Assembly: GCA_022822275.1 (NCBI GenBank)
Contig: JAJEBZ010000120.1
Location: 1-38,023 of the forward strand
Length of the DNA: 38,023 nt
Direction of reading: 5' to 3'
From: Candidatus Poribacteria bacterium
GTDB taxonomy: Bacteria; Poribacteria; WGA-4E; WGA-3G
Made by a program: the position numbers and the translations under genes. Positions 1-38,023 of this stretch are shown in pieces; the stretch's first letter is position 1, and each line of letters opens with the position of its first letter. Below the pieces are notes generated by a model. The model was not told the DNA's origin and searched no databases. It saw nothing but the letters and a program-made list of their open reading frames with translations.

Positions 1-72
1 ATATATGAGTGTAAAGAGGCTATCTACACCTTGCGCGTACTTTGATATATTTTCTGGAAGCCAATGAAGCAT
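1..72 (-). CDS. coxB: Cytochrome c oxidase subunit II, N-terminal fragment (cut by window edge)
   Basis: This is a partial gene that runs off the left edge. Twenty-four codons are present, starting with ATG at 72-70. They read MLHWLPENISKYAQGVDSLF followed by TLIY. The LPENIS..G..D.LF pattern is the usual start of heme-copper oxidase subunit II, just before its first membrane helix. A strong ribosome binding site (AGGAGG, 5 nt spacing) precedes the ATG. The gene follows the ABC exporter on the same strand with a gap of about 55 nt, so an aa3-type oxidase operon probably continues to the left. The CuA site lies outside the window, so the call rests on the N-terminal pattern and context only. 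Confidence 0.68.
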   Translation of the reverse strand, partial: MLHWLPENISKYAQGVDSLFTLIY

Positions 73-128
73 TCATTCCTCCTTTTCCAAAATCGTAGAC
101 ATAATTATTTATTAGGCGTGCATTTTTA

Positions 129-908
129 CTATGTTTTTGCAGTAGCAGTAAACGTTGCGCCCAAGTAGGTCAAGATACTAAATAGGGTTACAATCAATAA
201 AGAAAAATCCCATGCTGGTATGTCACCAGTTACCGTTGTAGTGCCAAAATAGAGGCTACGACGAAGCGCAGCGAGCCCGTAAGTTAAAGGATTTAGTTTC
301 ATGATCCATGCTAACCAACTGGGTGCTTCAGCACTTGGAAAAAATGCACCAGATAGCAGCCAAATTGGAATAAGTATAAGGTTCATGATCGCATGAAAAC
401 CTTGTGTAGAGTCCATCCGCCAGGCGATCAGCAATCCAAGGTTTGTCAAACCAAACGCCAAAAGCGTCATCACCCCTAACGTTAAGACCAAGGATGTAAT
501 CCCGAATCTAATTCCGATCAATGGCGCGAGGAACAACAGAAGCGCACCTTGCAGAAGTGCTAAGGTTGTGCCACCTAACGCTTGCCCAAGAACGATTCCC
601 CATCTCGCAACGGGTGCTACAAGTACTCCTTGCAGGAAACCTTCACGTCGTTCATTCACAACAGAGATTGTAGCGAAAATAGCGGTAAATAGCAAGACTA
701 AAACGACAATTCCGGGATAAAAGTACTCAATATACCCAGTTTGTTCTGATATACTAGAAGGCTTAAACGAGGCACTCAGGCCACTTCCAATGAGAATCCA
801 AAACACAAAAGGTTGTGCAATAGCACTGAAAAGGCGACTTCGTTGTCGGTAAAACCTAACGATTTCACGCCACCAAATTGTTGAGACAGGTAGTAGAACG
901 TTAACCAC
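129..908 (-). CDS. ABC-2 type transporter, permease subunit
   Basis: A 259-residue integral membrane protein with about six hydrophobic segments, of the ABC2_membrane/DrrB-like family. It lies 12 nt behind its ATPase partner and surely forms the exporter with it. The start is GTG, supported by AGGGG about 9 nt upstream. The substrate is unknown. Because the pair sits between cytochrome and cupredoxin genes and a cytochrome oxidase gene, a role in metal, heme or lipid handling during oxidase assembly (as NosFY and similar pairs are thought to have) is a reasonable inference, but the sequence does not show it. A drug or polyketide exporter is the alternative. Confidence 0.85.
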   Translation of the reverse strand: MVNVLLPVSTIWWREIVRFYRQRSRLFSAIAQPFVFWILIGSGLSASFKPSSISEQTGYIEYFYPGIVVLVLLFTAIFATISVVNERREGFLQGVLVAPVARWGIVLGQALGGTTLALLQGALLLFLAPLIGIRFGITSLVLTLGVMTLLAFGLTNLGLLIAWRMDSTQGFHAIMNLILIPIWLLSGAFFPSAEAPSWLAWIMKLNPLTYGLAALRRSLYFGTTTVTGDIPAWDFSLLIVTLFSILTYLGATFTATAKT

Positions 909-920
909 TTCCTTCTTCCC

Positions 921-1841
921 CTACTCAAATGGGTTGCCAGTTAACTTGATGAACACGTCCTCTAATGTCGGTTTTCCGAAACGAACCGCTTGAATTTCAT
1001 CAGGAAATGCTGCAACAACATCTCTAACAAACTCATGTGCATTTTGGCATTCAATGCATAAACGATCCTCTACGAGTACTGGCGTAACATCAAACTTGCT
1101 AACAAGTGCGGTGCTGAGTGTTTCGCTATTATTACATTCTATCAGTACAACATCCCCACCAATTTGTGTCTTGAGTTCCTTAGGTGTTCCGAGAGCAACT
1201 AACTTACCAGAATCCAAAATGCCGACACGGGTGCATTCGTCTGCTTCGTCCATCAGATGTGTTGTGAGTAGAATAAGAATATTTTCGGTCTCTACAAGTA
1301 GTTTCAGATAGTCATTGAGTTGCCGCCGAACCCCTACATCCAACCCACTACTTGGTTCATCAAGCAGTAATACATAAGGTGAATGCAGCATTGCTTTGGC
1401 GATTTCTACGCGTCTTTGTAATCCTCCAGATAACTTTTCAACAAGGTCATTTGCTCTATTATCTAAACCGAATTTCTCAAGTAGTTCAGAAATTCGGCAC
1501 CTCAGGTTTTTGCCGTTGAGTCCGTAGAGATGACCGTGATGTCGTAAATTTTCCCTAACAGTGAGTTTTATGTCAAGTGCTGGCTGTTGAAAAACAACCC
1601 CCATTAATTTCCGTATCGCTTTTGCCTGTATGCGTAGGTCAAATCCGAGAATATTGGCACTGCCCGATGTTAGTGGCATCAACGTAGACAGAATCTTAAA
1701 AAGGGTTGTTTTTCCGCTTCCGTTCGGTCCGAGTAGGCAAAAAATCTCCCCTCGAGATATGGTCAAACTTAAGTTATCCAACGCACAACGTGTGCCGTAA
1801 TGGTGCGTTAGGTTTTCGACCGTGACCGTGTTTTTACTCAC
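921..1841 (-). CDS. ABC transporter ATP-binding protein
   Basis: A 306-residue cytoplasmic ATPase that powers the adjacent ABC-2 permease. The Walker A motif GPNGSGKTT lies near residue 38, the Q-loop Gln near 85, the signature LSGG near 137, Walker B VLLLDEP near 157, and the switch His in LTTHLMDEAD near 195. About 75 residues after the ATPase core form the C-terminal extension common to DrrA/CcmA-like exporters. The start is GTG and overlaps the TGA stop of the preceding cupredoxin gene (GTGA), so the two are probably translationally coupled. That ties the exporter to the respiratory operon. Substrate unknown. Confidence 0.9.
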   Translation of the reverse strand: MSKNTVTVENLTHHYGTRCALDNLSLTISRGEIFCLLGPNGSGKTTLFKILSTLMPLTSGSANILGFDLRIQAKAIRKLMGVVFQQPALDIKLTVRENLRHHGHLYGLNGKNLRCRISELLEKFGLDNRANDLVEKLSGGLQRRVEIAKAMLHSPYVLLLDEPSSGLDVGVRRQLNDYLKLLVETENILILLTTHLMDEADECTRVGILDSGKLVALGTPKELKTQIGGDVVLIECNNSETLSTALVSKFDVTPVLVEDRLCIECQNAHEFVRDVVAAFPDEIQAVRFGKPTLEDVFIKLTGNPFE

Positions 1842-2647
1842 TTGGTCTCTTCAACTTTAAGTGTAAATTCCTGTTTAACTTCACCACCTGCTTCGACTTT
1901 AACAGTGACAGGTGCTTTGTTGTTTGTTCCACAAACTTCATGCCAATAACCTAATTTGTAGGTCCCTGGAGGAACATCTTCAAGCGTGAATTCACCCTTT
2001 TCGTTTGTCACAGCGAAATACGGATGCGGTACATACGCGATCCATGCTTTCATCCATCCGTGGATATCGCATTTGACTTCAATAGGACCTTCCGCCTTTT
2101 TGGCGACACCTTCACGTGACAACCGCATTTTTTTGCGGGTTTTTGGCTGTTGTTTGTTCACAGAGGTATTGTTTTTCTTTGTCCCGAAGATATGCACATT
2201 GTGTGTTGCCTTGTCGCTATTCAGCACTGTAAGGACTATACCAACAGGGACAATCTGCACATGCGGATCAAATCGGCACTCCTTTTGGTCAAGCTCCGGT
2301 TTTTTCGCTTCCGCATCAAAATCTTTGCCTTTGGTAATATCCATCAGATAGACAATTGTATTTTTCAAAACGTTACCATCACCAACGACAAGTGACTCGT
2401 CAAATTTAGCAACAGCATCACAAACTGCTTGGTCTTTATTGATTGCGAGTTTTTTCTTTTCAGGTACTTCGCCATCAAACTTTACAACGCCACTTATTTT
2501 TCCTCCGTTAGCAACTGCCTCTACTTTATACGCTTCTGGAAAAACAAGTTTATTCATATCTTCTTCTTCGTGATTGTCTGCTAATACAATTAGCGAGAAA
2601 CCACATGCGGCAAGAAGTGCAAGGCATGCAAACATTTTCGTTTTCAT
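1838..2647 (-). CDS. Periplasmic cupredoxin-like protein with C-terminal carboxypeptidase-regulatory-like domain
   Basis: A 269-residue secreted protein. The hydrophobic N-terminus is followed by an acidic stretch; cleavage could be ordinary (near VLA-DN) or lipoprotein-type (LAAC, Cys15). The middle has the ligand set of a type 1 copper site: His149 in THNVH, then Cys193, His196 and Met199 in CDIHGWM. Residues ~215-265 form a beta domain with the EF.L..VPPG.Y signature seen in carboxypeptidase-regulatory-like folds. The likely role is one-electron transfer in the periplasm between the neighbouring cytochromes. The ribosome binding site AAAGGAG is 7 nt from the ATG. It is a paralogue of the protein at 8812-9579. 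Copper binding is inferred from the motif. Confidence 0.8.
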   Translation of the reverse strand: MKTKMFACLALLAACGFSLIVLADNHEEEDMNKLVFPEAYKVEAVANGGKISGVVKFDGEVPEKKKLAINKDQAVCDAVAKFDESLVVGDGNVLKNTIVYLMDITKGKDFDAEAKKPELDQKECRFDPHVQIVPVGIVLTVLNSDKATHNVHIFGTKKNNTSVNKQQPKTRKKMRLSREGVAKKAEGPIEVKCDIHGWMKAWIAYVPHPYFAVTNEKGEFTLEDVPPGTYKLGYWHEVCGTNNKAPVTVKVEAGGEVKQEFTLKVEETK

Positions 2648-2716
2648 TTTTTTCTCCTTTATGATTGTAGGTTTAGGCTATTACTGCCCCTATTTTTTCA
2701 TCGTTTGTATATTATT

Positions 2717-4423
2717 CTATTCTGTGTTTCTGCGTTGCATAAACCCTCGTAAACCGATTAGCAAACCTAAAGAGAGCAACGCCACTATCGGTGGATAAAT
2801 AAACCTTTTTACTGAGGGTACAGGTTCTAACACAAAAGAATACCAACTTGATATCACCCGTTTTGTCCCAACATCACCGTTTGCCCCATCCCATAATGAG
2901 AAGGCAATTGGTACAAATACACCCGGTTTCAGCTGCAGGTCTTTTTTATCATCAGTTTCCAATGCCCGTTTGACCCACAACTTGTATTGTCCTTTTGAGT
3001 ATGCACTCTCGGTTTCAATGTCCCCTTGGAATTCTTGTTCTGTAGCATTATTGATGCCTTTTGCAGTAAGTTCCGTAGTTTTTTCTGGTGCAGAAGCTTG
3101 CCATTGCCACAGATATACAGCCAGTTTTCCGCCCCAAAGGAAATAAGGTTTCGGTGATGTCGGACCCTTTGGTATTTTCACTGGAAACTGAATTGCAATT
3201 GCATCCTCATAAGTCTTACCTATATCTTCATTTTCTTCTTCTGCTGTATTATGTGTGCGGTCATCCCATATAAAGAGAAATGCAACCTCTGTGTCGTTAT
3301 AGAAGGATTTGACACTAACCGAGTCAATTGTCGGATTGAATTGTCTCGGTTCAATAATGACCTGTCCAACAAGCGGAAAATAACTTTCTTCAAGCGTATC
3401 CCATACGGCATCGTCCATCGGAGGCAATTCGTCTTCTACATATTGCGATCGGAGTGAGTTCTTACCAATAGCTGCTTCGGGACGTTTCTCTGGTGATAGA
3501 GATTTTACATAGTTCGCAAGATGCCAACTCTTTTCATAAAACGTTTTCATTGATTCCTCATAGAATTTTTTCTGTTCTTCATCTCCTTCACCCGCATTTA
3601 TAAGATCTAAGATGTCAAAAGCATTTGCCATTTTATCCTCAAGTTGTGTATATTCTTCTTCCTCAGCATCCGTCATTTCACCTTTATTATCCAATTGGGT
3701 ATAACGTTGGGCTTCTTCAATAGATAATCCGAAAGCGGGGTCTTCAAACATAGGCATTGCGGAGCCTGCAATCCCACCGACGAACCGCTTGTAAATATCG
3801 TCAATATCGTTGCCGCCTCTGTAATTCCAATTTTGATGAAGGTTTGCTGGCCAACTCTTATAGTCCCACTCATCTGTCAACGTAGGTGCGGATGTGCCAT
3901 CGCCCCGTCCTTCATCGCCGTGGCATTCATAACACGCAAATTGTGTATAAAGTTCTTTGCCAATTTCTATACTCTCTTTAGAGTAGGGAATTTTACCTTT
4001 CAAACTAATTTCTTTAGGTAGTGTTTCACTTTCCTTAAAACCTTCATAGAAGGTCTTAATATATGCAACAACTTGCCAACGCTCATCCGCATCTAATGCA
4101 GTTTCCCATTCTGGCATAGAGGAACCCGGCATGCCTTCGGTAATAATATCAAACAGATCCTGATCGGTTGGCAGCTGACCACTTTCCGTTGAACGTATCT
4201 TATATAATCCCCGTGTGAAATCTCTGGGTTGCGGTAATAGGTTTTCTGCAGCACTACCATCACCCCGTCCTTCAATACCGTGGCAATGTGCGCAGCTATT
4301 ATCATATACCTTTTTCCCTTCAGCAATGTTTTGCGCTTCTGTAGCACCTTGAGCGTGAACAAAGGGTAAAATAAAAAACAAACCTAATATTAGAAGTAAG
4401 AGGGTAAAATTTCTGATTCTCAT
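2717..4423 (-). CDS. Membrane-anchored diheme cytochrome c fused to an ethylbenzene-dehydrogenase-like heme domain
   Basis: A 568-residue periplasmic electron-transfer protein. It has a signal peptide (1-~24, cleaved near VHA-QG) and two class I cytochrome c domains: CAHCH at 44-48 with Met103, and CYECH at 164-168 with Met223. An acidic insert of ~70 residues follows Met223 before the closing helix. Residues ~335-535 resemble the heme-b-binding domain of ethylbenzene dehydrogenase gamma and DMSO-reductase-type subunits (EB_dh). One C-terminal helix (~543-560) anchors it. The start is the ATG at 4423 and not one further upstream, because GGGAGGG lies 8 nt before it and only one base separates it from the preceding stop. 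It probably belongs to the CydA-like oxidase complex. Confidence 0.82.
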   Translation of the reverse strand: MRIRNFTLLLLILGLFFILPFVHAQGATEAQNIAEGKKVYDNSCAHCHGIEGRGDGSAAENLLPQPRDFTRGLYKIRSTESGQLPTDQDLFDIITEGMPGSSMPEWETALDADERWQVVAYIKTFYEGFKESETLPKEISLKGKIPYSKESIEIGKELYTQFACYECHGDEGRGDGTSAPTLTDEWDYKSWPANLHQNWNYRGGNDIDDIYKRFVGGIAGSAMPMFEDPAFGLSIEEAQRYTQLDNKGEMTDAEEEEYTQLEDKMANAFDILDLINAGEGDEEQKKFYEESMKTFYEKSWHLANYVKSLSPEKRPEAAIGKNSLRSQYVEDELPPMDDAVWDTLEESYFPLVGQVIIEPRQFNPTIDSVSVKSFYNDTEVAFLFIWDDRTHNTAEEENEDIGKTYEDAIAIQFPVKIPKGPTSPKPYFLWGGKLAVYLWQWQASAPEKTTELTAKGINNATEQEFQGDIETESAYSKGQYKLWVKRALETDDKKDLQLKPGVFVPIAFSLWDGANGDVGTKRVISSWYSFVLEPVPSVKRFIYPPIVALLSLGLLIGLRGFMQRRNTE

Positions 4424-4424
4424 T

Positions 4425-5201
4425 TTAGTGTCCCTCCCCAAAGGTGCGCGGTTTATAGCCAGTATAGTCGGATAGAAACAGAATAACATCCCAAATCTCG
4501 TCTTGTGTTAGATAGTTTTCCCAGATAGGCATAGCAGAATTCCAAGGAGTACCAGCTGCAGGCATACCAGGTCCTCCTTTACTAATGCGCCAGAAAAAGA
4601 ATGATTCTGAGAAATTAGGAAGAACACCCGGGTCTTGGAAATTCGCTGGTAACGGATTCAACGCATCAGCAAAATGCCCTTTACCATCAAGATGGTCACC
4701 ATGACAATAAAAACAGTTCTGATAATAGACGGTTCTGCCATTCTCTACATGTGACTTATACGCTTCAGGATCATCCTTTTCCAAATGGCGATGCGGGTTT
4801 TCTGCCTCATCCATTGTACCAAGCACTATATCCTTGTATGTCAAATTGTCTGGCGGTGTTGGATGAACAGTCCGAGGGTCTCCGGGTGGATTCGCCTTTT
4901 TGGCAATATTCGTGTAGGTAAATCCGAGCATAAGAAGCGGGATCAACACTGCAAAAACAAGTCTGCGGGTTTGACGATTTTCATCAACGAGTGTCTCGTG
5001 AATAGGACGTAGAAATTCCCGAAACCTCGTGTCTTCCACAGAGATATGTACCAGAATCGCGATGAAGACCAATGCCATATACATCGCTATCACGCTATTT
5101 GGGATCGGTTTTGAGATAACACCACCGACGAAAAATCGCAAAAATACCCAACATACGATGAATATTGCAAAACATATTGTGAAAAGAGATGGTTTTTTCA
5201 T
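4425..5201 (-). CDS. Membrane-bound monoheme cytochrome c
   Basis: A 258-residue protein with three hydrophobic segments (~7-29, 37-54, 80-98) and then a periplasmic class I cytochrome c domain with CFYCH at 163-167. The probable axial Met lies in the later AMPIWENY motif. It is shaped like a membrane subunit that carries electrons at the surface of an integral complex. The ATG at 5201 is chosen over an upstream TTG because GAGG lies 6-7 nt before it. It sits between the diheme cytochrome (5249-6793) and the cytochrome/EB_dh fusion (one-base gap), so the three are clearly one operon with the CydA-like gene. The exact partner is inferred. Confidence 0.85.
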   Translation of the reverse strand: MKKPSLFTICFAIFIVCWVFLRFFVGGVISKPIPNSVIAMYMALVFIAILVHISVEDTRFREFLRPIHETLVDENRQTRRLVFAVLIPLLMLGFTYTNIAKKANPPGDPRTVHPTPPDNLTYKDIVLGTMDEAENPHRHLEKDDPEAYKSHVENGRTVYYQNCFYCHGDHLDGKGHFADALNPLPANFQDPGVLPNFSESFFFWRISKGGPGMPAAGTPWNSAMPIWENYLTQDEIWDVILFLSDYTGYKPRTFGEGH

Positions 5202-5248
5202 GGTTGACCTCAAGTTACGACTTGTTCATCACACAACTCTTATGCGTG

Positions 5249-6793
5249 TTATTCCGTGACCTCTTCCTGTGTATCGCTTGATGCCTCATTGGTTTCTTCT
5301 TCTGCAGTTGCACCTGTCAATGTGCTTAGGTATGCAAGCAGGTCCGCCATTTCTCGAAAACTCAAAAGATCGGGGAAGTTATTTGGCATTGGGGATTTAA
5401 CCTCCAACCTTTTGCCAGAAGCAGATGCTAAGACAGAATTATCCGTATCTATATCAAACGTATCAAAAGTTTCTTCATTTCCATCAACAATGATTACGAT
5501 CTCAAAGTCATCCAATGTTCCAGACACATGTTCACCGACAGTCTTTACTCCATCAAAATCAATGAGTGTCGCCTGTTTTTTCACATCTATTTTTGATACT
5601 GTTTGTGTTTCGTCACCGACCTTTAGCGTTACAGTCGTATCGCTTTCCTCAACGATTTCTCCGCTTACGGGTGCGTCAGCGTCAATAGGTGTTATCGTTA
5701 ATGTCAAATAGCCTCGCCCCTTTAGGTCTGTCAGGTCTTCAATCGGTTCTTCATCAAGATCGCTCAAAAGGATAGTGTGTTCTGTTTCTGTTCCGTCTTC
5801 TGCTTTTGTCCGGACAACGATCTTTTCTGTATCCTGTGAGACAAGCGTGCCCTGGTAGGTTACACCTTGTGCGATCACGGTTACAGAACCATAACCGCTT
5901 ACTATTTCGGCATCAGGGAGTATGATCGATTCCTCAAGATAACGCAGTTCGTTAAATGCAGCGATCTCCGTGAGTTCTGGTGCAGTGACGACTTCAAAGT
6001 CCTCATTACCTTCTCCTGCCTTTGGGTTCTCTAATCCTTGGATTTCGTGACAGGAGATACAAGCTGCGTCTATAAATACCCTTTTTCCTTCTTCAGGATC
6101 ACCGGTAAGCAATGGTGGAAGTGCTTCCGCAGCTGTTCCTATTTCCTTCCTATCAATAGGTTCATCAAAGGGTGTTGGGTCAATTTCACCGCCTTGGCTT
6201 TGTAGAAATGCTATCACGGCTTCAATCTCTAATTTTGTAAGTGCTATCGGATTTTTCCATACTTCAGGCATAATTTTGCCGTATCCTGGCACTAAGTATT
6301 TACTCGGTTCATACAGAGACTCAATGAGATATGTTTTTGCATCTTTTCCGGGTTCTCGATTTGCTGCATTGTTTCCAATGTCTGATAAATCAGGACATCT
6401 TCCCTTTGGTGCAGAGGTGTCTAAGGTGTGGCACGCACTACACTGACCTTTTCCATTAAAAATAGCTAGTCCGATTTCAGCCACCGCATCCGGATCGCTC
6501 CAATCTAATTCAGTCACCGTTCCGGTATTAGTTGATGTATCTGGCACCCATGCAGCGATGAGTGCAAAGAACCAGACAACCCCCAAGGCATAAGTCATTA
6601 GCTTCACGACAATGCCCCATACAAACATATTTAACAGTACTGCAATGAGAAACCAAACCGACCACGGCAACAAGTTCTCAGAACCAATTGGAAAAGCCGG
6701 AGCTTTCGCCAAAAAAGCGATGAAACTCACCAATAATAATAAGAGCCCCGCGATTTTCAAGAGTGTGTTTTTTACTGATTGTGTTTCTTCCAT
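5249..6793 (-). CDS. Membrane-anchored diheme cytochrome c with a large beta insert
   Basis: A 514-residue protein. Three hydrophobic segments (~10-30, 42-62, 64-82) precede two cytochrome c domains: CSACH at 118-122 with Met175, and CISCH at 245-249 with Met469. Between the second heme motif and its Met lie ~165 residues (300-465) of beta-rich sequence made of about three related units (GTLVSQDTEKIVV, GEIVEESDTTVTL, GTLDDFEIVII). Single copies of such units occur in the Planctomycete-type heme-binding domain (TIGR02603-like). The ATG at 6793 shares a base with the TGA of the CydA-like gene (TGATG), which indicates coupled translation and equal supply of both subunits. The start was placed by this overlap and not at an upstream in-frame codon. 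Confidence 0.85.
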   Translation of the reverse strand: MEETQSVKNTLLKIAGLLLLLVSFIAFLAKAPAFPIGSENLLPWSVWFLIAVLLNMFVWGIVVKLMTYALGVVWFFALIAAWVPDTSTNTGTVTELDWSDPDAVAEIGLAIFNGKGQCSACHTLDTSAPKGRCPDLSDIGNNAANREPGKDAKTYLIESLYEPSKYLVPGYGKIMPEVWKNPIALTKLEIEAVIAFLQSQGGEIDPTPFDEPIDRKEIGTAAEALPPLLTGDPEEGKRVFIDAACISCHEIQGLENPKAGEGNEDFEVVTAPELTEIAAFNELRYLEESIILPDAEIVSGYGSVTVIAQGVTYQGTLVSQDTEKIVVRTKAEDGTETEHTILLSDLDEEPIEDLTDLKGRGYLTLTITPIDADAPVSGEIVEESDTTVTLKVGDETQTVSKIDVKKQATLIDFDGVKTVGEHVSGTLDDFEIVIIVDGNEETFDTFDIDTDNSVLASASGKRLEVKSPMPNNFPDLLSFREMADLLAYLSTLTGATAEEETNEASSDTQEEVTE

Positions 6794-8706
6794 CAGTCGT
6801 TTCCTTCTGCTATTGCTTCTGATTCCATTGTAGGAACCGCTTTCTGCTTTTTCCTTTCCCCCCACAAACCGAGCCAGAATATAAATCCGACAAGAGCAAA
6901 GAAGATCACCATAATGATTGAGACCATGTTCACGGCACTACTCAGTGAGGGTGTAAAGGCATCAGCAGAGGTGTCTTTCATGACACCAAATATATGCCAT
7001 CCTTCACGTAAACCGGAACGCGCATAACCCATCAATCCCATAAGAGAGGTAAATGTAATTGCCAGAAGTATTAAAACGTATTGTGACCGCTCCGTCATTT
7101 CTCCCCATTTGATAGTGCCAGATGTCGTTGCTTTTCGATACATGAAGATATCAATGATTGTCACGACAACCATAACAGCAAGCGCGACCAGCACTTGCCA
7201 AGGTGTCAACACATTAACGCGAACATCACTTTCAACTGCAAATCCAACAATGCCGATGACAACAATTACAACTACACCTAAAAAGAAAACGGATGAAATA
7301 ATGATGTTCCCCAGTTTTTTCCAATTTGCGGTAGGTTTTTTCCCTGAACGTCTATAAAACAGAAAACTCAAGAAAGTTGTCAGGATAACGATATTAACCA
7401 CAGTATTCTTTGCAGTCATCAAACCGAATAAGCCAAGATGTGGGTGGTTTGAACCTCCCATCGCAGTTTGTTCTGAAGCAGATGAAATACTGGAAAGTGT
7501 ACGTGGTGTCATCCAGATACCGACACAAATCACAATAATTGCAATCATGATGGGACGATAACGCGCATATTTCTCTGCCCCCTCAATACGTCCCATTCCA
7601 GACCATAGGTAGTAGTTTGCGCCGATAAATAGGATACCAATCATCACCGCTTGTATAATAAACAGCCATGAAAACAGCGCACCCATCATGTTCACACCCA
7701 TGGTGTTGTTGAACATATAGATTTCTCTACCTAACCAATAGCCCGCGAATGGGAGTGGTATCAAACCGCACAAGGCGATAAAGTTTCCGTTGTATCCCAT
7801 CCAATCGTAATGTGCTTTTTCCTCTTTTGTTTTCGCAACAAGGAAACGAAAGGCTGCATAAGCTGCAACAATTGATCCGCCAAAGGCTATGTTACCGATG
7901 AGACGGTGGATATTGACCGGCATCCAGGTAAAATTGTTGACTGCGTCCATGACAGTACCCAAGAATTCACCCGTTGTTTCGTTATGTAGATTGATGACAG
8001 TGGTATCTGTTACCTCTTTTAAGACTTCCGCACGGGTTAATTCAGGATTCTGTGATAGAGTGTGTTCTAACCATCCTTCTTTTGCCTGATCTGATAACTT
8101 GCCGTATTGCGTTGCGGGACTTGTCTGGTAAGTCAGCCATGTGTTTGAGACAAACATAATCGCTGTGCCCCAAATGTTCAACAATACTCCCAAGAATAGA
8201 TGCCACCCTTTATGACGGCCCTGCATCTTATCCCAACCGTATGAATAGAGGTACAACGTGAATGTTTCTCCAAAGAACAGCACAACGTAGAATATCATCG
8301 TCGGACCGAATATCCCACTTAACTTGCTCAGCACCTTCGGATAGCACCAAACAAGAATAAAGACGAGAACACCACCAAGTAGTGCGGTTGTAGAAAATGC
8401 CCCCATACAGAGTTTGATAAACTCTTGTGCCATTCGGTCATACCGTTCCTCCTTGGTTTTCCAACCAATGAATTCAATGATAACAGCGAACATCGGCACA
8501 CCTAAAATAAACGAACCGAACAATAGGTGCAATTGTGCTGCAATCCAAGCAGCGTTTCTACTACCGATCATCGGAAATGGACGATATTCCGCGTCTGTCA
8601 TATCCTGTGCAAATGCTGGTACAATTGAAAACAGAACAAAACCAAGCAGCACAAAACCGATTATGAGGAATATTCGCTTCTTCGTCTGTGATGTGCAACG
8701 ACGCAT
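6793..8706 (-). CDS. CydA-like (cytochrome bd superfamily) oxidase subunit, without a CydB partner
   Basis: A 637-residue integral membrane protein. The first ~35 residues look like a signal sequence or extra helix. Residues ~50-195 match CydA closely: His60 in QLHLLFGSFILG (position of E. coli His19), Glu147 in GETFTLYLYSYGWDKM (position of Glu107), and the later FVSNTWLTYQTSP block. His267 in NIHRLIGNIAFGG fits the heme b558 His. No acidic residue stands at the Glu99 position (Phe/Tyr there), and the GRQPW quinol-site motif is absent. No cydB is nearby; three anchored cytochromes c follow instead. Known bd-superfamily branches lack the quinol site, so oxidation of cytochrome c or cupredoxin is the likely activity. 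Oxygen as acceptor is inferred. Confidence 0.8.
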   Translation of the reverse strand: MRRCTSQTKKRIFLIIGFVLLGFVLFSIVPAFAQDMTDAEYRPFPMIGSRNAAWIAAQLHLLFGSFILGVPMFAVIIEFIGWKTKEERYDRMAQEFIKLCMGAFSTTALLGGVLVFILVWCYPKVLSKLSGIFGPTMIFYVVLFFGETFTLYLYSYGWDKMQGRHKGWHLFLGVLLNIWGTAIMFVSNTWLTYQTSPATQYGKLSDQAKEGWLEHTLSQNPELTRAEVLKEVTDTTVINLHNETTGEFLGTVMDAVNNFTWMPVNIHRLIGNIAFGGSIVAAYAAFRFLVAKTKEEKAHYDWMGYNGNFIALCGLIPLPFAGYWLGREIYMFNNTMGVNMMGALFSWLFIIQAVMIGILFIGANYYLWSGMGRIEGAEKYARYRPIMIAIIVICVGIWMTPRTLSSISSASEQTAMGGSNHPHLGLFGLMTAKNTVVNIVILTTFLSFLFYRRSGKKPTANWKKLGNIIISSVFFLGVVVIVVIGIVGFAVESDVRVNVLTPWQVLVALAVMVVVTIIDIFMYRKATTSGTIKWGEMTERSQYVLILLAITFTSLMGLMGYARSGLREGWHIFGVMKDTSADAFTPSLSSAVNMVSIIMVIFFALVGFIFWLGLWGERKKQKAVPTMESEAIAEGND

Positions 8707-8811
8707 TTTGGGGTTTCTCTCAAATGTTGTTTTTTCAACTTAAAATCTAAAGTTTGTATGCCAAGTTGCGTGAATGCAAACCTGACATACAATACATTAT
8801 TGGTGATACTA

Positions 8812-9579
8812 CTATTTTGCCTTAGGTTTCTTGAAATCGGTGCTTTTGAAGTCTACAGAGACATCACCATCCGCAGGAACAGTAATGGTTTTATTCGCTG
8901 AACCGAGTGTTTCATGCCATGCAATCACACGCGCTCTGCCTTCTGGCACCTCTTTGAAAGTAAATTTGCCGGTATCAGACGATTTTTCATAATCATCTGG
9001 ATGAATCCATTTGTCCTCTTTATCCTTTTGTCCCGTAACTGTATAAAAGTTACTATTAACAGCTACGATATAACCGCTCATCCAAGCGTGAATATCGCAT
9101 GTCAGCTTGATCGCTTCTGCTTTGGTGATCTTATATTTGTAGACATCACCTTTTTTCGGAATCTGGATATTTGGAGCTTCATTTTGCGCTGCATGTGAGT
9201 GCACATTGTGTGCAACAGGATCGGCAGATGTAATCGTTACGGTAGCACCTACGGGAACAGCGATCACATGAGGCAAATAACGGCAGTCTTTTTGGTCAAC
9301 AACAGGTGCTTTCTCTGGCATCTTTAGTTCCTGGCTACCACGAAGACGAACTGATATAACAACATTTTGGATGCCTTTTCCTTTTGACACAACAAGTGTC
9401 TCAGATTTTGCACCTTTTGTGGCTGTAATACAGTGTTGTTCCTCTGTGTTAATTGTCAAAGCCTTCCGTGCAGGTACATCCCCTTCATAAGTTACCGTGC
9501 CAGTGATATTTCCGGCAAGGGCAACACTCGCTATTGTACTACAGATGAGTACCGCTATAATAGTCTTGAGGTTTTTCAT
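8812..9579 (-). CDS. Periplasmic cupredoxin-like protein
   Basis: A 255-residue secreted protein with a clear signal peptide (1-22, VALA-GN). A type 1 copper ligand set is visible: His124 in AHNVH, then Cys161, His164 and Met167 in CDIHAWM. The C-terminal ~50 residues are a beta domain (GKFTFKEVPEGRARVIAWHE) as in its paralogue at 1838-2647. It probably shuttles electrons in the periplasm between the bc-type complex and an oxidase. The ribosome binding site AGGAG is 7 nt from the ATG. It begins its own stretch after a hairpin at 9664-9677 and lies 105 nt before the CydA-like gene. Copper binding is inferred from the motif. Confidence 0.8.
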   Translation of the reverse strand: MKNLKTIIAVLICSTIASVALAGNITGTVTYEGDVPARKALTINTEEQHCITATKGAKSETLVVSKGKGIQNVVISVRLRGSQELKMPEKAPVVDQKDCRYLPHVIAVPVGATVTITSADPVAHNVHSHAAQNEAPNIQIPKKGDVYKYKITKAEAIKLTCDIHAWMSGYIVAVNSNFYTVTGQKDKEDKWIHPDDYEKSSDTGKFTFKEVPEGRARVIAWHETLGSANKTITVPADGDVSVDFKSTDFKKPKAK

Positions 9580-9663
9580 GGTTCTTCTCCTTATATAATT
9601 CTTTTTATTTTATCTATATTAACACCTTAAGTTTTGAAAAGGCAAACCGTTAAAAACAAACAT

Positions 9664-9677
9664 CACGGATATCCGTG
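9664..9677 (-). terminator. Perfect 14-bp palindrome, terminator-like (copy 1)
   Basis: CACGGATATCCGTG starts five bases after the stop of the small cytochrome c gene. On the minus strand it is followed by a T-rich stretch (ATGTTTGTTTTT), as in a weak intrinsic terminator. The identical 14-mer recurs at 15712-15725, also just after a stop codon. An operator role for the downstream gene, whose start is ~85 nt away, is the alternative. Confidence 0.45.
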
Positions 9678-9681
9678 TGTA

Positions 9682-10038
9682 TTAAGGGGTGAACATATTT
9701 TTTATGTACTCAAGTAGTTCTTCCTGTTCGTCATCACTGAGGTAGTAATGAAACGCTGGCATATCGTCTTTACCATCTCGAATGCTTTCAAGCAGGTGTG
9801 CATCGTCATGCATCGTCCACAAATCACTATCTGTCAGATCAGCAGGAGCTAATTTTTTAAAACGTCCAATCCGTCCATCCCCTTCACCACTGTAACCATG
9901 GCATCCAGAGCAGTATCGTTTATAGTTATATTCAACTTCTGTTTGATGCTTTGTGCTTGGATCAATCTGATTACCTAACCAGATAAACCCGTTTAACCAC
10001 ACAAATATCATCACAACGATAATCAGTAGATGTTTCAT
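9682..10038 (-). CDS. Small membrane-anchored cytochrome c
   Basis: A 118-residue monoheme cytochrome c. One N-terminal hydrophobic segment (~4-22) serves as signal anchor. CSGCH at 43-47 binds heme and the Met in DDMPAF is the likely second ligand. It has the usual size of a single class I domain. It lies 50 nt after the octaheme cytochrome and is the last gene of the Rieske/cytochrome b unit before a hairpin. The likely role is to carry electrons from the bc-type complex to an oxidase. No clear Shine-Dalgarno precedes the ATG, so the start rests on the fit of the hydrophobic segment. Confidence 0.85.
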   Translation of the reverse strand: MKHLLIIVVMIFVWLNGFIWLGNQIDPSTKHQTEVEYNYKRYCSGCHGYSGEGDGRIGRFKKLAPADLTDSDLWTMHDDAHLLESIRDGKDDMPAFHYYLSDDEQEELLEYIKNMFTP

Positions 10039-10088
10039 TTAGGACGGATACCCTCGCGTAGGGACGAATTCAATCCGCACCTACTTCA

Positions 10089-13000
10089 CTAACGTCCCAA
10101 CGATAATAGATAGTCACGAACCAACCGAATCTGTTTTTCTGCATCTCCATCGGCATAGTCCCCATAAGGGGTGTGTTTTCCATCAGAAAGTGGCCACGCT
10201 TGCGGCATTGCAGTGCCGCGTTGGAACTGCTGGGGATCTTTCATCCAGTCAATCAACCAATCTGGCTTGAGTCTACCATTCGCCAAAGATAGGTCTGGCC
10301 TTCCCGCTTTGTCACTACCAGCGGGAATGGTCTCGCCTACTGATGGATGACACGAGTCGCATTTCAGGTCATCAAATATCTGTTTGCCAACGCGTAATTC
10401 AGCAGAAGTTGACTCTGGTGGTGCAAGTGTTTCGTAAGGGAACGGTTCATCGTCTAATGCATAGAAGTATTTGACAAGGGTCGTTGCCTCTTCATCTGAC
10501 ATATCAAATGTGGGCATACGCACCTTGAGACCGTAACGTATCTCTTTGGAAGGATCTTTGAGGAAGTTAAACAACCAATCGGGATAGACTCGTGCGCCTT
10601 CCGCCTGCAATGGAGGCGGTGACAACTGCTTGCCAGTAATCTCATCTAAACCTTCATGTGCTATGATAACATCACTATATTCTCCGCCTTCACCTTCAAT
10701 CACGTGACATCCTGTGCAGTTATATTTCTTGACGACGCGCCTACCAGCATCAATTTGTTTCTGTTTCTCAACCCGATCCGGTTCAACTGCATGATCAAAG
10801 GTATAACTGAGTGGATAAGCCTCCGGTTGAAAACTCTTCAATAGAACAGCGAGTGCTTTGGCATCCTCGTCGTTATCCTTGAGATTATTGAAAACAGGCA
10901 TACGAGAAACTATCCGACGCGTCTGGTAACGGCGTGGGTTAGTGATTTTTCCTATCGTCCACGCATGCCACGAATGATGGTCTATATCTACAGCATCACC
11001 GTAGTCAAGTTCCGCTGCAAGTTTTGCACCAAATTCACCGAGATCCGCACCCACTTTCGATTCATTTTCAAACCCGGGTATTTCATGACAACCGAAACAT
11101 CCGTAAGTTCTGACAAGTTTTTCCCCTTCCGCAACGTCAATATCACCTACTGATTCGGTGGCAGGCATCGTGGTCGGTTTTTGCAAACTCATAAGGTACG
11201 CGACGACGTCATTTAACTCCGTTTGGCTTAACCGCAAACTTGGCATTGAAGTATTAGGATCGTAGGCTTTTGGGTCTTCAATCCAATTGCGGAGGTAGTT
11301 TGGTGTAACTTTTGTCCCAACACTATCCAAAGCTGGTGCAAAATCGCTACCTAAATCCCCAACAGCATGGCAGGAAAGACACCCAACGGTTTTTACCGTC
11401 TCTTCACCCGCTTTAATCGCACTTTCAGATTTAGAGTATGTGACTTGTGAATCATCTAACGTTTGATCTGTCATTGTAGCCAAATAGGCTGCAATAGATT
11501 TTACTTCGTCAACAATACGCAAGACATCATCCTTGGCATAAGGAAATTCTGTACCGTCATCTGTCCTCACAGTATAATTGGTGTCAGTTTCAGTAACAAT
11601 CCCCGTACGTTGTCCACCATTCTTTAAGTAAACAATTTGGCTCATGCCTTCCACGGGAAAGAAATTGGGCATTGTGGTATTTGGGAGGTATGCTTCGGGT
11701 TCTTTTATCCAACTTTCAAGCCATGCAATATCCTGTACCTTGCTTCCGATCTTATCAAGTGCGGGCCCAACCTTTGCGATATTATCCAACGCACTGTAAC
11801 CCTCTACAGCATGACACCCATGACATCCGAGGTCTTCAAAGAGTGCCAATCCCTTTGTAAGATGCGGTGCATAGTCTATCGGAGCATTTGTTTCGGAGTC
11901 CATACCGAAGTCTAACTTCATCACGCCATCGTGGCAACGCCGACAATTAGACTCCATATATCCCTTTTCCTCTTCAGATGTTCTACCTGTTTTGGCATCC
12001 ATCCCAAGTACAGGTGTCAACCAGTATTCGGCATGTGTTAACGCGTGAGCAGATTTTGCTGTCAGTCCGCGTCCTTGCCCCCCGTGGCAAGGTGTACATC
12101 CGAATTTTTCAAGCGGGTGCTTAGCAAGAAGAACATCGCGATGCGGATGAGTCCGTAAGGCACGATGGTAATCTGTTTCATAAGAAATCTCTACCTCACC
12201 AAACACATCAGGATCCGTAAAGGTAAGCAGACCTTCTTCCGATAGTTCGTATTCATCCGCTTCTACATCAAATCCGTCAATATAGATTGTCTCACTGCCG
12301 GGTCTAACCCTTGGATGTTTGAGCTGGTATTTTACGAGCTCTACACCATCACCTTCTATTTCAAAAGTCTCTTGTGCGGTACTATCGTACCCGCTCTTGT
12401 CAACTGCAAAATGGCAGGTTTCACACCTATCCGCCTTATAATCAAAGTCTTCAAGGTAGTGTTGCACAATAGTCCGAGTTTCTCTGAATGGGTTTTCTAA
12501 TAAACTACCGAGGAAAGTTCGTTTGATACCGCCAACATCTGCCAATTTCTCTTTGATACGATCCACTGCAGCATATTCAGCTTTCACCGCTTCCAGGGCA
12601 GCAAGCGATTGTTGAACCGTAGCAATCCCTTCAGCAATAGACGTATCGTTCGGTTTATATTTTTGTGCTATGAGGTAGGTGGAAAGTGCATTCTCAGGGT
12701 CGTTGTTCGTTTGATAAAAAACGGCAAGTGTCTTATTTACATCAGCATATTCATTCTGTGCTTCTATGATAGCATCGGTGAGTTCACCTTCAATTCGTTG
12801 TTCATAGTCGTCTAATTTATCTTTCCATTTTTTTACTTTTTCAGTCTCTTCACCTTTTGCTTCGTGAAGACTATGTTGATATTTATAATTAATCGCATCA
12901 GATTTACTCTGTTCAAACTTACGTGCTTGCATCGCCTCATCTAACGCAACCTTCTTTATATTTACCTCTTTTTCCAATTTACTCAATGCGTTTCTATCAA

Positions 13001-13232
13001 TCTCAGGTTCGGATGGTTTTTCTGGTAAGTTTTTCTCTGCGATTTCTAATTCTGTCTTCGTTTTTTCATATTCATATTGATAGAACTTCTGTTGCAGCTC
13101 TTTCCAAGGACGGCGCGTGATCATTTCATCCCAGAATCCCCATACCGTCACCAATCCTAACAGTGCCGACAGAATAAAGAATAAAGCAGCATAAGATTTA
13201 TTTTCAACAGGAATCTCTTTTTTGCTCCTCAC
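10089..13232 (-). CDS. Octaheme cytochrome c with N-terminal membrane anchor and coiled coil
   Basis: A ~1047-residue protein. Residue numbers here count from a TTG six codons upstream (13250). One membrane segment (~20-38) is followed by a Lys/Glu-rich helical region to ~250, likely coiled coil, with a short TPR-like patch (~170-200). Eight CXXCH motifs follow, starting at 276, 385, 436, 476, 624, 718, 845 and 964. Five of them (476 onward) have class I-style Met ligands at 527, 669, 784, 912 and 1015. One domain carries a short beta insert (NGGQRTGIVTETDTNYTVRT). The GTG at 13232 is preferred because GGAGG lies ~11 nt before it. It follows cytochrome b and subunit IV, so it probably replaces cytochrome c1 as electron exit. 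Confidence 0.85.
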   Translation of the reverse strand: MRSKKEIPVENKSYAALFFILSALLGLVTVWGFWDEMITRRPWKELQQKFYQYEYEKTKTELEIAEKNLPEKPSEPEIDRNALSKLEKEVNIKKVALDEAMQARKFEQSKSDAINYKYQHSLHEAKGEETEKVKKWKDKLDDYEQRIEGELTDAIIEAQNEYADVNKTLAVFYQTNNDPENALSTYLIAQKYKPNDTSIAEGIATVQQSLAALEAVKAEYAAVDRIKEKLADVGGIKRTFLGSLLENPFRETRTIVQHYLEDFDYKADRCETCHFAVDKSGYDSTAQETFEIEGDGVELVKYQLKHPRVRPGSETIYIDGFDVEADEYELSEEGLLTFTDPDVFGEVEISYETDYHRALRTHPHRDVLLAKHPLEKFGCTPCHGGQGRGLTAKSAHALTHAEYWLTPVLGMDAKTGRTSEEEKGYMESNCRRCHDGVMKLDFGMDSETNAPIDYAPHLTKGLALFEDLGCHGCHAVEGYSALDNIAKVGPALDKIGSKVQDIAWLESWIKEPEAYLPNTTMPNFFPVEGMSQIVYLKNGGQRTGIVTETDTNYTVRTDDGTEFPYAKDDVLRIVDEVKSIAAYLATMTDQTLDDSQVTYSKSESAIKAGEETVKTVGCLSCHAVGDLGSDFAPALDSVGTKVTPNYLRNWIEDPKAYDPNTSMPSLRLSQTELNDVVAYLMSLQKPTTMPATESVGDIDVAEGEKLVRTYGCFGCHEIPGFENESKVGADLGEFGAKLAAELDYGDAVDIDHHSWHAWTIGKITNPRRYQTRRIVSRMPVFNNLKDNDEDAKALAVLLKSFQPEAYPLSYTFDHAVEPDRVEKQKQIDAGRRVVKKYNCTGCHVIEGEGGEYSDVIIAHEGLDEITGKQLSPPPLQAEGARVYPDWLFNFLKDPSKEIRYGLKVRMPTFDMSDEEATTLVKYFYALDDEPFPYETLAPPESTSAELRVGKQIFDDLKCDSCHPSVGETIPAGSDKAGRPDLSLANGRLKPDWLIDWMKDPQQFQRGTAMPQAWPLSDGKHTPYGDYADGDAEKQIRLVRDYLLSLGR

Positions 13233-13295
13233 GAAATGTAAAACCTCCAAATCAATCGAAATATTTAGGACAAAGTTGAGTACAAGTTGTAAGTG

Positions 13296-14162
13296 TTAGA
13301 TGTTTAGCCATGGTGATTCTAAAATATATTTCACATTCAACCCGAGCCGTAGTATCATTTTTATCGGAAGTGCGAGCATTGTTAAAAACAGAAATGAGAC
13401 GATGATGTACCTGATCAACCCAAGTTCCTGTAGAAAACGACTACTTTTAGATTTCCAAAAATAGTAAATTGGTCCAAGCGCGTAATACCCCGCGATAACA
13501 GCAATTCCAAAGAAAATCGCTGTTGTTTCACCTCGAATCCCAATCAAACTTGAAAGGTTGACGTTTGTCAACGGCACAACTTTGTGCGGATCCCAATACT
13601 GCCACGGCATAAAGATGTTCCACCCAGGACCTCTAAGGAATGTCCCAACTATCATTAAGACAATCCACAATATCAAAAACCCGAAGCAGAAAACTGCAAG
13701 CGCGAAAGGACGCTCCTTGATCGTATAATATCCTTTCCCTTTCGGGTTGATATCAATATACGGAATAGCGATAAGCCCTACAATAATGAGCCCTGGCAAC
13801 ACCACCCCCGCTATCCATGGGTCAAAATAGACCAACATCTCTTGGAGCGCAAGGAAGTACCATGGAGCTTTAGAGGGATTCGGTGTTTTGGCAGGATCAC
13901 TCGGTTCTTCAAGCGGGGCATCAATCATAATTGACCACACACCCAAAACCAACATTATAATAATTGCACAAATAAACTCATTACGACAGAGATAGGGCCA
14001 AACATAAACCTTGTCATTTAATGCTGCATCGGATGGAACACCTGTGCGGTCTGTTCGCCGCGCTTGCCTGTATGATAACCATAGAAAGAATGGGATCAAA
14101 AACAGAATTGCCAAAATCGGCACATTATCAGGTTTCGTTATTAGTGCTAAAAAATGCTCCAT
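13296..14162 (-). CDS. Cytochrome b C-terminal part (subunit IV / PetD-like)
   Basis: A 288-residue membrane protein with about seven hydrophobic segments, matching the C-terminal half of cytochrome b. The block PSDPAKTPNPSKAPWYFLAL contains the position of the Qo-site PEWY motif, here APWY, so the usual Glu is replaced by Ala. Such variants occur in some low-potential quinol complexes. With the b6-like gene upstream it makes a split cytochrome b, as in b6f-type complexes. It is longer than PetD (~160 residues) and has extra helices at both ends. The gene runs from an ATG at 14162 and lies ~127 nt after the b6-like gene. It is part of a quinol:cytochrome c oxidoreductase. Confidence 0.88.
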   Translation of the reverse strand: MEHFLALITKPDNVPILAILFLIPFFLWLSYRQARRTDRTGVPSDAALNDKVYVWPYLCRNEFICAIIIMLVLGVWSIMIDAPLEEPSDPAKTPNPSKAPWYFLALQEMLVYFDPWIAGVVLPGLIIVGLIAIPYIDINPKGKGYYTIKERPFALAVFCFGFLILWIVLMIVGTFLRGPGWNIFMPWQYWDPHKVVPLTNVNLSSLIGIRGETTAIFFGIAVIAGYYALGPIYYFWKSKSSRFLQELGLIRYIIVSFLFLTMLALPIKMILRLGLNVKYILESPWLNI

Positions 14163-14289
14163 ATCTAACTTCTATCTCCTTCAAAACGAGAAAATATCGT
14201 AACCATTTTCCAAACCCTATAGGTGCACTGGACACCTCGACCATATTACCGATCTAATCTATTAAACTTCATTGAGAAAATACCTGTTC

Positions 14290-15060
14290 CTAAAGAGGTC
14301 CGGATATTCCACCATCTTTACGCACACGCCAGAAATGCAACGCCATCAACACACTTGCCACCAACGGAACTGCAACACAATGCAAAATATAGAACCTTAA
14401 TAACGTTGATGGTCCAACAATCGTCCCCGCAAGCAACGCGAACCGCACATCATTCGCCTGCGTAATATCCGACGGCGCAAAGGGACCTTCATGTCCTAAA
14501 ACAGGGGTGGCACGTGCCATATTCGTTCCAACTGTTACTGCCCAATATGCAAGTTGATCCCACGGTAACAGATAACCTGTGAAACTCAAGAAGAATGTGA
14601 TGAGCAACAAAATAACACCAACTGCCCAATTGAACTCACGGGGTTTCTTATAAGAACCTGTTAAAAATACTCTAAACATGTGGAGCATCACGGAGATAAC
14701 CATACCATGTGCCGCCCATCGGTGCATGTTCCGTAATAGCATACCGAAAGGGATATCAAATTCAAGTGCTTGTATGTCGGCGAAGGCATATTCGGCTGTC
14801 GGACGGTAGTAAAACATCAACAGAACACCTGTGACTGCTGTCACAAGAAACATCAAGAAGGTGATACCACCCATACACCATGTGAATCGAAAGTTTAATG
14901 CGTGGCGAGAAATACGAGGCGGATGCAAATGCAACCATACGTTCTGTAGAACCTGCAGTGTATAACGGCGGCCCGTTTTTTCGTAACCGTGCCGGAAAAT
15001 AGATTTCCAAATATCGGAATTCGTTATCTTTTCTTTTAGTCCTTTTCGTTCTTCGTTCAT
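14290..15060 (-). CDS. Cytochrome b6-like subunit (quinol:cytochrome c oxidoreductase)
   Basis: A 256-residue membrane protein with four core helices. The four heme ligands are visible: His113 and His127 in one helix and His227 and His242 in another. The second pair is spaced 15, as in b6-type proteins, where bc1-type proteins have 14. Cys62 in WCMGGITF matches Cys35 of cytochrome b6 (YCLGGIT), which binds the extra heme ci/cn covalently, so a third heme is expected. The ATG at 15060 is chosen because AAGGA lies 5 nt before it; an upstream in-frame Met has no such support. It is flanked by the Rieske and subunit IV genes. Confidence 0.92.
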   Translation of the reverse strand: MNEERKGLKEKITNSDIWKSIFRHGYEKTGRRYTLQVLQNVWLHLHPPRISRHALNFRFTWCMGGITFLMFLVTAVTGVLLMFYYRPTAEYAFADIQALEFDIPFGMLLRNMHRWAAHGMVISVMLHMFRVFLTGSYKKPREFNWAVGVILLLITFFLSFTGYLLPWDQLAYWAVTVGTNMARATPVLGHEGPFAPSDITQANDVRFALLAGTIVGPSTLLRFYILHCVAVPLVASVLMALHFWRVRKDGGISGPL

Positions 15061-15123
15061 TATTTCCTTTTTCTGTCTGATGATGCAAACCATCATCTCA
15101 GACGCAAATGGTACCCCCTTAGG

Positions 15124-15609
15124 TTAGACTTTCAAAGATGCGCCAGGGTCCCCCCATTGACCTTTTTCACCCAAAAACTTGATGGATTTGTCAATTTGAA
15201 GTTGCCCATCTTCTGCCAAAGTAATCTTCACCCGTTCAAGTGGGCGTGGGGCAGGGCCTTCGTAGTTAATCCCATCACGGTCGAAACCGCTACCGTGGCA
15301 CGGACATTTGAATTTATTTTCGGAAGAGAGCCAACGCGGCGTACACCCCAAGTGTGTGCAGGTTGTCAGGAGCGCATAAAACTCTCCATCCTGACGACGA
15401 ACAATCCATACACCAAAAGGCTCTTTTTTGTATTTTTCGCTAACACTTCCCGGAGGATATTCAGCAGGAAAACCCGCTTTAAAAACTGACGAAGGTTCAT
15501 ACAGAACGCGCGGATATAGATAACGCACTAAACCCGGACCGAAACACAATCCGAGTGCTGCAGTGAAACTTCCCCAACCGAGTGATGTGAAAAATGTACG
15601 TCGATTCAA
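15124..15609 (-). CDS. Rieske iron-sulfur protein
   Basis: A 161-residue protein with a twin-arginine-like N-terminus (NRRTFFTSLGWGSF) that serves as membrane anchor. The 2Fe-2S ligands are Cys84 and His86 in CTHLGC, and Cys102 and His105 in CPCHGSGF; Cys89 and Cys104 form the usual disulfide. It takes an electron from quinol at the Qo site and passes it to the cytochrome c subunit. The start is TTG, supported by AGGGGG 8 nt upstream; a nearby ATG is out of frame. It is the first gene of the respiratory operon and has an extended -10 promoter ~45 nt upstream. Confidence 0.93.
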   Translation of the reverse strand: MNRRTFFTSLGWGSFTAALGLCFGPGLVRYLYPRVLYEPSSVFKAGFPAEYPPGSVSEKYKKEPFGVWIVRRQDGEFYALLTTCTHLGCTPRWLSSENKFKCPCHGSGFDRDGINYEGPAPRPLERVKITLAEDGQLQIDKSIKFLGEKGQWGDPGASLKV

Positions 15610-15654
15610 TACTCATGCCCCCTATTTTTCATTTACCAATTCTAAACTTGTAAA

Positions 15655-15663
15655 AGTATATCA
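15655..15663 (-). promoter_or_regulatory. Extended -10 promoter for the Rieske/cytochrome b operon
   Basis: The minus strand reads TGATATACT, an extended -10 element (TGn plus TATACT), 46 nt before the Rieske start codon. No good -35 hexamer stands at 17 nt, which is acceptable for extended -10 promoters. It lies between the palindrome at 15712-15725 and the gene. Confidence 0.4.
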
Positions 15664-15711
15664 CAATATGCATTTCTTTGCACGAATTTTGGCAACTTAA
15701 AATTACTAAAA

Positions 15712-15725
15712 CACGGATATCCGTG
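15712..15725 (-). terminator. Perfect 14-bp palindrome, terminator-like (copy 2)
   Basis: CACGGATATCCGTG again, 21 bases after the stop of the PPC/IPT gene. On the minus strand it is followed by TTTTAGTAATTTT, which suits an intrinsic terminator. It also lies ~103 nt before the Rieske start, so an operator role cannot be excluded. Confidence 0.5.
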
Positions 15726-15745
15726 AATTTGGCAGGACGTTTTTC

Positions 15746-18229
15746 CTAACGAATTATCTTCACATTGATGACAGGACTGTCTTGTGTAAAGGGTTTACCG
15801 TTGATGACCGCAGTAGCACGGAATCGCATTTGATGCGTTTTCGCTTCAAGCGTATCAAGTGCTTCAAGCTCAACCTCAATTTCGCTCTCGTTGATAGGAA
15901 TCGTTGCATCAGGTATCGTAATACCCTCTGGCACCGTTATCGGTGTAATGGTCACAATATCCGTAAAACTCCCTTTTCGAACAATGCTTATCGTAAGTTT
16001 AGCAGTCTTCTTAATCGGTTCACTTTGTTTCGATGCTCCTGTGCTTTCTGTTGGACTGGGGACTGATACAGCGACAGTTTCACCTGCACCAGCAGCCGCT
16101 GCTGGTGCAGTTTCACTTGCTGCTTTTGGGAAAACTATGCTAAACCGCAACGGTTCAATCGTAACAATATAAGGTGCTTCAACAACTGTAAGAGGAATGA
16201 CTGGGGATACTTCTGTATACGTTTCACGATCGACATTTGCAGTACCCCTTACCGAGATATAACTCGTGCCGGGGGTGGGAACAACAGAAAACTGTTCGCG
16301 GCGTTCCACGGTACCTGCACGCAATGAAATCACGGTGCTATTTTGCCCCGCAGGAATTGTGGCTTTTCCACCAGAAATACGTCCTGGAACTCCTTGAACT
16401 GAAAGATTGATGGGACCATTAAATCCTGCTTTGCGATCTGCAATTACGTGAAAACTTGTGGACTTGTTGTGAACCACACTCACGCTAACATCAGCGAAGG
16501 CAAGTGTGAACGGAGGTGCTTCCATGATAGTGAGAAATATTTCTTGTGGAGATGCTGTCGCCTCTATCCGATTGCCACCGATAGCACCTACGCCAACAAT
16601 GGAAAATGTGTGCAGACCAAGTGGTGCATCTGTCGGCGCAGTTATTGTCAATACTGCTTGATTTTGACCTGCAAAAAGAATTGTTGGACTTACCACAAAC
16701 CCCTTGGGAAGATCAGGAGAATAGAAACGAAGCGCACCATTAAACCCATCTAACCTCGCAACTGAGACTGTCGTCATGAACGTACCACCTTGACTAACAC
16801 GCACATTATCAGTACCAGCATTCAAACGAAAATCAGGTTTCAAAGGACGGATGGTTAGTCTGTAAGGATAATTTCCACCACCAGCACCGTTTAGGTCACG
16901 CACGGAGATGCCATAATCACCCGCTTCAGGAAAAGCAAATCCAATACGCGCATCAACGCCACTGGCATCGTCATTGACTCGTAAGACCTGTTCCTCAACG
17001 CTACCCTCTGCAGCTCCTTTTTTATGTGAGTAAATTGTCAACAGCGGATCTAATTCTGATCGAAACTCACGCGCTTTCACTTCAAAAATAAAACTTGCAC
17101 CTTTAGCAACCGTAATTGAATATCTATCTACATCACCCGCCTTCTCAATCCTACCATTGACTGTAATCGGCGTACCGATTTTGTTTTCTTGGTTTAGACC
17201 ATTGTTTGGTTCTTTTTCAATCGTCTCGTTAAACTCACCGATGGCAAATGGGTAAGGGTTTGTTTCTAAACCGTTCGGTGTGTTGACGCGCAATTCTTGT
17301 AACCCAAGTGTCGCATCAGGTGAAATGTCAAGTTGTATTGCATTCACCGAACCTAAATTAGCACCAGCGACGTTGATACTGTTCGCAGTCCCCCGTTTTC
17401 CACCGAGTGGAAACACACTCTGAAGATACGGCAATTCTCCAATATTCAACCGATAACGGTGATTCCCACTGCCTTGAAAACGCACATCGCGCAAGTGAAG
17501 TGAATACTCCCCCGCCTGTTGCGTTGTCAAGTCAATGAATGAGTCCAGTCCGTTTCCATCCAGACTTTTTGCTACCTCTTTGCCACTTGGATCATATAAA
17601 ACAAGGTGCGAATCTAAAGCAGACCCCATACGTTGTGCACTGATGTCGCAAATAAGACGCGCGCCCTTTTTCAATGTAAAACGGAATATATCCACATCCT
17701 CAATTGACGTAACCGCACCATTAACAGTAGCAGGTAATTCAATAAGGTGAGCCTCTGCAATTGTGGAATTCGGTTCCTTCTCGTTCATTTCAGGCAGGTC
17801 ACCAACGATAAAGTTTTGTGGGTTGGAAACACCGTTGGGAGTGATAAGACGGATTTGATGAGTCCCCAATGACGCATCAGGGGCAATTTCAAAGGAAAGT
17901 ACTAAGCGCGGATCGTTTGGAATGTTTGCAGAGATACCTGAACCGTTAAAACGAACGGTCGCTACTGGAGACTTTTGTTTGATTGTCGCCTTGATACCTT
18001 GCTTATTAAACCATATCTTCGCGTTTTCGTTGATGTTTTTTCCAGTTAATATCACTTCAATAGTTTGTCCGCGTTGTGCTGCACGCGGAGATATACTCGT
18101 CAGTTGTGGTGCAACTTGGGCATGTGCTATGCCAACAACTAAAAAGAGAGTCAACACTATCTGTATAAAAAAATGTTTTGACCGTTTCTTCATAATATTC
18201 GCTTGCTTACATAATAACATATCAGACAT
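15746..18229 (-). CDS. Secreted PPC/IPT multi-domain protein
   Basis: An 827-residue exported beta-rich protein with a signal peptide ending near AHA-QV (~38). In order it has an IPT/TIG-like domain (~40-140), a pre-peptidase C-terminal (PPC) domain (EKEPNSTIAEAH, ~150-265), a second partial IPT (~268-330), a second PPC (EKEPNNGLNQENK, ~335-465), and three Ig-like stretches to the end. An Ala-rich linker with AAAAAGAGE lies near 710. No catalytic domain is visible, so it is probably a cell-surface or adhesion/binding protein of a type common in Planctomycetes and Poribacteria. GAGAGG lies 9 nt before the first ATG, which favours that start over the inner Met at codon 13. It lies 38 nt after the WG-repeat locus. 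Confidence 0.8.
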   Translation of the reverse strand: MSDMLLCKQANIMKKRSKHFFIQIVLTLFLVVGIAHAQVAPQLTSISPRAAQRGQTIEVILTGKNINENAKIWFNKQGIKATIKQKSPVATVRFNGSGISANIPNDPRLVLSFEIAPDASLGTHQIRLITPNGVSNPQNFIVGDLPEMNEKEPNSTIAEAHLIELPATVNGAVTSIEDVDIFRFTLKKGARLICDISAQRMGSALDSHLVLYDPSGKEVAKSLDGNGLDSFIDLTTQQAGEYSLHLRDVRFQGSGNHRYRLNIGELPYLQSVFPLGGKRGTANSINVAGANLGSVNAIQLDISPDATLGLQELRVNTPNGLETNPYPFAIGEFNETIEKEPNNGLNQENKIGTPITVNGRIEKAGDVDRYSITVAKGASFIFEVKAREFRSELDPLLTIYSHKKGAAEGSVEEQVLRVNDDASGVDARIGFAFPEAGDYGISVRDLNGAGGGNYPYRLTIRPLKPDFRLNAGTDNVRVSQGGTFMTTVSVARLDGFNGALRFYSPDLPKGFVVSPTILFAGQNQAVLTITAPTDAPLGLHTFSIVGVGAIGGNRIEATASPQEIFLTIMEAPPFTLAFADVSVSVVHNKSTSFHVIADRKAGFNGPINLSVQGVPGRISGGKATIPAGQNSTVISLRAGTVERREQFSVVPTPGTSYISVRGTANVDRETYTEVSPVIPLTVVEAPYIVTIEPLRFSIVFPKAASETAPAAAAGAGETVAVSVPSPTESTGASKQSEPIKKTAKLTISIVRKGSFTDIVTITPITVPEGITIPDATIPINESEIEVELEALDTLEAKTHQMRFRATAVINGKPFTQDSPVINVKIIR

Positions 18230-18267
18230 ATTTAATTACCTCTCTATGGGTGCAGCCGTTTACTGCG

Positions 18268-19103
18268 TCAGATTATTACCGGAGCTAATCCCTCTGAAAA
18301 AAGTCCAGCTTCACTAAATTTTGGTTTAATGACCCACTCACCCGATTTGTCAATATAACCACACTTTCCATCTATAGTAACCGCCGCAAGTCCTTCAGAA
18401 AAACGCTGAACTTTGTCAAATCGTGGTTCAATGATAAGGGATCCAGTTTTATCTGCATATCCGTATTTATGATCGATCTCAACACCGATCAACCCCTCAG
18501 AGAAGTAGGAATAACTACTGAGCCTAAACGCTAATTCAAGAACCATCTGACCTGTTTTGTCAATAAACCCACGTTTTCCCTCCTTTGTCTCAACGTAGGC
18601 ATAACCTTCAGAGAATGCAGCTGTGTCTGCAAAGTGAGTGGGAATGACCTCTGCTCCCGTTGTATCAATATACCCTTCATTGAATTCCTCTCCTTCCAGC
18701 CAAACTATCGCCAATCCTTCAGAAAAGGAGTAGCAGCATAAATAAGGCGGAATCAATGCCACTCACCGTCGGTGTTAATATAACCTTCCGTTGTTTCAGT
18801 TCTTACATGGGCAAGACCATCGGAGAAGTAATCAGCATTTTTAAACGTCGGCGGTATCACTACGGTACCTGCTCTATTGATGTATCCGTATTTGCCATCT
18901 ATACTAACAGCAGCTAATCCTTCACTGAAATCACCTACATATTCGAATTGGAGGGGAATGACAAAATTCCCCCGCTTGTCAATGAACCCACATTTTCCAT
19001 CGACCTCTACGGCGGCTAAGCCATCGGTATAATAGCCGGGAGTGTCAAACCGTGTAGGAATAACGAAATTCCCACTTTTGTCAATGTAACCGTATTTTGA
19101 CAT
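18268..19103 (-). pseudogene. WG-repeat protein gene broken by a one-base frameshift
   Basis: Two overlapping reading frames (19103-18753 and 18762-18268) form one run of about eight WG repeats (pattern GYIDKSGNFVIP plus FSEGLA). The first frame ends in GYINTDGEWH-stop. The second resumes in register with ALIPPYL, so a single missing base near 18755-18762 explains the break. Joined, the product would be ~280 residues. It starts directly in a repeat and has no signal peptide, so an N-terminal part may also be lost. WG repeats are binding modules of unknown ligand. A sequencing error is as likely as true decay. The ATG at 19103 has a weak AAGAG site; a promoter lies at 19228-19256. Confidence 0.75.
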
Positions 19104-19141
19104 TTTCAAAAAACTCTTGCTTCTTTATTAGTATCCATAGA

Positions 19142-19164
19142 TTGGGCTGAGGGACGAACCCCAA
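19142..19164. repeat. REP-like inverted repeat TTGGG...CCCAA
   Basis: TTGGG at 19142-19146 and CCCAA at 19160-19164 enclose a GC-rich centre with GAGGGACGAA. It lies in the leader of the WG gene. The element looks like the short palindromic repeats scattered through many large bacterial genomes. A related GTAGGGACGAATTC string occurs near 10058-10071. Confidence 0.4.
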
Positions 19165-19227
19165 CATCTTTACTATTTCTTTAGTTTTAAATCTTGCTTG
19201 ATGAGAATTATCAAACACGCAAAAAGC

Positions 19228-19256
19228 GTTATAGAATTTAATAAAATAGTTATCAA
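19228..19256 (-). promoter_or_regulatory. Sigma70-type promoter for the WG-repeat locus
   Basis: On the minus strand TTGATA (19256-19251) and TATAAC (19233-19228) are separated by exactly 17 nt. Transcription would start near 19221, leaving a leader of ~118 nt to the first WG codon. The same transcript could run on into the PPC/IPT gene. Confidence 0.5.
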
Positions 19257-19528
19257 TACGTCATACTTATATCCTTTTTGATAAAAACGATAATAACAAC
19301 TAAAGTTTAGACAACTTTAAGAGTTCCTGTTTGATAACATAGTTTATAGAAGACCGTTAATATTAGAATCAGGTTTTTATACACCTGTCGCCCGTTGAGG
19401 CTGCTCAAAGACGCTACTTTTTCTTCAGGTTACGATCCTACACAAAACTCGGAAAAAAAGGAAAATACCTGAAAACTCAACATGAAACTAACATAAATTG
19501 TCCAAACTTTAGAAAACTTGAATGAAAT

Positions 19529-20281
19529 CTAATGCGACCTTTTAACTCGCGCCCAAGTGGTTGCAAGTTTACCTGTTACATCCACTGCAGCGGCAAGTCC
19601 ATTCATAGTTTGCTTAATTTCGGCTTCTGTCAAAGCACGATCCCACACCATAACTTCGTCAATGAGACCGCTATACCTTTGATTACCATCCCATGAACCA
19701 ACTATCGTATCACCAGCGGTTCCCAGGTAAAGCTCCTTATCTTTATCTTCAGTCTTTGACTCGCCGTTAATATAGATCCTTCGGGTTTTAGTATCCGCAT
19801 CCATCCAGAAACAGATATGTGCCCAGTCGTTGGCTACTAAGACTGCAGCAGGTGTGTCAAGGTCATTGCCATAGAATCCCATGCGAGCTTTTCCATCAGG
19901 GTAGATACGGTAGTGAAGGCTCGTGTTTTTCTCGTTTTTTTCTTTCTGGGTGAAAACACACTGGTTACCTCCAACTAATACTGGATTGATCCACAACGTC
20001 ACTGTAAAACTTTTACTGTTCAGCGGGATATAAGGTGCTCTAACCTCACCCGATTGATTGAACTTTAAAGCTTTTCCGTACTTACCATCAACCCATTCAA
20101 CGGTTCCGGTGATGTTTCCATCATTCCCATGTTGAGAAAGGTCATTAACAACACCTTCCTCCTCTCTGTCAAAGGAAAAATAGAGTAACAGTTCCTTATC
20201 GTTTACATCCAACGCCGTAGCGTGGAAAGGCATCACCAGAAATCCGGTGAGGATGAAAAGTAAAAATATAATTCGATACAT
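19529..20281 (-). CDS. Secreted LamG / concanavalin-like domain protein
   Basis: A 250-residue secreted protein. A signal peptide (1-~23) is followed by one LamG-type jelly-roll domain (~28-230), with the typical LLLYFSFD opening, FTVTLWI core, ANDWAHICFWMDADTKTRRIYING and GLIDEVMVWDRALTEAEI end. Such domains bind glycans or Ca2+; no catalytic module is present. The tail DVTGKLATTWARVKRSH resembles the end of the ThuA-like protein at 24517-25335 and may be a sorting tag. The ATG at 20281 is chosen because AGGAGG lies 7 nt before it; upstream in-frame codons have no such site. A terminator separates it from the DUF1501 gene. Confidence 0.85.
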   Translation of the reverse strand: MYRIIFLLFILTGFLVMPFHATALDVNDKELLLYFSFDREEEGVVNDLSQHGNDGNITGTVEWVDGKYGKALKFNQSGEVRAPYIPLNSKSFTVTLWINPVLVGGNQCVFTQKEKNEKNTSLHYRIYPDGKARMGFYGNDLDTPAAVLVANDWAHICFWMDADTKTRRIYINGESKTEDKDKELYLGTAGDTIVGSWDGNQRYSGLIDEVMVWDRALTEAEIKQTMNGLAAAVDVTGKLATTWARVKRSH

Positions 20282-20391
20282 AAGTAAACCTCCTACATAA
20301 TGAGTTTGAAGTGTCATCGGTTTTTTAGACCAGAAAGATGATATTTCGCATTTCATTTTACCTCTTGCTCAATGCGATTAGCAATAATGTA

Positions 20392-20429
20392 AAACCTGTG
20401 CTTGAACTAAAATCGTCAAGCACAGGTTT
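20392..20429 (-). terminator. Intrinsic terminator after the DUF1501 gene
   Basis: A perfect 14-bp inverted repeat (AAACCTGTGCTTGA and its complement) with a 10-nt loop lies 17 bases after the DUF1501 stop. On the minus strand it is followed by TTTTACATTATT. It probably ends the transcript of the degradation cluster. Confidence 0.7.
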
Positions 20430-20445
20430 CGGTATCAAAACTTAA

Positions 20446-21891
20446 TTAGAATATCCCCGTAATCACTTCACCCTTGACCAATTCACGTGGTTGATCTAAA
20501 TGATTCATCACAATCGTGTGCGGGTCAATACCAAGTGTATGGTAAATCGTGGCGAGGATATCGCGCGGATGTACCGGTTTTTCAAGCGGTGTTGAACCAG
20601 TAGCGTCAGATTTACCGTAAACCTGACCCCCTTGAACACCTGCACCAGCAATCAAACCTGTGTAGCAATACGGCCAATGGTCACGCCCATCAGGGGCATT
20701 GCCATTACCGGACGTGCTAACACCCATGCGTGGTGAACGACCAAATTCGCCAATAGCAAGCACAAGCGTGCTCTCCAACATGCCCTTCTGATCCAAATCT
20801 TCAAGCAGTGAAGAAACTGCACTATCTAACTTCGGACAGTGTAGGTTTTTCAGTGGACCGAAGTTCGCTGCGTGGGTATCCCATGCAGTATCATTCGGAT
20901 TGCCGTTAGCAACTGAGGGCCAGTTCACTTGGACAAATCGCGTTCCTGCTTCTACCAGACGGCGTGCAAGCAGCGCGCTCTGACCGAATGTATGGCGACC
21001 ATACTTGTCCCGCAATTCATCTTTTTCCTGGGATAAATCAAACGCATTACGCGCCTTCTGTGATAAAATGAGATTATACGCTTTTTCATAGTATTCATTC
21101 AGTGCGTAAGAATCTGCCACCTTGTCAATTTCAGGCATATTCGCGTTGATCGTTTCAAGCAGTGACTTACGACGCTGCAAACGCATCGGTGGCACTTCCG
21201 GACGGAGTGTCAAATCATCAAGTTTGATCTCTTTGTTCGGGTCTTGAAATAGAAAATACGGGTCATACGCTCTACCGAGGAACCCCGCATTCCCACCTTT
21301 GCCGATGATATTACTCTCCTGCATCGGGCGCGGGAGTTGGACCGCTGCCAACATCGGCTCATCGGGTGGTCGGAACTTCGCAATATGTGCTGCAGCGTTC
21401 GGATGATCGGCAGGTGAAGGTGGATCCAGCTGCCCAGAAGGTGCAACCTTGTCCGGTGTCTCCCCTGTCACCATCTGATACATCGCTGCGGTATGATTGA
21501 AAAGACCTGCTGGCGTATAACTTACTGAACGGATAAGACATGCTTTATCCATCTGCTTTGCCAAACGCGGCATCGTTTCTGATAACTGTATACCAGGAAC
21601 ATTTGTTGGAATCGGATTGAATTCACCTCGGATATTAGATGGAGCATCAGGTTTTGGATCCCAGATATCAATGTGACTCGGCCCGCCTTGCAAGAAAAGC
21701 AGAATGACAGAATTCGCTTTGCCCCATCCGTTGAGAGGCTTCGCGGGTTCAACTGTCGTACTTGCCTTGGCTTGGAGTGACAATACTTGTGGCAGACTTA
21801 TGCCAAGCATCGCCGCACCACCCACGCGGAGAAACTCCCTACGTGAGAACCCATCACATAATCTTCCGGGTGCTTGTGGTAACGATATCAT
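20446..21891 (-). CDS. DUF1501 protein (sulfatase-fold, Tat-exported)
   Basis: A ~481-residue protein of the DUF1501 family, which shares the alkaline phosphatase/sulfatase fold. The twin-arginine signal SRREFLRVGGAAMLG lies near residues 17-31. Family hallmarks are FLQGGPSHIDIWDPKPDAP, AIGEFGRSPRM and GRDHWPYCYTG. DUF1501 genes regularly pair with DUF1549/DUF1553 genes in Planctomycetes, and here the partner lies directly upstream (57-nt gap). Function is unproven; a role in degrading sulfated or complex organic matter is the usual suggestion. AGGAGG lies 9 nt before the ATG at 21891; a TTG one codon earlier is the alternative start. Confidence 0.9.
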   Translation of the reverse strand: MISLPQAPGRLCDGFSRREFLRVGGAAMLGISLPQVLSLQAKASTTVEPAKPLNGWGKANSVILLFLQGGPSHIDIWDPKPDAPSNIRGEFNPIPTNVPGIQLSETMPRLAKQMDKACLIRSVSYTPAGLFNHTAAMYQMVTGETPDKVAPSGQLDPPSPADHPNAAAHIAKFRPPDEPMLAAVQLPRPMQESNIIGKGGNAGFLGRAYDPYFLFQDPNKEIKLDDLTLRPEVPPMRLQRRKSLLETINANMPEIDKVADSYALNEYYEKAYNLILSQKARNAFDLSQEKDELRDKYGRHTFGQSALLARRLVEAGTRFVQVNWPSVANGNPNDTAWDTHAANFGPLKNLHCPKLDSAVSSLLEDLDQKGMLESTLVLAIGEFGRSPRMGVSTSGNGNAPDGRDHWPYCYTGLIAGAGVQGGQVYGKSDATGSTPLEKPVHPRDILATIYHTLGIDPHTIVMNHLDQPRELVKGEVITGIF

Positions 21892-21950
21892 CAATAATTT
21901 CCTCCTTTATGATTGTGCTGACTTCACAAGTGCACAAATCGGTATCAGGC

Positions 21951-24428
21951 TTATCGGTTGAATAAAAACGCAGGACTGTTGATCAATGCCCACATCAAAT
22001 CTTGCACGCCTTCCTCCTTAGATTCAGCACCAGCAAGATGTCCAACCGCAATCTTATATTCGTTTTCCAACGGGAACCGAGCAAAGGTCGCAAGATATAG
22101 CTCCTCAACAATAACACGGTCCTCCGTATTCTCTTTCAGGAGTTTAGCAATCCGTCCGTTAGGATCAATTATCGCCTCTGCAACCGTCGGTCCATTAATA
22201 AGGTTCATTGCATGAGCAAGACTAACTTCTGTTGTTCTTTCACATTCACAAGAACTTTCACGTTCAGGACGACCAAATAACTTCAAAAATCCATCATCCT
22301 TAACTTTGCTGTCCGGTAATTGAACGGCTCGTAAGTTTTTCGGCACGCCTTGGAACTTCGGTTGACTTCCCGTAGCAACGCCAATGGCATCTAACAACTG
22401 TTCTGCTGTCAGACGTCGCGCAATTGCATGCGAGAAATTTATCGTATCCTCTTTGTTCCATTCATTCGTCTTGATACTCTGTTGGTAAGTACGAGAACGA
22501 GTAATCGTTTTCATGATATGTTTTATATCAAAACCGTTTTCTACAAAATCTTTTGTCAAAGCATCCAACAATTCCGGGTTGCTGGGTGGGTTACTTGACC
22601 TAATATCATCAACAGGGTCAATGATACCAAGTCCCATGAAATAACTCCAGATTCGGTTCACACCCGCTTTCGCAAACATCGGATTCTCTGCCGATGTCAA
22701 CCATTCCGCAAGAGCTTCACGTTTATCCGCAGTGCCTTTCTTCGTTTCCCCAAACGGAACAGCCGCTGGCACAACTGCTAACGTCCTCGGATGTTGAACA
22801 GGGGTAGGCGTGAAACTCGCGTACACAACCTCTTCACCTGGCAACCTACCGTTTTTCAGTTTTACATCAGCAAAAAATGCACCAAACTCATAATATTGGT
22901 TTTGAGTCCATACTTCAAACGGATGATCGTGACACTTATTACAGGAAAACCGAACACCAAGGAAAAGCTGCGTCGTGTTTTCCACCGCAGCTGTATATTC
23001 ACGAGAAACACGGAAATAATTCGCTGCAGGATTGGCATAAGCACTACCAGTCGCAGTTATCAAATCATGCACAAATTGATTATACGGGCGATTCTCGGCA
23101 ATTGACTCATGTATCCACTGTTTGAAAAGCCACATGCCACGTTCACCAAGAAATTTACGGTTCGATTGCAGTAAGTCCCCCCATTTGTGTGTCCAATGAT
23201 CAACATATTCAGATGATTCTGCCAACATATCAATCAGTTTTTCTCGTTTCTCCTTGGATGGAGTCTTATCGGAAAGAAAAGACCTCACCTGATCAGGATT
23301 CGGTGGGAGTCCTGTCATATCAAAGTAAATACGCCGGATAAACTCCTCATCCGTACTTAGCTCTGAAGGTAAAATTTTCAAACGTTTCAGTTTGTTATGG
23401 ACGTGCGTGTCTATGTAGTTATATTCAGGAGTTTCCACCCACTTGTAACCACTACGGTCCCCCATGACGATAATTCCGTTTGTGCTGTACTTCCCCTCAT
23501 ATCGGGTAAGGATAGCAGTTTCGCCACGTCGTTCCGCAGTCACCACGCCATCATCCGTTACCTTTGCAACTTCACTTACACTGCTGGTGAATTTTGCTTC
23601 ACGGGTGACATCACGGGTCGTACCGTCAGGATAGTGGGCTATTACCAACAATTGCTGCTTTGTTCCCGGCATAGATAATTCCGCTGAATCGGGGAACACT
23701 TCTAACCTTTCAACACGTTGGGTTTTTCCCACATCAGAAGCGACACCTTCGCTGATCCACTGATGAATAAGCTTATAATCGAGCGAATCTGGCACAACTA
23801 CCTGACCGCCTTTGTGCGGCACTTCGGATGTCGGTTTGAGCAGCATAAGACTCTGCTCGGGAAATGCCCGATTAAAACGTCTGCCAGAAATATCTTCAAT
23901 CAAGAGTTCATAGTCAAACTCCGGATCGTAACCTCGCAGTGAAAGTTTGAAACCGTTTTTGCCTTTTGCAGCACCATGACACGTCCCATTGTTACAACCC
24001 GCATGGCTTAAGATAGGCATGACATCCCGCACAAAACTGACCGGAGACGCATCTACGCTTTTCACGGTCACTGGCAACGCTGTGCTAACACCCTCTACCG
24101 ATACTGCAATCTTCGTTGTACCTACTTTTTCAGGAAAGATATAACCATCTTCATGCACTTTCACCCCGTCTGTAGTCGGTTTTAGCACTGCCCAAGATGT
24201 CACATCTATCCATTTTCCATCTTTCGTTTGTCCCGAAACAAGCACACGTCTACCATCACGCGCATGCTCCAACGTCAAAGACTCAGGGTGAATCTTTAAC
24301 GCTAATATTTTCGGTACTTCAACACTCGGTGCTGCCTCCTCCATCTCACTCCAACTAAAATGCTGAAGTCCAAAACAGAAAAGAAACGCTATAATCAGCA
24401 ACGCAACCAAGTTAAACCTGAGTTCCAC
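21951..24428 (-). CDS. DUF1549/DUF1553 protein with PSCyt1-like heme site and Big-type domains
   Basis: An 825-residue exported protein. After the signal peptide it has a bacterial Ig-like domain (~35-125), a cytochrome-like region with CNNGTCHGAAKG (spacing CX4CH, typical of this family), a second Ig-like domain (~245-325), DUF1549 (~340-540, containing CNKCHDHPFEVW) and DUF1553 (~590-815). It ends in the family-typical INSPAFLFNR. The proteins are thought to be periplasmic redox-linked factors paired with DUF1501; no reaction is known. The start is GTG with GGAGG 5 nt upstream; an ATG two bases earlier is out of frame. Confidence 0.9.
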   Translation of the reverse strand: MELRFNLVALLIIAFLFCFGLQHFSWSEMEEAAPSVEVPKILALKIHPESLTLEHARDGRRVLVSGQTKDGKWIDVTSWAVLKPTTDGVKVHEDGYIFPEKVGTTKIAVSVEGVSTALPVTVKSVDASPVSFVRDVMPILSHAGCNNGTCHGAAKGKNGFKLSLRGYDPEFDYELLIEDISGRRFNRAFPEQSLMLLKPTSEVPHKGGQVVVPDSLDYKLIHQWISEGVASDVGKTQRVERLEVFPDSAELSMPGTKQQLLVIAHYPDGTTRDVTREAKFTSSVSEVAKVTDDGVVTAERRGETAILTRYEGKYSTNGIIVMGDRSGYKWVETPEYNYIDTHVHNKLKRLKILPSELSTDEEFIRRIYFDMTGLPPNPDQVRSFLSDKTPSKEKREKLIDMLAESSEYVDHWTHKWGDLLQSNRKFLGERGMWLFKQWIHESIAENRPYNQFVHDLITATGSAYANPAANYFRVSREYTAAVENTTQLFLGVRFSCNKCHDHPFEVWTQNQYYEFGAFFADVKLKNGRLPGEEVVYASFTPTPVQHPRTLAVVPAAVPFGETKKGTADKREALAEWLTSAENPMFAKAGVNRIWSYFMGLGIIDPVDDIRSSNPPSNPELLDALTKDFVENGFDIKHIMKTITRSRTYQQSIKTNEWNKEDTINFSHAIARRLTAEQLLDAIGVATGSQPKFQGVPKNLRAVQLPDSKVKDDGFLKLFGRPERESSCECERTTEVSLAHAMNLINGPTVAEAIIDPNGRIAKLLKENTEDRVIVEELYLATFARFPLENEYKIAVGHLAGAESKEEGVQDLMWALINSPAFLFNR

Positions 24429-24516
24429 ATTAACCTCCGATGTGATATGAACTTATTTTGCGGAATAACCCGCTCTATTCACCTTTCTTAATATTAACGT
24501 ATAATTTTAGATTTTA

Positions 24517-25335
24517 TTACCTCTGATTTTTCAATTCTCCCCACAACAACGACAATTTGCCGTGTGAAGATACATCTAAATATTCTGATTCACTCGCCAA
24601 CCAATCTATAACATTTTCTGTAAGTTGTTCTAACTGTTCAATATCCTGATTATTCTTGTGAAAATTCGGGAGTCGCCAATTCATATTGAACACCTTACCG
24701 TTCCCTGCTTTCCAATAACCGAATGCGGCAACCTTGTCACCCCAATCGTTTGCTGGAGGCCCCCAGGCATTGGCAAACGTAATAAAATTCTGCCAACGCT
24801 CGTAATAGTCACCACTCAATGGAAACCCAGTTGAATTCACCTGTATCCTATCGCCAAGTTTTGGTGTTCCTCCATCAATATTTTCTAATCCATCAACTAA
24901 TTTATGGTCAAGCGTCTCTTGGAGAACAGTAATACCGACGTTTTGTCCATCGTCTAATTCGGGCCCAAATTGACGTGCTTCAACATCTTCAAGTCCCATC
25001 GGTGTAGCATAACGAATTGCCCATCCTGTCAACAGCACTGCCCCGCCGCTCTCTGCGTAGTCCAAAAATGCATCAATTTCTGCGTTAGATAATGCACCAG
25101 GGTCGGTATCCCCTTCGTGCCACCATACAACAGCAAACCTTTTGAAGGTAGCACTCTTCAGATCGACTTTTGACAATTGGGTAGTGCTGTATGTTTCCTT
25201 TGCAAATTCCAACGCAGGTGCTGTAAATGGACCATTATCCCCAAGATACATAAATCCCAATTCTACCGCAGCATGTCCCATATTTAAACCATATATTATC
25301 ATAAATGTCAAGTAAAATATAATTTTTTTACACAT
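24517..25335 (-). CDS. Secreted ThuA / glutamine-amidotransferase-like protein
   Basis: A 272-residue protein with a signal peptide (1-~22) and one glutamine-amidotransferase-like fold. It shows VVWWHEGDTDPGALSNAEIDAFLDYAESGGAVLLTGWAIRY (~54-94), where the nucleophile-elbow region lacks the catalytic Cys, as in ThuA and DUF4960-like proteins. It ends in GKLSLLWGELKNQR, similar to the LamG protein's tail. ThuA-like proteins are linked to sugar turnover, which fits the sulfatase cluster. AGGAGAG lies 5-6 nt before the ATG at 25335 and fixes the start there. Family assignment is moderately sure; function is inferred from neighbours. Confidence 0.7.
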   Translation of the reverse strand: MCKKIIFYLTFMIIYGLNMGHAAVELGFMYLGDNGPFTAPALEFAKETYSTTQLSKVDLKSATFKRFAVVWWHEGDTDPGALSNAEIDAFLDYAESGGAVLLTGWAIRYATPMGLEDVEARQFGPELDDGQNVGITVLQETLDHKLVDGLENIDGGTPKLGDRIQVNSTGFPLSGDYYERWQNFITFANAWGPPANDWGDKVAAFGYWKAGNGKVFNMNWRLPNFHKNNQDIEQLEQLTENVIDWLASESEYLDVSSHGKLSLLWGELKNQR

Positions 25336-25419
25336 TTTTCTCTCCTGATAAGTGTGAGTGATTGCATATTCCAATTATCACGCTTATACAAATAAGCAAC
25401 TATTTTTTGATTGATTCTA

Positions 25420-26874
25420 TTACATCGGCCCCACACGTTCAGGACCTTTGTCCATGGCAAACATAGATGCATCAAAACTCTGTTTTAACAGGTCCATTTT
25501 GATATCCTGCTTATCAGCCGTATTCCATAGGTTGTTGAACTCATCAGGATCATCCACTAAATCGTAGAGTTCTCCCTCCTCATGTCCATGATATACAACT
25601 AATTTGTATCGCTTATCTCGGTACATTGTTGCGTATGAGTGGTTACGCATATCAATCGCGTTATAGTACTCACACCTAACGAAGTCCCTATGGTGGTTCG
25701 GCTCTGCTTCACCACGAAGGATAGGCAACAATGAACGTCCGTGCATCTGTTCTGGAATCGGCAAACCGGCTAAGTCCAATAGCGTTGGTACTTTGTCTAC
25801 CAATTCAACAAGGGCATCACTCTTAAGACCGCCAACAAACTGTCCAGGCAAAGAGAAAATCAACGGCACCCTGACCAATCCTTCATAAAACCGACACCCT
25901 TTTTGAATGAGCCCATGGTCACCCAATGTCTCGCCATGATCACTTGTGAAGATAATCACAGTGTTTTCACGTTGTCCTGTTTCTTCCAACACTTCCAACA
26001 TCCGCCCCAACTGATCGTCAATCTGTTTTATCATAGCATAATATGCCGCAATAAGCGTCTTTGCATCCCTTTCACCGACAACTACCGGTTTCCCATCGCG
26101 CCGTGGGGGGCGCGGCAAAATCGGATTCCGAATGTCCAATTCATCAGGTGTGCGTACTTTAGACTGAAAATCAATCTGACTTAATCTTTCCTGTTGTTCT
26201 AAATCACTCTCCCTAAAGAGAGGATCGGGCATGTCATCAGGATTAAACTGTTCCCTATATGATTGTGGCGGATTAAACGGTGGGTGTGGATCATAGATAT
26301 TCACGCTCGCAAGCCAAGGGCCATCCCGTTCCTCACGAATAAACGCAATCGTCTTTTCTGCACACCAAGTCGTTTGATGCAATTCTGAAGGGACACCTTG
26401 CGGGTCCTGAATCAGCTCACCGAGTATATACCCTTTTGAACGTACCCAATCTGCATAATCGTGTCCTTCTTCCCAATCATCTCGTGGCGCATGACTATAT
26501 TGCCAATAACGATAACCATCATTCACACGAGGTTCCACTCTACCATAAGCACTCGCAAGGTGAAGTTTCCCAATCAGACCACAATCGTAACCGCTATCCG
26601 CAAGTGTACGCGTTACCAGTGGATACGTCTCAGGGAAGTAAGCGTTGCCATTGCCATTCGCATGTGTCGAGCTCGGATACATACCTGTCAAAAAACTGGC
26701 ACGACTCGGTGTACATATCGGACTTTGGCAATACGCATGTGTGAATGCAACACCTTCAGCAACCAAACTGTCTATATGCGGTGTTGACACATACACATTG
26801 CCAAGGGCACCGATTGTGTCGTAACGCTGTTGGTCTGTGCAAATCCACAGGATATTCGGAGCTTTTATAGACAT
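25420..26874 (-). CDS. Sulfatase (formylglycine-dependent, family S1)
   Basis: A 484-residue hydrolase that removes sulfate esters. The sulfatase signature CTPSRASFLTGMYP starts at Cys54; this Cys would be oxidised to formylglycine by an FGE-type enzyme not found in this window. Metal and substrate residues include Asp14 in CTDQQRYDT and the SDHGETLGDHG block near 310. No signal peptide is visible, so it may act inside the cell or use another route. Sponge- and algae-linked bacteria carry many such enzymes for sulfated glycans. It begins 12 nt after the TAG of the selenoprotein gene, with no clear Shine-Dalgarno, so its translation may depend on ribosomes that read through the UGA. Confidence 0.92.
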   Translation of the reverse strand: MSIKAPNILWICTDQQRYDTIGALGNVYVSTPHIDSLVAEGVAFTHAYCQSPICTPSRASFLTGMYPSSTHANGNGNAYFPETYPLVTRTLADSGYDCGLIGKLHLASAYGRVEPRVNDGYRYWQYSHAPRDDWEEGHDYADWVRSKGYILGELIQDPQGVPSELHQTTWCAEKTIAFIREERDGPWLASVNIYDPHPPFNPPQSYREQFNPDDMPDPLFRESDLEQQERLSQIDFQSKVRTPDELDIRNPILPRPPRRDGKPVVVGERDAKTLIAAYYAMIKQIDDQLGRMLEVLEETGQRENTVIIFTSDHGETLGDHGLIQKGCRFYEGLVRVPLIFSLPGQFVGGLKSDALVELVDKVPTLLDLAGLPIPEQMHGRSLLPILRGEAEPNHHRDFVRCEYYNAIDMRNHSYATMYRDKRYKLVVYHGHEEGELYDLVDDPDEFNNLWNTADKQDIKMDLLKQSFDASMFAMDKGPERVGPM

Positions 26875-26886
26875 TTTTTATTAATT

Positions 26887-28470
26887 CTACTTAGCGGTGG
26901 CAGTAAATCCTGCCGCCTTAATGACTTCCGCAAGTTCATCTACCTTAACACTGTTCTTTCGTACCTTAACAACTGCTTGATCCGGTAAAGAAACTTCAGC
27001 ACTGATAACGTCTTGGTGCTTCGTAAGTGCATCCTGCACTCTTGCAACACAAGCCACTCACGTCATACCTGTCACTACCAAAGTGACTTCCTCGCTTGCT
27101 GTCGTCTTAATTGGAACAGACACAAAGACTTTCACTATTTCACCAGAAGTCGTGTCAAATACACGAACTTTCCCATCAAAACCACCTGCAGCAAGTTGTT
27201 TGCCGTTAGGATGGAAGGCAACTGCGAAAACACTTTCGGTATCCCCTTGCATTGATAAAAGCCTTTTACCATCCGACACACTGTAAATACGCACTTCACC
27301 ATTAGAACTACCTACTGCAAATTTACTACCGTCTGAAGAAAAAGCCACCGAATCAATGGATCCAGACTGTGCCTCGTAAGCTCTAATCAGATTGAAATCT
27401 GTGTTACCCACATCCCTACGCCTTTGACGGAACATCCGATATAAACGTGGAATCCGATCTTCTCCAACACTCAAAACCTGATCCGCATTCGGATGCCGGG
27501 CAATCGCATTGATTTCTCCATAATTCTTATTACTTGAGTTGACATCGTCTACAAAAGAACCGGTATCTACTTCAACCAATTTCAGGGCAGTATCACGGCT
27601 ACCACTCACAAAATGCGAGCCATCCGTAGAAAATACTGTCCCAAAAACCCAGTCACCATGATTGTCAAACTTCACAAGCTCCTTCTCGTCAGATATGGAC
27701 AAGACACGCACCGTTTTATCAGAACTTCCAAATGCCACACGACTGTTGTCCGGTGAGAAAGAGAGACCGTAGATCGTATCAAAAGTAGAACGTATCGATT
27801 TGATAAGCTTATTCGTAGCGGTGTCCCAGAGCTGCACTTCACCAAATTGGGCAGGATTACCACCCGCAACACCAAGCGTTTTTCCATCTTTGGTATAAAC
27901 AATAGATGTTATCCGACGCGCTTTGCCCACTAATCTTGCTTTCAGCTCAAAATTCTGCGTGTCATATAACAAGACTTCACTGACACCCGACACCACAAGC
28001 ATGCTACCGTCAACGGAATAAGCCATAGCAGAAACTACAGGAGGCACCGTATAAACCGGATAGTTTCCATCTGTCATCTCCTCTGTATCCGGTGTATCAT
28101 CTTTCGCACCTTCAAGAATCCAACGTCTGAATAGGTCAATTTCGTCAGCGGTAAGCGGGTCTTGGTTCTGGGGCATCGCCGGCGGATCACCAGAAATAAG
28201 CTCTATGAGGAGACTCTCATCCGGTTTTTCAGCGATAATCGCTTCTCCTGCCTTGCCACCTCGCTTGAGCTCCTCAAACGATGTAACTATGAAGTCACCA
28301 TTCGGATCACCAGGATGGTGGCAACCTTGACAACTCCGTTTGAGAATCGGCACAATCTCTTTGTGGTAACTAACCGGTTCCTTTTTACCATGATTGTCTG
28401 CAAATACAAACGGACTCACCACTATTGACAACATCAAAAAAAACACATACTTCAATCTTAATATATCCAT
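26887..28470 (-). CDS. Selenoprotein: PSCyt1 cytochrome c - WD40 propeller - HMA domain with UxxC
   Basis: A 527-residue product if the TGA at 27060-27058 is read as selenocysteine. A signal peptide (1-24, FA-DN) is followed by a PSCyt1-like domain with CQGCH at 47-51, then WD40-like blades (~145-445). Residues ~461-527 form a heavy-metal-associated (HMA) domain whose motif reads GMT-U471-VAC474, where other HMA domains have GMTCxxC. Downstream of the TGA the frame stays open for 56 codons with typical HMA sequence (VARVQDALTKH, then ELAEVIKAAGF) and ends in TAG. A conventional reading would stop at residue 470. A Sec-Cys pair would bind soft metals or do redox work. It leads the sulfatase cluster. 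Confidence 0.85.
27026..27060 (-). promoter_or_regulatory. Candidate bacterial SECIS element after the UGA
   Basis: Directly 3' of the UGA the minus strand forms AGUGCA-GGA-UGCACU, a perfect 6-bp stem with a GGA loop (or 5 bp with AGGAU). The first loop G is 24 nt after the UGA, close to its place in E. coli fdhF. A lower stem from GUGGCUU with AAGCAC (one bulged G) may extend it to ~27015. It overlaps coding sequence, as bacterial SECIS elements do. Confidence 0.65.
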
Positions 28471-28555
28471 GTCTATTGAAAACCCTCCCTATCTATAATA
28501 CTGCACGCTTCTAATGCAAAATACCAAAACGCTTCATAAGAATGTTTATTTGCTA

Positions 28556-28585
28556 ATTATATCACAATTCTCCCCCAATATTCAA
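28556..28585 (-). promoter_or_regulatory. Promoter of the selenoprotein/sulfatase cluster
   Basis: On the minus strand TTGAAT (28585-28580) is followed after 18 nt by TATAAT (28561-28556), preceded by TGA, which gives an extended -10. The leader to the ATG at 28470 is ~80 nt. It is divergent from the methyltransferase promoter. Confidence 0.6.
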
Positions 28586-28616
28586 GAAATTGTAAATGTC
28601 GTGTTTTGGCAAACTA

Positions 28617-28645
28617 TTGCATCTGTGCCGTAATTGTGCTATAAT
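28617..28645 (+). promoter_or_regulatory. Promoter of the DNA methyltransferase gene
   Basis: A consensus TATAAT at 28640-28645 lies 17 nt after a poorer -35 element, TTGCAT. Transcription would start near 28652, ~60 nt before the ATG. Confidence 0.5.
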
Positions 28646-28712
28646 TCATGATATTGAAATAAACCAAATATTACAAGGTATAACCATTTTGTTTGTTGAC
28701 AGATAAAAAACA

Positions 28713-30005
28713 ATGGATAACGTTACGCAAATTATCAATGACTTTGGTGAAAACATAATTCAGGTAGATGGAGATATACCTATAGATTTACCAGCTAAGG
28801 ATGGTGACAGGTTTCTGTTTATCAGTCACGACCAGAGTTTTTTGACACACGGTTTACATAAATACCCCGCCAAGTTTTTCCCCGAATTACCGCGTTGGCT
28901 CATCAAACGGTATTCACAGGAACACGACCAAATCCTGGATCCGTTTGCTGGAAGCGGCACCACAAATGTTGAAGCACTTCTCTCTAAGCGCAACTCTGTC
29001 GGGATTGATGTTGACCCATTTTCCCGTTTCATTTCACAAGTCAAGGTAACCCCTTTGCCAGAAAGAGAACTTAAGTCTGCGCAAAAACCGCTTATGGAGG
29101 CTATCCTCAATTACGATTCTTCACAGGTTACTGAATCCGACTTGCCTAATTTCCCTTATAGAGACAATTGGTTTAACACAGAAATCCTTTATGAGTTAAG
29201 TTATTTAAGAAAGCAAATTCAACAACTTGATGCTAACGAAAAGGTCAAAGATTTTTTTAAAGTTTGTCTTTCGTCTATTATTCGTTCCGTCTCTAATGCC
29301 GATGACAATTGTACCCGGACAGTGATTCGGAAGAAATTGAATAAATTAGTCCGACCCTCCGATGCCCTGAATCGTTTTGCAAAAACAGTTCTTACCAAAG
29401 TCCCAAAAATGGTAGCATTTTCTGAAAATTATCCGTCTGATATTAGCGTTGATTTCCCAGATGATATGGATGCAAGGAATATAAAGTACGCTGAAGGTTG
29501 TTTCGATCTCGCTGTAACCTCGCCACCGTATGTCAATGCCGTTGACTATCCCAGAACTCACCAATTGGAGATGTATTGGCTCGGTTTTGCACAGGATTCG
29601 CTAACTGCTCTGAAAAAACAGAACGTTGGTACAGAAAGTGTTTCTGCCCGTAATTACAAAAATCGACACGAAATCGGAGTGCCAGAAGCGGATAAGGCTA
29701 TGGCTAACATCTTTGAAGTAGCTCCGAGACGTGCCTACATCGCCTTTAAATACCTTGATGATATGCAAAAAAATCTTACTGAAGTCTACAAAGTTTTGTG
29801 TAAAGGCGGTAGATATATTGTTGTTGTGGGCAACAATCGCATTCGCGGACAGTTATTTGAAAATTGGAAGTACCTGATGCCGATTGCCGAAAAAATTGGA
29901 TTTGAAGTTGAAACCTATTTCGGCTCGGAGATTATCAAACACTTCATTAAGGTGCCCAGAGAAGAACGTATCAATACCGATTGGATTTTAGTCCTAAAAA
30001 AATAA
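28713..30005 (+). CDS. DNA methyltransferase (N4-cytosine or N6-adenine)
   Basis: A 430-residue S-adenosylmethionine-dependent DNA methylase. The order is a motif X-like HGLHKYPAKFFPELPRWLI (~47), motif I DPFAGSGTT (~76-84) and the catalytic TSPPY (~268-272), then CKGGRYIVVVGNNRIRG (motif VIII region). SPPY favours N4-cytosine methylation, but N6-adenine enzymes can share it. It is followed after 17 nt by what looks like the stump of a restriction endonuclease gene, so it is probably a surviving modification enzyme of a broken type II system. No good Shine-Dalgarno stands before the ATG. Confidence 0.88.
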   Translation: MDNVTQIINDFGENIIQVDGDIPIDLPAKDGDRFLFISHDQSFLTHGLHKYPAKFFPELPRWLIKRYSQEHDQILDPFAGSGTTNVEALLSKRNSVGIDVDPFSRFISQVKVTPLPERELKSAQKPLMEAILNYDSSQVTESDLPNFPYRDNWFNTEILYELSYLRKQIQQLDANEKVKDFFKVCLSSIIRSVSNADDNCTRTVIRKKLNKLVRPSDALNRFAKTVLTKVPKMVAFSENYPSDISVDFPDDMDARNIKYAEGCFDLAVTSPPYVNAVDYPRTHQLEMYWLGFAQDSLTALKKQNVGTESVSARNYKNRHEIGVPEADKAMANIFEVAPRRAYIAFKYLDDMQKNLTEVYKVLCKGGRYIVVVGNNRIRGQLFENWKYLMPIAEKIGFEVETYFGSEIIKHFIKVPREERINTDWILVLKK

Positions 30006-30110
30006 ATGGACAGAGGTAGAACATGGCTAACTCAGAAGAAAGAGGTAGACAAGCATCAGTAGACGGATTTGCGCATGAGCATATTGTTGTCGGAATTCTG
30101 ATGAAAGCGT

Positions 30111-30129
30111 CAAGAATACGGGATTCTTG
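30111..30129. repeat. Inverted repeat CAAGAAT-ACGGG-ATTCTTG
   Basis: A perfect 7-bp inverted repeat with a 5-nt centre, at the point where the putative endonuclease stump loses protein character. It may mark the junction of an insertion or deletion. Confidence 0.5.
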
Positions 30130-30188
30130 CCTCTACTTCCAACCTTTCCAAGAGTTGATCTGTTGTGCTTTTATTAATCTAATTGCGC

Positions 30189-30234
30189 GCCAAAAACTTT
30201 ACACGCCTGAATTGGGATGTGTAAAGTTTTTGGC
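30189..30234. repeat. Perfect 16-bp inverted repeat, terminator-like
   Basis: GCCAAAAACTTTACAC (30189-30204) and its exact complement (30219-30234) enclose 14 nt. It could terminate the methyltransferase transcript. The GTGTAAA-TTTTGGCA arm recurs at 30386-30401 and, inverted, at 30577-30589, so it belongs to a repeat family. Confidence 0.65.
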
Positions 30235-30408
30235 ATGAATGAGAGGGTGTAGAGACGGTAATTCTTTATGTCTGAACCAGGATACCACATAAACACCTAT
30301 TATATACAATTCCTTAATATTAACCCGTAGTTAAACTGATATAACGATAGATTCTTAAAACTGAATAACCCTGAACTATCGGGGAGTGTAAAATTTTGGC
30401 ATGGTGTT

Positions 30409-30565
30409 GTCAGAATCACGGATTACACAGAGGACACAGATGACACGGATAAGACACCAGCATGAGATCGTATTGCTTATAATAAACGTTATCTAAGGCT
30501 GACGATTAGATGTAATAGTCTTATCCGCGAAATCTGTGAAATCCGCTGTAATCCGCGATTCTGAC
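30409..30565. mobile_element. 157-bp MITE-like foldback element
   Basis: The ends GTCAGAATCACGGATTACA and, inverted, GTCAGAATCGCGGATTACA match at 18 of 19 positions. Imperfect complementarity continues inward to GGATAAGAC / GTCTTATCC, giving arms of ~47 bp around a short AT-rich centre. There is no ORF. It sits inside an outer inverted repeat (GTGTAAAATTTTG at 30386 and CAAAACTTTACAC at 30577). This is typical of non-autonomous transposable elements. Confidence 0.75.
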
Positions 30566-30733
30566 AAAAAAGGTGACAAAACTTTACACACCCGAACAGC
30601 AAGGTAAAGGCAGCCAATTGTCACGAAGCATCTTTGTTAGAGGACATTTCAACAATAAAATCCCAATAAATTATACATGATATCTATTGTTCTCAAAACA
30701 AAAATACGCAACAAAAAAACGTTAAAAAACCCA

Positions 30734-30848
30734 TTTAGTTGTTTTTTTCAAAATTCTGAAAATTCATAAAACCTTCATAAACCCATACCACTACACGATC
30801 GAAAAGACTTGTGAAAAAATTACAAAAAACACAAAAAAAACAACTAAA
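30734..30848. repeat. 15-bp inverted repeat in the acs upstream region
   Basis: TTTAGTTGTTTTTTT at 30734-30748 is the exact complement of 30834-30848, with 85 nt between. It is AT-rich, so chance pairing is possible. It lies just upstream of the acs promoter and could form a large hairpin or bracket a control site. Confidence 0.4.
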
Positions 30849-30884
30849 AAATTTTACAATCAGATCAGGTTTCAAAATCAACTC

Positions 30885-30913
30885 TTGACACATTCCACGT
30901 CATACTATAAAAT
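30885..30913 (+). promoter_or_regulatory. Consensus sigma70 promoter of acs
   Basis: A perfect -35 TTGACA (30885-30890) and TAAAAT (30908-30913) are 17 nt apart. Transcription would start near 30920, leaving ~44 nt of leader with AGGAGAG before the ATG at 30964. Such a strong promoter suggests high basal expression. Confidence 0.7.
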
Positions 30914-30963
30914 AGAATTAAAAGAATGGAAGCACAGATACAGAATCATATAGGAGAGAATAG

Positions 30964-32907
30964 ATGGCTAATAACGTTTTTCCACCGACGGAGACTGCAT
31001 ATCCAATCGGTGATGCTCACGTCAACAGTTTAGAAGCGTATCATGAACGATATGCTGAATCAATTCAAGACCCAGAAGGTTTCTGGGAAACAATCGCTGA
31101 ACGGTTGACGTGGTACAAAAAATGGGATACAGTGCGGGATTATGACTTTGTCAAAGCACAGATAAAATGGTTTGAAGGCGGCACGTTGAACGCCTGTTAT
31201 AACTGCCTTGACCGCCATGTAGAAGCAGGGCATGGAGACGCAACGGCTATTATTTGGGAAGGCAATGACCCCTCCGAAGATAAAACATTCAGTTTCAACC
31301 AACTGCTTGCAGAAGTCAAAAAATTTGCTAACGTATTAAAATCACTAAACGTTCAAAAAGGAGACCGTGTCTGCATCTATTTGCAGATGGTGCCAGAATT
31401 AGCAATCGCAATGTTAGCATGTGCAAGAATTGGTGCAGTCCATTCCATCGTTTTTGGTGCGTTTTCTGCAGAATCATTGCAAGATCGAATCAACGACTCC
31501 GCTTGCAAACTGTTGATAACACAAGACACAGCGTTGCGAGGCACGCGCACCGACATCCCAATGAAAGCAAACGCAGACGCAGCAGTAGAGAATTGTCCAT
31601 CAATTGAAAAAGTTGTTGTCGTGAAGCGAACAGGGGACGCAGTTGATTTTGACACAGCACGCGATGTGTGGTGGCACGAAGCAATGAACACTGCAGAGAC
31701 CGAATGTGAACCAGAAGTGATGAACGCAGAAGACCCGCTCTTCATACTTTATACATCAGGTTCAACCGGAAAACCGAAAGGTGTTTTACACACTACCGGC
31801 GGGTATATGGTATACACCTCTTATACGCACCAACAGATTTTTGACTACCATGAGGGTGATGTCTATTGGTGCACCGCAGATATCGGATGGATTACTGGAC
31901 ATTCCTATATCATTTACGGGCCCCTTGCGAATCGTGCAATTACCGTCATGTTTGAAGGTGTACCGAATTATCCAGACTACGGTAGGTTCTGGCAAGTGGT
32001 AGAGAAACACAAGATCAATCTATTCTACACCGCGCCAACAGCACTACGGGCCTTAATGAAGGAGGGTGATACCTGGGTAGAAAAATACGATAGGTCTACA
32101 CTCCGATTGCTTGGCACAGTCGGAGAACCAATTAAAGAACCAGAATGGTTGTGGTATTATAATATCGTCGGGGACAAACGTTGTCCGATTGTTGATACTT
32201 GGTGGCAGACCGAAACTGGTGGTATTCTAATTACACCATTACCAGCCGTAACCCCTCTAAAACCAGGTTCCGCAACGTTCCCATTCTTCGGCATTGAACC
32301 TGTAATTTTAGACGAAGAAGGAAACGAAGTGGAAGGAAATCCCGCATCCGGTTATCTCTGTATCAAAACAGCTTGGCCCGGCATCATGCGCACTGTCTAT
32401 GGTGATCATGAACGTTTCATTGATGTCTATTTCCGCAGATTCCCCGGTTATTACATGACTGGTGATGGCGTGTTGCGTGATGAAGATGGATATTACTGGA
32501 TTACGGGGCGAGTAGACGATGTGTTGAATGTCTCTGGACATAGGTTAGGCACGGCAGAAGTTGAAGGGGCAATTGGACAACATGATGCCGTTGCAGAAGC
32601 CGCCGTTGTCGGATACCCGCACGACATCAAGGGACAAGGTATCTATGCCTATGTCACACTTATGACAGGTGAATCTGCCTCAGATGATGTCGCAGCAGGC
32701 ATCAAACTGGCAGTACGCCAACATATCGGACCTATCGCTACACCGGACAAAATTCAGTTTACACCTGCATTACCGAAAACACGATCCGGGAAGATCATGC
32801 GCCGCATCCTACGCAAAATTGCCGAAGGCGACATATCTGATCTCGGTGATACCTCTACACTCGCCGATCCCACAGTCGTTGACGCTTTAGTTGAAGGTAG
32901 GCAGTAA
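30964..32907 (+). CDS. acs: Acetyl-coenzyme A synthetase (AMP-forming)
   Basis: A 647-residue cytosolic enzyme that activates acetate with ATP and CoA to acetyl-CoA, at the usual length for the family. The adenylation signature [14 protein letters not shown] lies near residue 261, WWQTETGG near 415 and YYMTGDG.. [22 protein letters not shown] near 498-526. The catalytic Lys610 in SGKIMRR is the residue normally controlled by acetylation. AGGAGAG lies 6 nt before the ATG. It heads a plus-strand run with the ThDP-enzyme gene 15 nt behind, then moeA and a hydrolase. Confidence 0.97.
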
Positions 32908-32922
32908 CGTGCAATTAAGTAA

Positions 32923-33429
32923 ATGAGGGGTCCTGTGGTATCAGCACAAAAAATCGTAGATGCGTTGAAAGAACAAAATATCACCCATGCCGTTGGTGTA
33001 CCAGACAACGGCAGCGCACAAATTTACGAACTGTTACGGGAAGATAAAGAAGTTGATGTTATCACTGTAACACGAGAAGGCGAAGCATTCGCGATCGCAG
33101 CAGGATTATATGTTGGTGGCAAAAAACCCGTTATCATCATTCAAAATACAGGTTTCCTTGAATCCGGTGATGCATTCCGTGGCACAGTTTTTAACATGAG
33201 AATCCCTATTATCGTTATTATTGGATATCGCGGGTTTCACAACCGAGATGCTGATGGTCAATGGGTTGACTCTGTTGCTGCCTTCCTTGAACCAACACTC
33301 AAGGCTTGGAACTTACCTTATAAAATGTTAGAAACAGACGCTGATATTGAAAGCATCGAGTGGGCTTACGGCAAATCTGCGGAAACATCTTTGCCTGCTG
33401 CAGTACTCCTCATCGGTCATGCAAAATAA
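32923..33429 (+). CDS. ThDP-dependent decarboxylase, PYR-domain subunit (sulfopyruvate/phosphonopyruvate decarboxylase-like)
   Basis: A 168-residue protein equal to only the N-terminal pyrimidine-binding half of a thiamine diphosphate enzyme. It resembles the alpha subunit of sulfopyruvate decarboxylase (ComD) and the first domain of phosphonopyruvate decarboxylase. The ThDP-activating Glu lies in TREGEAFAIAAG (~50-61), preceded by GVPDNG. No gene for the diphosphate-binding half is nearby, so the partner must be encoded elsewhere. It lies 15 nt behind acs; an aldehyde product that feeds acetate or acetyl-CoA metabolism is a possible link. Substrate is unproven. The ATG start has a weak ribosome site. 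Confidence 0.75.
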   Translation: MRGPVVSAQKIVDALKEQNITHAVGVPDNGSAQIYELLREDKEVDVITVTREGEAFAIAAGLYVGGKKPVIIIQNTGFLESGDAFRGTVFNMRIPIIVIIGYRGFHNRDADGQWVDSVAAFLEPTLKAWNLPYKMLETDADIESIEWAYGKSAETSLPAAVLLIGHAK

Positions 33430-33495
33430 TGAAAAAAGAAAGGAATAATTAACCCCATGAATGTATCAATCCATAAACTGACTGGAGAGAATTAA

Positions 33496-34698
33496 ATGCT
33501 TAGTGTTGAAGAAGCGCGTCAACAGATGTTAGACACCATTCCCGTGCTACCGACAGAAAAGCTCGAGATATTTGATTGTGCAGGTTATGTACTTGCAGAA
33601 ACACTGCATGCATCAGAAAACATCCCACCGTTTGACAATTCAGCGATGGACGGTTTTGCCGTCTGTTCAGCAGATGTTCAACTGGCATCAAAAGAGAATC
33701 CTACTGTGCTTTCTGTCGTAGAAACAATCGCCGCAGGTTACGCCCCCGAAAAACATGTTTCCCCTGGACAAACTTCGCGAATTATGACAGGCGCGATGAT
33801 GCCTAACGGCGCAGACGCTGTCGTCATGCAAGAGGTGACTGAACTCATCGGTGATGAAGTCAAAATCTTTGAAAGTGTTGAGAAAAATGAAAATGTTCGC
33901 TTCACTGGTGAAAGCGTCCAACAAGGAGATTGTGTCATGTCTCCCGGTAAAGTCCTGCGTCCACCTGAGATTTCAATGCTTGCATCCCTAAATTGTGCCG
34001 AGGTAACAGTTCATCAAAAGCCAACCGTTGCCATTGCCTCCACAGGTGATGAACTTACACCAATCGGGCAACCTTTGACACCCGGAAAAATTCGGGATAG
34101 CAATCGGTACGGTATTTATGCACAAGTTCAGAGTGCTGGGGGTATTCCAATTGACATGGGAATCGCACCTGACGATGAAGTTGAAACTGAACGTATCTTC
34201 CGAGAATCCCTTACAAAAGCTGATGCACTCATCACAAGTGGTGGCGTTTCGGTCGGTGAACATGATGTGGTGAAAAACGTCCTAACGAAATTGGGTGAAA
34301 TGAACTTTTGGCGTGTCGCAATGAAACCAGGAAAACCACAAGTCTACGGCTTTATTGATGGCAAACCCATTTTTGGATTACCAGGCAATCCCGTCTCTTC
34401 ACTCGTAGTGTTTGAGCTGTTTGTCCGTCCTGCACTCCTGAAAATGGCTGGACATACCGACCTATTAAGACCTACATTCAAAGCAGTCCTCGCTGCAGAT
34501 GTCACGAACAGAGATGGACGCGTCAATTATATGCGTGCAATTCTCACGAAACAGAATGGAGAATTCATCGCAAAAACAACCGGCCCGCAAGGGTCTGGAA
34601 TCCTCCATTCACTTGTATTAGCAAATGGATTAATCACTATCCCCGCAGGGGGTACCTTACAGCCAGGAGAAACTGTGGAAGCACAATTCTTACACTAA
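33496..34698 (+). CDS. moeA: Molybdopterin molybdenumtransferase MoeA
   Basis: A 400-residue cytosolic enzyme that inserts molybdate into adenylylated molybdopterin, the last step of molybdenum cofactor synthesis. Length is typical. Visible family motifs are PPFDNSAMDGFAV (~44), RIMTGAMMPNGADAVVMQE (~95-113), TGDEL near 183, TSGGVSVGEHDVV (~249) and FGLPGNPVSS (~294). GGAGAG lies 7 nt before the ATG. No molybdoenzyme is encoded in this window, so its client lies elsewhere. It is followed after 11 nt by the hydrolase gene. Confidence 0.95.
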   Translation: MLSVEEARQQMLDTIPVLPTEKLEIFDCAGYVLAETLHASENIPPFDNSAMDGFAVCSADVQLASKENPTVLSVVETIAAGYAPEKHVSPGQTSRIMTGAMMPNGADAVVMQEVTELIGDEVKIFESVEKNENVRFTGESVQQGDCVMSPGKVLRPPEISMLASLNCAEVTVHQKPTVAIASTGDELTPIGQPLTPGKIRDSNRYGIYAQVQSAGGIPIDMGIAPDDEVETERIFRESLTKADALITSGGVSVGEHDVVKNVLTKLGEMNFWRVAMKPGKPQVYGFIDGKPIFGLPGNPVSSLVVFELFVRPALLKMAGHTDLLRPTFKAVLAADVTNRDGRVNYMRAILTKQNGEFIAKTTGPQGSGILHSLVLANGLITIPAGGTLQPGETVEAQFLH

Positions 34699-34709
34699 AT
34701 AAAACTGAT

Positions 34710-35447
34710 ATGGGAAACACTACAACACTCACATTACAGTGGGGAGAGACGGCTTTTGCTGATTCAAACGGATCTGGCACTCCTCTGTTTTTCTTACATG
34801 GTACTGGATGTGATTCAGCAGATTGGACATCTGTAACGGAAAGATTACCGCAGAATCAACGATATATTACGTTGGATTTTCGCGGACACGGACAAAGCAG
34901 CACACCCACCGACCCGTTTACAATAGAAAACATTGCTAACGATGTACTGAAACTTGTAGATTCTCTCAGCATTCCAAAGTTAGTACTCATTGGTCATAGT
35001 CTTGGCGGTATGGTCGCAATGGAAGCGGCAAAACGTTCCTCTTGTGTTGTTGGGCTGATTTTGCTTGAGGGATGGACAAGTCTCTCTAATGTTCGTCATG
35101 CTTTTGACAGAGGACGTTTTTACGGGGCACTTTCCCAAACAGATATTGATCAGATTCAACAGAAATCGCAAAAGACACGACCCCGATTTGAACAGAACGT
35201 GTGGGAGCGTTTTTGGACATCTGTTAGAGCATTCGACGCATACACTTATCTTGAGCAGGCACAAATTCCTATCTATGAAGTATTTGGTGAAATGGGAAGG
35301 AATGACTCGACAGATAGGCTGTTACGCATACCACCTAATCCCAATATCCAGTGGAAATGGGTGCCGAATGCTGGACATTATTTGCCGCACGAATGCCCAG
35401 CACAAATAGCAAAAATCTGTTGTAATTTTATAGAGACAACCCATTAG
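34710..35447 (+). CDS. Alpha/beta hydrolase
   Basis: A 245-residue soluble hydrolase. The oxyanion motif HGTG lies at 30-33, the nucleophile Ser97 in GHSLGG and the likely catalytic His in NAGHYLPHECP near 225. The LDFRGHGQS segment before the nucleophile is typical of the esterase/haloperoxidase group. No signal peptide. The substrate cannot be read from sequence. It ends the plus-strand run that began with acs and converges on the selenorhodanese gene with 70 nt between. Confidence 0.88.
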   Translation: MGNTTTLTLQWGETAFADSNGSGTPLFFLHGTGCDSADWTSVTERLPQNQRYITLDFRGHGQSSTPTDPFTIENIANDVLKLVDSLSIPKLVLIGHSLGGMVAMEAAKRSSCVVGLILLEGWTSLSNVRHAFDRGRFYGALSQTDIDQIQQKSQKTRPRFEQNVWERFWTSVRAFDAYTYLEQAQIPIYEVFGEMGRNDSTDRLLRIPPNPNIQWKWVPNAGHYLPHECPAQIAKICCNFIETTH

Positions 35448-35517
35448 AATAACCCAAGTTGCCACCTATGTAGCACAATCTTTATGAAGATTAAGTAATT
35501 AAATCGGTAATTTTTCA

Positions 35518-36375
35518 TTATACATATTCGGAACATTTCAAGTGATCTTCAGGAATTTCAACCGGCAAATCCAGCCGGTCTCCCCACTCTTTCCAAGACC
35601 CAATATAGTTGCTGACCTTCGGATAACCGATAAGCCGCAACGCCAAATAGGTTTGGGAAGAACGGTATCCACCCTGTCAGTAGCACATGACCTGCTTTTC
35701 TGGGGTGATCCCCGCAGCTTCATACATCTGCCGAAGCTCCTCAGCAAGTTTGAAGGCACCATTATCGTCAAGATTGTTGAGCCACTCTACATGTATAGAA
35801 CCGGGAATTGCCCCCGCGCGTTCTGCACGTGCCACTCTGCCGTAATGTTCGTCATCTGTCCGCGTATCTAATGGGATAAAATCTGTCTGGTTCAGCGAAG
35901 CATTTATACTGTCAGCATCCATGTGTATATCGTGCTGTGCTTCAATCGGAAACTCTGGAACTTCAGGCGGTTCAACGCCTTTAGTACTGACAGGTCCGTC
36001 AGCTGCTAACCACGCTTTGTACCCCCCATCTAATACTCGCGTATTCGTATGTCCTAAATACTCACAAAACCATAAACCCCGAGAGGCACGGGTCCCAGAA
36101 ATATCTTCATACCAAATAATCGTTTTGGCATGATCAAGACCGCGCTGTTGAAAAAGGTAAGCGATCATCCACATAAATGTATCATACGTCTCTTTGCGTG
36201 TATTGATAAGACTCAACCCAAATAGATCAAGATGCAATGCACCTGGAATATGCCCGCGTGTGTATTCATGTGCCGGACGCGTATCTACAATACATAACGT
36301 CTTATCATTAAGACTATCTTTCAACGCTTCCGCAGAGATAATCAGTTGCGGGTTATCATAACCTTTGTCTGTCAT
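35518..36375 (-). CDS. Selenoprotein: two-domain rhodanese (thiosulfate sulfurtransferase-like) with Sec at the active site
   Basis: A 285-residue sulfurtransferase if the TGA at 35679-35677 is read as selenocysteine. The N-terminal rhodanese domain (~10-130) is the inactive type, with Asp in [13 protein letters not shown] where a catalytic Cys could be. The C-terminal domain (~150-270) carries the active loop as CY-U233[13 protein letters not shown], where relatives have YCQGG.R. After the TGA the frame stays open for 52 codons with a normal rhodanese end ([20 protein letters not shown]) and stops at TAA. A conventional reading would stop at residue 232 and lose the active site. AAAGGTGG lies 6 nt before the ATG at 36375. 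It is coupled to the MATE gene (one-base gap). Confidence 0.87.
35643..35679 (-). promoter_or_regulatory. Possible SECIS region after the rhodanese UGA
   Basis: Two competing hairpins follow the UGA. One pairs GGG at +3 with CCC at +22, continues past a U-U mismatch and has the loop UACCGU. The other is a perfect CCAAA-CCUA-UUUGG at +21 to +34. Neither is as clean as the hairpin at 27026-27060, so the exact SECIS cannot be fixed by eye. Confidence 0.35.
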
Positions 36376-36376
36376 T

Positions 36377-37765
36377 TCAGACCACCTTTCTGGTAGAATT
36401 ACTACCATCATTGTTTATAACCTTTTTTGTTTTCCATCTTCCAGTTCTATACCATAACCACATAGCACCCCCTTGAACCACGTTTGATAAGGCTATCCCA
36501 ATCCAAACCCCTTTTAGACCGATATGATGTGATAATAGAATGACCAGCACCAAACCAACTCCTAACTGGGCAGCGAGGGTAATCATCATCGGTGAAAAGG
36601 TATCGCCCGCGCCGTTAAGTGCTTTACCTAACACTAAAGAGAACGCTATGAATCCAAACGTGGGGGACAACCATTGAAGAAAATCGGATCCAATCTCAAT
36701 AACCTCTAAATCATCGGTAAAAATTCTAAGAAATATATTGGGGAAAATTAGGAAGAGTGCCCCAATCCCTACCATAAGAACTGTGCCGATTATATTTCCC
36801 ATCCTTGCTGTTTCCTCGGCGCGTTCTATCTGATCTGCACCTACATTCTGACCAACAACAGGTGCTACAGCATTCGCAACGCCAAAACCAGGATTCATGA
36901 CCAATATACGTAACCGCATACATATTATATACGCAGCACCAGCAATTTTACCATAGGGATTTATTACCCACAAAAAACCGAGTCGTGTAAAATGTCGCCA
37001 GAATCCCTGCATAGAACTATAAATCCCTAACCTTAAAATGTCAAGCATTTCAACAAGATCAGTCCGAAACTGAACATTACGTAAAGAGATCGGCGCACGC
37101 CCACTGAAACAGAGGATAAGCAAAATAACCACACCGACCCCCCTGCCGATGAGCGTTGCATACGCTGAGCCTGCAACGCCTAATTTCGGAAAATGCCATA
37201 GACCAAAAATCAGAAGTGGATCAAGTCCAATGTTAATCAACGTAGAGAAAATCAGCACAATCATGGGTGTAACGGCATCACCACCTGCACGGAAGATAGA
37301 ACCGAGTGTCATTGACAGAAACATCGTGCTGATACCGACAAGGATGATATGCATATAAGTGGTACCAAGTGTTAGTACATCCGGTTCCGTTGTCCTTATC
37401 GCACGTAAACCAAACTCTGCCAATGGGTACCCAACAACACCGATACCTACGGAAAAGAAAAAGGCGAGTAGAATCGCCTGCATAGACACATAACTTGCTT
37501 GCGCATAATTTCTCGCACCAAGGTACTGTGCCACCATAATACCAGCACCCGTTGAGATACCGAGTGAAAATATTCCGACCAATCTGAGCAAATTACCACT
37601 ATAACCAACTGCTGCAATCGCAGCCGGACCCAACCTGCCAACAAAAATCATGTCAACGATATTAAACGCATCTTGTAAGATGTACCCACACGTTATCGGC
37701 ACAGCAAGTTTTAACAAATGGCGTAGCAAACTACCTTGCGTCAAATCACCTCGTGTTTTATCCAT
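36377..37765 (-). CDS. MATE family multidrug/cation efflux protein
   Basis: A ~462-residue integral membrane protein with about twelve helices in two related halves, the size and layout of NorM/DinF-type Na+- or H+-driven exporters. Family features include LAVPITCGYILQDAFNIVDMIFVGRLGPAAIAAVG near the N-terminus and GVANAVAPVVGQNVGA at the start of the second half. The ATG at 37765 has AAGGA 5 nt upstream; a TTG just before it is the alternative. Its TGA stop is one base before the selenorhodanese ATG, so the two are co-transcribed. The substrate is unknown. Confidence 0.93.
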   Translation of the reverse strand: MDKTRGDLTQGSLLRHLLKLAVPITCGYILQDAFNIVDMIFVGRLGPAAIAAVGYSGNLLRLVGIFSLGISTGAGIMVAQYLGARNYAQASYVSMQAILLAFFFSVGIGVVGYPLAEFGLRAIRTTEPDVLTLGTTYMHIILVGISTMFLSMTLGSIFRAGGDAVTPMIVLIFSTLINIGLDPLLIFGLWHFPKLGVAGSAYATLIGRGVGVVILLILCFSGRAPISLRNVQFRTDLVEMLDILRLGIYSSMQGFWRHFTRLGFLWVINPYGKIAGAAYIICMRLRILVMNPGFGVANAVAPVVGQNVGADQIERAEETARMGNIIGTVLMVGIGALFLIFPNIFLRIFTDDLEVIEIGSDFLQWLSPTFGFIAFSLVLGKALNGAGDTFSPMMITLAAQLGVGLVLVILLSHHIGLKGVWIGIALSNVVQGGAMWLWYRTGRWKTKKVINNDGSNSTRKVV

Positions 37766-38023
37766 CAATATCCTTACTTCCTACCAATGAAAATTAAAAA
37801 AAATACTTGACATTGTTTGAGAAGTATAGTATACTACATTTCAAGAATAATGTTTTGTCATTTTCATTACACTAATTTTCTTATAAAAATAAATTTGACA
37901 TTGTTTATCATCTAATCAGGTTATAACATCACAGCACATAGATATGTTTATTTTAATTTGTTGTGTGGGCGCGGGGCCGGGGAGGGGGGGGGGGTTTTTG
38001 GGGGGGGGGGTGGTGGGGTGGGG
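37766..38023. other. AT-rich end of window with promoter-like repeats and a poly-G artefact
   Basis: No gene seen. TTGACATTGTTT occurs twice (37807-37818 and 37895-37906). The first copy forms a near-perfect promoter pointing right: TTGACA, 17 nt, TATACT at 37830-37835. From ~37967 the sequence turns abruptly into almost pure G with no biological character, probably a sequencing or assembly artefact of the contig end. Confidence 0.65.
37807..37835 (+). promoter_or_regulatory. Sigma70-type promoter reading off the right edge
   Basis: TTGACA at 37807-37812, a 17-nt spacer and TATACT at 37830-37835. It is divergent from the MATE gene, so a gene to the right was probably lost at the contig end. 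Confidence 0.5.

Follow-up and report, generated by a model that had tools for sequence, protein, structure and literature searches.

The closest described relatives of the locus examined here are rhodaneses of COG2897 that contain selenocysteine (Sec). Three such sequences were predicted from Sargasso Sea metagenomes in 2005 (PMC1088965), the GOS survey gives eight Sec rhodanese sequences under cd01449 (PMC2398784), and a 2026 review designates the COG2897 Sec rhodanese 'form 4', with a UxxG motif and MCY3690685.1 as its example (PMC13188914). The sections of the two surveys that concern this protein support the earlier statement, made in an original prediction from the DNA letters alone, that rhodanese-like selenoproteins have been reported in marine metagenomic surveys; in those sections, neither set of sequences is given with host lineages. 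The form described here is, unlike in those sections, standard in most of the Poribacteria families sampled, and it also occurs in Latescibacterota and others. Poribacteria are known chiefly from marine sponges, and the literature searched yielded no report of a Sec rhodanese, or of any selenoprotein, from them. This kind of Sec rhodanese has been known since 2005; its phylum-wide occurrence in Poribacteria is new.

The window, by which we mean the whole 38,023-nucleotide stretch of DNA that was analyzed, carries the following features at this locus:

35518-36375, minus strand: predicted Sec-containing tandem-domain rhodanese (SseA/TST type, COG2897), 285 aa, with Sec as residue 233
36375-36373 and 35520-35518, minus strand: ATG start codon and TAA stop codon of the rhodanese, from the open reading frame
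35677-35679, minus strand: in-frame UGA, with predicted Sec at the persulfide-forming Cys position of the loop U-Q-G-G-Y-R, from alignment with solved enzymes
35659-35675, minus strand: conserved UGA-proximal hairpin, a candidate non-canonical SECIS or part of one, with +4 to +10 paired with +14 to +20
35632-35676, minus strand: strong synonymous constraint over codons +1 to +15 after the UGA (p = 2e-6 versus the rest of the gene)
36377-37768, minus strand: MATE-family efflux transporter gene (PF01554, E 2e-58), directly upstream

Translated through the TGA at 35679-35677, the gene yields two Pfam rhodanese domains (PF00581, E 3e-37). Exactly 52 codons lie between this TGA and the TAA in the minus-strand reading, and they complete the domain as had been predicted. 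The TGA had also been placed at the catalytic Cys, and alignment with SseA/TST (COG2897) proteins agrees, with residue 233 falling on the catalytic Cys of the solved sulfurtransferases 1e0c, 1uar, and 3aax. Read conventionally, the gene was expected to look like a dead enzyme, and it does: translation would end right before the nucleophile (...VMCY), leaving a dead product, and the gene would be annotated as a truncated rhodanese.

The solved structures closest in sequence are the two-domain sulfurtransferases 1e0c (Azotobacter vinelandii) and 1uar (Thermus thermophilus), which are also the top full-length PDB fold matches (TM ~0.8) of a structure predicted by AlphaFold2 from a 31-sequence alignment (pLDDT 93.8). 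The protein shares with Cys-type TST/MST enzymes (1e0c, 1uar, and E. coli SseA, 1urh) its fold, an alignable loop, and two rhodanese domains of which the second is catalytic, but it differs in having Sec for Cys, the loop UQGGYR, and ~30% identity. Against the E. coli-type 3-mercaptopyruvate sulfurtransferase equivalog NF008557 (NCBIfam) it scores 105 bits, below the curated cut-off of 250, and it is therefore not SseA/MST proper and belongs to the same superfamily only. Two further families, NF041203 rhodanese_LYCAU (CxU) and TsoB (NF045694), likewise combine a rhodanese domain with Sec but have other architectures and motifs; the window's rhodanese scores 44 bits against a cut-off of 115 for NF041203 and 25 against 805 for TsoB. 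The COG2897 Sec rhodaneses remain the nearest described kind, matched here by description: they have the same COG, Sec for Cys, the UxxG motif (here U-Q-G-G), and PF00581.

The active-site loop, U233-Q-G-G-Y-R238, lies in the C-terminal domain. Its six residues, the nucleophile first and Arg last, are invariant in 31 diverse members, with U/C233, Q234, G235, G236, Y237, and R238 unchanged down to 49% identity, and across the same alignment a C-terminal SWKEWGDR motif is mostly invariant. The N-terminal rhodanese domain is without a nucleophile at the corresponding place. Cys231 was considered as a resolving residue and ruled out, being Ser in four orthologues of family f4 and Pro in some Latescibacterota. 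The homologue alignment holds no second conserved Cys near Sec233, and Sec would therefore act alone with external thiols. From alignment and conservation, we conclude that the protein is very probably a genuine Sec sulfurtransferase of the two-domain type, in which a predicted selenenyl sulfide (Sec-Se-SH) replaces the Cys persulfide.

Conservation of the codon was followed by an orthologue search in 60 genomes and a broader scan of about 85,000 species genomes. TGA stands at exactly this codon in all 45 full orthologues from three Poribacteria families (f1, f2, and f4), the window included; the others have 64-92% protein identity. Three orthologues from a fourth family, f3, have TGC or TGT there in the 60-genome search, as do more distant class members. 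Of the 80 related loci from the broader scan, 72 have TGA, the remaining 8 have TGC, and no further codon occurs; these loci span Poribacteria, Latescibacterota, Gemmatimonadota-labelled metagenome-assembled genomes (MAGs), Nitrospinota, and Deltaproteobacteria. The MAGs that carry TGA forms bear the labels Poribacteria, Latescibacterota, Gemmatimonadota, and Nitrospinota, and all five deltaproteobacterial MAG loci (one labelled Syntrophobacter) have Cys. Sec and Cys forms share 50-60% identity, and a quick tree of 46 proteins requires a minimum of three switches between them. Median dN/dS is 0.061 before the TGA and 0.055 after it, so purifying selection is equally strong on both sides, and the 45-codon tail past the TGA has dN/dS ~0.05; the tail is therefore unlike untranslated sequence, and the region after the TGA appears to be translated. 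TGC or TGT at this site had been named as the result that would count against Sec; dozens of independently assembled genomes have TGA. On this comparative evidence, the TGA is real and old. As a separate observation, several Sec-rhodanese MAGs labelled Gemmatimonadota/Gemmatimonadetes in NCBI (L150, L156, L157, L164, and L167) cluster with Latescibacterota in the protein tree, and their labels may be outdated.

The host draft genome (Candidatus Poribacteria, 4.5 Mb, 320 contigs, 96.4% complete) encodes most of the Sec machinery that the prediction called for. Above their curated cut-offs are selA (618 bits, cut-off 268), selB (358 bits, cut-off 242, with two SelB winged-helix domains recognized), and, adjoining selB, a tRNA-Sec with a UCA anticodon (78.5 bits, cut-off 47). 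The missing part is selD, which was not found in the draft, the best match being a 25-bit paralogue. Among the 60 relatives, 53 have selD above cut-off, each with a single in-frame TGA, which in the examples read (L050-L059) lies near the SelD start, where Sec or Cys belongs; in family f3, too, selD still has its TGA. The selD of Poribacteria is thus itself a predicted selenoprotein gene. Because the draft is 96.4% complete and selD is present in nearly all relatives, we read its absence as an assembly gap. Given the genes for SelA, SelB, and tRNA-Sec, the host is predicted to be able to make Sec, and the conservation of the codon suggests that it decodes UGA in this way. MnmH, the selenouridine synthase, exceeds its cut-off in one of 85 genomes of the phylum (L173); nearly the whole phylum lacks it, and selenium therefore appears to serve protein Sec, not tRNA selenouridine. 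That sole MnmH-bearing genome belongs to family f3, whose rhodanese has Cys, not Sec.

These data bear on two readings in which the codon would not be Sec. The gene could be a pseudogene or a sequencing error, a Cys rhodanese whose TGC or TGT has changed to, or been misread as, TGA, and a loss could be tolerable, since the same genome encodes a Cys-type paralogue (G000:C36). The same TGA nevertheless recurs in every full orthologue and in nine-tenths of the related loci, from many separate assemblies, with downstream dN/dS at 0.05 and the Sec machinery encoded. TGA conservation and dN/dS rule this reading out, and we regard its probability as negligible. Alternatively, the lineage might have recoded UGA as another amino acid, for example Trp or Gly, as could be argued from in-frame UGA being open in two gene families, rhodanese and selD. 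The second of these is a classic Sec site, however, and the genome encodes SelA, SelB, and a tRNA-Sec (UCA); the alternative residue at the rhodanese site is always Cys, and TGA terminates some rhodanese orthologues (G017, G043, and G038). An altered genetic code is rejected on this last ground and is next to impossible. Sec at residue 233 is the reading that we carry forward.

The signal for Sec insertion looks unusual. By the published rule for bacterial SECIS elements, the apical loop lies 16-37 nt past the UGA and has a G within its first two positions; some bSECIS elements violate these rules (PMC13188914). A scan for hairpins with this loop distance, a G within the first two loop positions, and an energy <= -7.5 kcal/mol recovered the E. 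coli fdhF positive control and found a match in 3 of 74 Sec sequences; in the other 71, the window among them, no hairpin obeys the rules. An Rfam search gave no SECIS match. Because some bSECIS elements break the rules, this failure is not decisive against Sec. Folding of the region after the UGA, suggested with the original prediction, thus gave no canonical SECIS but did give a conserved UGA-proximal hairpin as a candidate. Numbered with the U of UGA as 0, its positions are paired in 93.8% of cells, versus 44-73% when the pairing is slid. Compared with synonymous shuffles, the native segment folds more stably (mean z -2.5 across 65 Sec sequences and -1.4 across 11 Cys sequences). The Cys forms thus also show the hairpin, to a lesser degree, and the encoded GGYR motif therefore accounts for part of it. 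Compensatory changes were not seen among the aligned sequences, and the hairpin is therefore a candidate, not a proven element. An RNAalifold helix from 42 aligned sequences, tiny at three pairs with one covarying, barely exceeded shuffles and was dropped.

Codons +1 to +15 after the UGA contain the highest 10-codon constraint windows of the whole gene. Across 45 Poribacteria sequences, the fixed synonymous codons are TAC at +4 (45/45), TCT at +6 (45/45), and CAG at +1 (44/45). An RNA recoding signal that overlaps coding sequence would be expected to leave such constraint, which may reflect one here. In several selD genes of the same clade, a small hairpin presents a loop containing G some 15-18 nt beyond the UGA. 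We tentatively propose, as a possibility that we ourselves find doubtful, that Sec insertion uses a non-canonical SECIS, a hairpin a few bases past the UGA that is common to Poribacteria, Latescibacterota, and Nitrospinota, with the clade's selD apparently using a near-canonical hairpin. The apical loop of the rhodanese candidate lies 7-8 nt downstream of the UGA, half the published minimum. If the proposal is true, one SelB would have to read two signal classes, this one and the near-canonical one of selD.

The gene neighborhood offers few hints. The MATE gene ends one base before the rhodanese ATG, and the two are probably co-transcribed; the transporter is the sole conserved neighbor, and the pair is conserved within the family only. 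In the neighborhoods compared, no linkage of the rhodanese to sel genes was seen, nor any metabolic hint beyond the transporter. Elsewhere in the window, open reading frames read by eye at 2717-15609 (minus strand) include genes resembling those for c-type cytochromes, for a cytochrome b/Rieske complex, and for a quinol-type membrane subunit, in an apparently respiratory cluster with several multi-haem-motif frames. At 30964-34698 (plus strand), also by eye, an acetyl-CoA synthetase-like gene precedes a 168-aa frame that resembles thiamine-pyrophosphate decarboxylases, possibly of the sulfopyruvate decarboxylase alpha type, and a MoeA-like gene comes next; this gene order is kept in another genome (G010, L080). 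Only three sequences of a phage collection matched, with identities of about 30%.

We propose a mechanism inferred from rhodanese chemistry. The ribosome would read the UGA as Sec with the SelA/SelB/tRNA-Sec system. In the resulting protein, the N-terminal rhodanese domain would be catalytically inactive and the C-terminal domain would work, with Sec233 as the first of the six residues of the anion-binding loop U-Q-G-G-Y-R. Thiosulfate, 3-mercaptopyruvate, or a persulfide of low molecular weight would donate a sulfane sulfur to the selenol of Sec233, giving Sec-Se-SH, and this sulfur would then pass to a nucleophile such as a thiol, thioredoxin, or cyanide. Because the Cys-type paralogue, at about 30% identity and with a CRIGERS active-site loop in the host, is kept in the same genomes, the Sec enzyme probably has a role separate from it.

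Other roles for the Sec form can be envisaged. Rhodanese-type enzymes can bind selenium, and this one might function mainly in selenium traffic, for example by supplying SelD with selenium; its gene occurs in Sec-using genomes, and the phylum almost entirely lacks MnmH, another selenium enzyme with a rhodanese domain. The gene is not linked to sel genes, however, and close Cys forms exist in family f3 and in Deltaproteobacteria. Family f3 moreover keeps its TGA-containing selD, so Sec in the rhodanese seems unneeded for Sec synthesis. The genomes compared hold no evidence favoring selenium handling over ordinary sulfur transfer, and we consider such a role unlikely. A peroxide- or persulfide-reducing redox enzyme, as opposed to a sulfur carrier, would fit the redox roles presumed for most uncharacterized bacterial selenoproteins (PMC9312934). 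Against it stand the full six-residue rhodanese loop ending in Arg, which is invariant, and the lack of a second conserved Cys near Sec to resolve a selenenyl intermediate, which together make a redox function improbable. Sulfur transfer by Sec233 is accordingly our preferred reading of the role.

Conventional reading of these genes would lead to the annotation of a truncated, dead rhodanese in all such genomes. The lack of a canonical SECIS is a departure from the present rule for bacteria that can be put to the test. With Sec and Cys forms at 50-60% identity and few switches in the tree, the family offers a clean natural set for the benefit of selenium in sulfur transfer. Collectively, a selenoprotein family known from a few metagenomic fragments proves to be stably kept by most of the Poribacteria families sampled, and other lineages have related forms.
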